From Tricholomella constricta (taxonomy: Eukaryota; Basidiomycota; Agaricomycetes; Agaricales; Lyophyllaceae): 64,000 bases of DNA. The stretch is from assembly GCA_013368375.1 (NCBI GenBank), contig JAACJP010000001.1:930001-994000 (forward strand), written 5' to 3'. Position numbers and translations under genes: made by a program. The notes under the pieces are model-generated. The model made no database searches. It was not told the origin of the DNA and saw only the letters and a program-made list of their open reading frames with translations. Shown in pieces: positions 1 to 64,000 of the stretch; position 1 is the stretch's first letter, and each line of letters begins with the position of its first letter.

Positions 1-1047
1 GCGCTGTACACCGAACCAGCCCATAATACAGACATCAACCGCTGCGCCACGACGAACACGGTACCGAACGCGACCGAAGCACTAAACCGACCGACCGACA
101 ATACGACCGACCGACCAACAATACGACCGGCGCACTGACCAAGAGACGAAGTAACTAGAAACGCCAGTTCTTCTCTTTTGGGTGCACGGAGCACGGAACA
201 CCGTATAAACTGTCAACGACCGCGCACATTTGTATGCCAAGGTCTCAACCCGGCAACGACCAAACCCGATTTGAAATTATCCTATGAAACGCGTTGCCCA
301 GCCATCCGTGGAGAGGATCCGGCCGTACCACGGAGTTCCGCCTCCAAGAGCCACTACTGATCACAACTCTTGTACCGATCACGAATCCGACCCGACGCCT
401 CTAGCCGATCACAAAGCCTCACCGCCGAGCTAAAGGGCGCCACACTCCCTAAAAAGAGTCGCGCGGTACCAAGCTTGGCGGTACTCCTCCCAATAAACCA
501 GTAAAACACCTGCCTCGCCGGCTCGTGAAAGACGAGTTGGTCGCCTAGTATAAAACATAACCATGTAGTACCTACTTTCTCCAGTGAATTACAGCCCGTA
601 TTTTCCCTCACACTCAGAGTGAATAGCTCGAAACCGTCGTCTCTGTCGTCTCTGCACCGTCCTCATCGTATAAACCGTCGCCACTGTCGTAAACCTCGTA
701 ACTGCCGTCTCTGTCGCCTCGTACTCGTCGCCCGAACCCGTGAGTTCTCCGTATTAACCTCGTTCGTCTCGTTGTCGCACGACCGACACCCAAAGTCACG
801 TCGCCGACCCGTTCCACTCGGGAACGTCGCGTTCCATCGCCCCCGTCGCATTCCATTGCCCCCGTCGCATTCCATCGCCCCCGTCGCGTTGTTGTCGGTT
901 CGACTAGCTACGAGTCGGATCGTCTCTTACCTTCGTCAAACAACCCTTACAAGCCCTGCACACTCGTGTGTTTGGGAACTTTTAACATTTCTCGCCCCCA
1001 TAGTTGCTAGTTGTTTTGTTGTTGTGCACAGCACCTACAGGCCTTCT
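1..1047 (+). repeat. 5' LTR of Gypsy-1 (first ~16 bp outside window)
   Basis: This stretch aligns along its length with 11651-12668, which lies downstream of the same pol gene, so it is the 5' LTR. By comparison with the 3' copy about 16 bp are missing to the left of the window. A TATA-like TATAAAAC lies near 550. It differs from the 3' LTR by scattered substitutions and by three instead of one copy of a roughly 20-bp CCATCGCCCCCGTCGC-type unit near 828-890, so this is not a very recent insertion. The exact 3' border is uncertain because the last shared bases (GCCTTCT, to 1047) do not end in CA. Confidence 0.85.
80..135. promoter_or_regulatory. CCG/CGG triplet array in Gypsy-1 LTR
   Basis: Two runs of (ACCG)n are separated by ACAATACG. 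The array recurs in the 3' LTR at about 11731-11795. CGG triplets are the usual half-sites of fungal Zn2Cys6 proteins (established knowledge). The link to the Zn2Cys6 genes of this element is inference. Confidence 0.4.
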
Positions 1048-1487
1048 TCCACTATCATTCTGGAGCCCACCGCAAGGGTTTTAAAAGCCACCGCCGAACA
1101 CGCAACCTCATTCCTCTTGTTCATAAAAACCTACGACTCGTCGACCATTCCGCCCGCATCCCGACAAGAAGCTAAAGCCCGAACCCTCCGTGCCAAAATC
1201 CGCGCTGCTCTCGGACAAGCCGACACCGACTCAGAATCGCTCTCCCCGTTCTTCCGCTCAGTAACTCCACACCACGCGATCCATAACAACCTCAGCCCGC
1301 TCTTCTATAGCCCTTTGTCGACACTACCGTCGCCTACCCCGACCGATCAAACACCGCTCCTACCACCGATCAAGGAGTTGAATTTAGACTCCCCTATCTA
1401 TCGCCCGCAACCCCAGAAATCTCAGATTCTTCTTCACCGTCGTATTCCCCCTCCCCGTCCCCTATCCCGAAACCAATACCATCTATC
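1048..1487 (+). other. Gypsy-1 untranslated leader
   Basis: This lies between the LTR and the gag start. A TGG-starting candidate primer-binding site (TGGAGCCCACCGC) is at 1061-1073, but I cannot match it to a tRNA. A long open frame runs from the LTR through the leader to 1512. It has no recognisable domain and I do not treat it as a gene. Confidence 0.4.
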
Positions 1488-2822
1488 ATGGCACAACCAC
1501 CAATCATTATAAAGCCGATGCCCGCACGCGGACAAAGCTCGGCGCCGACATTCGTGCCCGAACGCGCGCGTGAACTGCGCCGATATTTCTCGGACTTAAA
1601 TCATCTCTTCATCGAGTGTAACGTCGTAGATGAACAAGAAAAGAAAACGCACACTACGCGATACACCGACATCGATACCGCGGATCTGTGGGAGCAACTG
1701 GACGAGTTCGCAGTCGGTACCACATACGACGATTGGCGAAAAGCGATAATGGCGCTTTACCCAGGCGCAAGCGAAGAAAGAAAGTATTCAATGGCCGACC
1801 TCGACTACCTGATCAGAGAACGACAACGACTCGGGATCCAGTCAAATAGTGACCTCGGGGAATATTACCGACAGTTCCTTTCTGTTACCCAGTTCCTTGT
1901 CAGCAAAAACCGACTTTCAATAAACGAACGCGACCGCCAATTCCGTCGCGCATTCCAGTCCGATCTATGGTCAAAGATCCATCGCAGGCTCGAGATCCTA
2001 AACCCGAACCACCATCCCGACGACCCCTACGCCACGGAAACCGTTCGCGCTGCAGCTGAACATATCCTCCACGGAACAAACGCCGGCCAACGACAGGAAG
2101 CGCCATCGGGCGCGCCACCACAAATTACGATCGCGCCAAGCGGGTCGTTAACGGGCGTGACCAAGTCGCCTAGCACGGGACAGCCCCTCAAGTTGGAAGA
2201 GCTCTACGAAAGAATCAACCTGTTGGAACAACATATCCAATGCTTAGGACAAGACAAAGGAGGCGACGGCGGCCGACCGAATCAGTCACCTAATGACAAC
2301 TGCCACTTCTGCGGTGGTGAAGGACATTATATTCCTAACTGTCCCATACATCAAACATACGCGACCGAAGGACGCTGCCGACGAACCGACGACAACAAGA
2401 TAGGCCTACCAAGCGGCGCGCGCATACCGGCGGGAACTCCAGGTCGATACATAAAAGACAAGTTAGACGAGTGGCACAGACGCAACCCCGGCCAAATGGC
2501 GACAGGACAGCTATCAGCGAACGCGAACCCGACCGAAAGCATGATGTTGGAAATACTACAGTTTAACGACGTCACCGACCATGACCTGAAAATCGAGGAT
2601 CGCATGATCGTGTTAGAACGAGAACTCAACACCCTGCGCGCAAGGAAAGAGGTGTTCGACGGCGTAGAACTTATTAGCCGCGCACCGCAAAAGCGACCCG
2701 TCACGGTCGAAACTGTTCAAGACGCCGACCAACCAAGGATCGCACCAGTCAACAAGTCAGCGCCCGAGACGCGACGAAAGGCCAAGCCAAGGCTCCCCCG
2801 CCACCATCCAACATACCTCTGA
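1488..2822 (+). CDS. Gypsy-1 gag-like protein with zinc knuckle
   Basis: This 444-residue ORF is the first after the leader. It should encode the structural protein that packages the element RNA. A CCHC zinc knuckle of spacing C-x2-C-x4-H-x4-C (CHFCGGEGHYIPNC) lies around residues 272-285, and the N-terminal half has the helical, charged look of a retrotransposon capsid. The start chosen is the first ATG after the leader. The ORF stops at 2822, but the -1 frame is open across the junction and continues with proline-rich coding sequence into the protease region. Either a programmed -1 shift or a disabling indel near 2750-2810 therefore links them. No canonical slippery heptamer is evident there. 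Confidence 0.8.
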   Translation: MAQPPIIIKPMPARGQSSAPTFVPERARELRRYFSDLNHLFIECNVVDEQEKKTHTTRYTDIDTADLWEQLDEFAVGTTYDDWRKAIMALYPGASEERKYSMADLDYLIRERQRLGIQSNSDLGEYYRQFLSVTQFLVSKNRLSINERDRQFRRAFQSDLWSKIHRRLEILNPNHHPDDPYATETVRAAAEHILHGTNAGQRQEAPSGAPPQITIAPSGSLTGVTKSPSTGQPLKLEELYERINLLEQHIQCLGQDKGGDGGRPNQSPNDNCHFCGGEGHYIPNCPIHQTYATEGRCRRTDDNKIGLPSGARIPAGTPGRYIKDKLDEWHRRNPGQMATGQLSANANPTESMMLEILQFNDVTDHDLKIEDRMIVLERELNTLRARKEVFDGVELISRAPQKRPVTVETVQDADQPRIAPVNKSAPETRRKAKPRLPRHHPTYL

Positions 2823-3765
2823 TCCCCAGTACCAAGACCGACGCCACAGGCAATGCCCGCGACCAGACTCCAGTACACCCTTTCTCTAACATTCCTGAGA
2901 ACCGATACATCCCCCCTACCACGCGAAACTTAGCCGCCACGGAGAAGGCGAAAGCCGACAGTGCGTACCGCACACAGGCGCCCATTACAGATCCAACCAA
3001 ATCAACGACTCTATTCGAACGCGCACTCGACGCCACCATACCGGTCACAGTTCGAGAACTCTGCGGGGTAGCGCCAGAGGTTCGCGGAAAGTTTAGGGAA
3101 GCTAATACACCGAAGCGTATCGTCGCCGGCAACCTCACAACGGTATACCAAGAAGTCCCCACGTCGGCGTTCATTGAGGAACTCGACGCACTACCTTGCG
3201 AACCCAACAGCGACAACGCGACGCCACCGCCCGGAGCGCTAGTCACCGGCGACATCTACGACACGTATTACCAGACACTACTACCTGGCGAGCATCCGGA
3301 CCGACTGATCGTCGCAATGGAATCGCATGCACTCAGATCGATCATGATAATGGTCGACGCGAGAGAACAGATAGAAATAGCGGGTGCCAGATCATAGCCA
3401 TGTCGGAAGAAGTTTGCCATGGACTAGGGGTCAAATACGACCCAACTATAGTGCTGCAGATGCAATCAGCGAACGGAACAACCGACCCGTCGCTCGGTCT
3501 AGCACGAAACATACCTTGTACGATAGGAGAGGTCACGCTCTACCTCCAAATGCACGTCATTCGCAATCCTGCATACGATATACTCCTCGGCCGCCCGTTC
3601 GACATACTTACTTGCTCTAACGTGAAAACGAGATCCGCCGACGATACGATCATAACCATCACCGACCCGAACACTCGGGAGGTCATCGCAATACCGACCT
3701 TCGCGCGCGGACAACGTCGCCGCCCCAAGACCGACGTAAATTTTCGTATACTCTCGAGGAAATAA
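2741..3765 (+). pseudogene. Gypsy-1 linker domain plus retropepsin, broken
   Basis: Frame 2 is open from about 2741 to 3397. It encodes a conserved-looking linker that I recall as the DUF4100-type region found beside the protease in basidiomycete elements (motif PVTVRELCGVAPEVRGKFRE near 3040). The protease body follows in the next -1 frame and ends at 3765 (SGCQIIAMSEEV, then the ILLGRPF flap and core motif). At 3376-3384 the active-site triad reads N-S-G instead of D-S-G, and the frame changes at the same spot. The simplest reading is a small deletion that removed the catalytic aspartate. Protease activity is therefore unlikely in this copy. Confidence 0.65.
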
Positions 3766-6700
3766 GTCGAGATCACGGCGATCTTGCACTCCTCCTCGAG
3801 TACGACCCACTAAGCTATACCCCGACTGTCATTTCTTTCTGCGAACTACTGACCGAACTTAATAGCGACGCCACCTACGACGCGCAACTAGCCTCACTCT
3901 ACGTCGCGGCAGCCGAACTAACCGCACCAACAATCGCCGACCAATCCGTTAATACCAGCTCTACCCCTCTTGAACGAACGACCCGCTGCACTATTTTACC
4001 GAACAACGAACGCCATAGTGGACACCACACCCAATCCCTGACCAGCGCCGCCACCGACGCCTTCGTTGTGAAAATCAAAGGTGTACAAACCAAAAAGAAG
4101 TACAAACCAGTAGCGCAAAAAGTGCGATCGATCATAGCAAGCTGTCCCGACCACTTCCGAATCGAACGCAACATATTAGGCGATCCTCTCGCCAACGTGC
4201 CGACCTTGGTTCCCAACCCGCCACCTTTTCAACCCACAGGCCGCTACACCCTAGAACGAAAGGAAGACCTAGACCGCAAACACCCGGACTTCCTAACACC
4301 CGCCGAACGCGCCATTATGCACGACCTCATGTGTAAACAGAACCTCGCGTTCGCATGGGACGATTCCGAGCGCGGTAGTTTTCGGTCGGATTTCTTTCCC
4401 CCCATCGACATACCGGTTGTGGCGCACACGCCTTGGATCGAGCGCAATATCCCCATACCACCTGGCATCTACGAAGAAGTTTGCGACATTATCAAAACTA
4501 AGCTCGCCACTGGCGTTTACGAACCGTCCAACTCCAGCTACCGATCGCGTTGGTTTTGCACTCTGAAAAAGAACGGCAAGTTCCGCCTCGTCCACAGCCT
4601 CGAACCGCTCAACCGTGTAACCATCCGACACTCGGGTGTCACGCCGATACCAGACCATGTTGCTGAACAATTCGCCGGTCGCATTTGTGGCGCAATGCTA
4701 GACCTGTTCGTCGGCTACGACGAACGACTGATCGCACCCTCGTCGCGCGACCTTACCACTTTCCAAACACCTTTCGGGGCGTTACGCCTCGTCACCTTAC
4801 CTATGGGCTGGACCAACTCCGTCCCAATCTTCCACGACGATGTCACTCACATCCTGCAACCGGAAATCCCGGACTATACGCTACCTTATATCGACGACGC
4901 TGCTATAAAGGGACCTGCAACTTGGTACCCCGACCCGGTCACAGGGTTGCCGAAAATGCACCCCGACAATGCCGATGTGCGATTCGCGATCTGGGAATTC
5001 TTCAACGACGTCAATCGCATCCTCCAGCGCATGAAGCACTGCGGCGGCACCTTCTCTGGCAAGAAGCTAGTCTTATGCGCGCCACAATTCAAAGTTCTCG
5101 GACACGTCTGCACGCCCGACGGTCGCATACCCGACGTGGACCGACTAGCCTTACTGCGTAATTGGAAGTCGTGCGCCACGCTATCGGAGTTACGCGCGTT
5201 CTTAGGAACAGTCGGAGTGCTCAGGATATTCGTCAAAAACTTTGCTCATCGCGCACACCACCTCGTGAAGCTAACCCGCAAGGATGCAGTCTTCGAGTTC
5301 GGCCCCGACCAGATCGCAGCGCAACGTGACATCGTCGAGGCGATCGCAGAAGCGAAACCCCTCGTACCCATCGACTACGCCTCCGACGACCCCGTCATCC
5401 TAGCCGTCGACACTTCACACATAGCAGTCGGATTCTACCTCTGTCAGGCCGACCCTGTCGATCGGAAACGACGCAGATACAATCGGTTCGGTTCCATCAC
5501 GCTGAACGACCGCGAATCCCGATTCTCTCAACCAAAACTCGAATTTTACGGCCTGTTTCGGGCGCTTGGCGCTTTACGACTGTACGTTATAGGTGTTCGC
5601 AACCTAGTCGTCGAAGTCGACGCACGATACATTAAAGGCATGCTCTCCAACCCCGACATCCAACCATCAGCTTCCATAAACAGGTGGATTGTATCTGTCC
5701 TCATGTTCCACTTCGAGCTCGTTCATGTTAAAGGCACGTTCCACGGACCCGACGGCTTATCCTGTCGCCCTCGTCAGCCCGACGACCCGACCGACAGCTA
5801 CGACGCAGAAGAAGCCGACTTCGAAGATTGGGTCGATCGGATGCAGGGCCTCATGCACATTATCCAACCACTGTCGCAACCGCCGTCGCCCTTGCATGTT
5901 CGACAGATCTTCACCATGGCAAAGATCTCAAGTAAGGAGGAGATGGTGGCAGTATACACCGACGCGGTACCACCAGACTCAGCGACTCACGAACTCGCAA
6001 CCGACTCCCCGCGACAACCCAGAATCCGTACCGACGATGATACAGGAATAACCGACCCAAATACGAACTCGGCCGACATGTCATACGACGACGTGCCCAG
6101 AACCGACGCCGCTAAAGCCCAAGACCAACGAATAGATGCTGTTAGACAATGGTTGGCCGACCTAGAACGACCAGAAGGCCTGTCCGACGATCAGTACGCC
6201 ACATTCATTCGATACGCCACCGGGTTCTTCCTAGACGGAACACGACTCTGGAGAAGAGACAGCCAAGGCGCACATAAACTAGTCGCCCGCCCCAGCACAC
6301 GATTAGAGATTCTGCGATCGGTCCACGACAATCTCGGACACAAGCGTTTCTACGCGACACGCGCGACCCTACTAGAGCGCTTTTGGTGGCCTAACGTTCG
6401 GGCCGACGTCGTGTGGTTCGTTCAGACGTGCCATATATGTCAGATCCAGCAAACGACCAAGGTCCTGATCCCCCCGGTCGTTGCGACGCCTGCGCCACTG
6501 TTCGCAAAGATGTACATCGACACTATGCACCTGCCGACATCAAATGGTTTTAAATACATTGTCCAAGGACGTTGCTCCTTAATCCACTTTCCCGAATGGC
6601 GCGCACTCCGAAAAGAAAACAGTCGCACACTAGGCGATTGGATGTACGAAGACATCATCTGCCGGTGGGGCGGGCTCCGCGAAATCGTAACCGACAACGG

Positions 6701-7508
6701 TCCAGCCTTCATCAAAGCGGCCGAACACCTCACAAAGAAATACCACATACACAATATTCGAATCTCGGGCTATAACTCTAGGGCCAACGGACTCGTCGAG
6801 CGGTCCCATTTCGACGTTCGACAATCTCTTTTCAAAGCCGCCGACGGAAACGAAAGCAAATGGTTGCAATCAGCTTATTCGGTTTTCTGGGCCGAACGCG
6901 TCACAATCCGCAAACGAATGGGATGTTCCCCCTACTACGCCGCGACAGGGACTCAACCCCTCCTGCCGCTCGATATTGTCGAAGCCACGTACCTCCAACC
7001 GCCACCCGACTCTATCCTGTCCTCCACCGACCTCTTGACACGTCGCGCGATCGCCTTACAAAAACGGGCGACCGACCTAGAGCGACTGCATTCAGAGGTA
7101 TACGCGGCGCGACGACAAGCGGCGATTCGCTTTGAACGTAAACACGCCAGAACCTTACGCGACTATAACTTTAAACACGGAGACCTCATCCTCATGCGCA
7201 ACACGAAAATCGAGAAGTCACTCAACCAAAAAATGCGATCTAGATACCTAGGACCGCTCGTCGTGATCTCGCGCAACCGCGGAGGCGCATACATTCTCTG
7301 CGAACTGGATGGCACCGTCTTACACCGACCCGTAGCAGCGTTCCGACTCACCCCCTACTTCGCGCGCAACAATATCCTCCTACCCAGTAGCGCTCTGGAC
7401 ATAGATACCAAACGACTCAGAGAACTAGAGGCGACGACGATCACCGACGACGAAGACCGACCCGAAGTCGTAGGCGACGACTCGGAATCGGAAGAAGAGC
7501 AGAACTAA
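3729..7508 (+). CDS. pol: Gypsy-1 Pol: reverse transcriptase, RNase H, integrase
   Basis: The ORF copies the element RNA into DNA and integrates it. The first ATG is at 4068 (1146 residues), but the frame is open and coding-like from about 3729, just after a -1 shift from the protease frame, so translation probably arrives from upstream. From that ATG the order is reverse transcriptase (residues about 130-350, catalytic YIDD), RNase H (about 450-560), an HHCC integrase finger (H..H..C-x2-C, about 755-795) and an integrase core with D in YIDTMHL, D in VTDNGPAF and E in GLVERSH. There is no chromodomain. The tail is acidic. The reading frame is intact over more than 3.4 kb. Confidence 0.9.
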   Translation, partial: DRRKFSYTLEEISRDHGDLALLLEYDPLSYTPTVISFCELLTELNSDATYDAQLASLYVAAAELTAPTIADQSVNTSSTPLERTTRCTILPNNERHSGHHTQSLTSAATDAFVVKIKGVQTKKKYKPVAQKVRSIIASCPDHFRIERNILGDPLANVPTLVPNPPPFQPTGRYTLERKEDLDRKHPDFLTPAERAIMHDLMCKQNLAFAWDDSERGSFRSDFFPPIDIPVVAHTPWIERNIPIPPGIYEEVCDIIKTKLATGVYEPSNSSYRSRWFCTLKKNGKFRLVHSLEPLNRVTIRHSGVTPIPDHVAEQFAGRICGAMLDLFVGYDERLIAPSSRDLTTFQTPFGALRLVTLPMGWTNSVPIFHDDVTHILQPEIPDYTLPYIDDAAIKGPATWYPDPVTGLPKMHPDNADVRFAIWEFFNDVNRILQRMKHCGGTFSGKKLVLCAPQFKVLGHVCTPDGRIPDVDRLALLRNWKSCATLSELRAFLGTVGVLRIFVKNFAHRAHHLVKLTRKDAVFEFGPDQIAAQRDIVEAIAEAKPLVPIDYASDDPVILAVDTSHIAVGFYLCQADPVDRKRRRYNRFGSITLNDRESRFSQPKLEFYGLFRALGALRLYVIGVRNLVVEVDARYIKGMLSNPDIQPSASINRWIVSVLMFHFELVHVKGTFHGPDGLSCRPRQPDDPTDSYDAEEADFEDWVDRMQGLMHIIQPLSQPPSPLHVRQIFTMAKISSKEEMVAVYTDAVPPDSATHELATDSPRQPRIRTDDDTGITDPNTNSADMSYDDVPRTDAAKAQDQRIDAVRQWLADLERPEGLSDDQYATFIRYATGFFLDGTRLWRRDSQGAHKLVARPSTRLEILRSVHDNLGHKRFYATRATLLERFWWPNVRADVVWFVQTCHICQIQQTTKVLIPPVVATPAPLFAKMYIDTMHLPTSNGFKYIVQGRCSLIHFPEWRALRKENSRTLGDWMYEDIICRWGGLREIVTDNGPAFIKAAEHLTKKYHIHNIRISGYNSRANGLVERSHFDVRQSLFKAADGNESKWLQSAYSVFWAERVTIRKRMGCSPYYAATGTQPLLPLDIVEATYLQPPPDSILSSTDLLTRRAIALQKRATDLERLHSEVYAARRQAAIRFERKHARTLRDYNFKHGDLILMRNTKIEKSLNQKMRSRYLGPLVVISRNRGGAYILCELDGTVLHRPVAAFRLTPYFARNNILLPSSALDIDTKRLRELEATTITDDEDRPEVVGDDSESEEEQN
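5925..5943 (+). promoter_or_regulatory. Internal copy of the Gypsy-1 polypurine tract
   Basis: ATCTCAAGTAAGGAGGAGA is inside pol, between RNase H and integrase. It matches 9934-9952 exactly and 11616-11634 with one change. The last copy abuts the 3' LTR and is the expected plus-strand primer. Ty1 and lentiviruses use a central polypurine tract in pol, so a second priming site is possible. Confidence 0.45.
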
Positions 7509-7564
7509 TCGCCATCCTGTGAAACCGTATACCCTTTCTTTATTTAACTTTTTCCCCTCAAGAA

Positions 7565-7678
7565 AAACGTGCCTTTCGACCGACCGAATGAACCAACGAT
7601 CTATGCCCCCAGGTGTTCGGCCGCTTTGATGAAACGTGCCTTTCGACCGACCGAACGAACCAACGATCTATGCCCCTC
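7565..7678 (+). repeat. 67-bp tandem duplication downstream of Gypsy-1 pol
   Basis: The block 7565-7611 recurs at 7632-7678 with one difference. It contains CGACCGACCGA, the same triplet pattern as the LTR array. The stretch 7509-7945 otherwise holds no gene that I can support. Confidence 0.7.
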
Positions 7679-7945
7679 AGTTTCTCAGTACCGACCTACG
7701 ACCGACCATCGGTCGGACTTCCGACTCACTATGCTCCACTTGTCAAAATCTCCACCCAATCACTCTCTCCGATTCTCTACTTCACCCCACCCTTTAGTAC
7801 AAACAGGCAGACGCGGAAAACGATATATTATATGGCGGTCCATTAGGACCACCCCCAGCACAGGAACCACAAAAATATAACAAGGCCGAGCGCGCGACCA
7901 AGATACCAAACGCGCCCAAGCCGACCGACACCCCGCGAAGCTCGC

Positions 7946-9772
7946 TCACCCCACCACGACATCACCGCCCTCAAACCCGTCACCGCCCTCCCCGACTCCG
8001 TCGCTCTCGCCGTCGCCCTCGGCATCCTCGTCGTCGGTGCTCACCGCGCTCCCTTCACTGGAGTCGGACTCACCCGCCGCATCCTCAAGCAACACCGAAC
8101 GTCGCTCCCTCAACAGTCTCAACACGTCCGCTGTACCTTCGACTTGCAGGTAGATTTGTCGGAGCGACCACCTCGTTATCTCTTGCTGAGACTGCAGGAC
8201 TTGCGCTTCCTGCACTAGGACCCGAAGGAAAGCGTGGCGCGAGAACAGGGCGCGGTCGACGTCGGCCAGACCGAAATCGTCTATCATCGCCGTCGAGGCC
8301 ATGTAACCCAGGCCATCCAGGTCCTCGTTACGAAGCAAGGCCTCCGCTTGAGGAAACGGTCCCTGCGTCAAGAAGCCCGCTCCCATTCCAGCAGAGCCAG
8401 CGGCCTGCAACATCGCAAGGCGGTGAGCGGCCGCCGCTAGTTCACGCTCACGCTCCAGGGGATCCACCAGAAACGGCTGAGGGGAGCGGCGCACCACGGA
8501 CGCGGGCGCTACGGGGGCTTCTCCTCCTCAACATCCTCGACGGTAGGGCGCGATATGTTTCGGCGCCGCGATCGCGAACCAGAAGCCTTGGGAACGTCGA
8601 TGGGGACGCCGTCGCGCGTCGTCTCGCACTTCTTAGCGTGAATCTTACAGAGAGCGCAAGGACTGACACCAGGCTTCTGGAGGCAGTCGACGCCAGAATC
8701 CACGCAGCGGTCGCACTAGCCGAAGTCAGCGCCCGACGAAAACAAAGACCGAACCGGTAACCTACCGCCACCTCGCGCACCGAGTGATGTGGGCACTCCT
8801 TCTTAAAGTCCTCGAGGCGCCCGAGCCACTTGTCGGTCGTGCGCCGCTTCCTCTTACCCTTTCCTCGTTCCTCCTCGGGGATTTCCACTACCGATCCTTC
8901 CCCGTCGTCGGCGACGTCGCGTTTGCGCTTACGACCCGACGAGGTCGCCTCACCCTGACCAGCACCCGCGGGCGTCGTACCTACCAGGCTCGTCAGCGGC
9001 ATACCATTAACGGGACTAAAGACGAGCCCCAAGCGCCAGGGAAACTCACGCGCACGACGAGCCCGCGGCAATGACCGAACAGCCTGTCTAATATCAGCAA
9101 CCCGACGCGAAAACACGGCTAAAATGAACGTACCTCGACACCAGCGTCGCTAGAGGCCCGAGGCCCTCCACCGATAGACATACGAGCCGTGAAGTGAGGA
9201 GGCTTGCCCTTCCCTTTGGTGGCAGGCGCAGCGGGGACGCTGCCAGACGCCTCCCCCACGACCGGCAATATGGTTGCCTCCCCACTACCGTGCGCTTGCT
9301 CCACCTCCATCGCCGCCGCAAAAACCGTCTCGACTGGCGGTCCTCCCCCAAGCCCCTCGGGAACAGCCAGTGGCGCCGTGCCAGCGCCTCGCGAAATCTC
9401 AGCAAGCAAACGTCGCTCGCGACGTCGGCGGGTGTAATCGTCCTGCGAAACGACCGAACCAAATCAAGCTACCTGCACGCCGACGAAAAAGAATGGGCGT
9501 ACCTCAGGCTCCAGATCCGCGAATTTTTCCTTCCACTCCCCGTCGTCCTTTATGCGGGACCATATCAAAGTCAGCGCCTCCTGCTCCTCCCGCCATTCCA
9601 ACCGCCCAGGGCCCGCCCCTTGTTTGCGCAGCGCTGCCAGGCCGTCCCGGATGTCCTCGAGCGCCTCAGTGCGCTCTTCGCGGGTGGCGTCGGTGGGGAG
9701 TTGGCACCACCGGACGTAGTCTGTCGCCAGGTACCGCAAGACACGCTTGAAGTCAGAGACGGCGGCAGCCAT
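7946..9772 (-). CDS. Antisense Zn2Cys6 protein, Gypsy-1 copy A (probable frameshift)
   Basis: A spliced gene runs opposite to pol. Exon 1 starts at 9772 (MAAAVSDFKRVLRYL) and ends at 9503. The next exon begins after GTTTCGCAG (EDDYTRRRRERR) and ends near 9133. The third carries two basic stretches (GRKRKR, KGKRKRR) and ends at the GTAGGT donor near 8754. After the acceptor GGCTAG comes a complete binuclear cluster, C-x2-C-x6-C-x8-C-x2-C-x6-C, at about 8640-8717. A helical C-terminal part and an acidic tail follow to 7946. Between the cluster exon and the C-terminal part (near 8515) the frame shifts by one base, so this copy may be broken unless spliced. Function is inferred: a DNA-binding regulator encoded by the element. 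Confidence 0.65.
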
Positions 9773-9933
9773 GGTGGTTGAAACAGAACAGGAACCGAAC
9801 AGGAAGCCGTCACTTAAGACAAACCAGGACGCGCCGTCAGATCTAGTTGCACCGCCACCGACATCCCACGCCACACACGCGCCAGTTCTAGAATTTTCTC
9901 GACTGGACTCCGGCCCGACTGAGGACAGTCGGT

Positions 9934-9952
9934 ATCTCAAGTAAGGAGGAGA
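9934..9952 (+). promoter_or_regulatory. Second polypurine-tract copy, Gypsy-1
   Basis: This lies just upstream, on the antisense strand, of antisense gene A. It is embedded in GAGGACAGTCGGTATCTCAA, which also precedes the true tract at 11616. No LTR follows it. It marks the edge of a duplicated [antisense gene + PPT] module. Confidence 0.55.
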
Positions 9953-10171
9953 CATGACCTACAGAGGGAGCGGCGGCCGACGCCGACAACCAACACCGCC
10001 GATAATAGAACCGACCGAAATAGCGAACCAATTTGCGCCACCGAAGACAAAAAAAAAATCGGATTATAAAGAACGACCCAATTTTAGGGCCCGAACAACA
10101 AAATGGATATATACGGAGTACGCGACCGATAACGAACACAACCCGACCGCAAGAACATGACAAACTCGAAG
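9953..10171. other. Spacer between antisense modules
   Basis: About 220 bp with an A-rich tract near 10050 and no ORF worth reporting. It separates module A from module B. Confidence 0.4.
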
Positions 10172-11473
10172 TCAAGGCGACGAATACTCGCCACCATCGT
10201 CGCGTACGCCACCGTCGACACGGCTTCCACTGCCGCTGCCTCCACTCCTCGAGTTACCCATCGCAGACGCACCAACTAACTCTGTGCGCCGAGCCTGAAG
10301 CAAGTCCAGGACCGACGACGTAGACACGACCTGCTCGTAAAGCTGACGGGACGACGAACGCATGATCTCTTGGCGCGATTCAAGGACTTGAATTTCCTGG
10401 ACCAAAGTACGCAAGAAAACGGTGCGCACCGATAGCGCCCGATCAACATCTGCAAGACCGAACCGCGAAATAACCGACAACGGCTGGGTGAAGCCCAAAC
10501 CACGCAAATCTTCGTTACGAAGGAAGTCCTCAGGGCGAAACACCGGACCCTGATAAAGGAGACCCGCGCCCCGGTCTACCGAACCCGCAGAACGAGTTAC
10601 GACAAGGCGCTGAGCGGCTCTCGCCAGATCGGGCGAATGGACTTCGTCGAACAGCGGAGGGGGCATACAGGCGTCGCAAAAATGTCCCTCTACTGCGCAC
10701 GACACAAACTGGTGCGGTGCTGGCCGAAACAACCCCACTTCGTTCGTCTCGCATCGTCTAGATTGAATCTCGCAAACCGCGCAAACATCAATGTCGCTGC
10801 GCTGAACGCAGTCCAAGCCGTAGCTCACACAACGATCGCACTAGCCAATAGATGAGCGACAAAACAAGGACGCAAGAGGACCGACGACTTACCGCTTCGC
10901 TACGAGTGTAATGCTCAGGGTACTCCTTCTTAAATTCCTCGAGACGTTCCAGCCACAAGCGGCGTCGCATCCCTTGTGCCGCCAATACCGACTCCCGGAG
11001 ATCTCGACGACAGACTCTTCTTCGTCCCCGTCCCCAACAGAGGAAGCGCACGAACGCTCCCGAACGACAGACCCTGCCTCTTCTTCGGCAAAGGCGGCGC
11101 GCATACGCTCCCGGGCGACCGTCTCTCGGTGAGGGTAATCGGACTACCAACTAGCGCGTTAGTACTCTGCAGAAACGACCAAATAACCAGCAAGCGAACG
11201 CACACTCGGTTCTAGATCCGCGAACCGCTCGGACCATTCGGGGTCGGACTCGATCGTAGACCATATGTTAGATAATGCCTCTTCCTCGTCGCTCCACATC
11301 CAACGCCAGGGACTAGCCACCGGCGACCTAAGCACTTCGAGGCTGTTCGACAAGTATTGCAGCACACGGGTGCGCGCATAACGAGGGGAGTCGGCCGACA
11401 GCGATTGCCATTCATCCCAGTCTCGTTCCAAGAAGCGGAGAGTGCGCTGAAGGTCGACAGGAGGTCTCGACAT
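10172..11473 (-). CDS. Antisense Zn2Cys6 protein, Gypsy-1 copy B (possibly damaged)
   Basis: This is a paralogue of copy A in the same orientation. It starts at 11473 (MSRPPVDLQRTLRFLERDWD), and its first exon matches copy A (DLEPSV against DLEPEV at the end). The segment ahead of the cluster (LERLEEFKKEYPEHYTRSEA) aligns with copy A (LGRLEDFKKECPHHSVREVA). A GTAAGT donor and TTGGCTAG acceptor put the intron directly before the first cysteine. The cluster is C-x2-C-x6-C-x8-C-x2-C-x6-C (CDRCVSYGLDC, then CAVCEIQSRRC). The C-terminal domain (GLADVDRAL..FLRTLVQEIQVLESRQEI) matches copy A well. Near 11000 the frames of the acidic linker and the FKKEY segment differ, and the basic stretch of copy A is missing, so an indel is likely. 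Confidence 0.65.
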
Positions 11474-11615
11474 AACGATGGGTAAACCGAACAAGAACCT
11501 GGATATATATATGTTCGCCAGCGCGTCGGCACCGTCACTTCCTCCTATCCCGGCCCCTCTTTTCCAAGACGTACACCCCCTGACCGATGCACGGGACCGA
11601 CTGAGGACAGTCGGT

Positions 11616-11634
11616 ATTTCAAGTAAGGAGGAGA
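11616..11634 (+). promoter_or_regulatory. Polypurine tract of Gypsy-1
   Basis: The purine run AAGTAAGGAGGAGA directly precedes the TG that opens the 3' LTR, which is the position expected of the plus-strand DNA primer. Confidence 0.75.
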
Positions 11635-12668
11635 TGATGAGCACCGTCCCGCGCTGTACACAGAACCTGCCCGCTATATGGACAGTAGCCGCCGCGCCAC
11701 GACGAACACGGTCCCGGATGCGACCAAAGCGCCGAACCGACCGACCGACAATACGACCGACCGACCGACAATACGACCAAACGACCGACGCACCGACCAA
11801 GAAACAGAGTAACTTGAAACGCCAGTTCTCCTCTCTGGGCGCACGGAGCACGGAACACCGTATAACCTGTCAACGCCCGCGCACGTTTGAATGCCAAGGT
11901 CTCAACCCGGCGACAACCAAACCCGATTTGAAATTATCCTAGGAAACACCTTTGCCCAGCCGTTCGCAGAGAGGATCCGGCCGTACCACGGAGTTCCGCA
12001 CCCAAGAGCCACTACCGGTCACAAATCCACCACCGATCATACATCCGACCCGACGCCTCGAGCCGATCAAAAGCCCCTTTGCCAAGCCAAAGAGCGCCAC
12101 ACTCTCTAAAAAGCGTCGCGCGGTACCAAGCTTGGCGGCGCTTCTCCCAATAAACCAGTAAAACACCTGCCTCACCGGCTCGCGAGAGGCGAGTCGGTCG
12201 CATAGTATAAAAACATACCCATGTACTACCTACTGCCTCCAGTGAATTACAGCCCGTATTTTCCCTCACACTCAGAGTGAATAGCTCGAAACCGTCGTCT
12301 CTGTCGTCTCTGCACCGTCCTCGTCGTATAAACCATCGCCACTGTCGTAAATCTCGTAACTGCCGTCTCTGTCGCCTTGTACTCGTCGCCCGAACCCGTG
12401 AGTTCTCCGTATTAACCTCGTTCGTCTCGTTGTCGCACGGCCGACACCCAAAGTCGCGTCGCTGATCCGTTCCACTCGAGAACGTCGCGTACCATCACCC
12501 CCGTCGCGTTGTTGTCGGTTCGACTGGCTACGAGTCGGATCGTCTCTTACCTTCGTCAAACAACCCTTACAAGCCCTGCACACTCGCGTGTTTGGGAACT
12601 TTTAACATTTCTCGCCCCCCATAGTTGTTAGTTGTTTTGTTGTTGTGCACAGCATCTACAGGCCTTCT
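11635..12668 (+). repeat. 3' LTR of Gypsy-1
   Basis: It starts with TGATGAGCACC right after the polypurine tract and matches 1-1047 from 11651 onward. It has a TATAAAAA box near 12206 and the CCG triplet array at 11731-11795. It ends within the shared GGCCTTCT. The next base belongs to the RNase H coding sequence of the Ngaro-like host element, which shows that Gypsy-1 inserted into that gene. Confidence 0.85.
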
Positions 12669-12907
12669 AGCTCTATCAACGTCCTAATTCACTCCGACAA
12701 CTTCGGGGCCATCGGTGCCCACCACAAGCACCGCAGCCCCAATCTCCCCATCAACTTATGTACCCGTCGAACATACGCCACACTCATCCAGCACCTAATT
12801 ATACCGTCCTTCGTCTACGTCGAATCCGAACTGAATCCTGCCGACCCGATCTCGCGTGGAGTCTCGGGCGCCCCTAGAACTTTTCTCACACGCGCGTTCC
12901 CCTTGCC
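12669..12907 (+). pseudogene. Ngaro I RT/RNase H C-terminal fragment
   Basis: The frame reads INVLIHSDNFGAIGAH, then ESELNPADPISRGVSG, which are the final RNase H motifs of DIRS/Ngaro reverse transcriptases (compare SDNSGVVGAL and NPADAPSRG in Ngaro II on the minus strand near 45550-45750). The coding sequence is cut at its left by Gypsy-1 and at 12907 by Gypsy-2. It resumes at 23534 as RELISFFNV followed by a stop. The protein cannot be made from this locus. Confidence 0.75.
12903..12907. repeat. Target site duplication of Gypsy-2 (left)
   Basis: TTGCC lies directly before the 5' LTR, and the same five bases follow the 3' LTR at 23534-23538. Confidence 0.95.
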
Positions 12908-13252
12908 TGTCACGACCGCCCCTAAACTCGCAATCACTTACGCTTTCCCACGCACGTCCACCGTATATATGATGGCACCACTTCTTTTCAGACTCCTTAC
13001 CTCGATATTACCTATTGTTAAGACTAGTTCTCGTTCTCGTTCTCGTTTCTCTCTCTCTCTCTCAATACATTCGGCTTCACACTCGTATCGCCTGAGCTCG
13101 TTCGTTCGAATCAGCCCCGGTGAACACCTTCATCAACGCTCACGACCTCCGAATACTCCTTCGTAGGCCGTCTTCCTTGACGAACGTCAGGCCTGTCCGC
13201 TTCGGTGGTTCCAGAATAACTCTGTAACCGGCGTGCTACACAGGTCCTAACA
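12908..13252 (+). repeat. Gypsy-2 5' LTR
   Basis: 345 bp, TG...CA, identical by eye to 23189-23533. It has a TATATATG box near 12963 and a CT repeat near 13050. No TGG-type primer site follows. The next bases are TAATATCGAGG, so priming may be of the self-primed kind known for Tf1/sushi relatives, which I cannot confirm. Confidence 0.95.
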
Positions 13253-13281
13253 TAATATCGAGGTCCTCCCACCCACCGGAC

Positions 13282-16146
13282 ATGTCCTCGACGATAGTGG
13301 AGCCTAACACAACCATCCGCTATCAAAACTTCGAAGGTCCCTCCTTCACTCAAAGGAGACCTTCACCACCACCCTTCGAAACCTCCCCTGCCTCAACAGG
13401 ACCTCCGATGCAAGGGACTTTCGGATCCAACAGGTCCAGGTTGGAACACCAGATCTTCCAACCTGGCCAACATGAGGGGGATTTTTCCTCAGTCAGTCAG
13501 GACCCACGACGACCCCTACCCCGAACCCCCTCAAACGTATTCAACCCCTCTTACCAACTCGCCACCCCCAACTATCCCCCCTTACCACCATCTGCAACGA
13601 CCTCCGGACCTCCGCTTTCAAGTAACCAGACTCCCGGATCGTACTACGAAAGGTTGAGGCACCCGGAGATGTTCCAGAGGAGGGATAGGGCACGAGAGGA
13701 GGGACAGGGACAGTTCGCTCGTCAACAAAACCCCTTTCTACACGGTTCAGACCACGAAAGGATACTCTACGAACTCCGCATGACGCGAGAGGAGTTTTCA
13801 CGACAAGCGCACGAGCTCCTAGTCGAAACCATGGGGATGGATCATCAACCCCGAACACCGGAACAATGGGCCAACCTCGTGTTGTCGACCATGCAACTGC
13901 ACGAAGCCCATCGATTACCCCCACAACTGACGGTGTTGCTACAAATGGGGGGAAACGAAAGAAGGTTACGCGCTCTGGCTGGAGAAATCCAGACGTCCAA
14001 CGAGGGAAGAAGATTCTCCGACCCCCAAAGCGCGGGACGTTCCTTCCACATGCCAATTCAGGAGCCCGTTCCCTCCAGAATCGAAACTAGATTCGAAGAA
14101 CCTCCACGAGCGACAAGCACGGTCAATACGCAGACAGCTTCGGCTCTACTCAGGAGGATGAACCAAGGGAACGCTCCCCCCAGCCAAGAAGGGTTCGAAC
14201 CCACCGTCACACCAGGGGCAGACGCTCGAAGAGCTCCGACGTTCGGGTTCTGGGGAGCCCACAACTTACAAAGAATCCCCGAAGAGAACCCCCCTGTCGA
14301 AGGACCGTTTTCCAGGCCAAATTCGGGTTTTCAGGGCCCACAGAGGACCTTCGCAAACCAAGAAGGAGTACCTCCGAGGGAACCTGAGAACATTCCCCTA
14401 CCTCCGTCGGAACGGGGAATCCCAACGCCACTGTCGTACGCCCACAGCTACGAACTACGCGAAGAAAACTCGGAAAGAAGAGAGGGAGCACCCCCTAGGG
14501 CACGAGAAGACTGGCGCCAAACACCACCTCATCTGGCAAGTCAGAACAGGAGGTCACCACAAGGCCCACGCCCAATCTCCCCAAGAGAACGACGTGGAAT
14601 CGGAGCGGACCCCGGCCCCGGTCAAAACGTAAACATCCTCGACGGAAGGCAAGGGACCCAACAACAATTCCCCCAGTTCGAACAATACAGAACTGGATAC
14701 AACCCCGGACCAGCCCCACCCATACCCGGCGGACGACCGAACCCCCAGTACAACGGACCACCTCCACAGCCCCAACCACCTCCGGGATCTTCGGGACCAC
14801 CTACCCCGAGAGGAACTCAATGGGGAAACGGCCCCGGAGGACCAGGAGGGGGAGGAGGAGGTTATTGGGGAAACGGCCCCGGAGGAACAGGAGGTCCTGG
14901 AGGAGGGGGAGGTCACGGAGGATACGGACCACCACAAGGACCAGGAGGCCCGGGAGGCCACGGAGGTCCCGGAGGGGGAGGAGGAGGCCACGGAGGAGGA
15001 GGAGGAGGAGGCCCACCCGGAAATTCGGGAGGAGGCCAATTCACAAACCCTCAACGACCCCCACCTCCACCGCAACAGCTCTTAGGCCCAAACCAAAACC
15101 TGACCCCGGAACAGTACCGACACCTCCTAAACCTGGAATCGAAAATCGACATCAGGAAACCGGACCCCTTCACTGGAAAAGAACCGAGGAGATGGAAAAC
15201 CTTCGTCACGGAATGCCTAGTAACGTTTCAAGCCAAGGCGATCACCTACGAACAGGATCACCTGAAGGTGTCATTCGCGAGCTCCTACTTAAAGGACGGA
15301 GCTATGGACTACTTTCGGCTGCAACTCACGTACAACCCCCAACACCCAATGTTCACGAATTGGGAAGGATTCGTACACGAATTAGGATCACGCTTCGGAA
15401 TACCGAACTCGAGAGTGGAAGCCGAGAACAACATTTCGCGACTGAAAATGAAGGAATGGGAAAAGTTCACAGCATTCATCATCAAGTTCGAACAAGAAGC
15501 GTACGAAACAGGCTGGAACTGGGTAGCACTACAGTTCACACTCCGGAAAGCGCTCCCCCAACGAATCCTTAACGTACTGGCCATCGCACCAAGCCCCGAA
15601 ACCTACGAAGGTTACCGAGATCTGGTCACCCAAATCGACCGGAGGTACTGGGAACATCGCATAGAAAATCCAGAGTCCTACAAACCCCTCTGGGCGAATA
15701 ATGCGAACACCTCCAACACCTCCGCACGACCTCCGATGGGACCTTCGGCCGGACCCGCAAGCCGCACGACGCCGCAAACGGCTCAGGGGAACAGGAACGC
15801 ACGCTTGAACGCCGAAAGTCACGATCAGGACCCGGACTCAGGTAAGGAAGGTAAGGCGCAAGACCAAGAAATCGCATGGGATGACGAAGAGGCACTACAA
15901 GCCAACAACTTCGGATTCAAGAAGTCAACGCGCCCCTGGGTGAAGATCGATGAAGACGTAAAGCAACAACGAATTCGAGACAAGGCCTGCATCCTATGCG
16001 GTGACCTGGAACACTGGATGCGCGACTGCCCAACAGCAAACGCCATGGGCAGAGCCACCTACCTCATCGGCGACGACATCTTCGAATTCCATCACAAGAC
16101 AGAAGAGGGAAACGCGGGGGCGATTCAGGACTTACCCGGGCTCTGA
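13282..16146 (+). CDS. gag: Gypsy-2 Gag with long disordered N-terminus
   Basis: The ORF is 954 residues, longer than most Gypsy Gags. The first 600 or so residues are rich in Pro, Gly, Gln and Arg, with a Gly-rich stretch at about 510-590 and a poly-Pro segment before residue 600. A retrotransposon Gag domain follows at about 620-800 (FTNWEGFVHELGSRFG, KFEQEAYETGW). A CCHC knuckle of spacing C-x2-C-x4-H-x4-C (CILCGDLEHWMRDC) is near residue 900. The start is the first ATG 30 bp after the LTR. The ORF ends at TGA 16146 within the predicted frameshift stem, so most ribosomes should stop here and yield free Gag. Confidence 0.9.
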   Translation: MSSTIVEPNTTIRYQNFEGPSFTQRRPSPPPFETSPASTGPPMQGTFGSNRSRLEHQIFQPGQHEGDFSSVSQDPRRPLPRTPSNVFNPSYQLATPNYPPLPPSATTSGPPLSSNQTPGSYYERLRHPEMFQRRDRAREEGQGQFARQQNPFLHGSDHERILYELRMTREEFSRQAHELLVETMGMDHQPRTPEQWANLVLSTMQLHEAHRLPPQLTVLLQMGGNERRLRALAGEIQTSNEGRRFSDPQSAGRSFHMPIQEPVPSRIETRFEEPPRATSTVNTQTASALLRRMNQGNAPPSQEGFEPTVTPGADARRAPTFGFWGAHNLQRIPEENPPVEGPFSRPNSGFQGPQRTFANQEGVPPREPENIPLPPSERGIPTPLSYAHSYELREENSERREGAPPRAREDWRQTPPHLASQNRRSPQGPRPISPRERRGIGADPGPGQNVNILDGRQGTQQQFPQFEQYRTGYNPGPAPPIPGGRPNPQYNGPPPQPQPPPGSSGPPTPRGTQWGNGPGGPGGGGGGYWGNGPGGTGGPGGGGGHGGYGPPQGPGGPGGHGGPGGGGGGHGGGGGGGPPGNSGGGQFTNPQRPPPPPQQLLGPNQNLTPEQYRHLLNLESKIDIRKPDPFTGKEPRRWKTFVTECLVTFQAKAITYEQDHLKVSFASSYLKDGAMDYFRLQLTYNPQHPMFTNWEGFVHELGSRFGIPNSRVEAENNISRLKMKEWEKFTAFIIKFEQEAYETGWNWVALQFTLRKALPQRILNVLAIAPSPETYEGYRDLVTQIDRRYWEHRIENPESYKPLWANNANTSNTSARPPMGPSAGPASRTTPQTAQGNRNARLNAESHDQDPDSGKEGKAQDQEIAWDDEEALQANNFGFKKSTRPWVKIDEDVKQQRIRDKACILCGDLEHWMRDCPTANAMGRATYLIGDDIFEFHHKTEEGNAGAIQDLPGL

Positions 16147-16168
16147 ATCGCGAAGAGCTGAAACCGGG
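16107..16168 (+). promoter_or_regulatory. Programmed -1 frameshift signal, gag-pol of Gypsy-2
   Basis: The heptamer G GGA AAC (16107-16113) is in register with the gag frame. A 6-nt spacer follows. A perfect 9-bp stem then pairs 16120-16128 with 16143-16151, and the gag stop lies in its 3' arm. Loop bases CCCGG can pair with CCGGG at 16164-16168 to form a pseudoknot. The -1 frame is open and continues directly into pol. Confidence 0.8.
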
Positions 16169-19100
16169 CCTTGACACTAAACTACGCGCAACGGCACTAT
16201 CGACAACGGACACCCGCACTGTAACACTCTCCTCCCACTCGTCCCTGGCATTCTTAATACACCTCACGCCAAACGGAGGAGGAGAAAAACCCGAAAATAC
16301 GCTTATCGACAGCGGAGCTACCGACAACTTCATGGACTCCGACATGGCGACATCACGCGGGCTCCACCTTGAGGAGCTCAAACCCCCAATAAACCTTTGC
16401 CTATTTGATGGAGAACTCTCCGCATCGGGCAAAATCACACACTATACCACCAACGACGTCAAATTCAGTGACGGCACCACGCAGAGGATAAGGTTCCTCC
16501 TTACGAAACTCCACGAGACAGCTGCGATAGTGTTGGGACTATCATGGTTGAAGGAGGTCAACCCCCGAATAAACTGGAAAGACCTCTGCATCACGCTACG
16601 AAGGGGGTCAAACGGCAAAATTGAAGGATCACTACCGGACCTCCGAAGGAAAAAGGAAGTCGTCCCAACGACAACAGGCACAGGAGATCAACGCTTACCC
16701 TCGCGGTCAGCTCGCTCCTTCACGATCGAAGTACAGTTAGAAGGATCCTCAACGCGACTACGGGCACTTATCGATAGTGGAGCGGCGGGAAATTTCATAG
16801 CACAATCCTCGTGTACGAAACCGGAACCTCTCGCCAGCCCCATGACCCTACAACTGTTCGACGGAAACCCCAGCGGAGGTGGAGCCATTTCACATCATAG
16901 TCCCGAAACAATCAAACTTGAGAACGGACTAGAGTATAAGGTCGACCTCCTCATAACACAGTTACACCCGGCCACGCCACTAGTGCTCGGATTACCTTGG
17001 TTACGGGAAGCAAATCCGGACATCGACTGGCGGGAAATGTCCATGACCATGGAACAAGGGGCAGGACTAGCCGCGATATCGCTTTCCCAGAAGACGCAAT
17101 GGAGAACCGTGACCCTTGAGGAGGAGGAAGACGTCGAAGCTCCGAAACCAGCCAACCCCCTTTCGGAAAAACAACCCCTCCTCAGGGACCTCCTGGATGA
17201 CGACAACGATCAGAACGACACCTCCAGCGATAACATGAAGGAGGAAGACACTCGCCCAAACACCAACGAACCCCAAGAGGAAATACCAACACCGACAACC
17301 GAGTCACCAGAGGAGATAACGGGACGGAAACGCACCCGAAAACCACCCCCACCGAACTACTTCCCTCCAAACGTTCCGAGGTCCAAATTCAAACCCCACC
17401 CCAAACAGAAATCCGCAACGTCCCCAACGACAGAAACACAGGAAGAAGAGGAAACCAACCCGGAAACGGAGGCCGAAGACGAAACCGGAGAGGGAGAAGA
17501 GGATGTCGAAACACAAAACATCCGCCTGATCGGAGCGGCGCCATTCGCGAACCTCATCAGGGACGGAGCCACAGCGTTCCAACTACACATCTCCCCCACC
17601 GAAAAGGAAGAACACCTCCATGCCAATAACACCTCCGACGATGAACCCAAGCAACCAAAGACAGAAAAGGAAATCTTCGAGGAAGTCGTACCTCCGGAGT
17701 ACAGGGACTTCGAAGACGTATTCTCAGCGGGCGAAGCGAAAACCATCCCCCCACACCGACCCTACGATCACACAGTGGAACTCGACGAAAACACTACCCC
17801 TCCCTTCGGAAAGATATACAACATGTCCGAACTGGAGTTGAAAGCATTGAAGGATTACATCGACGAGATGCTCGGAAAAGGGTTCATCCGACCTTCGAGT
17901 TTGTCAGCGGGAGCTCCGGTACTGTTCGCAAAGAAGAAGGACGGATCACTCCGGCTATGCATGGACTATAGAGGATTAAATCGGATCACCAAGAAGAACC
18001 GTTACCCTCTACCTCTGATCGGAGACCTCATAGACCGACTTCAAAAAGCGAAAGTATACTCGAAGATCGACCTCCGAGTGGGCTACAACAACGTCCGCAT
18101 AGCTCCGGGACACGAATGGAAGACAGCCTTCCGCACTCGTTATGGACTTTTCGAATACCTGGTAATGCCTTTCGGCATGACAAACTCACCCGCGACATTC
18201 CAACACTTCATGAACGACATCTTCCACGACATGAACGACGTGTTCGTAGTGATCTACCTCGACGACATTCTGGTTTTCTCGGAGACCTTAGAGGAACATC
18301 ACGGACACGTTCGGAAGGTCCTCGAGAGGCTCCGGAAACACAACCTTCATGCGAAACCGGAGAAATGCACGTTTCACACTACGGAGATCGAATACCTAGG
18401 CGTCATCGTATCCCCCGGCGGAGTAAAGATGGATCCAGGAAAAGTCGACGCGATCCGGAAGTGGCCTAGACCGACGAAGGTCAAGGAACTCCAATCTTTC
18501 CTAGGCTTTGCAAACTTCTATCGGCGGTTTATCGACAATTACTCGGGCATAACGAAGAGGTTAAACAAACTCACGCAAAAGGACACAATCTGGAAATGGG
18601 ATTCCGAATGCGAAGGAGTCTTCGAACTATTGAAGAAAGCATTCTCCTCCGCACCCATCCTACGACACTTCGATCCTCAACTACCGGTGATATTAGAGTG
18701 CGACGCTTCCAACTTCGCCATAGCGGGGATCATCTCCCAATTTGACGAGACATCACAAGACTTACGTCCTGTCGCCTTCTACGCGAGAACTATGATAGAC
18801 GCGGAGCTCAACTACGACATCTATGATAAGGAGCTCCTAGCAATCGTGGAAGCGTTTAAGCAATGGAGGGCCTACCTAGAGGGATCTCCCCACCGCATTC
18901 AAGTGTACTCCGACCACAATAACCTACAGTATTTCTCTACGACCAAGCAACTCAATCGCAGACAAGCACGATGGTCGGAATGCCTGGCGAACTTCGACTT
19001 CCAAATAAACTACAGACCCGGAAGATTAGGAGCGAAACCAGATGCCCTCACGCGACGGCCAGACGTGTATCCCAAGAAAGGGTTCGAACAGGATCATAAT

Positions 19101-20612
19101 TCGTTCAACAACCGCATCATCATACCTCCCGAACGATTGAACGCGGCCCTAATACTGAACGAGGAGCTCCTACTAAACAACATCCGGAACACACCCCGAG
19201 ACGATTTCTTCGAGAGACACGCACCCAAACCCGGAGATGAGACCTCCGCGTTCTCCCTATCCGATGATGGCAAACTACTCTTTCGCGACGGAAGAATCTA
19301 CGTACCGGACCATTCCAGATTACGCCTCGACATCCTACAGCAACATCACGACCACAAACTGCGCGGACATCCAGGGATCAGAAAGACCACACAACTCATC
19401 ATGAGGACTTATTTCTGGCCCGGATTAAGGAAGGAGGTCACTCGATACGTCCGAAGCTGTTATACCTGTAAAAGAGCGAAGGTCCCACGCCATAGCCCAT
19501 ACGGACTATTGAAACCACTCCAGATTGGACGAAGGGCGTGGGCCTCCATATCCATGGACCACATTGTAGAATTACCGGAATCGGATGGGTACGACGCCAT
19601 ACTAGTCGTAGTATGCCGCCTCACCAAGCAGGGCATCTTCATACCCTGTCACACAACGGACACAGCAAAGGAACTCGCTCAATTATTCTTGGAACATGTC
19701 TTCTCCAAGCACGGACTGCCCGACGACATCATATCGGACAGAGGCACCCTCTTCGTCTCCCGTTTCTGGAGCTCGCTATGTAAAGCCCTGGACATCAAAT
19801 CAAACCTCTCGACCGCGTATCACCCGGAGACCGACGGCCAGACGGAACGAGTAAATCAGACACTGGAACAATACCTCCGGATGTACGTGAACTATCTCCA
19901 GACCAACTGGCGAATTCAGCTCCCTCTGGCGGAATTCACGTACAACAATACGACCCATTCGACCACGGGAGTTTCCCCTTTCTTCGCGAACAAGGGCTAT
20001 CACCCCCGCTTGACAATCTCTATAAAAGATATACCGGCGAAAGAAGCCCAGGAGGTAGCCGTAGACCTCCGGACCCTCCAGGACTACCTCCGCAAAGAAA
20101 TAGAGATCGCAAATGAAGCTTACAAACAATTTGCAGATAAGAAACGGGACCCTACACCAGACTGGGCCGTAGGAACGGAAGTATGGCTCGACTGCCGGAA
20201 CATCAAAACGAAACGCCCCTCCAAAAAGCTGGACCACCGGAGACTGGGCCCCTTCAAAATCCTGCAGAAGATCTCCAGCCACGCGTATCGACTGGAACTA
20301 CCTCCGACACTGAAAGGGATTCACAATGTCTTCCACGTCAAGTTGCTCGAGAAGCACGAGCACGAGAAATTCCCCGGACGATCAAAACCACCTCCGCAGA
20401 CGATCGAAGTCGAGGGCGAAGAACACTACGAAGTGGGACAGATCCTGGATTCCCGAACACGAGGGAAACACGTCCTCTACTTGGTACGATGGGAAGGGTA
20501 CGGCCCCGAAGACGATACCTGGGAACCAGCGGAGAATATAGAAGGAGCAAAGGACATGGCCCTTAAATTCCACCGACTATTCCCAAGAAAACCACGGGAC
20601 CCCACAATTTAA
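16113..20612 (+). CDS. pol: Gypsy-2 Pol: two retropepsins, RT, RNase H, integrase, chromodomain
   Basis: Translation should enter by -1 frameshift at 16107-16113. The first in-frame ATG (16332) is too late, because it follows the protease motif LIDSGATDNF. Two protease-like domains are in tandem: the first has IDSGA near 16301 and IVLGLSWLKEVNP, the second IDSGA near 16771 and LVLGLPWLREANP. An acidic linker follows. Next come reverse transcriptase with YLDD (near 18258), RNase H (ECDASNFAIAG), an HHCC finger (H..H, then SCYTCKRAK), and an integrase core with D in SMDHIVEL, D in ISDRGTLF and E in DGQTERVNQ. A C-terminal chromodomain is near 20410-20560 (YLVRWEGYGPEDDTWEP), which in relatives guides integration to marked chromatin. 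The frame is intact throughout. Confidence 0.93.
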   Translation, partial: RGGDSGLTRALNREELKPGLDTKLRATALSTTDTRTVTLSSHSSLAFLIHLTPNGGGEKPENTLIDSGATDNFMDSDMATSRGLHLEELKPPINLCLFDGELSASGKITHYTTNDVKFSDGTTQRIRFLLTKLHETAAIVLGLSWLKEVNPRINWKDLCITLRRGSNGKIEGSLPDLRRKKEVVPTTTGTGDQRLPSRSARSFTIEVQLEGSSTRLRALIDSGAAGNFIAQSSCTKPEPLASPMTLQLFDGNPSGGGAISHHSPETIKLENGLEYKVDLLITQLHPATPLVLGLPWLREANPDIDWREMSMTMEQGAGLAAISLSQKTQWRTVTLEEEEDVEAPKPANPLSEKQPLLRDLLDDDNDQNDTSSDNMKEEDTRPNTNEPQEEIPTPTTESPEEITGRKRTRKPPPPNYFPPNVPRSKFKPHPKQKSATSPTTETQEEEETNPETEAEDETGEGEEDVETQNIRLIGAAPFANLIRDGATAFQLHISPTEKEEHLHANNTSDDEPKQPKTEKEIFEEVVPPEYRDFEDVFSAGEAKTIPPHRPYDHTVELDENTTPPFGKIYNMSELELKALKDYIDEMLGKGFIRPSSLSAGAPVLFAKKKDGSLRLCMDYRGLNRITKKNRYPLPLIGDLIDRLQKAKVYSKIDLRVGYNNVRIAPGHEWKTAFRTRYGLFEYLVMPFGMTNSPATFQHFMNDIFHDMNDVFVVIYLDDILVFSETLEEHHGHVRKVLERLRKHNLHAKPEKCTFHTTEIEYLGVIVSPGGVKMDPGKVDAIRKWPRPTKVKELQSFLGFANFYRRFIDNYSGITKRLNKLTQKDTIWKWDSECEGVFELLKKAFSSAPILRHFDPQLPVILECDASNFAIAGIISQFDETSQDLRPVAFYARTMIDAELNYDIYDKELLAIVEAFKQWRAYLEGSPHRIQVYSDHNNLQYFSTTKQLNRRQARWSECLANFDFQINYRPGRLGAKPDALTRRPDVYPKKGFEQDHNSFNNRIIIPPERLNAALILNEELLLNNIRNTPRDDFFERHAPKPGDETSAFSLSDDGKLLFRDGRIYVPDHSRLRLDILQQHHDHKLRGHPGIRKTTQLIMRTYFWPGLRKEVTRYVRSCYTCKRAKVPRHSPYGLLKPLQIGRRAWASISMDHIVELPESDGYDAILVVVCRLTKQGIFIPCHTTDTAKELAQLFLEHVFSKHGLPDDIISDRGTLFVSRFWSSLCKALDIKSNLSTAYHPETDGQTERVNQTLEQYLRMYVNYLQTNWRIQLPLAEFTYNNTTHSTTGVSPFFANKGYHPRLTISIKDIPAKEAQEVAVDLRTLQDYLRKEIEIANEAYKQFADKKRDPTPDWAVGTEVWLDCRNIKTKRPSKKLDHRRLGPFKILQKISSHAYRLELPPTLKGIHNVFHVKLLEKHEHEKFPGRSKPPPQTIEVEGEEHYEVGQILDSRTRGKHVLYLVRWEGYGPEDDTWEPAENIEGAKDMALKFHRLFPRKPRDPTI

Positions 20613-20849
20613 AAAGACACTCGACGAACACTCACGCACACCAACACATCACGAAAATTATGCAAATTTTCCCAAGACTAAACTCTACTATACGTATTCA
20701 ACCACCAGCGCAACAATATCACACAAAGAAAAAATATCAAGAAAAAAAGAAAAAAAAAAAAAAAAAAAAAAAACAAACGAACGAACTCCGGACTGTAAAT
20801 ATTCAGCAAAAAAAATAAACGCAGGCCAAGACGCTGCAGAAGGGACCGA
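20613..20849. other. Spacer between convergent pol and antisense gene
   Basis: An A-rich stretch (long A run at about 20745-20772) separates the stop codons of pol and the antisense gene. It may hold poly(A) signals for both strands. No gene seen. Confidence 0.5.
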
Positions 20850-22965
20850 CTACTCGATGCGACGACGCTTAGAGGGACCCGCACTGGAAGAAGAACCGCC
20901 CTCACGATCACCCCCCACCTCCCCAACCAACCCTATCTCCAGGGGACGCATCGACGCAATGTCCTGCTCGTCGTCGGCGATCAACTGAGACTGAGATACG
21001 AACTCCGCCAAGGCACCTTCGCGAGTAAGAGAAGGGCGATGAAGAGCAAGGAAATGCTCGAACGTGGGGAACGGCGACTCGGGATCGACGGGGGGCGGAA
21101 CAGCTCCAGGAGCGAGTGCCGCTCAAGAATCTTGTGGGCGCCATCGATGATACTTCGGACTGGCGACGCCTCCAACTCGACGAGGGCGCGACGCAAAGCA
21201 CCATCCGCGATATACATATCGGACGCGAAGGCGGTACGCGCAAGGTCGAGGGCTACGAAAAGTCTTAGAAACAAGAAGGAGAAAATGAAGGGAATCGAAA
21301 CTCACCGTCAACGCGAGTACGGAGGTCCAAGGCGTGACCACGCCAATGATCCCTAACCTCCTGAAGGTGGACAACGTGCCCCTGCAAACCAGCAACCTCA
21401 TCCTGAAGAACCGACACCTCCATCCGAAGATCCTCAACCTCCGCGTCACGATCGACGTCTACGACCTCCGAAGTCTGCGCCTGCAGATGAAGGAAACGCT
21501 CACGTTCATCGGTGAAGTCGGCCAATACGCCACGAAGATGGGACTTGGCACGTTGACCCTCGACCCGGAGAAGCTCGACTTGAACAGAGAGGGCCTGCGC
21601 GCGCGCGACCTCCTGGTCATAGAGACGTTGAAGACGGAGGTACTCCTCAGACGAGGGAGGGGAGGGAACCGGAGCAGCAGGGGGGGTCGAAATCAACATG
21701 GCGGGGGGGGAAGAGGGCAAAACGGGTGAAGAAGAGCCTGAGGAGGATGACCCTTTTAAAAAGAGAGGCCCCGAAGGGCCGGCGATGGGGGAATCCGGAG
21801 ACTCGGTGCGCACAATGGGCCCAGAACGACGAACGGGGACAAGCGAAACCGAACTATCGCGGGAGGAGGAGGGAGAAGGGCCAGGGATAGGCGAAGAGCG
21901 CACCTCCTGAACGGACAAGCGCGCACCCCTACGGCCAACAGGCACAGACTTTCGACCCTGGCCTCGCGTACCGCGAAAAAAGGCGCGAGGCGGGGGAGCA
22001 CGAGGAGGAGGAACAGCACCGGACCCTTCAGGGGATGTGGAAACAACAGGAAGAGGAGGGGGGAGCGGTAAACGCAAGGCGCGACGGATACTGGTAAAGG
22101 ACATCGCAACGCCAGTGCGAGAGAAAGCAAAGCCTTCCGCACGAGAGCGCAACCACGCCAAGGGAATCCCCAACTGCCTAGCGGCCACTTCTAGGCCATG
22201 CTCCAACGAAAGCGAACACAGGGAGTGCGCCGCACGGCAGTCGACACAGGGCAGGGTCCCGCGAAGACGGACCTCCTGAAATCGACAGGACAGCCGACGC
22301 TCCCGACAACGATCACACTAACGAAGACCCCAAAATGGAATCAACAATCGATCGCAGAAAAAGGGCAACACTTACCGGTGCATGCGTCTCACACCACGCC
22401 AAGGAAGGGGGAACCCGCACAGCGGTACGCAGGATCTCCGCCAACAGCTCATCCGTCAAAAGGGACCCCCAGGACAACGAAGTCGCCGCCGGACGTGACA
22501 CAGGATCGCTGGCCGGTTCGAACTCAACCTCTGGAGTGGAGGAACGAGGACGCCGGATCTGTCGAGATCGAACCGGCAGACGGATGACCAGCCGATGATC
22601 GGGAATTGAGGGAGGTGCGGGAGAAGATTCAGGGACACAGGATCGCTGGCCGGTTCGAACTCAACCTCTGGAGTGGAGGAACGAGGACGCCGGATCTGTC
22701 GAGATCGAACCGGCAGACGGATGACCAGCCGATGATCGGGAATTGAGGGAGGTGCGGGAGAAGATTCGGGGACCGCCCCGACACTCCCATCGACAAGTGT
22801 GACGATCCCAGGAAGAGAGGACGTCGGGGAAACGGGTCGGGGTACGCCAAGGAACGCCACACGCGCCCGATCTTCGACGGACAGCTGCGCCAACTCGGAA
22901 TCGCGCAAAATCGTGCTAGGGTCAACGGAGGCGGGGGCCGCGATATCGAGATTGAAGGACGACAT
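20850..22965 (-). CDS. Antisense Zn2Cys6 protein of Gypsy-2 (broken by 137-bp duplication)
   Basis: A spliced minus-strand gene converges on pol. The start is at 22965 (MSSFNLDIAAPASVD). The exon ends at SLAWCETHAP with a GTAAGT donor. After acceptor TTCGTTAG the cluster begins: C-x2-C-x6-C-x12-C-x2-C-x6-C (CDRCRERRLSC, then CVDCRAAHSLC) at about 22215-22312. Downstream are a Pro/Ser-rich region and a long coiled coil (leucine-rich, about 21310-21600), then a GTGAGT donor and CGTAG acceptor into ALDLARTAFASD. The terminus is KRRRIE (stop at 20850). A near-perfect 137-bp tandem duplication in the first exon shifts the frame, and another frame change sits near 21120, so this copy probably makes no full protein. 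Homology to the Gypsy-1 antisense genes is mainly positional plus the cluster and intron. Confidence 0.7.
22497..22770. repeat. 137-bp tandem duplication inside the antisense gene
   Basis: Blocks 22497-22633 and 22634-22770 are nearly identical, with about one difference. 137 is not a multiple of three, so the duplication changes the reading frame of the antisense exon. Reading through one copy only would join PASDPV to SRPAATSLSWG in frame. Confidence 0.8.
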
Positions 22966-23175
22966 GAGCAGGACGAAGAGAAGATGGAGGAGGAACAAAC
23001 AACCTAAGTTTTCTCTCTTTCGATCTCCGAGATCCTCAAAAAACACCCACAAGGACCTACAACCGAGACCGACACGTGCCCCTCACGTGACCGCGCGCGA
23101 CCCAGAAAGGAGAATAACCGCCACACTCCCCGTATTCGAACATTTCTTTTTCCGCGTCTCAGTGGCTCGACGCTT

Positions 23176-23188
23176 GAGAAGGGGGTAA
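23176..23188 (+). promoter_or_regulatory. Gypsy-2 polypurine tract
   Basis: GAGAAGGGGGTAA directly precedes the TG of the 3' LTR. Confidence 0.8.
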
Positions 23189-23533
23189 TGTCACGACCGC
23201 CCCTAAACTCGCAATCACTTACGCTTTCCCACGCACGTCCACCGTATATATGATGGCACCACTTCTTTTCAGACTCCTTACCTCGATATTACCTATTGTT
23301 AAGACTAGTTCTCGTTCTCGTTCTCGTTTCTCTCTCTCTCTCTCAATACATTCGGCTTCACACTCGTATCGCCTGAGCTCGTTCGTTCGAATCAGCCCCG
23401 GTGAACACCTTCATCAACGCTCACGACCTCCGAATACTCCTTCGTAGGCCGTCTTCCTTGACGAACGTCAGGCCTGTCCGCTTCGGTGGTTCCAGAATAA
23501 CTCTGTAACCGGCGTGCTACACAGGTCCTAACA
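23189..23533 (+). repeat. Gypsy-2 3' LTR
   Basis: Same length and sequence as 12908-13252. It is followed by TTGCC, the right copy of the target duplication (23534-23538). Confidence 0.95.
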
Positions 23534-23728
23534 TTGCCGCGCGAACTCATCTCTTTCTTCAATGTCTAGCACTGCTCCTAATTCGGCTTCCTATGAAGCC
23601 GTCGACGTCGGTTTTGGTGTTTTCGCTATAAACTTCCTCCACGCACTCCGACGCTCGAAAACAATACAATTCATGCTCAACCTCCTCCTGTCCCATCGTC
23701 GCCTCATACATTCACTCACCTCGAATCC

Positions 23729-25009
23729 ATGTCCACTCCGCCTCACACCACCTCTAACTCGGTCGCTCCCGGCGTTTACGTCATGCCATCTTCCCCTCGC
23801 GAGCGTGCAGCCCGCACTCTTCCCCAACACAACGCCAAGACGCCTTCAGAAGACAACTCTTATACGCAAAGTCCTTATCGTCCTCCCGTCCCGGCCGATC
23901 AACGTCTCCTACTCTGGACCACCCCCCATTCGAGAGTGGCCCAAACCTCTATTGATTCCCAGATTCCCCCAGATTATCAGGTATTACCACACTCTTTCTC
24001 GTGTCTTTCATTTCCTAACCTATCGTAGCCCCTTCTCTATTCCCGCTTTCTCGAGTCGCTTTCCAGGTCCACTCGTCAATCTTACGGCGCAGGTCTTTTA
24101 CGATTCACTCAATTCTGTGATCATCGCTTGCGCATTCCTGAAGAGCAACGCATGCCCGCCTCCGACCTCCTCCTTTCAATCTTCGTGGCCGACGCTTCAG
24201 GATCTCATTCCGGTAACTGCATCCGCAACTGGCTCAACGGCCTACGCGCGTGGCACATCCTCAACCGCGCCGATTGGCACGGTCACAATCCTTGGGTTCT
24301 TACATACCGTAAGGCGGCGGACAAGCTCGGTGTCCCTTTCAAACGTCCTCCTCGTAGTCCCATCACCGCCAAGCATCTTCTCGCCCTTCACCAGAAGCTC
24401 AACCTCAATACGCCTCGCGATGCCGCTGTCTGGGCCGCTGCTCTCGCTGCCTTCTGGGGCTGTCGTCGCTTGGGCGAACTCCTCCCCTCTTCCACTTCCT
24501 TCTCCCCCGCCCTTCACGTCTCCCGCTCGTCCAACATCACCTCATCCGTCGTCACCGGCTCCAAGGTTCTCACCTTCCACCTCCCCTCCACCAAAACCTC
24601 ACCCTCCGGCGACCAATGTATCCTTACCGCCACCAATAATATTTTCTGTCCCGTGTCAGCTCTTCTCCACCACCTTCGCCTCAACAACGTCTCGTCTCAA
24701 ACCCATCTCTTTTCTTATTCTTCTCCTAATTCCTCCTCCCATTCTGTACTCACTAAATCTCTTTTTCTCGACATTACCTCCCGTATTTTCTCTGCCGAAT
24801 CCCTTGACCCGGTCTTCGGCCATAGCATTGGTGGCACCGTCGAACTTCTCGCCATGGGCGTTCCCCCCGAGGTTGTCATGAAACTCGGTGGTTGGACTTC
24901 GCTCTGCTTCCTCAACTATTGGCGACGGCTCGATTTCCTCGTACCCGCCGCTATCACCCGCGCTTGGGTCGCCCAACGGGACGCCTTTGCCCACACATAC
25001 AATTTATAA
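23729..25009 (+). CDS. Ngaro I tyrosine recombinase (YR), likely inactive
   Basis: This enzyme would insert the circular DNA intermediate of the Ngaro element. Two exons fit: 23729-23980 and 24029-25009, with a 48-bp GT-AG intron in phase 0 (410 residues). The spliced frame restores the N-terminal SAM-like region (STRQSYGAGLLRFTQFCD). Box I keeps its arginine (WGCRRLGELLP). Box II is shortened to GHSIGGTVELL, where relatives (including Ngaro II here) have GHCFRIGGTTHLL, so the H-x-x-R arginine is lost, apparently by a 6-bp deletion. The terminal tyrosine is in FLNYWRRLD. The ATG at 23729 is the first in this frame after the RT stop. Confidence 0.8.
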
Positions 25010-25254
25010 TACCTTTCTTTTTGTACTCTACTTACTCCCAAATCTTTATTATCCGCGTTCATCAACATAAGTGAAAAGCACATTCTCTCTCACGGCAATG
25101 ACTCGTCCCAACTACTCGCGAGTCACCCCAGTCATTACACTCACGCCCTGTCACTACACTCCGACTAAACCACACCACCACCAACTATCCATCTCTCCCC
25201 TCGCATGGCCCTTGGGGAAGCTCGCTCATCACGACGGGGAGCCATGCTCCTCGT
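25010..25254. other. Ngaro I 3' region before B1
   Basis: No coding sequence recognised. The 20-mer GAGTCACCCCAGTCATTACA at about 25120 recurs at about 63843. Confidence 0.5.
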
Positions 25255-25485
25255 GGGTAGTCTCTATTTCACTCGCTTATATTTTTACGGACCACCTTTA
25301 ATTTAAGTACCGCCTTTGTACAGGGAATGTCCCCCGCAGCGCCGACCTTATCTTCTCCTGCGTGCCCGCCTGAGTTGCCGTGCACCCGGCGGTTTCGGCT
25401 TCCCGCGGATGGACCTTCCCTCGCCAAAACCTTTTCCTCTCCTTTCTCTTTCTCCGAAATTTACGAGCAAGCGCCAAAGCCTTAT
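25255..25485 (+). repeat. Split direct repeat B1 of Ngaro I
   Basis: This 231-bp block recurs at 25713-25943 and appears identical by eye. The pair brackets a unique 227-bp segment. In Ngaro elements the right end reads B1-A2-B2, with A1 at the far left end. Confidence 0.8.
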
Positions 25486-25712
25486 TGTCTGCTAAGGCTT
25501 CGTAAGCTCGCGCACGTTAGCCTAAGCTTAGATAAGGCTTGCGCGTACACGAAATTTCGATATCCTTACCTCTCGTTCTTACTAATCTTATACTCTGTCC
25601 GGAAGGCGGTTGTGAGACATCTCTCTCAACCGCGTTCACTCATCGTCTCATAATTTTATCTGCCCTCCATCCCACCCTTACCATTTATTTACAATCGCTG
25701 TTCTTACTTTAA
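25486..25712 (+). repeat. Presumed A2 segment of Ngaro I
   Basis: A unique 227-bp segment between B1 and B2. The prediction is that the same sequence (A1) opens the element to the left of this window, which I cannot see. Confidence 0.6.
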
Positions 25713-25943
25713 GGGTAGTCTCTATTTCACTCGCTTATATTTTTACGGACCACCTTTAATTTAAGTACCGCCTTTGTACAGGGAATGTCCCCCGCAGCGC
25801 CGACCTTATCTTCTCCTGCGTGCCCGCCTGAGTTGCCGTGCACCCGGCGGTTTCGGCTTCCCGCGGATGGACCTTCCCTCGCCAAAACCTTTTCCTCTCC
25901 TTTCTCTTTCTCCGAAATTTACGAGCAAGCGCCAAAGCCTTAT
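25713..25943 (+). repeat. Split direct repeat B2, right end of Ngaro I
   Basis: Second copy of B1. Similarity stops abruptly at CCTTAT (25943), after which unique genomic sequence begins. The start codon of the proteasome gene is only 138 bp further. Confidence 0.75.
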
Positions 25944-26081
25944 CCATCAATAATCGCGATAAGATTAGATGAGCATGAGGGTCAATTAACAACGACAAAC
26001 AAAGAACGCGCGTCCGACTACGCTCGATTGGACAATCATTAACCTGTCTCTCTCCTTTTACCTCTCTAATGGCTAGCGCAG

Positions 26082-27043
26082 ATGGTGGTGCATACAGGCG
26101 CGTCCTCAGCGATCTTTTTTAATGTGTTTTTTTCACACACGCCGCAGTTACTCTCTCACAGTTTTCTCCCCCAGTGGAAAGCTGGTGCAAATCGAACACG
26201 CATTAGCTGCAGTCTCTCAAGGAACCACGAGTCTTGGGATCAAAGGTGGGCTTTACAACAATTTTGCCTCTTGATGTCACTCATCTGTCGCAGCCTCTAA
26301 TGGGATCGTTATTGCCACTGAGAAGAAGACCTCATCTATCCTGATTGACGACTCCATGCTCGATAAAGTCGCAGTCATTTGTCCGAATATTGGCATCGTC
26401 TACTCTGGAATGGGGCCTGACTTTCGAGTCTTGATTGCCAAAGCACGAAAGAGCGCTCAAGCATACTGGAAGATATATGGCGAGTATCCTCCAACACGTG
26501 TATTGACCCAAGAAATCGCAACCGTCATGCAGCAAGCCACACAATCTGGGTTCGCCCTTCCTTCTCCCACGATGATTTGAATATTCTTATGTAGTCCACA
26601 GAGGTGTACGACCATATGGCGTGTCACTACTTGTTGCAGGCTGGGATATCAACCGAGGTCCGACATTGTATCAGGTTGATCCATCAGGCTCTTTTTGGGC
26701 CTGGAAGGCTAGCGCAATAGGCAAGAATATGATTAACGCGAAGACATTCCTGGAGAAACGGTCTGTTCCGAAATTCATCTATCAGCATTAATGCGCATTC
26801 GGATCTTCGCTCCCTAGGTATAGCGATGATATCAGCCTAGAGGACGCGATACACACAGCTCTCTTGACCCTGAAGGAAGGATTTGAGGGTCAGATGACGG
26901 AGAAAACTATTGAGATTGGCGTCATCACGGTGCCCAGTATAGCGGAGCTGGAGGAGGGGAAAATCGGCGGAGAGACTGGACGTCCTAAGCCTACGTTCCG
27001 AAAGTTGACGGAAGAGGAAGTTAAGGATTATCTGGCGCTGTAG
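26082..27043 (+). CDS. PRE8: 20S proteasome subunit alpha-2
   Basis: A structural subunit of the outer ring of the 20S core, acting in cytosol and nucleus. Five exons give 252 residues, close to yeast Pre8: 26082-26101, 26148-26245, 26294-26549, 26602-26760 and 26818-27043, all with GT-AG borders and consistent phases. Typical motifs are [14 protein letters not shown], then [52 protein letters not shown] and the C-terminal FRKLTEEEV. As expected for alpha subunits there is no catalytic threonine. The first 20-bp exon (MVVHTGA) is chosen only because it gives the right phase. An ATG at 26069 is out of phase, so the exact start is uncertain. Confidence 0.9.
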
Positions 27044-27903
27044 CAGAGTTTTCCCTCGAACGTTAATGGATTGTACGTTCACATTATCTTTCCAGTTCAA
27101 TCACCCCTGGTTATTTAAGCACCTTTTGGGCTCCAGAATAGTACTTGCCTCCTGAAACTTGCCTTTCTCTGATCTGTAATGGCACGCACGGTTTGCCACG
27201 GCAGCCGCTTTGATTCCGAAAGGCTCGGATTGTGCATGCACTGCGCATCGTGAGATGTGATCATTTGATTCTTCTTCCACGTCGTGTTATCTCAACAGTT
27301 TTATTGATTCGATGGAACTCATCTTCGCGCTCCATGGTCAGTCCGATGATAACTTGATTTTTTGTGTAATCTAAAGTAGCTTCCAGGGTCATTCAACGCC
27401 ATATTTCAATTTGACTTTGCTTCTTACCGACAAAGGCAATAGTCCGGGTTCTGGGCTGCTCAGATCAAAGCCTGGAGTTGTCCTCCTGCCGTCCAATAAC
27501 AATATTTCACAAGACGAAAAAGATAATAGACAGGCATGGAGGTATTCAGTCTCCACCATGAAGCCTCGTATCAGATCGGTTCTGCTTCGATCTGTAGTTA
27601 GGCGCTGAGGAAACCGCCTTGAGGAACCATGGCGTTCCTCCAAGGTATACGCGAGCGCATGGTGATTGCTCCTTGCAGCGCGTTCTCCACTTACCCCTCT
27701 TCGGTCTACCCTTGTGTCGTCGCTCATTTTGTTGTACGCTAGATTTTCTGCGCATGTTCTCCCACCATAAGTAGGTATATAATCCGGCTATCATGGTAGT
27801 GTATAGCAGTGCCCCTCCTAGTCCCAACGTCCACACAATGCCTGTCGATAGAACTCCTATAATGCGCTCAAATTCACCCGGTCTACGGTCGAGAAGGAAC
27901 CCT
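27044..27903. other. Intergenic between PRE8 and Zn2Cys6 gene
   Basis: About 860 bp. A minus-strand ORF (27546-27938) encodes a hydrophobic segment (LSTGIVWTLGLGGALLYTTM) followed by basic residues. It could be part of a small membrane protein, but nothing else supports it and it overlaps the next gene. No other signal seen. Confidence 0.3.
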
Positions 27904-28666
27904 ATGGCATGTCGAAGTTGCCGTCGACGTAAAGTCAAGGTTCGGGCTCACAATCCTCCGTGAACATAATCTAAACTTGATCTAACAGTGCCGTCGAATG
28001 GACCCCCAGCCCGGAAGTCGATGCGAGCGGTGCACAGCAGAAGGCCGTGACTGCTTTTATATTCCGGTTGCTGAGGATATGCCTCAACCCCGAGATCAGG
28101 CACCCGTGCAGGGGAAATTTGACACCGGTAATGCCGGCACACACTCCCCAGATAGAGCGACTCAGAGCGTTCCCTTGGTCAATACTGACCAAGTGTGGTC
28201 CATGTTACAATACAACTCGCGTTTCGATGCGGGGCTACGGCAGACAGTCAACACACCGCCTTCAGCACATGGTACTCCCTCTATTGGTCATGTCGCCCCA
28301 GTCTACAGAGCCTCTTCATTTTATGAAGAGCATTTCCAGCAACGGGTCGAGGGAACCCACGATAGAGGACAACCTTTCTCTAATTCTCATGCTGTTGACC
28401 CGTGGCCTGGTCAAGTGCAGCTTGGGATGTCATACTATTACCAACCACACGATTTCACCTCCTTTCCTACATCCGCCAGTTCAAGCAACGTGGAATTTCC
28501 AAGCCATAGTGACACAGTTTACCTGGTGCATACAGATGTCGGGTAAGTCCCTCGCCCTCCTGGTCAATGTATATGCTCACATACATGAAGTTGCACATGC
28601 AGGGAACTCAGTTATAGTTGTGTATGCGCCCCCAATTGTCCCTGCCGACCAGCCGACGGCTATTAA
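27904..28666 (+). CDS. Small Zn2Cys6 (Gal4-type) protein
   Basis: Predicted DNA-binding protein of about 217 residues from three exons: 27904-27939, 27989-28542 and 28603-28666. The first intron splits the cluster. Joined, it reads C-x2-C-x6-C-x10-C-x2-C-x6-C with the classic CRSCRRRKVKC start and CERCTAEGRDC end. The rest is rich in Ser, Pro, His and Tyr and shows no fungal transcription-factor middle domain. It is short for a regulator of this family, so either the model lacks exons or the gene is truncated. Splicing of the last exon in another phase would extend it to 28703. It is a host gene and not obviously related to the retroelement antisense genes, whose intron lies before the cluster. 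Confidence 0.6.
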
Positions 28667-29136
28667 GGGCGTCACACAGATGTCTACATGCTTAGGTGGT
28701 TGAACGGAATTTATTTTCCACAGTATCACAGTTTGTTAATCTGATGACCTTAATTCCGATCGCGTACTTACTCGTTCCGTCCGTACTTAGCTTACTTTCA
28801 CCTTTACATTTTATTGGGTTCGAAAGACACCAATAAATCAATGATGAAAGCACGTACCATCAGGGGTAAGTAAGGCCGCCACAAATGCCAATACAACGTG
28901 GCATTGAATCAAGATCGATTCACCACATTGCCGAACTGAATCGTCAATTTTCAAACCACCGTTAATGTCGAGCTCTCTTGTGTAGCATCATCGCGACCCC
29001 TTAGGCCTTAAATTCATCACTGTCGATCATGATCATTGAAATATCGATCCCTAGAGGGATGCCCATTTATCCAATCCAAGGCTGTTCAGGCTGACAAAGC
29101 AGCAATAGAGTACGTCCTAAAGAGATGCAACCCCGC
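28667..29136. other. Intergenic
   Basis: About 470 bp between the 3' ends of two convergent genes. No gene or repeat recognised. Confidence 0.5.
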
Positions 29137-31985
29137 CTACAAAGGCCAATCGAGCTTTTCGCCGAAGTTCCAGTGGACAGCTTTGATGGACGTGTACTCA
29201 TCGAGCGCATAGCTCCCAAGTTCGCGACCTATGTGCACAACCTTGATAAGGGGATTACAAAAGTTCGTGATTTGCAACAGACCGATTCCAGACTGCTTTT
29301 TGCCCCCAAATGGTACATTGTTGTTGAGAATGTTATACTGATTGACCCAGATCTACGAGAATGATCCCATCAGTGTGAATTGCTGAGGGCATATTGCGGC
29401 GGAAATGCGGGGGGTAGGGTAGAGGGTCTGGGTGACTGACCGTGCCGGCCTCGAGGGCTGACGAAACGCGCATACACTGGTTAGCGTCGTCTGTGATGAC
29501 AAGGGGGGATCAATTTCTGGCGCCTGGAAACCAGGTGGAGATTGCCCAGACATACTTGAGTGAAGGCCTGCGCCCAATCCATAGCTTGTATCATTTGCCA
29601 GAGCGATGGCTTCATCTTCAGTACTGAATCGACCGACCGACAATACCGGACCAAAGATCTAAGAACCCAAGAACCATCATGTCAGGGTGGAATGAGGCGT
29701 CTACAAGAGCCTCGTTTCTGGTTACTGACCTCCTCCTTTACCTGTTGAGTCGCGACATTAATCAGCAGGGCTACGGAAATTTCTTATCATTGACTGTCCT
29801 CACAATTTTCATTTCGGGCCGGATCTCTGTAAAAACTAGAAAACGAATGTTCGGGCTCAATAGCAAGATGAATAAATCGCAATATGGAGACTCACTCGTA
29901 GGCTCGACAAAAAATCCTTTTCCTGATCGTTTAGCACCACCGAGGATCGCCTTAGCACCTTCTTGCTTCCCCGCCTCGATGTAACCCCAAACCTTATCGT
30001 ATTGGCCTTTAGAAACCTGTCGAGCGTGAAATTCGCATGCAATAGATAAAAGACCTGTAAAATAAATCAACGCACCACCGGACCGCCTCCCGACTTCTCA
30101 TCCAGCCCATCGCCGATCACCTGTGCTTTCACCTTCGACACAAGCAGAATGATAAATTTATCGTACACCGTGTCCTGAACATAAACTCGTGATCCTGCGG
30201 TACAATCTTGGCCAGAGTTGTAGCATATCCCGAGCGCGGCCCAATTGGCAGCTGAAAGAACCCGATCGAATCAGTCTCACACATTCCACAAGAAGGCCAG
30301 GATAAGATATGCCCAAGAAAAGGCAAACTGCAAGTGGATCCAGACAAGCGCCCCACTGTGCTCCAAATCGAGGGCGTTGGTCTCGTTGAGTCGGAGCTCC
30401 GACAGCCACGTTGTAACTAGCATGCGAACACACCGCGCGCAACGACCCTAGTCCTTGTCATAACCGGCATTTCTCCGCCACTGCGCAAACTCAGGACACC
30501 TTTACTTAAGGTGAAAGGAGGTATGGCCCGAACAGGTGTAAAGATGATCCGGATATTGCATAACGACGGACACGGGAAGTCGGCAACTTTTGACTTACCT
30601 TGATCCAGGTCGGCGGATTCAAAAACAAGATGTGGAGACTTTCCTCCAAGCTCGAGTGAAACCTGGTGTTCGGCTTCGCGTCAGAGATCGCAGCCAGGAA
30701 ATGAGGAGAAGACCAGGACCTTCTTCAGATTACTTTTGGCTGCAGCCTCCATCACCTTGCGGCCAGTGATCGTGGAGCCAGTAAAGGCCACCTTATCAAC
30801 ATCGGGGTGTGCAGCCAGCGCAGCGCCACCAACAGGGCCCAAAGAAGGGACCGTGTTGATCACGCCAGGTGGAAAGCTATCAAAATGTATAAATCTAACT
30901 AACAAAGGTTTGGACGAACAGCCTTACCCTGCCTCCTTGACAAGTTCAGAGAGTTTCTAAAAACATCGTTCTGAGATTCGACGCTGGCTAAGTACGACGG
31001 AGCAACGGAGTACGCACAAGCGCCGTCAAGGGACAAAGTTCCGACGGCTTCATGACGATTGTACAGCCTACCGCCAATGCAGGTGCAACTTTCCATGCCC
31101 TACTGGGGTTGAGACTACACCGCAGACTTTCAAAGCAGATGAAAAACTGACCACATGTTGATGGGATAGTTCCACGGTATACTATGGATATAGTCAGACT
31201 CCGAAATCAGAAGTGCACAAGAGCCATACATCTGACCGCAAACACCAATTGGATCGTGACGGGTGAAAGCAAGTTTGGTCTTGTTGTCGACTTCGAGGGT
31301 CTGTGAGATACGCTCAGGTATAGCGTCGAAATGGGAAAACAAAAACGATGCGTACCTGGCCGATTATCTTGTCAGCCCATCCGGCATAGTACCTGAGGCA
31401 TTGTACACTGTCCCCAATATCGAAGTCCCTCAAAAAAAGAAAGCCTGAGTATGGCATTCAGATTCCAGAAAGACGTTCTCACCTCGCAATTCTGGACGGC
31501 TTCCCGTTGTTCAGCGCCTCTAACTCAGAGAGCTCCTGAGCATCCCTCTCAATCAGGTCAGCAAGTTTGTGAATCAACTTCGATCTTTCAAATCCGGTAA
31601 CATTCTTTCCCCAGGTGGTTCTGAAGGCATTTCGAGCAGCAGCGACAGCGAGATCGATGTCCTTGGGCGATGCTTCGATTCGTCAGTTGAGTCAGGAAAC
31701 AACGGAAAACGCCTCAATCGTACCGGCAACGACAGAACATATAACATCCTCTGTAGCAGGATTCACGGCGCTGACCTTCTTGTTAGCTTATCGGACCTCA
31801 ATGGATAAACTTGGGACAAACTGGATCAAATCCTTGGAATCAACCGATGCCACGAACTCGTTGTTGATAAAAAGGCCCGTAGGCACAGTAATTTGTTTGT
31901 TGATCGCCGGAATGTTAACGATTACGGGCTGGGCCATTGTGTAGTTGCGAACAGATTTGAAGATGGGTAGGACACTGCGAAGCAT
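29137..31985 (-). CDS. NAD(P)-dependent aldehyde dehydrogenase, probably mitochondrial
   Basis: Oxidises aldehydes to carboxylic acids. It is split by many introns, but every junction I checked keeps frame. In order from 31985: [16 protein letters not shown] (basic, presequence-like), [12 protein letters not shown] (alternative start at 31937), NPATEDVI, then [43 protein letters not shown] (Rossmann part), [24 protein letters not shown], the catalytic glutamate in SLELGGKSP, the catalytic cysteine in [24 protein letters not shown], and the C-terminal [16 protein letters not shown] ending at 29137. Oddities are a 12-nt micro-exon (29730-29741, VKEE) and one large intron of about 345 bp (30246-30600) among introns of about 50 bp. 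Two start sites could give mitochondrial and cytosolic forms. Confidence 0.9.
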
Positions 31986-33035
31986 CTTAGGTCGTCGTCG
32001 GCTCCGATGTATCAGCTGATGACGCGTGACAACGAAGTTGAGCCCAGAGTTCAGCTCTGAGCTGGTACTTAGCGGGAGTCGCGAGCGGAACGACCAGGGT
32101 AAAGAGTGAAATCGACGTCACGATGTCTGCGCGTCGGACAGGTATGTAACGTACTCAGGGTTGCGGTGATGGCATATGTAACATTTTGTCTATGAAGCCA
32201 TTCACAACATTTTCTGACTCTGTGCCTTCCAGTTCTCCTTGTTAGACATTATCAGAGGCAGGATCTGCAAGATGAAGACGACGCCGTATGTAGCCGATCA
32301 CTTCGCCTATGTCTGGGAACTACTTTCTTGGACTTTCTCCCCAGCAACTGGGCGCCCGAGGCACAAGTGAATCGCGCAATCAGATACGCGTTTAGCCAAC
32401 CTGCAAATCGGCTCTGACGCGATGGTGGTCCTCCGTTACAAGAGGATTTGACGATGCCCATACACAACCGCATGGCGTTGGTAAGTCTAAACCACATGTA
32501 CATCAGGGTCAATGTATCTTATGGAGATTCTGATAGATAGCTTGTCTCGGACCGCCTGAAGCCTGAGGCACCCGGGAATTTGTCGATCTGCGACTTTGGG
32601 CCACCTCGTGATTCGGCCCGCATAGATTAGATCCAATATGGCGAGCATTCTCTGATGCAATTTCTGAAGACCTCGCGGGTTGCCCGCAGGGCACTCACTT
32701 CTCTGCTTGTGCTCCAAGGGCAATTATCGTCTTGGTCTTGTCGTGCCAAGCTATACTCCGGGTTGCGAATGCACTGATAACCCAGTCAACAAACATGGAC
32801 AACATGTGAACGACGTTCTGCCTCTCGTGGAGCACGATAATTGCATCAACTTGTGACTATGGCCAGCGGACTTTGCGAGGACGGCTACAAGTTTGCATAA
32901 CAGCCATCCATACGATTTATCATTAACCGCATGCATCGATGCCCAATTCAAGAGGTTAAAAGGCTGCAGTTCGTCGTCCCAACTCTTTAAGAGAATTCCT
33001 ACGGTTTTCTCGCCTGAGAATTACGCGGAACAGAC
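31986..33035. other. Divergent intergenic region, ALDH and fungalysin
   Basis: About 1 kb between two divergently transcribed genes, presumably holding both promoters. Only short ORFs without recognisable features occur here. Confidence 0.5.
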
Positions 33036-35469
33036 ATGGTGGCCTTCAACAAATTCTTCGCTTCTGTCTTTCTCGCCGTCGTCTACGCTTCCGTGACTGA
33101 GGCCGCACCATGGCCCGGCTCTGTCAAACACGCAACCCACCGGTCGAGGAAAGTTGGTCGTGGAGTGGCTCTCGAGGCATTCCATCCCGAGACCAGCTTC
33201 CAGGTATATCCATTCGCCCCCCATATTTTGTCTAATGGCTGATGGTGCTGGGAAGACATTCGGTGACGGGTTGGACCAACCTGCCTCATTTTCCCCTATG
33301 GGAATCGAGGATTCGGCTGTGTCCTTCGTTCAGTCCCAACTTAACGTCCCTTCAAGTGATATTGGTTACAAGAGTGGCTATTCGACAGAGACAGGCAAAT
33401 ATGCCTACGTCAAGCAATATCATGTCCGTTTTCATGATCGAAAGTCCCGGTTTTGTACTCACACTCGTATTACAGAACGGTGTTCCATTCGCCAACGCAG
33501 TCGCCAATATTGCGTGGAAAGGCAACAAGGTTGTCTCCTTTGGGTCTTCGTTCGTGAAGAAGAGTATGTTTGTTGATTAATCCCATGGTGCTATAGCTAA
33601 CGAAATCTGTTAGCAAAAATTGCGCCTTCCAAGCCCACTGTAGATGTCAAAGCAAGCATTGCTAAGGCCGAGGAAGTGCTTGAGGGCAAATACAATGATC
33701 ACCCTCCCTCCCTCGAATACCTTGCACGGCCCGACGGAACCGTTTCCCTCGTACATGTCGTTCAGATCCGAAACGAGGAAGCCGGAACCTGGTATGAGGC
33801 CTTCGTAGACGCTCATTCTGGGGACGTACTGTCCGTAACTGACTTCGTCGCCGACGCTGCGGTAAGTTAATAACATATCTATTCCACGACTTTACTGACG
33901 GCAATTGGACAGTATCGTGTCCTTCCGCTTTCTAAACAGACTCTTCCCGAGGGGTTGGAGACTTTGACAAACCCTCAAGATCTTTTAGCTTCCCCTTCGG
34001 GATGGCACACTGTCGGGACCACCAGCACAACCACTACCGCGTGAGTTTATTCTACAGCCGCAGTTTGTTATGTGCTAACATATCTTCCACGCAAAGGGGT
34101 AACAACGTGGTGGCCTACAAATCGACACAGAGCTCTGTCACATCTCAGAGCTCTTCAGGCCTTGTTTTCAATTACTCCTATGATGCTTCCCAGGCACCTT
34201 CGTCCACTAACAACCTCAATGCTGCACGAGTCAATGCCTTCTATGCCATCAACACAGTTCATGATTTCGCATACCGTTATGGATTTACTGAGGCCGCCTT
34301 CAATTTCCAGTCCGATAACATGGGCAAAGGTGGCAGGGGGAATGATCGTGTGTTGATGTCTGTCCAAGATTCTGGAGGAACCAACAACGCGAACTTCGCT
34401 ACACCTCCTGAGTATGTTTTGTTTGTATCGCGTCATCACAACCCTAAGCTGACAGTTCCTCTCAACAGTGGCCAATCTGGAACCTGCCGCATGTACGTTA
34501 TCTTCTTCCTGGATTTCTCTCTGCCGGTCTTGATGAAGATGGTTATTAGGTATATATGGACTTACACGAGCGTAAGTGTTCTCTGCAGACATCTGTTATC
34601 ACGTTCTCATCTGCAAGGATAGCCTAACCGCGATGGATCTATGGAGAACGACATCATCGTGCACGAAATGACCCATGGAATCACCAACCGAATGACTGGT
34701 GGAGGCACTGGACGTTGCTTGCAGACTACGGAGGCCGGGGGAATGGGCGAAGGCTGGTCAGACGCTCTGGCTGAGTACGTACACCTCGGTTCGGAATGGT
34801 TTAACTCTCCACTGAGAGGATTGTCATTGATCAGGTGGACTGAGCACAAGTCAAGTGCAGTTCCCGACTACGTCCTGGGACAATATGTGACCAACAACGC
34901 TAAGGGAATTCGCAAATATCCGTACTCTACCTCTACGTGCGTTGCGTTCATCACAGCCATCGCCGATGACCCTTACACGAGTACCCAGAACCACGAATCC
35001 GCTGAGGTACTCGAGTATCAAGGCCCTCAACGAAGTCCACAGTAGGTCTATGGATTCCTTCATACGCCGTCATCCCAGCGACCTTTTTTCGTAGACATTG
35101 GTGAAGTCTGGGCCAATATGTTGCACAACGTTTATGCCGCTCTTGTTGCGAAATACGGATTCTCTACCACGGCAAAGACGAACCCCAGCGGCACTGAAGG
35201 GAACATCGCCTACATGCATTTGTTCATTGACGCTCTTTCGCTGCAGCCCTGCAACCCTACTTGTTAGTTCTGCTTGTGACTTTCGATTCCACCTGTTTTT
35301 TGACGAACATTTGACAGTCGTCTCTGCTCGGGATGCTTGGATCCAGGCTGATGCTAACCGGTATGGCGGTGCCAACAAATGCCTGCTTTGGAAAGCATTT
35401 GCCGGCCGCGGTCTCGGAGTTGGGGCTGCAGGCTATGTTGACTCCTCGGCTGTCCCTTCTGGCTGCTGA
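33036..35469 (+). CDS. Secreted fungalysin metalloprotease (peptidase M36)
   Basis: Extracellular zinc endopeptidase made as a pre-proprotein. Thirteen exons with GT-AG borders give 595 residues, the usual fungalysin length: 33036-33203, 33256-33423, 33476-33563, 33614-33861, 33913-34040, 34097-34411, 34469-34492, 34550-34571, 34623-34774, 34835-34936, 34989-35041, 35095-35262 and 35318-35469. A signal peptide (MVAFNKFFASVFLAVVYASV) is followed by the FTP-type propeptide (TFGDGLDQPASF, AYVKQYHNGVPFANAVAN). The catalytic part holds the zinc site HEMTH (about residues 401-405), with the third ligand in EGWSD (about 430). It ends in a Cys-containing tail (NKCLLWKAFAGRGLG). I see no lesion. Likely a nutritional protease. 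Confidence 0.93.
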
Positions 35470-35957
35470 GAGTCCGTATTCAATGCAAATTTAACGCTCT
35501 GTGTATCCAATCTTATGTATCACAAATGACATAAAATTATGTTACATTTAGGCCCGACAGTATACATCTCCGCCTCCTTAAAATCGGCAAGGGTATAGGT
35601 GGGTCGCGAAAAACGTAGATTACATTGCAAATAACGATTTTGTCTCGTGTATGATGTGATCTTTTTAGGAGGAGACGAGGGTTTGGGGGCGGAGCAGCTG
35701 GAGACACCGGGCTTCAGAAGACATGGCCGAGCCTGCGAGTGCCATGTTACCCGGTCGGAGTCTTACCGCCAGACTGCGAACATCATCGAAATGAAAATAT
35801 GTAGAGCGTTTGAAAGAAACTACGACAAATAAACAAAACATCCATGTTATGCTACTGCTAGTACTTGAATAGCCGTGAGTAGAAGGTATACAAGGCGGCA
35901 TAGAGCTATAAAATGCTGTCTGTGTGATCCTCTGATAAACAAGAATCTGAGAGGGAA
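35470..35957. other. Intergenic
   Basis: About 490 bp between convergent genes. No gene recognised. Confidence 0.5.
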
Positions 35958-37481
35958 TCAAACCAGACCACTCCCGGCCATCTTGACGGTATCGCACACG
36001 ACCCGCACGGCCTCGCCCCAGGCCCTGCCCAGGACGCCAATTTCCCTTTCTCCTTGCAAACGCCTCCTAGCCAATTCTACATTGTTGCCAGCACCACTAG
36101 ATCCGTATAGGGCCTTGCGTCTGCGATGTCGGGCCCGCAGTGTCAGCGAAACGAGTGGCAAGGCGATGAAGATCAAGAAAAATGTGGAGACGTTGGACGT
36201 CGTTAGATAAGGCGTCAGGGAGGCTTTTATGAGCGCATAGGTGCTGAGGTTCGCGGGCCTTAGAGAGGCTGCTTGAGGAGGTGACCTCGGAAATGACGAG
36301 AGATTGCTGGAGAAGGAGGTAGATGAGGTATCAGCGGTCCGCGACCTCAATACAGGACGTTGAAAAGACTGGCGAGGGGTGGCGGTAGAGTCGGAGGAGA
36401 GAGAGGTTGTTGATTCGTTGGCGGCTACTAGGGGAGTAGGAGTTGAGTGATGTTGTTGGGGACCACGAACGGTGGAGGGGACAACAGTATTTGTGGAAGT
36501 AGTGGATAGGGAGGATGAAGAAGAGGACGAGGAGGGAGCTGGTGAACAAGATCTCGAGGACCATGGAGCCTTGGGTGAAGATAGTAAGGTAGCGTCAGCG
36601 TATTGAAGAGACGACCTTGCTTCCGCTTGGAGGGATTTCAGCGCCTTTTTAAAACTCTGTCAGGCGAGATAGTCAGTAGTTATAAGAAATGAGAAATAGA
36701 CGACACCTACCTCCCGGGAAGCTGCAGATAGTTCTCCTTCATATTCTAAAAACTCCTGGGCATAATCCCACTGCTCCAGCTTCGACAAAATTTGAAGACA
36801 GTAAAGTTCCAAGACTTTCTCATACCCGCCTCCTGTGGCCTCTCCATCCCGGAGTGTTGAAAAAGATACATCTCTTCGAGAGAGCCAATCTTCAATGATG
36901 ATACGGCCGACGTCTGGGCAATCCACCCGGAGACTGGAGTAGACCAGAGTGATGAGGACCTGGGATGGCAGGTACGCTGAATTGGCATTCTGCTTTTCAT
37001 TGACAGGGGTAAAGAGAGCAAGAGAGCGGGCATGAAGAGTAGTTAGCAAAGCCTGCGGTGTTTGGACTTGCTTTTCCTTTAGTGGTTCTGGTAAGGCGTC
37101 ATGCGATGAAGGCGGCGAGGTATACACTGTGGATTCCAGCGTTATGCGGAGTATGTCCCATTTGCGTCGCTGGTCTGAGAGAGCGTCCGGAGTTACATCC
37201 GGTGGATAAATGATTGCAAAAGCAGCTTCTATCAAGGAATGTGTAAGTGGGATGTCGCGAAGTAAGAATGCGCGCGCTGCGCGGTTGTACAGCGTCCGCA
37301 ATGTGGCTATCGTCGTTGCTATTGGGGGCGAGGAGAGCGTAGCGGTGACGGGTATCGTTCCTTTGAGTGAGATTTGGCTCGAGTACGTCGCCTTAGTGAG
37401 CGTGCTCGTCGCGGTTGGCATTGAGGAAGGGTCAACTGGTGAACAAGTTCCAAAGTTAACGACAAGCCGGACGGTATTCAC
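35958..37481 (-). CDS. Predicted tail-anchored-like membrane protein (Pex26-like architecture)
   Basis: Two exons, 37481-36711 and 36656-35958, joined by a 54-bp GT-AG intron, give 489 residues in one frame. The N-terminal half is helical and repeat-like (LYNRAARAFLLRDIPLTHSL, YEKVLELYCLQILSKLEQWD). The middle is a Ser/Thr/Pro-rich low-complexity stretch including a serine run. Near residue 420 a single hydrophobic segment (VSTFFLIFIALPLVSLTL) is followed by a basic RARHRRRK and about 50 more residues. A helical cytosolic part with one C-terminal membrane span recalls the peroxisomal anchor Pex26/Pex15, but I recognise no diagnostic motif, so that is a guess from architecture. Confidence 0.55.
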
Positions 37482-37632
37482 ATGTTCCGGCTTTAGTCAC
37501 GTGATCAATGGGCTAGACCACCAAAGATTTGTACTCCCAGTGTTGGCAATGCCAGTAGCTTACCCGTGTTAACCACGAATCCCACGAAACATGGCTTGCG
37601 TGAACAGTCAGGCGAAGGAACATAAAGCATTA

Positions 37633-38248
37633 CAGCGCTTCCGGAAAGTAATGAGAATGGGATTTTTTTTTTTTTGCCATTTCCTTTTATGGAATCACTG
37701 TATTTTGCAACACACACGTCTGTACATTACCTGCAATCGATAAAATATACGGCTTTACACTGATTCTCCGCAATGGTAAATCCAAGGTAAATCAAGCAAT
37801 CAGCAGAGACCTCAAAGAATGTGGGAATTTGGATGGGATAAGTCGTCAACACCGTGCTTGGTGTCTCGTGTGCTAGCCTCTACAGGCCTCTACCATTGGC
37901 GAGCCCTCTCTTTGCCGAATTCAATGCTGTTGTTAGGCCTCCTTCTCTTCTCATAGGATGTCCGTGAATTATTGTACAAGCTGTCATCAAACCAGTCTAC
38001 AACAACGAAGCCGACTACATAATTGGACGAGCTCGTCTGGTGGCACACCATTCAAGTGCGGCTTTTCAGCATTAATTTGGTCAGTTCTTGCTGAATACCA
38101 TCTAACTCAGCATGAAGAGACGTGAAGAAGAGGGTCTACTTGTGGTACAGATGATGTCGAGCGAGAATGACGGTAATTCTGACATGTCCAAATATGGCAA
38201 CTGTCCAAAAAAAAAAAATCACATTCTCATTACTTTCCGGAAGCGCTG
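37633..38248. mobile_element. MITE with TA target duplication (Tc1/mariner-like)
   Basis: 616 bp bounded by inverted repeats of about 40 bp starting CAGCGCTTCCGGAAAGTAAT, each followed inward by a homopolymer T (left) or A (right) run. TA dinucleotides flank both ends (37631-37632 and 38249-38250). There is no transposase ORF, so it would need a partner in trans. Confidence 0.8.
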
Positions 38249-38304
38249 TAAAAGAAAAACAAGGAGAATAAAATTAGTAAGAGAAAAAGGGAGTGGTGGG
38301 AGGG

Positions 38305-38498
38305 CCGAGAAAAGTATTCTAGTGATAACTTCCGGTAAGAGAGGAGAACGCGACGCGTGAAGACGCGTTGCCAGCCGGAGAGTAAGCGTAGGTATTTCTG
38401 AGAAGTTGATGGTTCTAGATCAAGGGGCGTGAGAGCTTCGCCCGTCACGCCCAAAATGTGTCCCTCTTCATCCCGTCCCTCCTTTCAAAGGACGTTCA
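38305..38498 (-). repeat. Ngaro II terminal direct repeat (presumed A2)
   Basis: Matches 49806-49999 with only a handful of differences, in the same orientation. It contains an 8-bp hairpin GGGCGTGA/TCACGCCC near 38424-38452. Confidence 0.75.
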
Positions 38499-38552
38499 TT
38501 TCGTTTGTTCCTAGCTCGGTTTTCTCCAGAATATAATTCTATTAAATACTCG

Positions 38553-38893
38553 TGTTAGAATTCGACCTATATTGAGGCTAGAATAGACAGAGGAAGATAT
38601 AAACCTCAGTCCGATATAAGTGACTCTATTTCCGTACCTAGAATAGACAGAGGAAGATATAAACTACGGTACGTCAATAATGTAAGTGTGTATGATAAAT
38701 AGAAACTGTACTCACTCTCAGTCCGATATAAGTGACTAAGGGCATTAGGTATGGTATGTATGTATATATATGTATAATGTGCTTTGTCTATCTAACGATG
38801 AAAGGGAATGGAAAGACTTGAAAGAGTCCTTTGATCGCGCGTGTACGCTCGATCAGGCGGGGTCGCGTTACGGTGCTGAACCAGATCTCAACA
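38553..38893 (-). repeat. Copia LTR (3' in element sense)
   Basis: 341 bp. It carries a 60-bp tandem-type insertion absent from the other LTR and differs from it by three transitions otherwise. The internal side (38894-38905) reads GAGGAGGAG on the minus strand, a good polypurine tract. Confidence 0.9.
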
Positions 38894-38938
38894 CTCCTCC
38901 TCACCGTAAAGCGGCTCCTCCTCGCATGGAATTCCGGG

Positions 38939-39844
38939 TTATCGCAGGCCTAGCATGTATCGAAGGCGATTGAACTGGGGTAGAGGCAGGGCCTTAGTGA
39001 ATAGGTCGGCGACGTTGTCCTTCGTATTGATGTATCGTACGGTTAACTCCTTGGATGCGACACGTTCACGGAGGAAATGATATTTGATATCAACATGCTT
39101 GACTCGAGCGTGTAGGAGAGGGTCTTCAGAGAGGTTGATTGCGGCATTATTGTCACATAGGATTGTCGTGGCGTCGGCTGGTGGTAAGTCGATCGCGGTG
39201 AGAAGGGCCCTTAGCCATATGCATTCCTGTGCTGAATCAAAGGCCGCCATGTATTCGGCTTCACACGAAGATGCAGCGACGGTCTTCTGTTTTCGCGATG
39301 CCCACGAAATGGCGCCAGATCCCAGAGACCAGGTGTAGCCGCCGACGCTTCGACGAGTATCAAGACAGTTGGCCCAGTCAGAATCTGTGAAGCCTATGAG
39401 GGATGTAGTGTCGACGCCTCCCAGGTGGAGTTTGAGATTCCTAGTTCCTTTTAAGTAGCGAACGAGGCGGATAGCAGCGTTCCAGTAGAGATACGAGTAG
39501 GAGTCCAGGTAATGCGTTAGCTGTTGTACCGCGTATTGAATGTCGGGGCGCGTCGAGATGGCAAGGTATAGCAGACAGCCAACGAGTGAGCGATACGGGA
39601 GTTTGTCGATAGCGTCTCGTTCCGCGGGCTCGAGTTTGGAGCGGTCAACGCGACGGAGTTTTAGTCCAGGCTCCATCGGTGATGAGAGGGGGGTGGCGTC
39701 TTTCTGTCCAAATAGGGAGATAGTCTTATCGATTAGGGCGGTCTGGGATAATCGAACAGCGCGGTTCGGTCGGTCCCATTCGACAGTGATTCCGACGATG
39801 TAGCGGGGTGTGCCCAGATCTGAAATTGTCCAGGAGGATCGCAT
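38939..39844 (-). pseudogene. pol: Copia RT end and RNase H segment
   Basis: This is the last part of pol in its own frame: IVGITVEWDRPNRAVRLSQ, then YLKGTRNLKLHLGG, SWASRKQKTVAASSCEAEY and VKHVDIKYHFLRERV, the hallmark Copia RNase H motifs. The preceding RT segment is in another frame. Alignment of the join (VSSKEENV then FKEQMRSSW) points to a one-base indel near 39850. Confidence 0.85.
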
Positions 39845-40766
39845 TTGTTCTTTGAAATGACATTTTCCTCCTTAGAGCTCACTATTGACAGAAAATCGTC
39901 CACATGGACTGCCGTTATGATTGTACCTGTTTCGGACTTCCGGTAGTAGACGCAGGACTCGCAGGCGAGCCGGGTGAATCCCCATTTGAGCATGTTCTCA
40001 TTGAGGGTTCGATTCCAGATACGACCCGCTTGCTTCATCCCGTACAGTCCGCATTGTAGACACCAGACCCAGTCTTCCTTACCTGGTTCTTCGAATCCCT
40101 TGGGTTGACGCATATAGATGGTCTCCTCCTCGGGTAGAAGCCCGTATAAGAAGGCGGTCTTTACGTCGACTTGCATTGCGTCCCATCCCATGGTGGCAGC
40201 AAGGTGGAGAAGTATTCTCCAGGATTCCATGCGCGCAGTCGGTGAGGTCGTTTTGGTATAGTCCTGACCGTATACCTGTTCGTACCCCTTTAGGACAATA
40301 CGTACTTTATGGTGCGTGATGTTTCCGTCTTCATCTCGTTTGGTTGTGAAGACGGGCTTGCTTTGGTGGATCTTATGGCCTTGTGGGACCTCCGAGAGGG
40401 GGATGCAACGGTAGACGTTCATATCTTTGAGGGATTTTAGTTCGTCCCTGTAGCCAGCTTCCCATTTGTCGGCGTTGGGAGAGGACTTAGCTTCCTCCCA
40501 AGTCCGCGGGTCTTCCTCGAAGTCTCCGGATGCCGGATTGATGGCGCCGGTTTCAATTATAGCCGCTAGGATCGCGTGAGCCCGATCATGATCGAGACCC
40601 TTGATGCTGTTCGGATCATTGTGATCGGGGAGCGCTTCCCGTTGTTCCGTTGCGACGTGTTTGAGTTCATCCAGGATCTTCTTCCGCTCTGCCCATTCGG
40701 ACTTAACTCTCTCTGCCGCTTCCTTCGACTCGCGGACGGCCTTAGCTGTGCGGTCTCAGGAGGGTT
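39733..40766 (-). pseudogene. pol: Copia reverse transcriptase segment
   Basis: The frame is open from about 40740 to 39733. It includes FTTKRDEDGNITHHKVRIVL, MQVDVKTAFLYGLLPEEETI, LYGMKQAGRIWNRTL and the catalytic VHVDDFLSI (DD near 39890). The upstream integrase ORF ends at 40766 in another frame, so at least two frameshifts separate the pol pieces and no full Pol can be made. Confidence 0.85.
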
Positions 40767-43222
40767 CACAGGGTTTGTCTTCTCGGTTGGAAGGGGACCC
40801 GCCCTGTGCGACGGGGCTCAGGTGGTGGTTCATCGGCGGGTGGTGGTGGATCTATGGGATCATCTGTGGCATCTGTGACAGGTATTTCTTGTTCCTCGTT
40901 GTGTTCGTCAACAATAGAGGGACAGTCAGCTGTGGAATTGTGGATTTCGATGATGGATGGGAACTCATTGATTTTGGTTTCATCTGACAGGTTCGGTTTT
41001 TGTAAATGCCCATCGTGGCTCTCAAGGAACCGAACGTGGTAAGTGCTGTAGACTTTCTGCGTTTTGCGATCGTAGCACCGATAGGTTTTGCCTGAGGGAT
41101 CATACCCGATGAGGACACACTCGATAGAGCGTTCGTAGATCTTCGGGTTATGCCTGTTCTGTATGAGCACGAAGGCATGGCAGCCGATCTCTCGTAAGTG
41201 GGAGTAGTTCAGTTTGTGATTGTACCAGAGTTCGTCTGGGGTGGTATCGCCTTTGAGGGATGATGTCTTCGTCTTCCCTTGTAGGATTGAGGCAGTCATG
41301 AGGAACTCGTCCCAGAGGTTCGGAGGGCAGTTTGCCGCGATCCGCATTGTTCGTGCTTTGCTCATAAGTGTCCGATGCATCCGTTCGACACGTCCCATAT
41401 GGGCAGAGGTGTAAGGGGCACCGAACTCTCGTATGATTCCCCGAGACTCACACCAGAGTTTCATGTCTTGTCCCATTAGTTCGCCATCATGACCGGTGCG
41501 ATACTTCGCCACACGAAGTCCGCTTTCTGTTTCCCGGGCAAGTTCCCAAGTTTTGAGTGCTTGGAAGGCGTCGTCTTTTCGTTTGAGTGGGATAGACCAA
41601 GGCTTATTGGTGTAATCATCGACGATGTGCATAGCGTGTAGATTTCCGGTTCTGGATTGTACAGCGGAGGGTCCCATTAAATCTATCCATACTATCCCCA
41701 GTTTCCTCGTAGCCCTATGCCCTTCACCCTCCTCATGCTTCTTTGGGACTGGTCTCTTGGTCTGTTTACCCAAGAGGCAATCGTCACATTTCGGCGGTTT
41801 GGAGGGGAATACGGAGGGCATACCTTCGATCATGCCTGCACGGGCCATCTCAGAAATTGCTTGATAATTTGCATGGCCGAGTCTGCGATGCCAAGTCGCA
41901 AGATCGGGCGCATGTTGAGCAGTGAGAGCGTGTTCGGCGTGGGCAGAATGAAGGTTGAGGGAATAGAGACGCTTGGTGGGGATGAGTGGCCCGCCGGCAA
42001 TGAAGGCGCCGGTGGTTCGGTTGTAGATCTTAACGGTTTCGTGGTCGAAGGTGGCGCGGGTCCCGGAGTTAATGGACATGGCGCTGACCGAGACGAGGCG
42101 AACGGTGGAATTGGGGACATAAAGGGCGTCTTCAAGGATGATATAGGCCCCTTTCGCTACCCGCAGGCGGATGTTCCCAAGTCCTACTGCAGCAATTGAG
42201 GAACCGCCGACTCCTTTGATGGATCGTGTCGGGATCGCACGTAGGGTGAGGAAATCTGTGCAGTCGGGGGAGATGTGGACTGTGGCTCCCGAGTCGACGT
42301 AGAAAGGGTGTGTGTCAAGGGAGACGAGGGGAGTGCGTGCAGATTGCTGGAGGGGCGCGATGGTGGATAGGGCGAGCTCGTCGACGGGCGTCGAGTATTC
42401 TTTCCAATCGATGCTCGTTCTGAGGTCATCGACGACGGTAAGCCAAGCTTCGTCGTCCCATTCGGTGTTCTCGACTTCAGAGATGGAGGTAGTCAGTGCT
42501 GTGGGGACGGGATCGGTAGCGAGGCCCGCAAATTCGATTTTTGCAGTTCCAGAGGTACTGTCTTTGAGGAAGGCGGCGATCGCTGATTGTGCATTGGATC
42601 CATCGAGATAAAGGGTGGTGTCCCCCCGGGATACTTTGACTTTGGTGCCTGTGGTGGACGAAGGTGTACCTTTCTTCGCCGGTTTCCCTCCTCCTTGGGC
42701 GAGTCTCGCTGCCCTTGATTCGTCAATCGTCTTTCCTGCCATGCCCCCTCCCTCTCGAATACACCAAGGGTGGGTGTGGCCGACCGGGTTGAAGCCCCGA
42801 GTGGCGCAGTTACTGCAGTGGGGGCGTCCACCGTGAGAAGGCTGGGTTTTGGCGGCGAGCGCCGTGGATTCGTGAGAAGTCTTGTGGGTGCGTTGATCGA
42901 GGACGATTTGGTGAGCCTCCATTTGACGAATGACATCGGTGAAGGTGAAGGGTGTGGCGTCCGTCGAGTTGGATAGGGCGGATGAGATGGAGACCTGTAG
43001 GGATTCGTACGCTTTGTCGGATCCTAGGCTGTTCAGGAGTGCGATGGATTTGAACAAGCCGCGATTGACTTCCCCCATGTCGAATGCCCGATCTATCAAC
43101 GAATTGATGGTTTTCACTGTGGTGCCGAGGGGCTCAGATGGGGAGCAGTAAGTTCTCAACGCGTCCTGGAGGATAGAGATCTGGCGGATCGGTTCGCGCG
43201 CACCTGTAGATCCTCGTAGCAA
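40766..43222 (-). pseudogene. Copia Gag C-terminus, protease, integrase segment
   Basis: An 818-residue frame. A Cys/His cluster (CSNCATRGFNPVGHTHPWC) is near residue 137. The protease motif FYVDSGATVHIS is near 310. A GAG-pre-integrase finger (HRRLGHANYQAIS, then CDDCLLGK) is near 450-490. The integrase core has VWIDLMGP and ends at GRVERMHRTLM. The second core aspartate region reads RTGHDGELMG rather than the usual DNGGE. The rest of gag is in another frame (43324-43596). Confidence 0.85.
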
Positions 43223-43323
43223 GCCTTCGCACCTTTATCCATTACAAGGGTTTCCTGCTCGGCCTCCGCGACGGCGCTCTCGATGAAAGCGATGGCGGTA
43301 GTGTTATTGAGCATCCAGTTGTT

Positions 43324-43596
43324 TTAGGCGATGGGTTGGGTTTTCTCATCGGGTTTGGCTACGATGGGGTCAAAAACATAGTTATACATTAGGTTCCCGC
43401 GAAGCCCTGCTTGTAAGGCGCGAGTCCATTTGGCAAAGTCGCCGCTAGAGAGATCTAATTTGGGTTTGTCGGAGGGGAATTGGTGACGAAGGGGGAGTTC
43501 CCGCACGATGGGGCGGGTTTCCGATTCCGTAGCGATGGTACTGACAACCATAGTCTTGATAGGGCGATGGGGGTTTGTGTTCGGGAGGGAGGACAA
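43324..43596 (-). pseudogene. Copia Gag N-terminal segment
   Basis: A 90-residue ORF next to the 5' LTR, containing LDLSSGDFAKWTRALQAGLR, the N-terminal Gag motif typical of fungal Copia elements. It is separated from the main ORF by a stop or frameshift near 43240-43324. Confidence 0.65.
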
Positions 43597-43754
43597 AGGA
43601 TTTCGACGAGGTGTGTGTTTTTAGATTAGATACGCCTCTAGATAAGATGTCGGGACAAGCGGCCCGGATGTAGGTGGGACAAGTGGCCCAAGGATGTAGC
43701 CGATCGTAGGTCGGGTTCAAGCTGCTCTAGTTCTTTGTGAAGTAGACAGCTTTT

Positions 43755-43766
43755 AGGCCCATAACC
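43755..43766 (-). promoter_or_regulatory. Copia primer-binding site
   Basis: On the minus strand GGTTATGGGCCT follows the 5' LTR end CTAACA without a gap. It is complementary to the anticodon-loop region of an initiator methionine tRNA of the CCCAUAACC type, the half-tRNA primer used by Copia-class elements. Confidence 0.6.
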
Positions 43767-44047
43767 TGTTAGAATTCGACCTATATTGAGGCTAGAATAG
43801 ACAGAGGAAGATATAAATTACGGTACGTCAATAATGTAAGTGTGTATGATAAATAGAAACTGTACTCACCCTCAGTCCGATATAAGTGACTGAGGGCATT
43901 AGGTATGGTATGTATGTATATATATGTATAATGTGCTTTGTCTATCTAACGATGAAAGGGAATGGAAAGACTTGAAAGAGTCCTTTGATCGCGCGTGTAC
44001 GCTCGATCAGGCGGGGTCGCGTTACGGTGCTGAACCAGATCTCAACA
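43767..44047 (-). repeat. Copia LTR (5' in element sense)
   Basis: 281 bp, TGTTAG...CTCAACA on the + strand. It is the shorter of the pair, lacking the 60-bp insertion. Confidence 0.9.
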
Positions 44048-44207
44048 ACTCGTACATGTTCAGTCGCTAATGGGGATAGGCATCAAACAAGCCGCCTTCG
44101 GCGCAAAAGAGCCTAGGGGGTCTGACTGAGAACAGGAGCCCGGAATAACCCACAACGAAAGAAGCCAGTAGGCGCATCGGCCCTGTGGAGATGACCCCCG
44201 AATGCAG

Positions 44208-45447
44208 TTAAGCCGAAGGGCGGAATGCTTTCTCATCCGAGTAAATCGGCAGAAGTAGTTCAGCGTATTGCGGCGCTATGAGGTCGAGCGAGTGCCAGTA
44301 CCGCAGGAATGAGTCCGAAGGCCACCTCCCCATGAGCTTAACGATGTCCGTCGGCACACCAGCTAGCAGGAGATGTGTCGTGCCCCCAATGCGAAAGCAG
44401 TGGCCCGATATGTGCGGGTGTCTGCTCCATGAGAGAATCAAGTTGCAACGAGCAAGGAATTTGCGGCATGTCATCGCGCGCAATGAGCCGCTAGGTAGAC
44501 GATAGGAAGCAATGGCCAGATCGTGCCCGCCGTTCAGGGAACGATGTTGGTCCAAAATATTTATAGGATTCAGAGATATTTGTCGTGTGATGAGAACGTC
44601 CTCCCCACGCATACCACCGGTCTTAGTATGCGGCAGGGTTCGGGGCCCCGAGATCAGACCAGACTGGAAAGCGAAGCGCGCTGTATCCCACCTCACGGTC
44701 CGGGAGGAGCTCCCCCAGTTGTATTTGACCCCAGAAAGCGGTCGTCGCAAGAAACATGATGCAGGCGTCCTCGGATGAAGCAGGGTCCAGCGAGGCATTC
44801 AGACAGTGCAACATGTCCTCAGTAACTGCAGGTCGCAATGGTCGTACAGAGGATCGAGGGCGCGTGTTCTCCGCTCCTTTAATGACATAGCCAAGCTGCA
44901 TGCCACCTAGCCACGGCAGGTTGTTGGAAATGTGCCATTGGCGTAGCACCGAGCATTTGTTGCGAATGGTACGACCGGCAAGGACACCGGCGAAGGAGGC
45001 AGCGAACGCGCAGAGGAGGTCCTCCGCAGCAGGTAGACAAAGTGAAGGCGGAATACCGTTCTGGGAGCAGAACAATAGGAACTCGTCGATAGATTGGGAG
45101 TAGCGAGTAACAGTTGAGGGGCGCCAGGCATTGGCGATGGTGGCTTCCACTTTTTGCTGGAGAGCATCAGGCACGGAGTGACTGTGGTACCTTCGGGGAG
45201 TTCCAGAGTTTTTCCTTCTGAAGATGCGCGAGGACCACTGGGCAGAGAGACGGCGAAGCACAGGGGAGTGCGGCATGGATATGTTGTTGATAATGAAGAA
45301 GAGGGTTTGCGGCTGGACGAGTCTTTGATAATGAAGAACAGGTTTGCGGTGTGGCCCTTTTTGGGTCAGCCGCCCGGCCGTGCAGGATAAACCAGCAGGC
45401 CGGACGCAACGCGTAGTCAAAGGAAGACGAAAAGTGGCAATGTTCAT
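44208..45447 (-). pseudogene. Ngaro II tyrosine recombinase, frameshifted
   Basis: The N-terminal part (45447-44623) has the SAM-like region (ANAWRPSTVTRYSQSIDEFL) and box I, which reads WGQIQLGELLP: the catalytic arginine is replaced by Gln. The C-terminal part continues in another frame from about 44640 (RTLPHTKTGGMRGEDVL) and keeps box II GHCFRIGGTTHLLLAGV and the tyrosine in FLRYWHSLD. One frameshift plus the Arg change make the enzyme inactive. The family is clear from the neighbouring RT and from Ngaro I. Confidence 0.85.
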
Positions 45448-45493
45448 TGATAGAGTACTAGTGACAAGTGGTATTTAAACGCTAGGATGCAGG

Positions 45494-46999
45494 TTACTCC
45501 GGCAGGTCATGAAAACTGACGGATCGTGCCACGAAAGGTGTAAGATAACCTGGAAGGGCAGGCGGACAGGGAAAGAGGAGTTTCCTGTGCGGAAAAGATC
45601 CCCGCGATGGCGCGTCGGCGGGATTCTGATCGGTTGGAATCCATTGGATCGATATCCAGAGTTTGTGGGTTTGGAAGTTGGAGACGATGCTGCGAAGGAT
45701 GGCATTCTGTTCCGCGTTGCGTGAACGACCTGCTGCGAGCGCACCGACGACGCCCGAGTTGTCGGATCGAATAACGACGTGAGCAGCGGTGATGCCGGAT
45801 ACAATGATGGCGCGAACGGCTAGATCGACTGCGACCATTTCGGCCCAGCCTATGTCACGGCCATGCACCTTCCAGCCTTCTAGCAGCTTCCACGCTAGCC
45901 ATTTCCCATCGAGGATGAAACCGATGCCCCAGGAGGTGGATGCGTCGACGAAGACAGAAGAGTTTAGCGGTGGGGGCGGACGTGCAATGTGCATGCCGCA
46001 CCAGGTTTGGGATAAGGTGTTCGACCACCACTGAATGTCATTGAATACGGAGGAGGTGACGCGGTGTTTGATCCAGGGACGAGCATCCCCCCGAAAGGAG
46101 GCTCGAAATTTAAAGAGAGAGGGGAGATGGGCACGTCCTTGGGGAACGACCAGCGTGACGTGGTTTAGTGTACCGATAAGCGACTCGGCTGCCTGCAGCG
46201 AGACGAAAGCGCCGAGAGCCCAGTCCGAAAGTTTGGCTAGGTACTTGGTGCGCTTACGAAGGGGAAGTTGAACGGTCTTCTCTTCGAGGGACCACTCAAA
46301 GCCTATGTAGGAGAAACGTGTCGAGAACGGCACGAATTTCTCTGGGGCCCAAGGCCAGCCGAGGTCCTCAGCGATGGACCAGATCAAGGCTTCATCATAC
46401 GAGTAGACCGGAGTGCCATTGGCCAGGCGACGGCGTGGGTAACGAAAGAAAATGAAATCGTCAACCCACTTGAGGAGGGCTTCGATGCCTTTGTTGAGGA
46501 AAATCCAGACAATGGCATCGGCGACTAGTTCGAAGATACCGGGAGCAGGACACAGACCGAAGTTCAGACGACCGTCGAGATGGACAAGACCGTTAATGAG
46601 CAGAGCGGTTGCAGTACGATCGAGTGGGTGGGTAGGAATGATTCGGAAGGCAGATTCGACATCAAAAACAGAGACCTCGGTGCCGGGAGGAGCGTCGGCG
46701 ACGAGGAGGTAACACTCAGAGAAGGTGCCCCAGGCGCATTGAAAGCGTTTTGAATCGATGCATGAATTCACGGATGGTATGAGGGGGTTATCGCGCGGAA
46801 AGGAGTGATCAACAGTGATACGTAATTTGCCAGGAGTGCGTTCTATAACGTGAAGGGGGGCTGTGCGATAGTGGCCGGAAATCTCGAAGAAAAGTGACGG
46901 AGGGTAGCCGGGGGAGACCCGTCCAAGGCGGATCTCCTCTGCGTACTTCTGAATAATGAAATCGTGATGAAGTTGGGATTTGTAGTGATTAGGTGGCAA
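45494..46999 (-). CDS. Ngaro II reverse transcriptase / RNase H
   Basis: A 501-residue ORF. RT motifs are SVFDVESAFRIIPTHPLDR, then LNFGLCPAPGIFE and the catalytic KWVDDFIFF. The RNase H part has VFVDASTSWGIGFIL, then IGWAEMVAVDLAV, VIRSDNSGVVGAL and NPADAPSRGSF. The frame is open further upstream of the first Met (GLQFGFSLGLENFVLDHTFL), so the protein probably begins earlier, near 47100, perhaps fused to the gag-like ORF through a frameshift. The ORF itself shows no lesion. Confidence 0.85.
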   Translation of the reverse strand: MPPNHYKSQLHHDFIIQKYAEEIRLGRVSPGYPPSLFFEISGHYRTAPLHVIERTPGKLRITVDHSFPRDNPLIPSVNSCIDSKRFQCAWGTFSECYLLVADAPPGTEVSVFDVESAFRIIPTHPLDRTATALLINGLVHLDGRLNFGLCPAPGIFELVADAIVWIFLNKGIEALLKWVDDFIFFRYPRRRLANGTPVYSYDEALIWSIAEDLGWPWAPEKFVPFSTRFSYIGFEWSLEEKTVQLPLRKRTKYLAKLSDWALGAFVSLQAAESLIGTLNHVTLVVPQGRAHLPSLFKFRASFRGDARPWIKHRVTSSVFNDIQWWSNTLSQTWCGMHIARPPPPLNSSVFVDASTSWGIGFILDGKWLAWKLLEGWKVHGRDIGWAEMVAVDLAVRAIIVSGITAAHVVIRSDNSGVVGALAAGRSRNAEQNAILRSIVSNFQTHKLWISIQWIPTDQNPADAPSRGSFPHRKLLFPCPPALPGYLTPFVARSVSFHDLPE

Positions 47000-47152
47000 A
47001 AAAGTATGATCAAGTACGAAATTTTCGAGACCGAGCGAGAAGCCGAACTGGAGACCTTTTGGAACCTCCGCAACTTGTCGAGTCCGCCAACCTCCTCAAG
47101 CAGCGCCTTCCCACACCAGTGCTTGAGGGGGGTCGAGATCGGAAGATAGCGT

Positions 47153-48340
47153 TCAGCCAACACAGCGTTGCGCGCCATGGAGACCAGTGCCACAGCGCGA
47201 GCAGGCATGGTGATGGATGCAGGCTTCGCCTCGGGGACATCCCGAGGGACCATTGAAGCCCCAGCAGTACAGGTGTCCCTGTGGGTCGCGCCATTTGCCA
47301 TCTGGTCCTTTGACAAGATACTTTCCGGGGCCGGGACATGACTTGAAACGATGATCGGTGGCTCCGCAGTACATGCAGAAGATAGTGACCTTGCCACGGT
47401 CGGAGGTGTAAGGCTGGGAGGACTTGGATTTAGCTGAGGGAGCTTCGCCCTTCTGGGCAGCGGAGCGATCAGACGTGTTGGAGGAGGAATGAAAGGACCG
47501 GGAGGAGGACGAGGCAGCCACGGCTGTGAGAGAGTCCACCCTCCGATTCATTCGCTTCCTCTCGATGTCCGAAAAGACCTCAGTTTGAAAGACATGGATG
47601 GGGACGGGGGGTTTCCCCGTGTGACGATGAGCAAGCCACTGACAACGCACGAAGATACAATACAGGAGGTAAGAAGGGAAATTGGTATCGATATCACCAC
47701 GTGCCTTGAGGTACTTAAAGTGAACTTCGAAGGAGGAGATCACGTAGGAGGTGGCAGAAGGGTCGGGGCGACCGTGACTGTCAAAGATGATGAGGTGGTC
47801 CCGGAGAGCAAACAGGAAGTTGTCGCTGGCCTGCTTCCAGGTGCTGCAGTCCATGTGCTTCTCCTTGCGAGCGTCGATGAGGATGGAGCGCTGCATGATG
47901 TGACCGCGCTCATTGATTCCCAAGGTTGTATCCTCCTGCTTCAGTGAGCCAAACGCTGCGGAGTGGCAGGCCTCGTTCGTAAGTGCATCGAGGGGAATGT
48001 AGTCCCACCATCCCTTCCGCAGGATGGAGATGACCGTTTCCGGGATGACAATTTCATTCGGATCGAGTGCATACACCGCGTCCCGCCCACGAGGGAACTC
48101 GCTGGCAACGTGCGTGAAGCGAGCGCGATGGTAGTCACGGGCAGCGAACGATGGAAATGCATTGGTCATTGGGGCCGGAAAGGCATCCTTGTAAGGCTGA
48201 AAAGACGGGCGGGTGTGGCCACCCGGGGGAGCGTAGTGGTGGTCGTTGTGAGGACCAGGAGGAGGTGGCATGGAGGACCGTTCCGCGAGCAGCGCTGCAT
48301 TGGGGGGCAGGCCGTAGGAGACCCGCGGAAAGGAGGCCAT
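47153..48340 (-). CDS. Ngaro II gag-like protein with zinc fingers
   Basis: A 395-residue ORF ahead of the RT. The N-terminal region is Pro-rich, followed by a helical domain (WKQASDNFLFALRDHLIIFD, WLAHRHTGKPPVPIHVFQ). The C-terminal part has a CCHC knuckle, CMYCGATDHRFKSC (C-x2-C-x4-H-x4-C). A second Cys/His-rich stretch follows (CWGFNGPSGC, then CIHHHACSRC and HGAQRC). It probably binds element RNA. Its stop at 47153 is close to where the RT frame opens. Confidence 0.75.
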   Translation of the reverse strand: MASFPRVSYGLPPNAALLAERSSMPPPPGPHNDHHYAPPGGHTRPSFQPYKDAFPAPMTNAFPSFAARDYHRARFTHVASEFPRGRDAVYALDPNEIVIPETVISILRKGWWDYIPLDALTNEACHSAAFGSLKQEDTTLGINERGHIMQRSILIDARKEKHMDCSTWKQASDNFLFALRDHLIIFDSHGRPDPSATSYVISSFEVHFKYLKARGDIDTNFPSYLLYCIFVRCQWLAHRHTGKPPVPIHVFQTEVFSDIERKRMNRRVDSLTAVAASSSSRSFHSSSNTSDRSAAQKGEAPSAKSKSSQPYTSDRGKVTIFCMYCGATDHRFKSCPGPGKYLVKGPDGKWRDPQGHLYCWGFNGPSGCPRGEACIHHHACSRCGTGLHGAQRCVG

Positions 48341-48407
48341 TTCGGGAGGATGCCCATCAGAATCTGCGAAAGAAGACTAGGTACATGGGAGTAATGAGTC
48401 AAGCGGA

Positions 48408-49757
48408 TCACGTACCGAAGCGCGCATTGGACAATGAAGCGCCGCTTGGCCAGGAGGAGGGTGCAGGAGTTGCGCCGCCAAGGGGCGGTGTTAAAGAAGC
48501 GGCTTCCTTCAGAAGCTGGCGGCCGTACCGCAGGAGGATGTCTTCCAACTCAGATTCATGTAGAAGCCGACCAGAGCTAGCCCCGGAGGAGGTTGTGGAT
48601 GAGCTCGCACGAGGACATGTAGGCGCGGGCGTAGTAGTGTCGGAGCCGCGATGGTTCAGAGGGGACGGAGTGGGGAAGCCGCTCCGTGATCGAGACGCAC
48701 CGCAAGCCGAGCGTGGCAGGGGATCGCGAGGTGTGAAGGATGCAGGAGAGGCGAGAGGCTGGGATGCATTTGCCTGAGAACGCGGAGGGGGTTGAGAAGG
48801 CTTAGGGTTATGAACGCGATGCGAAGAGTGAGAGGTACGATGGGATTTGGAAGGGACGTGCGAAGGAGTCAGGGAGGGCTCTCCTGTGTGAGGTGGGCGG
48901 GGCGGTAGCGCGTGCATGGGGCGAGGATTTGGAACGTGCTGGGAGCAAGAAACGGCAACGGCATTTCGCAGTGCGGCCTCAACCTTGTCGACCGTGGACT
49001 GGTGTAGCCCAGGGGATCGAGCACGTTCTTTACCCGCGCGGGGACGTGGTTTGGAAGTGGAGCCTTCTGCCACCGCAGCAGGCGCCGCGGAAGGCACAGG
49101 AGGAGGGTTCAGAACCGAGTGAACAAATGAGTGGGCATCCGCAACGTCCGATGCAGAAAAAGCAGGCAAACACGAAGGTAGAGAGAGCGGAATGGGAATC
49201 GGAGGTGCTTGTGTGGAACGTAGGGCAGGTGTACGTTCGGAGGGAATTGCGACGGAGGGTTGCGCAGGCGGCGCCGCAAAGGAGGGATGTGAGTTGAGGA
49301 TACTGGAAGGAACAGCAGGAACAGGGACGGAGAGGAATCCCGTACCGCTTGAGGAGGCTGCTAGAGCGCCGGTCGTATGTGTCGCACCGCGTGAGATGGC
49401 CAAGGACGTTGGGTTATGTGGATCGGAAGATAGAGCAGATGACATAGCCTGAGCTGCTGAGGATGCGAGTGCTGTTTTAAGGTTCAAGAACGGAACCGAC
49501 AAAGCGCCGGGAGGGCCAGGATCGCGCGGAAAAGAAGCAAAGGCAAGTGGGCATCGATCGGCTGAAATAACTGGGGGTCCAGCATCATCATCAGAGCTGT
49601 TGCATTGGGGAACCTCCTGTTCGGATTCCTCGCCTAGGGAGACAGGACGCTCGGGAGAGTGATGATGGTCGTCGCTATCTGAAGACTCGTCTTGTTTGAG
49701 TGGGGTGATGGGAGCAGGGTGAGAAGAGGTGGCACGCATTGAGCGACGTAGTACCAT
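48408..49757 (-). CDS. Ngaro II ORF1, Ser/Pro/Ala-rich, unknown function
   Basis: The first ORF of the element, 449 residues, low complexity and rich in Ser, Pro and Ala. It begins 49 bp inside the terminal repeat at 49806. Near its end SGRLLHESELEDILLRYGR resembles a fragment on the minus strand near 53700-53770 (SGHLFTEDELATVLCAYSKD), so related ORF1 sequences occur elsewhere in the window. No domain recognised. Confidence 0.55.
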   Translation of the reverse strand: MVLRRSMRATSSHPAPITPLKQDESSDSDDHHHSPERPVSLGEESEQEVPQCNSSDDDAGPPVISADRCPLAFASFPRDPGPPGALSVPFLNLKTALASSAAQAMSSALSSDPHNPTSLAISRGATHTTGALAASSSGTGFLSVPVPAVPSSILNSHPSFAAPPAQPSVAIPSERTPALRSTQAPPIPIPLSLPSCLPAFSASDVADAHSFVHSVLNPPPVPSAAPAAVAEGSTSKPRPRAGKERARSPGLHQSTVDKVEAALRNAVAVSCSQHVPNPRPMHALPPRPPHTGEPSLTPSHVPSKSHRTSHSSHRVHNPKPSQPPPRSQANASQPLASPASFTPRDPLPRSACGASRSRSGFPTPSPLNHRGSDTTTPAPTCPRASSSTTSSGASSGRLLHESELEDILLRYGRQLLKEAASLTPPLGGATPAPSSWPSGASLSNARFGT

Positions 49758-49805
49758 TGACGCTTAAGGAACTTGAAGCGTAGCCCTTGGAGAAAGATCC
49801 CAGAA

Positions 49806-49999
49806 CCGAGAAAAGTATTCTAGTGATAACCTCCGGTAAGAGAGGAGAACGCGACACGTGAAGACGCGTTGCCAGCCGGAGAGTAAGCGTAGGTATTTCT
49901 GAGAAGTTGATGGTTCTAGATCAAGGGGCGTGAGAGCTTTGCCCGTCACGCCCAAAACGTGTCCCTCTTCATCCCGTCCCTCCTTTCAGAGGACGTTCA
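49806..49999 (-). repeat. Ngaro II terminal direct repeat (presumed A1)
   Basis: 194 bp, homologous to 38305-38498. On the minus strand it opens the element (TGAACGTCC) just ahead of ORF1. Confidence 0.75.
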
Positions 50000-51240
50000 A
50001 ACATGGCTTGCCAGTGGCTTGCAAGCCAGTGTTTTTCACACGGGTTTGCATGTGACGTGCCTCAGCGCCGGGCAAGTCAGGCAGACAGAGAAGATATGCG
50101 ATACAAGCTGATAATGCATCTCCTGAGGTTCACAACCGCTAATACCTGACAGTAATCAGTGCACCATATATACAAAATGAATATACAAATTGGAAGACAA
50201 CTCGTTCATTTCCTGAAGAACACCATCAAGCTCCTCATTGTTTTCCCCGCAGCATCTAAATCCACGAGTTCATAAAATTCCTGCTCCTCGTCTGGATCCC
50301 TCAATGCATATTACTTTGACCATGCTTTGACCATGCTTCATTTGTCAAGTCGAATAAGTCAACGATGCAACGGGATTTCACAAGTTCGATTTGAGTGGTT
50401 TCACAGTTGTGTCGGCTCCGCATTTCTGCAATAGGGTATTCCGAAATGACCACTGCTGGAGGTCCTAAGGCTGTGATCCCGAATCGTCTTTATTTTCACC
50501 CTCTCCGCAAGGATCACCAGTGTCCTGTGCAGCAGCTACATCATCGACAGCATCTGTAGCTAAATGATGTAGCCATTGCTTCATCCGGCCAGACTGGACA
50601 TGTTAATTTTGAATGTGAGGGCAAAGCTCCGCGAGGTCGACCACAGTTTGTGTCCGAAGCTGCGAGGGCAAGCGAGTCAACGTGGCTCCGAAGATACTGG
50701 AAAGCTGTTTGCATGATGCCGAGTTTACCGCTGTCATGGCCAAAAACGGTTTCCACTGAATTCAGCACGAAAACCCCACACTGCGACAATAGCGCCTTTG
50801 GAAAAGAAATGCACAATAGAGAATGGAAACCACCACACAGATAAGATCAATCTTATCTTAGCAAATTCACAGATAAGCGCACCCCTGAGTCCATATAGTG
50901 CAGCGGATAAAGACGCTCACTCAAGTCACTCCCTTATTCTAGAACATTTATGACATAATCGAACTCGCATTCCGGAACCCTTCTGAATATTCCAGAAACT
51001 CTCGTCAGGGGCAGAGATCTCTCGAATCTTACTCTTCAAGGCATTTGATATAGATCGCCTGGATTTTACCCTGTCAAGGCATTTGATATGGACCTTACCG
51101 AAATCAGCCAGCAGATCTACCTATTGTTCTCTTCATATGAAAATATGCTGACAAAGATTCTGCATGAATGACTCATCAGGAGTCACGGATGAGTAAGCTG
51201 CACCTACCTGTATATAGGAATATGCTGACTAAGCCTAGAT
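50000..51240. other. Gene-free stretch
   Basis: AT-richer sequence without convincing ORFs. A 91-residue minus ORF at 50541-50816 shows no motif that I recognise. Confidence 0.5.
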
Positions 51241-52205
51241 AGTGAAAATGTATATAAGGGAGAGGGAAAGTCGTATCCCCCCCCCCAAGTACAATACAGC
51301 ATAAAGTAACCACCTGTTATACGGTACCTCTTGTAAGGTATACACACGTGCAAAAGTCGTAGAGCCTAACTCATACTCAGTACTTCACCGTTGTCAGATC
51401 CGTCTGTCAGACACCCTCCCTCGTTGTCAGATACAGCATCGGAGTTTATAAGAGCTTGCTCGCTAAGGTTCTCGGTAAGTGGTCAACAGTGACCGCTGAG
51501 ACATTTTCGGTGCCTCCTCTTCATCCGTTGTCAGATTTACTTCTGCACGAACCCCTTCATCACTGTCAGATACAGCGTCGAAGCACGTCTCGTCTTTACA
51601 GGTCATCTTTGTCACTGTCCAATACAGCGTCAAGGCACATATTTTCTTCTAGGTCCGATATCTTTGTCACTGTCCGATACAGCGTCGAGGCACGTAGTTT
51701 CCAATATCTTCATCACTGTCCGATACAGTTCGAAGCACGTATTTTCCAGGTCCAGCAATCCTTTGCCACTGTCCGATACAGCGCCAAAGCACGTACGTCC
51801 AGCATCAGTTAGTCAGCACCATCAGCATCAGTCACGACCATCAGCATCTGTCACATCTATCAGCATCAGTCACGATCATCAGCATCAGTCAATCATCAGC
51901 ATCACACTTTGTTCATCATTGTCCACAGCACCAAAGTATAGTCCATCGTCATCATCAGACATAGCTCGTCATCGTTGTACACAGTACCAACACCTATCTT
52001 CATCAGTTCAAGTCCGTTTCGCACTGTTCCTTCAGTAGTCAACACAGGACAACACAGCGATCAATATTCCCATGGTTACGTAACTTTCCCATGGTCACAG
52101 ATTCTACAGGTCAAGTCACATCAAGTCATGTTACATCATCACCTATTTTCCCATGATCTCTTCTGGTGTATCAAGTCTTCGAGGACACTAATAAACCATT
52201 TATAG
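51241..52205 (+). repeat. Degenerate tandem repeats, LTR- or promoter-like
   Basis: A TATATAAGG box near 51250 and a C-run (about 51278) precede about six degenerate units of about 60 bp with the core CACTGTCCGATACAGCG, then AAGCACGT (51540-51800). A block of ATCAGCATCAGTCAC-type repeats follows (51800-51905). The ORFs in it are repeat translations. It could be part of an LTR, but I found no second copy. Confidence 0.6.
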
Positions 52206-52490
52206 GTTACGCTTGATACTACAAATTCCCTCAAACACCCAGGTAACTTCCCGTTGCATTCAGCTAGCTTCTGGTAGCCCTGGACACTTAGTTAAACAAA
52301 CTTAAGTGTGACACCGTGATAGAATGGAGACGGTGCATGAGGCGCTGAAGGGGTGTTTGGGGGGTGGATGCGATGGCGAACACCATCCCAAATCTTGATG
52401 GGGTCAACGGGTTCTCCAACGATCAATGAAGCACATCGCCGGCCCGAACTCCCACATCGACAATGATGGCTACGGCCCATTTGTGGTGAT

Positions 52491-52979
52491 GTGGTAAGCC
52501 ATGTGGCAAGCCATGTTTTGTGTTGCATGGTTATGGCCTCCACACATGGCTCTGCCAACACTGTGTACTCCTGCACTGCCTGCCCTCCCCAACAGAAACC
52601 GTGGATGACATCCCCCTCCGTTCAGGAAGTGGCAACGCGCATCCAATCTGCCCCCTTCCAGTGGCCGCGCCCCCTGGACCTACTGGGCTTATGCCAACTC
52701 CTCACGAAAGGCAACACTTGTCCAACTCCCAGGCCTGACAGCTGGGAGAAGTGGATGATCCGCAAACTCCCTGACCATGCCCTTCTCATCGTCCTCCGCC
52801 TCGCCAACTTTACCATCATGACCTCTCATTTCCCTCCCTCCATTAAAGATACTAATATCTCCACCATATACAAGCGTGGCTCCCCCATTTTCCTTAGCAA
52901 TTATTGGGGGATCGCTGCAGACGGGCAACCGGGCCAAGAGCCACAACGCCACACCAGACAGGATCTCGGCAATCGGTAG
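52491..52979 (+). pseudogene. Non-LTR (LINE) reverse transcriptase fragment
   Basis: Within this 162-residue ORF the stretch LRLANFTIMTSHFPPSIKDT, followed by STIYKRGSP and LSNYWGIA, matches the opening motifs of LINE reverse transcriptases, where the pattern is PPSWKDT...YKKGD...NYRPI. Only this first RT block is present and the catalytic centre is missing. It is a truncated relic. Confidence 0.6.
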
Positions 52980-53141
52980 ATTAGATGGATGCAGACCCTG
53001 GTGGCTGTGGTCAAGTAGACAGAAGCGGTCAGCAGACCAGAAATACATCATTGTACCACGCGAACCATTGCACAGGTGAGATTGCACGTCTCCATCGCAT
53101 GTAATAATTTCCTCCTGAACCTTCCCTTCGCTTGGCTTAAC

Positions 53142-53830
53142 TCACTCCTCACCCCATATATTTCTAAACATAGCATCCTCCCTCACACTCAGATTGCCAC
53201 CCAACCCGGCATCGATCTGGGGTGACAATCTCCTTGGTGTTGAGCTCGGCCGTGAAATTGTTGGGATTACCATATTCATCGGAGGGGTTGCCGTCGGAGA
53301 GAGATGAGTCAATGGAGAAGGGGTCAGGACAGAGGAGAGGTGATGCAGGAAAGTGGTGTGAATGGTGATGATGAGAGTGATCGTGCAAGGAGGCATGAGA
53401 TGGATAGGGTGCATAGGAATGGCTACGGGAGGAGCGATGCAGGCCATGGGAGTGGGCAGTGTGCTGGCAATCAGTGGCAGAATGGGAACACCAAGGTGCA
53501 TGATCATCCCTGTGGCAGTGCAGGATGTGAGAATGTTCGCTGGGGGATGGGCAGGAAGCGTGATTCTGCGTAGAGGTGAGCGCGAGAGCAGGAAACCTTG
53601 CTGTAAGTAGGTGAGTGCAAACAGTAGCAAGAGTTGTAAAAATTGTACCTGCAGGCTCCGAGGCAGGATCAAGCCTCAAGGGGTCTTGACCAGCACGGGC
53701 AGCATGGAGAAGGTCCTTACTGTAAGCGCAGAGGACGGTGGCCAGTTCGTCTTCTGTAAACAGATGCCCGCTAGAGGGAGGAGAGGTGTAAGGGGATGCA
53801 CCGTGCGCCCACTCCTATCTGTTGCTTAGT
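53142..53830 (-). pseudogene. Unidentified minus-strand ORF fragments, ORF1-like
   Basis: The frame near 53820-53650 reads SSGHLFTEDELATVLCAYSK, then LHAARAGQDPLRLDP, which resembles the C-terminus of Ngaro II ORF1. Beyond 53679 the sequence becomes His/Ser-rich low complexity. It may be debris of another Ngaro-type element. No function assigned. Confidence 0.35.
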
Positions 53831-53869
53831 CTCTTGCTTCCTGTCATCGGCCCCCATGGCCCCCGTCTT

Positions 53870-54250
53870 AGACATGCTTGCTGACCGCTCCACTGTTCTT
53901 ACGCCCCTTTCGTAGTTATTATCCCACACCGACACCACTACTTAGATCCCTATCAGTCAGCTGGACAGTTGTTTACTCATCCGTAGTCAGCGCTCTTACA
54001 TACCGCCTTAGTCACTGGCTTGGCAATGTAGTATATAAGCCTAGGGTTGGAGATAGGATATCTCCAACCTGAACAATAACAGTATCTTTGGGTTTACACA
54101 TTGATCGACTCTCAGGCTTACTCTCTCGTTGCTCTCATCACGCCTTGCACTCTTATTGCTGACTTGATCGTATTTAGGACTATCTAGGCTCGCGGCAGCT
54201 TGCGCCCTTAGCTCGCCTCTGCCCATCCGGACGTCCCCTTACAAGAGGTA
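53870..54250 (+). repeat. LTR-like sequence (uncertain)
   Basis: A TATATAAGC box near 54032 lies in a pyrimidine-rich region resembling an LTR promoter, but no partner LTR or target duplication is visible. Confidence 0.25.
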
Positions 54251-54439
54251 GAGGAGAAGGAAGAAGCCCCAGAGTGAGGCTCAGAGGAATGAAGGTCCGA
54301 GAAGTGAACAGAGGGGCAAGAGGGAGCTGTACATGAAGTAAGGTGTGCAATGGGCTGGGCTGAAGCGATAATCTTGTCTATGAAGTCCAGCTTGAGGTCC
54401 GCTGAATGTGTGCATCCTTCAGTCCTTTACACTCCCCCT

Positions 54440-54635
54440 GGTGTTCCTCATAGAGTCCATGGAGTCCGCGGAATCCCTGTGGATTCTCCGTGGATTCCCT
54501 GTGGGTTCCCCATGGATTCCGTGGAATCCATAAACTCCACAAGGAACATCTTAGTCCATAACAGTTTTACAAGTCCCCTACAATATGAAGAGGAATCCCT
54601 GTGGAGTCCGCATGGACTCCGCAAACCTGGACTTG
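54440..54635. repeat. Short palindromic GGATTCC/GGAGTCC repeats
   Basis: Dense imperfect copies of TGGATTCC, GGAATCC, TGGAGTCC and CCGCGGAATCC. Non-coding satellite-like sequence. Confidence 0.6.
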
Positions 54636-54774
54636 GGAACACTCTACTGAAGTCGCATTCGTCCACCCTCTGTGGGCATTGCGCTCACGAAGCAATGCAA
54701 TGAAAAAAATCATATATTTTCTATTCTACAAAAATAAAACAAAAAAGGAAAAAAAAAGACAAAGAAAGTGGTAG

Positions 54775-54858
54775 TGGTGGGTTGTCGTCATTGTTGTGGC
54801 CGTGGTGGTGGTGTGGTGGTGGTGGTGAGGTTGTCGTCATTGTCGTGGCTCACATACA
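54775..54858 (+). repeat. (GTG)n-rich microsatellite, left flank of palindromic element
   Basis: GTGGTGGTG-type sequence also occurs on the right flank (59110-59345) in the same orientation, suggesting the palindromic element inserted into a microsatellite. Confidence 0.6.
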
Positions 54859-56000
54859 GGCACTACAATGTAGCGTGTCCTACGGTCCAGCGGGCCCATA
54901 CATTGTAGCGTACTTGACGGCACCAGCGGGCCCGCTGGAGCGCCAGCGGGGCCCCTACATGTAGCCGTCTGGCACGGTGCCAGCGGGGCACTACCCACGT
55001 CTGCGGACCTCCGCGAGTCGTTGTCTGTGGAGCACACCCAGTATTGCAGGGGGCCAATATGGTGCTGTGGGGGGCAGCAGGGTGGGGGGGCTTGCGGAGC
55101 ACTGCCCATGTCCGCGGACGTCCGCGGGTCGTTGTCTGGGGCACACCCAGGATTGCAGGGGGCCGATACGGTGCTGTGGGGGGCAGCAGGGTGGGGGGCT
55201 TGCGGGGCACTGCCCATGTCCGCGGACGTCCGCGGGTCGTTGCCTGTGGAGCACACCCAGCAATGCAGCGGGCCTATATGATGCAATTGGGGGCCACAGA
55301 GCAGGTGCTGTTACACACCTCCGCGGACTTGCAGCGGAGCACATTACATATAGTATGTCTGCATTACATTGAGCTTGCAGGGCATTACCCATGTCTGCGG
55401 ACGTCCGTGGGTCGTTGCCTGTGGAGCACACGCAGCACTGCAGCAGGCCTATATGATGCAATAGGGGGCCACAGAGCAGGTGCTGTTACACACCTCCGCG
55501 GACTTGCAGCGGAGCACATTACATATAGTATGTCCACACAACATTGAGCTTGCAGGGCATTACCCACGTCTGCGGACGTCCGCGGGTCGTTGCCTGTGGA
55601 GCACACGCAGCACTGCAGCAGGCCTATATGGTGCTGTGGGGGCCACAGAGCAGCACACCTCCGCGGACTTTCAGCGGAGCAGGGCATTACCCACGTCCGC
55701 GGACCTCTGCGGTTGTTGCCTGTGGAGCACACCCAGCAATGCAGCAGGCCTAGATGGTGCTGTGGGGGCCACAGAGCAGCACACCTCCGCGGACTTGCAG
55801 CGGAGCACACTACATATAGTATGTTTGCATGACATTGAGCTTGCAGGGCATTACCCACGTCCGCGGGCCCCCGCGGGTTGTTGCCTGCGGGGCACACCCA
55901 GCACCACAGCAGGCCTATATGGTGCAGTAGGGGGCCACGGAGCAGGGGCTGTTACACACCTCCGCAGACTTGCACTTGCAGTGGAGCACACGGAGTAGCA

Positions 56001-56342
56001 GTGGAGCATAAAATCAAGAACGAAGGAATAATACTCCTCGAAAGATGGAACTGGGTGTCTTTGATCATGGTCCTATTGGGCAGTTTGGACACCAGCCTTG
56101 CCAGGAAAATACAATTTGAGTACGTTTAAAGACAAGGAACAGGGCTGTTTTGCCACCTCCGCGGAGTTGCAGTAGAGCACAAAATCAAGGAAGAAGGAAT
56201 AATACTCCTTGAAAGATGGAACCGGGTGTCTTTGATCATAGTCCTATTGGGCAGTTCGGGCACCAGCCTTGCCAGGAAAACACAATTTGAGTACAGTTAA
56301 AGACAAGGAGCAGGGCTGTTTTGCCACCTCCGCGGAGTTGCA
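56001..56342. repeat. 171-bp tandem duplication in the core of the palindromic element
   Basis: Units 56001-56171 and 56172-56342 are about 90 percent alike. Each contains AAAATCAAG, GAAAGATGGAAC and GCAGGGCTGTTTTGCCACC. Confidence 0.75.
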
Positions 56343-56519
56343 GTGGAGCACACTACATGTAGCATGTCTAATGTACATCTGCAGACCTCCATGGGCTGTT
56401 GTCTGTGTAGCACACCTGGTGCTGCAGTGGGCCTATACAGTGCTAGGGGGCCATAGAGCAGAGGTGTTATACACCTCCACGGAGTAGCAATGGAGCACAC
56501 TACATGTAGCATGTCCTAC

Positions 56520-57520
56520 GTTTCTACTGGTATACAACCTCAACAGTATACAGTATCACCATCAAATCCTGTCTGGATGTTATGGTTTACCTCCATTCAA
56601 TCATGGGCCTACAGAGGAGGCTACACTTAAACCTGTAGCTCCACTATAACTGTGGAACAAAGCCTGTATCAAGTATCAACAGAGTGTTGTGTAATGAGTA
56701 TGACCTTTGTGTTCCTTAGTATTTCAATAGCAGGAGGGCTGCAACAGCTGAAGGGCCGCAGCAGCTGTATCTAGCTCGATATTGACAATGCTGTGCATAA
56801 AGAGTACATTATATCGCAGTAGCAAAGTCAGTGTAAAGCTCAATATGAACGATGGTGCTGTACCATGCACTCTGAAGCACAAACAACAAAAACTGCTGAT
56901 TGACAGCTATAAGAGGACACAGGGCTACTCTCAATACATTCTCTCTGTGAATTTGTAAGAATAGCTTACATAGTGTAGATAATGCTAGTATACGGTAGAG
57001 ATGATATAAGAAAGCTACAATAGCATGATGCTGCAGTGAACATAAGTACTGCAGAATAAGCAATCTTTTGGATATTGGACATGTCCACTTGTCTGTAAAG
57101 TGTACCAAAGTGGTACACTTATGCACTCTCTTTGGAATCCAGCCCACATATTAGACGTAGGCTTGGACCAGTTAGACTAAATTCAAAGCTTGTGTATCCA
57201 AGCACATATACATTTTTTGATTGACCGTGGCGTAACAATAAATATACTTTGAAATGCATTGCCACACTGCTGCTGTCCTGTCGGAGTGATGAAGTGTCAG
57301 TGGAACCAAGGCTGAAGATTACATCAATACAATTTACTTCTATTACAGGGCATGGAAACCTGCAGGTCTTGCATACTGGTTACGCCACACTGCGGAAGTG
57401 ACTGAAGTCCGGGGACATGCCAAATGTCATATACCTGCTCTGTAATGTGATGTCGGTATTTGAACAGGAGCCTACATCGCACACTGCAGAGCGGGGTCAC
57501 CGGCATTATGCCTCGTATGT
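56520..57520. other. AT-rich centre of the palindromic element
   Basis: Unique sequence between the arms with only short ORFs (the longest is 112 residues on the minus strand at 56809-57147, no motif). No gene supported. Confidence 0.5.
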
Positions 57521-59104
57521 TGGACATGCTATATAGTGTGCTCCGCTGCAAGCATGATATATGTAGTGTGCTCCGCTGCAAGTCCGCGGAGGTGTGTAAC
57601 AGCACCTGCTCCGCCGCCTCCTACAGTACTATATAGGCCCACGGCAGCCCTAGTGGGCTTGTTGACACTATGCCAGATGGCTGCACGTAGATGACGTGCT
57701 CGTACATTGGACATGATATACATAGTGTGCTCATGATATATGTAGCGTACTCCGCTGCAAGTCCGCGGAGGTGTGTAACAGCCCCTGTACTGCAGCCCCA
57801 GTGGGTTTGCTGATACTGTGTCAGATGGCTGCACGTAGATGATGTGCTCGTACATTGGACATGGTATATGTAGTATGCTTCGCTGCAAGTCCGCGGAGGT
57901 GTGTAACAGCACCTGCTCTGTGGCCCCCTACTGCACCATATAGGCATGCTGCAGTGCTAGGTGTGCCCCACAGGCAACAACCCGCAGAGGTCCGCAGACG
58001 TGGGTAATGCCCTGCTCCGCTGCAAGTCTGCGGAGGTGTGCTGCTCTGTGGCCCCCACAGCACCATATAGGCCTGCTGCAGTGCTGCGTGTGCTCCACAG
58101 GCAACGACCCGCGGACGTCCGCAGACGTGGGTAATGCCCTGCAAGCTCAATGTTGTGTGGACATACTATATGTAATGTGCGCTGCAAGTCCGCGGAGGTG
58201 TGTAACAGCACCTGCTCTGTGGCCCCCTATTGCATCATATAGGCCTGCTGCAGTGCTGCGTGTGCTCCACAGGCAACGACCCGCGGACGTCCGCAGACGT
58301 GGGTAATGCCCTGCAAGCTCAATGTAATGCAGACATACTATATGTAGTGTGCTCCGCTGCAAGTCCGCGGAGGTGTGCTGCTCCGTGGCCCCACAGCACC
58401 ATATAGGCCTGCTGCAGTGCTGCGTGTGCTCCACAGGCAACGACCCGCGGACGTCCGCAGACGTGGGTAATGCTTTGCAAGCTCAATGTAATGCAGACAT
58501 ACTATATGTAATGTGCTCCGCTGCAAGTCCGCGTGTGTAACAGCACCTGCTCTGTGGCCCCCAATTGCATCATATAGGCCCGCTGCATTGCTGGGTGTGC
58601 TCCACAGGCAACGACCCGCGGACGTCCGCGGACATGGGCAGTGCCCCGCAAGCCCCCCACCCTGCTGCCCCCCACAGCACCGTATCGGCCCCCTGCAATC
58701 CTGGGTGTGCCCCAGACAACGACCCGCGGACGTCCGCGGACATGGGCAGTGCTCCGCAAGCCCCCCCACCCTGCTGCCCCCCCCACAGCACCATATTGAC
58801 CCCCTGCAATACTGGGTGTGCTCCACAGACAACGACTCGCGGAGGTCCGCGGACGTGGGTAGTGCCCCGCTAGCCCCCACCTGCTGCCCCCCATAGCACC
58901 ATATAGGCCCGCTGCAGCACCAGCGGGCCCGCTGGTACTGTGCCGGACGACTACATGTAGAGGTCCCGCTGGCACCGTGCCAGACGGCTACATGTAGGGG
59001 CCCCGCTGGCGCTCCAGCGGGCCCGCTGGTGCCGTTAAGTACGCTACAATGTATGGGCCCGCTGGACCGTAGGACACGCTACATTGTAATGCCCCTACCT
59101 GCGT

Positions 59105-59345
59105 GGCTGTTGCGGTGGTGGTGGTGTGATGTCCGTCGTCGTGGTAGTGTGGTGGTGGTGGTGTGGTGGCCGGGTCTGTTGTCATTGTCATGCCGTTGTC
59201 GTCAGTGGTGGTGATGCTGTGGTGGCGGGGGTCATCGCCCTTGTCGTGGTAGTGTGGTGGTGGCGTGGTGGTGTGGTGGCCGTCATCATCGTAATGTGGT
59301 GGTGGTGGTGTGGTCGTCGTCATCATGTGGTGGTGTGGTGGTAGT
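59105..59345 (+). repeat. (GTG)n-rich microsatellite, right flank
   Basis: Imperfect GTGGTGGTG/GTCGTC repeats. Long translated ORFs here are poly-Val/Trp or poly-Thr/His artefacts. Confidence 0.7.
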
Positions 59346-59430
59346 CAGTTCGTGGTGGTCGGTGAGCGCAGTCGATGCACCTGGTGGCTCTCCCCCAGCT
59401 GGGGTCTGCCCTTTTCTGGCCCTCTCCTAC

Positions 59431-59449
59431 CACTGTTGTTGTTGTTGTT

Positions 59450-59511
<62 letters not shown>

Positions 59512-59522
59512 CATTGTTGTTG
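59431..59522 (+). repeat. (TTG)n microsatellite
   Basis: About 28 copies of TTG with two single-base interruptions. Confidence 0.95.
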
Positions 59523-60314
59523 TCATCGGCAGGACAGGCAGGTGGGAGATGCCGGAAGTGAAGCAACTGGAGAGTCGAGGGTGATGATTGGTACTGTTTG
59601 ACTTGAAGGGGGAGGATGATGAATGATATCGAGGACGGCAGTCTGAGCAGCATAGATTTTGTCTACGGAGAACGAGGACAGGATCAGGGCAGGGCCAGTG
59701 ATGGCAGAGCCAGAAGGGAGCGTAGAGTGTGAAGGAAGTATGGTAGATGGAATACTGGGAATGGAGGTAGGACCCGAAGAGGAAGTGTGATTACTGGATT
59801 CAGAAGTAAGTGTGGGGGTGGAGCGATCACGTGAAATGTGATTGGGTGCGGAATGCAACATGGTGGAAGAAAATGTTTGGGGAACCCCAGAAGAAGAGAG
59901 AGTAGCCAAGGGATTGGAAGGGACAGGAGGCACAAGTGCATGTATGAGAGGCAACGAAGGAAGGGCGGGAGGGGCCCATGAGGATGGGGTAGGAGGATTT
60001 TCTTCCTGAATGGCAGATAGCAGGGACGTGTCCAGAGCAGGAGGGGGCAGGGCATGTGAAGTAGAGCAGGAGCCCTTGTGTTTAGGCAGAGGAGCCATGG
60101 TGAATGAGGGAGATGAGAAGGAAAAAAATGCAGAGTTTGGTGAAGGGTGAGGAGTGAAGTTTGGTGAAGGGCGAGGAGTGAAGGGCATGCGAAGAGTTAC
60201 ACGCAAAGAGTTTGGAGATACATGAGGAAAGACTACGGATGGTAGCTCTAAGTACAGGTATAGGGAACACAAAGATAGAGGAGAGAAGCGCCAGGTCATG
60301 TGGTCGCGTGTCAC
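59523..60314 (-). pseudogene. Ser/Pro-rich ORF adjoining a Gypsy-2-type LTR
   Basis: A 263-residue minus-strand frame. A probable internal start is MAPLPKHKGSCSTSHALPPP. It ends in the TTG microsatellite. Its place next to a Gypsy-2-type LTR is that of the antisense genes described above, but no zinc cluster is present. The sequence upstream of its start (60325-60352) instead resembles the Ngaro II terminal repeat (CATCCCGT.CCTCCTTT). It may therefore be either an antisense Gypsy exon or an ORF1 remnant. Confidence 0.4.
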
Positions 60315-60358
60315 AAAATATGTCCTCCCTCATCCCGTGCCTCCTTTTGGAGAACTTT

Positions 60359-60501
60359 CAGGACCCACAACCAATGGCCAGATGCGCACGTGCCCCTCAC
60401 GTGGCCATACACATGCCAACAAAATAAGAAACATCATTTTTCCTGCATTTTTTCAAAGGCTTTCCAGTGTCTCAGTGGCTTGACGCTTGAGGGGGGAGTA
60501 A
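60359..60501 (+). repeat. 3' internal end of a Gypsy-2-related element
   Basis: CACGTGCCCCTCACGTGGCC and GTGTCTCAGTGGCTTGACGC match 23070-23180 of Gypsy-2, including a purine tract (GAGGGGGGAGTAA) directly before the LTR. The rest of that element is missing. Confidence 0.75.
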
Positions 60502-60837
60502 TGTCACAACTGCCCCCAAACTCACACCCCACCTACAATTTCCCACGACTACAATATATAACATGACACCACTTCCTTTTGAGGCTCTAACCTCGATATT
60601 ACCTTTGTTAAGACTTATCATCCATTTCTCGCTCTCTTTCTCTCTAAAATCCTTGCCTTATCCAAATTGTATCATCTCGAGCTCCTTATGTTCCAACAAG
60701 CTTCTGTGAATGTCCTCGTCAACGCTCACGACCTCCGAATCTACATTCAGAGTTTGTCTTCCTTGACGATGCCAGGCCTGTTTGCCTTGGTGGTCCCGGA
60801 GTAGCTCCATTACCAGCGTACAACACAGGTCCTAACA
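60502..60837 (+). repeat. Diverged Gypsy-2-type LTR
   Basis: 336 bp from TGTCACAACTGCC to CCTAACA, about 75-80 percent similar to the Gypsy-2 LTRs. It is a 3' LTR of a truncated older relative, since only the internal 3' end remains to its left. Confidence 0.85.
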
Positions 60838-61455
60838 AGCTACTAGACATATATTACAAGGATCCTATGGAGGTAGAATATACAAAACCCATAATTTTTG
60901 AATTCTACGGATGAACCTGTCTCGAGACGACCATTTTTGTGGGGTCCAGCAACACCCTGCCAATTTAAACTCCGACGCTGTACAGAAAATATGGTCCTCG
61001 TTTTTGTAGCCTCATCTAGCGCACGAAAATACTCGCTTGTATGAGAAGAATTTACTGCAAGATAATAATAAACAGTTTCCCTCGTGCAGAAACTTTATGG
61101 AAGTTGTGGTTCATGTTATATAGCACAAATGCCGACCTCAAAACACACATATTTCAGAAATGAACAAGTTTTGAAAGATTCTGCACGAGGGGATTGGATC
61201 AGGGGGTAGAAAAACAACTTTTCCGTACTTTACTTGAGGCCTCCAGGTGTTGTGGAAGCAGACGATGAGTATAGCAGAATGACATCTCGGGCACCACCGA
61301 AAAAGGAAATTGACGCGATCGAGAAATCACGCACCGACACGTCGCGCTTTGTGTACTGGTCGGCTAGCGGGGATTTCATGCGTTTCTGGCGTCCCAGATG
61401 GTGGGACACAGGCAGACCGCCCTACAGAAGGCCCATTACCAACAAAGCATCGGAA
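60838..61455. other. Gene-free stretch
   Basis: No supported gene. A short ORF at 61234-61458 has no recognisable motif. Confidence 0.5.
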
Positions 61456-61460
61456 TAATC

Positions 61461-61629
61461 AACGCTCGACGTCGTCATTCCCATACACCCGCCACCCTCG
61501 CACTTCAGGATCACGGTTGTTGTCAGCCAGTCAGAGGGGCCAGTAACGCCTCCAATCACACGCGACGAGCTGATGGATTGGGAGGATGTCGAGGATCTTG
61601 AGGATGCAGATATGTTGGACATTGACTAA
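61461..61629 (+). pseudogene. C-terminal ORF fragment with acidic tail
   Basis: The frame reads VVIPIHPPPSHFRITVVVSQ, then SEGPVTPPITRDEL and an acidic end (DWEDVEDLEDADMLDID, stop at 61629). It looks like the last exon of a gene or a repeat-encoded protein whose upstream part is not recognisable. Confidence 0.3.
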
Positions 61630-62208
61630 TTCATGCCACTAATGGAAGTCTTAATTCATAGATATCTTAGTATAATACATGATCAATAGTGTATACCTTG
61701 TAAAACTAGCCATTGAAGAGTCCTCGGTGGGATGGAAAGATGGTCATAGACAATGTCGACGGTGTGAGAGTCTCACCGTTGATTAAGCGCGGGGCTTGAA
61801 CCTCGCGGAAAAATCTCGGATCTGCTCGTTTCCAAATTCAGACGGGACCAGTTTTGCTATCACACATTTTCCCGCAGCGTTGCCAGACCCCAATTTTTGT
61901 GAGGCGTGTCACACAAAAATAACGTCACATGATGTTGGTTGGCGATCGATGTCCGGGGGGATTTCCGACGCTCTGCTTACAAAACTTTCCATACCCTCTT
62001 TGAACTCGCCAGTCAATCAACAAGGTGAGACTAGATTCCACCATAAGACAGCTATGATGACTCAGAGTGGAAGCTGTACGACCCGCCCCAAGTAAATGTT
62101 CTGGGTCGCAATGTAGACCTGAAGTGTTCGAGATACTGCTGAGCCTTACTTTTATACCTAAACGGCTTGGTCGACCTTGTTTATGGACTTATTTCACTTT
62201 CAACTAGA
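61630..62208. other. Upstream region of SSU72
   Basis: No gene recognised. It presumably holds the SSU72 promoter. Confidence 0.4.
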
Positions 62209-63297
62209 ATGGACCCCAGAAGAGCGCGCGACCCTCGCCTTTCTCGTCCAGATCCTCGTCTACAACATCATCAAGCCGGTTCGACACCAACACCTCCACC
62301 TCCAGCCACTGCTCCTCATCCAGCATCGCAATGGGCGGAAAACGGAGCGACGAACCCTTCAGTGGTTCCCCCACAACTTTTTCAAGCACCTTCCGAAATG
62401 CAGCCATCGCAGGATCAAAGTCTAGCGGCCCCAGGATTGTCGCAACCCGAGTACAAACCACGTCCTCTGTTTTGTGTAGTCTGCGCCAGCAATCAGGCAT
62501 GTAATCTTAACCTCTTGACCCTCACGCGCACTTGACCTAAATCCGTCCAGAATCGGTCCATGGAAGGTCACTCAGTTCTTTCGTAAATTCCTTTTTGTCA
62601 TCTGTTCGTGCTTCGGAAGATAATTTCTTTCAAGGAAAGCTGGCTATCAAGTCATCTCCTCTGGGACAGGGTCAGCCGTTCGTCTTCCGGGCCCTTCAAT
62701 AGACAAGCCGAATATCTATTCCTTTGGAACCCCATACAACTCTATTTTTGAAGAGCTCAATTCTAAGGATCCTCGTTTGTTAGTGCCGTCAGTTGTAATG
62801 TGTACTAATGGCTTACGACGTCCCCTTAGATACTCAGCAAATGGGCTTCTACAGATGCTTGATCGAAATCGACGTATAAAGCTTGCTCCGGAACGCTGGC
62901 AGGAAAGCAGGACAGTAGCGGACATTGTGATTACCTGCGAAGAACGCTGCTTTGACGCAGTGTGTGATGGTATGTGCTTCAATTTTTTTTACCCTACATG
63001 AGATGCGAACATATCGGTTTCCTCAGATTTGCTTTCACGGGGTGGCGAATTTAACAGACCTGTACATATCATCAACCTGGAGATCAAAGATAACCACGAG
63101 GAGGCGCTGATTGCGGGGAAGGCGATGCTCGATTTGGCAGCAGCAGTACGTTTACTTCAATTGAATTACATTACAGCTCTCTGACCTACTCTTAGATCGA
63201 AGCAGCAAATGACATCGACGAACGAATAGATGAAATTTTACGGGTGCAACAGGAAAAACACCCGCATAGTATCCTTCATGCTGTGGCGTACTATTAG
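62209..63297 (+). CDS. SSU72: RNA polymerase II CTD phosphatase Ssu72
   Basis: Removes phosphate from Ser5/Ser7 of the RNA polymerase II C-terminal domain and acts with the cleavage/polyadenylation factor in the nucleus (family knowledge). Six exons give 274 residues: 62209-62496, 62551-62582, 62635-62778, 62830-62969, 63027-63145 and 63196-63297. The catalytic P-loop C-x5-R is created across the first intron (VCASNQ joined to NRSMEGH, Cys at about residue 92). Further family motifs are [20 protein letters not shown], then [45 protein letters not shown] and the C-terminal SILHAV. An N-terminal Pro/Gln-rich extension of about 80 residues precedes the core. The first intron uses a GC donor (CAG|GCATGT). 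The gene appears intact. Confidence 0.93.
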
Positions 63298-63447
63298 TGC
63301 TCGCACTTCAGCAATAGTTGTTGACTAATTAGTGGCTTTCTGTAATATATATCGTACTTGTGTCGTAAATCAAGCGCCGTCTCCCCATTTTCAGCCTCCG
63401 CACTCTGAGTCGTCCCTCCCGCTTTTTCCTCCCTTACGCGCCTGCCC

Positions 63448-63798
63448 TTGTGCGACCATTCCCTGGCTGTCGAGCAGCTACGCCGTCGTCGGTTTTCTCG
63501 GGGTCGCATCGAGCGGCACCATCGTTTATGTCGATTCTGCCACCTCGCCATTGAGGACGAAGTGCAGGCCCTGTTCGGCTGTCGCCTGAATGACCGGCTC
63601 CTTTCTGTCCGGAATCAATTCCTCGACACCCTATTCCACCATAATCCTGAACTCCGCCTCCTCTTCTTCTCCACCCCTGCTACACATTTCGTTGACTTTC
63701 TCGTTAATTACACCGAAACCCTAAAGCCGTTCGCCGCTTATGTCCATCACATTTTCTGTATCTATGACGAGGCCCCCATGTTCATCCCTGCTAGATAG
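63448..63798 (+). pseudogene. LINE C-terminal zinc-finger fragment
   Basis: The motif RLCRFCHLAIEDEVQALFGC, followed by a leucine-rich helical segment (LSVRNQFLDTLF), is the C-terminal Cys-rich module seen after the RT of fungal LINE proteins (CRFC...EDE.H.LF.C). The usual His is replaced (VQAL). No RT is present, so this is a truncated 3' end, 150 bp downstream of SSU72. Confidence 0.55.
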
Positions 63799-64000
63799 CT
63801 AAGCCCGCCACTGTCGCGAAGCTCTCATTCTCTCTCTCGCGAACGAGTCACCCCAGTCATTACATTGTTTTACTAAATGACAACATGGTCTACTCCAAAG
63901 ACAAAACACCTTTTGGGTGTCGATGACAGTGCCTCATTTCAACGCTTTCATAACAAACTCTTCTGAGTCCTAATATTCTCTGCTCACTACATATTATTCC
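63799..64000. other. Window end, repeat-derived
   Basis: Contains GAGTCACCCCAGTCATTACA, shared with 25120 downstream of the Ngaro I recombinase. No gene. Confidence 0.4.

Follow-up and report, generated by a model that had tools for sequence, protein, structure and literature searches.

The window analysed here is a 64,000-nucleotide stretch of the Tricholomella constricta genome. It contains two Gypsy elements, Gypsy-1 and Gypsy-2, whose minus-strand genes A, B and C each encode a six-cysteine cluster. The features are as follows.

1..1057, plus strand: Gypsy-1 5′ LTR, starting 16 bp before the window (G000:C1:929985) (blastn, TSD boundary)
3196..7508, plus strand: Gypsy-1 pol frame and, scoring below the Pfam cut-off, a protease-like frame (Pfam)
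7946..9772, minus strand: Gypsy-1 antisense gene A, with three predicted introns (9502-9443, 9133-9088 and 8765-8716)
8626..8715, minus strand: six-cysteine cluster of A, CDRCVDSGVDCLQKPGVSPCALCKIHAKKC, spacing x2-x6-x8-x2-x6 (motif search)
9915..9932, unstranded: dyad CCGACTGAGGACAGTCGG, upstream of gene A; a copy of the purine-rich tract comes next
10172..11473, minus strand: Gypsy-1 antisense gene B, with two predicted introns (11203-11144 and 10892-10841)
10751..10840, minus strand: six-cysteine cluster of B, CDRCVSYGLDCVQRSDIDVCAVCEIQSRRC, spacing x2-x6-x8-x2-x6 (motif search)
11597..11614, unstranded: dyad CCGACTGAGGACAGTCGG upstream of gene B, adjoining a polypurine-like tract and the 3′ LTR
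11635..12678, plus strand: Gypsy-1 3′ LTR (blastn)
11736-11789, inside the Gypsy-1 3′ LTR: tandem 20-bp unit rich in TCGGTCGG
12908..13253, plus strand: Gypsy-2 5′ LTR (blastn)
13282-16146, plus strand: Gypsy-2 upstream ORF, presumed gag, with no Pfam match
16332-20612, plus strand: Gypsy-2 pol with chromodomain (Pfam)
20850..22965, minus strand: Gypsy-2 antisense gene C, whose intron (22375-22318) ends at the first cysteine codon
22216..22317, minus strand: six-cysteine cluster of C, CDRCRERRLSCRFQEVRLRGTLPCVDCRAAHSLC, spacing x2-x6-x12-x2-x6 (motif search)
23022..23034, unstranded: dyad GATCTCGGAGATC, 56 bp 5′ of the gene C start codon
23189..23534, plus strand: Gypsy-2 3′ LTR (blastn)

Antisense genes in two Gypsy elements

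Both elements have the paired LTRs and target duplications of Ty3/Gypsy LTR retrotransposons. The Gypsy-1 LTRs are 86% identical (blastn) and flanked by a 4-bp target duplication, ACGT, whereas the Gypsy-2 LTRs are 346 bp each and 100% identical, and both flanks read TTGCC. In Gypsy-2 pol the Pfam domain order is RVT_1, RNaseH, H2C2, rve (below cut-off) and chromo. The only Pfam matches in the long pol ORF of this Gypsy-1 copy were RNaseH and the integrase zinc domain (H2C2); neither RT nor a chromodomain was found in that ORF.

Motif search combined with element mapping confirmed that all three genes sit between pol and the 3′ LTR, and the cysteine spacings described for them were found directly on the minus strand. 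The preliminary description was mistaken in assigning A and B to two Gypsy-1 copies. A and B are a paralogous gene pair within one Gypsy-1 element; the B exon of the window shares 45% identity with a related A exon. The six-cysteine motif occurred in none of 60 simulated (Markov) 64-kb windows; this result and the dN/dS values given below rule out chance open reading frames. The only other six-cysteine match in the window is a simple repeat at 59434-59523.

Conservation and selection across the genome

In the T. constricta genome, 102 of 110 gene-C loci are antisense, mostly about 0.7 kb past Gypsy-2 pol with a near-constant gap. Likewise, 127 of 143 typed A/B rows are antisense to Gypsy-1 pol, and both A and B occur, by our count, at 52 of the 73 Gypsy-1 pol loci with a match. 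All six cysteines are kept at 30/30 C and 28/30 B loci in the best-scoring set, so loss of the cysteines between copies, which would have spoken against the original proposal, was not what we found. Internal stops are absent from 72 of 77 full-length C-exon rows. The proposal was also open to challenge from related elements lacking the gene. In this respect it stood for near relatives of both families in this genome, nearly all of which carry the genes, but not for two Gypsy-2 relatives with pol identity of 45-47%, in which no such cluster was found within the 4 kb read beyond pol.

The comparison of dN/dS across copies that had been suggested points to purifying selection, with values of 0.17-0.33 for most pairs. 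Between C subfamilies dN/dS was 0.19-0.33 at dS 0.24-1.05; over the cluster part of C it was 0.05-0.10 in four pairs, and the part outside the cluster evolves faster. Values for B were 0.17-0.32 in 21 pairs, and those for A, 0.08 and 0.18, come from one pair of copies. Positive selection was not supported as the source of the fast divergence: of 21 C pairs, 20 had dN/dS below 1, and the remaining value (1.50) came from a near-identical pair with very few changes. Third-position changes are in excess in the antisense genes. These results support the view that A, B and C are conserved protein-coding genes with predicted introns that are maintained by purifying selection. Values of dS are discordant between pol and the antisense gene (for example 0.017 versus 0.391 for L070/L071), which points to recombination between copies.

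These data bear on the possibility that the antisense RNA is what matters, the transcript interfering with the sense RNA or triggering its silencing while the frame is incidental. Although non-coding antisense RNAs have been reported for other retroelements (PMC7264820), the low dN/dS, the third-position excess and the frame-preserving introns largely refute this explanation at the level of the protein, and we consider it very improbable.

A shared intron position before the first cysteine

An AG lies immediately 5′ of the first cysteine codon in 58/58 best-scoring copies with a cluster and in 5/5 divergent pieces. In eight copies checked, predicted introns of 58, 67, 70 and 75 bp were all frame-restoring. 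Zn_clus has 22 matches elsewhere in the genome, and eight host Zn_clus loci were checked for the place of the intron. None of the five in which Cys1 is visible (L001-L004, L008) has an acceptor directly before Cys1, the acceptor of L001 being 2 nt away; at L005-L007 the matched piece starts after Cys1, and the two acceptors flagged there precede later cysteine codons.

The cluster resembles a class common in fungi, and there are the Zn_clus matches elsewhere in the genome; a host zinc-cluster gene might have been captured and be hitchhiking without function. Such passive capture is hardly credible: it is refuted, as it stands, by the dN/dS values, which indicate long purifying selection, and it is also opposed by the presence of the genes in two families and in most close copies, and by the difference in intron position from the host loci.

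Relationship to fungal zinc-cluster proteins

The Zn2Cys6 (PF00172) consensus is CX2CX6CX5-12CX2CX6-8C, and the spacings in A, B and C fit it. In Gal4-type proteins the cluster is mostly near the N-terminus, and in Gal4 basic residues between Cys2 and Cys3 contact DNA. The antisense proteins differ from PF00172 proteins in that their cluster is internal and they score below the Pfam Zn_clus gathering cut-off of 21 bits: C scored 11.8 and A 14.3, and B gave no match. Among divergent copies, L075 scored 18.6, L076 17.3, L077 14.5 and L079 16.4 (this piece stops before Cys6), and L078 gave no match; the best score of any antisense protein tested was thus 18.6 bits. Basic residues between Cys2 and Cys3 are present in C and in the divergent A copies L075 and L076 but absent from A and B of the window. 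Membership of the Gal4-type family is left unsupported, given the profile scores and the missing basic stretch in A and B of the window.

Profile comparison of A/B with C gave a probability of only 6%, yet aligned the six cysteines in register; with so low a probability the comparison does not establish a common origin of A/B and C. No homologue was found in the protein collection at E 1e-3 for gene C or the A/B alignment, although 7982 of 7983 scored candidates there matched pol, including Lentinula and Termitomyces proteins. Since a search scores only some 8000 candidates, those with the most 5-residue words in common, and gene prediction in metagenomes handles spliced genes poorly, the missing homologues are weak evidence. 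Scans of viral contigs with A1, A2 and a pol alignment gave no match, and sequence searches of the PDB gave no convincing one. AlphaFold single-sequence models (mean pLDDT 52 and 45) were too poor for a structure search, and hints of coiled coils came from weak family matches only.

Conserved dyads upstream of the antisense genes

The Gypsy-1 dyad has 109 sites in the genome and its reversed control none; among the sites listed, 46 of 50 precede an A/B cluster exon by 689-1780 bp. The Gypsy-2 dyad has 87 sites (reversed control, 0), of which 83 precede a same-strand C cluster exon, at a median distance of 577 bp. In six aligned copies the C dyad is invariant and its flanks are variable. The LTR part of each Gypsy-1 locus examined (n=28) contains 2-6 copies of TCGGTCGG, a motif with zero occurrences in the Gypsy-2 element. 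GATCTCGGAGATC, CCGACTGNNNNCAGTCGG and the 20-bp LTR unit are candidate target DNA for the cluster regions of C and A/B, and the upstream dyads lend independent support to the regulatory idea. Because the Gypsy-1 dyad abuts a polypurine-like tract, part of the 41-bp block may be kept for replication.

A proposed model for self-regulation

We propose, tentatively and at a little under an even chance for the model as a whole, that each Gypsy family encodes its own trans-acting regulator of its own promoters and copies. The antisense gene would be transcribed from a promoter between the gene and the 3′ LTR, that of gene A being an internal copy of this region. Splicing would yield a protein with an internal Zn2Cys6-like cluster, presumed to bind zinc and DNA, and a C-terminal part, probably helical, through which it could dimerise. 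Introns would persist because the template copied during retrotransposition is the sense RNA, where they stay unspliced. The dimer may then bind the conserved dyad that precedes the gene encoding it, resulting in autoregulation, and the Gypsy-1 protein would probably also bind the CGGT-rich tandem LTR units. Through such binding the protein would act in trans on all copies and set the strength of family transcription, in whichever direction. In six copies compared, LTR type was not coupled to antisense-gene type, which counts against subfamily-specific pairing of protein and LTR; a gene co-evolving with its own LTR was not seen.

A more elaborate version, which we regard as possible though doubtful, gives the two lineages a regulator of common origin, with the same phase-0 intron directly before Cys1, the cysteines in the same register and an invariant operator in each. 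A fungal transcription-factor module would have become a trans-acting self-regulatory circuit, which was duplicated in Gypsy-1 along with the operator and primer tract, and which recombination exchanged among copies.

Alternatively, the protein could bind non-coding repeats of the element and lift host silencing, as does VANC of the Arabidopsis VANDAL elements (PMC5735166, PMC10398659). VANC is encoded by its element and works in trans on motifs that lie within the non-coding DNA of that element (PMC5735166); its likeness to the antisense proteins would lie in the proposed working mode only, VANDAL being a plant DNA transposon with arrayed short motifs. Element-specific conserved motifs in non-coding DNA and the faster evolution of C outside its cluster are consistent with anti-silencing, but the cluster and dyad have stayed conserved instead of diverging together, and the Gypsy-2 element of the window has a single dyad, with no array of motifs noticed in it. 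We judge this explanation unlikely.

Equally unlikely, in our estimate, is that the cluster serves as an accessory module for binding RNA or protein (related to nucleocapsid, integrase or export) and that the dyads are host-factor sites driving the antisense promoter. The subthreshold Zn_clus scores and the missing DNA-contact stretch in A and B of the window would fit such a module, as would antisense retroviral accessory genes such as HBZ (PMC11963269, PMC7264820). Against it are the basic residues of gene C and of the divergent A copies, and the near-fixed upstream dyad of both families, which fits a dimeric DNA binder.

Precedents and significance

A transcription factor encoded by the element on its opposite strand had been called unfamiliar from textbook Gypsy elements. 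Antisense genes located in the interval from pol to the 3′ LTR are described for plant Retand, Grande, RIRE2 and PvRetro13 and for fungal Boty (PMC11963269, PMC7264820). The Retand-lineage antisense ORF has a TRP28 domain (PF04195) that is predicted to bind DNA, and a regulatory role has been proposed for it (PMC11963269). Pfam found no TRP28 match in the A, B and C proteins. Retand is a non-chromovirus of plants only, and the available part of its description mentions no zinc cluster (PMC11963269). The Boty-like Gypsy of Botrytis is a fungal element whose antisense gene brtn, attributed to Zhao et al. 2011, occupies the same position (PMC7264820, PMC8365987), but its host is an ascomycete. 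None of the papers listed by searches of the open-licence PMC literature describes a zinc-cluster antisense gene of a fungal Gypsy element in its title or abstract opening.

What the antisense genes of LTR retrotransposons do has yet to be settled for plants and fungi alike. In the present case the regulatory hypothesis is directly testable, because the cluster is recognisable and the candidate operator of each family is short, exact and near-fixed in position. If true, it would represent promoter-level control encoded by a retrotransposon, comparable with the accessory regulators of complex retroviruses and using the hallmark transcription-factor module of fungi.

Frame disruptions in the window copies

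None of the window copies of A, B and C has an intact frame. Comparison of translations with relatives revealed one frame change in gene A, downstream of the cluster, and one in gene B; the exon with the A cluster has an open frame of 256 aa in the relative L072. Exon 1 of gene C is disrupted by a 137-bp tandem duplication at 22497-22770, which is also present in the copy at G000:C1:845563. Since this duplication exists twice, a broken antisense gene may not prevent copying of the element. Copies of C free of the duplication are common.

Three antisense genes in two adjacent Gypsy elements

Two adjacent LTR retrotransposons, Gypsy-1 and Gypsy-2, lie in the window (G000:C1:930001-994000) with pol on the plus strand. 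A preliminary description had claimed that these elements carry minus-strand genes encoding Gal4-type Zn2Cys6 clusters. A six-frame scan bore out the three minus-strand clusters (genes A, B and C) and their cysteine spacings, x2-x6-x8-x2-x6 in Gypsy-1 and x2-x6-x12-x2-x6 in Gypsy-2. The scan also returned one simple-repeat artefact at 59434, and no clusters occurred in 60 Markov-simulated windows.

Elements and antisense genes in the window
Start 16 bp ahead of the window, end 12678, plus strand: Gypsy-1; LTRs 86% identical, 4-bp target duplication ACGT
7946-9772, minus strand: gene A
10172-11473, minus strand: gene B
12908-23534, plus strand: Gypsy-2; LTRs 346 bp and identical, TTGCC at both flanks
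20850-22965, minus strand: gene C, part of Gypsy-2

Only RNaseH and integrase zinc domains were recognised in the long Gypsy-1 pol frame, and Gypsy-2 pol contains RT, RNaseH, integrase and a chromodomain. Among named relatives, the top pol identities were to Termitomyces and Lentinula proteins (70-75% over the part searched), which makes an Agaricomycete source probable. Genes A and B had been assigned to separate Gypsy-1 copies. We found instead that they are paralogues within one element, since the A exon of a related copy, L072, is 45% identical to the window B exon and lines up with it at each of the six cysteines. The A, B and C frames are all damaged in the window copies: A and B have one frame change each, and exon 1 of C contains a nearly perfect 137-bp tandem duplication (22497-22770). 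As this duplication is also found in the copy at G000:C1:845563, it is not limited to the window locus, and an element or segment carrying it has been copied. Because the antisense proteins score under the Pfam cut-off for Zn_clus, we term them Zn2Cys6-like rather than members of that family.

Position of the antisense genes across the element families

When the C cluster exon was searched against the genome (44.1 Mb, 118 contigs), 121 matches were found, merging to 110 loci. At 102 of these, Gypsy-2 pol is directly upstream on the opposite strand, usually separated from the exon by 660-740 bp (range -33 to 1270). The eight C loci without pol were four contig ends and four partial matches. No C gene was found in the genome search for 17 of 119 merged Gypsy-2 pol loci, 12 distant (45-47% identity) and five close. 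Two of the distant relatives, L073 and L074, were read and had no cluster within 4 kb. A further search found the gene at one close locus (C24:573247), two are contig ends (C21:734224 and C40:9), one is a fragment (C73:40326), and the last is C66:8325. For Gypsy-1, 127 of the 143 A/B matches examined are antisense to pol and within 5.5 kb of it; the distance from pol is mostly about 0.4-0.5 kb for gene A and about 2.5-3.1 kb for gene B. The other 16 had no pol within 5.5 kb, and one pairing was same-strand. No A/B match accompanied 18 of the 91 Gypsy-1 pol matches examined.

This architecture resembles that of plant Retand, Grande, RIRE2 and PvRetro13 and fungal Boty, for which two papers describe an antisense gene between pol and the 3' LTR (PMC11963269, PMC7264820). 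No description of antisense zinc-cluster genes in fungal Gypsy elements was found in the titles and abstract openings listed by searches of openly licensed PMC papers.

Coding constraint and cysteine conservation

The C exon had no internal stop in 72 of 77 full-length matches. Comparison of dN/dS across copies, proposed in the preliminary description, gave values mostly well below 1. Among representative C copies it was 0.19-0.33 at dS 0.24-1.05 in 18 of 21 pairs, the others being two close pairs (0.47 and 0.53) and a near-identical pair with a handful of changes (1.50); the matching pol part gave 0.04-0.41. The first 75 codons of C, comprising the cluster and the following block, had values of 0.05-0.10, versus 0.32-0.38 in the rest (four pairs). 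Values for B were 0.17-0.32 (21 pairs) and for A 0.08 and 0.18 (two pieces, one pair of copies). The cysteines were likewise conserved between copies: all six were intact at every one of 30 C loci and at 28 of 30 B loci, the two exceptions, L062 and L068, having lost one each. Both sets comprise the best-scoring matches and are hence a favourable sample. Even among divergent pieces, with identity down to 28-31%, four of five retained all six; the fifth, L079, stops short of the sixth cysteine.

Copies seem to exchange modules, as identity, dS and LTR type are discordant. Elements with an antisense exon 57-79% identical to that of the window are mostly 90-98% identical in the C-terminal part of pol (73-87% in four), and dS between L070 and L071 is 0.391 in the antisense exon versus 0.017 in pol. 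LTR type and gene type do not go together in the copies compared (L012/L071, LTRs 96% and exon parts 62-81% identical; L036/L070, LTRs 95%). Exchange presumably occurs by template switching.

A predicted intron precedes the cluster

AG immediately precedes the codon of the first cysteine (Cys1) in 58 of 58 best-scoring copies with the cluster and in 5 of 5 divergent pieces. The gene C intron, with donor GTAAGT or GTATGT, is 58, 67, 70 or 75 bp depending on subfamily. Its predicted removal places a start codon in frame with the cluster and leaves exon 1 stop-free (8 of 8 copies checked); the window copy fails this check because of its 137-bp duplication. Since some C copies contain further frame-keeping donors, the splice site is given here as predicted. 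Retrotransposon replication passes through sense RNA; with that RNA as template, spliceosomal introns could persist in an antisense gene. None of five host Zn_clus loci with a visible Cys1 has an intron at this place, which weakly favours a possible common origin of A/B and C; profile comparison of A/B with C gave a probability of only 6%.

Conserved dyads upstream of the antisense genes

The 41-bp blocks upstream of A and B are 95% identical to each other, despite saturated synonymous sites between the two genes (dS about 2.3 within L072). The block includes a dyad, CCGACTGNNNNCAGTCGG, and a purine-rich tract on the LTR side. This dyad has 109 exact genome sites, and the reversed control has none. 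In the A/B list examined, 46 of the 50 dyads listed precede an A/B cluster exon by 689-1780 bp; one of the other four, C1:1205205, is 1593 bp ahead of a weak match at C1:1206798. Gene C has an unrelated upstream dyad, GATCTCGGAGATC, invariant across six aligned copies amid variable sequence. Its 17-base form occurs at 87 genome sites (control 0). With the exon set enlarged by five gene pieces from a further search, 83 of these sites precede a same-strand C cluster exon by 452-1134 bp. The exact 13-base C dyad is absent from two of the 30 C loci (L024 and L029), and the exact Gypsy-1 dyad is absent upstream of B in two of the 30 B loci (L047 and L067). Neither dyad recurs without mismatches inside an LTR within the window.

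Cluster and dyad are both conserved across subfamilies, as would fit one protein and one site that work together in trans on every copy. The likeliest reading, if short of probable, is that each antisense gene encodes a dimeric regulator that binds DNA and would act on its own promoter and on the element family. Two less likely rivals deserve serious consideration. By analogy with VANC, as presented in two papers (PMC5735166, PMC10398659), the protein could be an anti-silencing factor, although we regard this as unlikely. An RNA- or protein-binding accessory factor seems equally doubtful; the comparison here is with retroviral antisense accessory genes, as described in PMC11963269 and PMC7264820.

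The Gypsy-1 LTR contains a tandem 20-bp unit rich in the 8-mer TCGGTCGG. Each of the 28 Gypsy-1 loci examined has 2-6 copies of this 8-mer in its LTR part, and the Gypsy-2 element has none. The polypurine-like tract of Gypsy-1 is repeated internally, upstream of gene A (9933-9952), and this second copy might be a central polypurine tract.

Neighbouring repeats

An extra, apparently solo Gypsy-1 LTR is found at L009 3323-4372 (G000:C1:926322-927371), flanked by the short duplication GCGG; it shares 91% identity with the 3' LTR in the window. An LTR-like stretch at 60461-60837 has about 73-74% identity to the Gypsy-2 LTR region. A Copia-type element on the minus strand (38638-44047), with gag_pre-integrs, Pol_BBD and SH3_retrovirus domains, is probably a young insertion, because its bounding 256-bp repeats are 99% identical. 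A large inverted repeat at 54859-59093 has arms of up to 253 nt, 100% complementary and about 2-4 kb apart; both of its sides are made up of tandem units 108-175 bp long.
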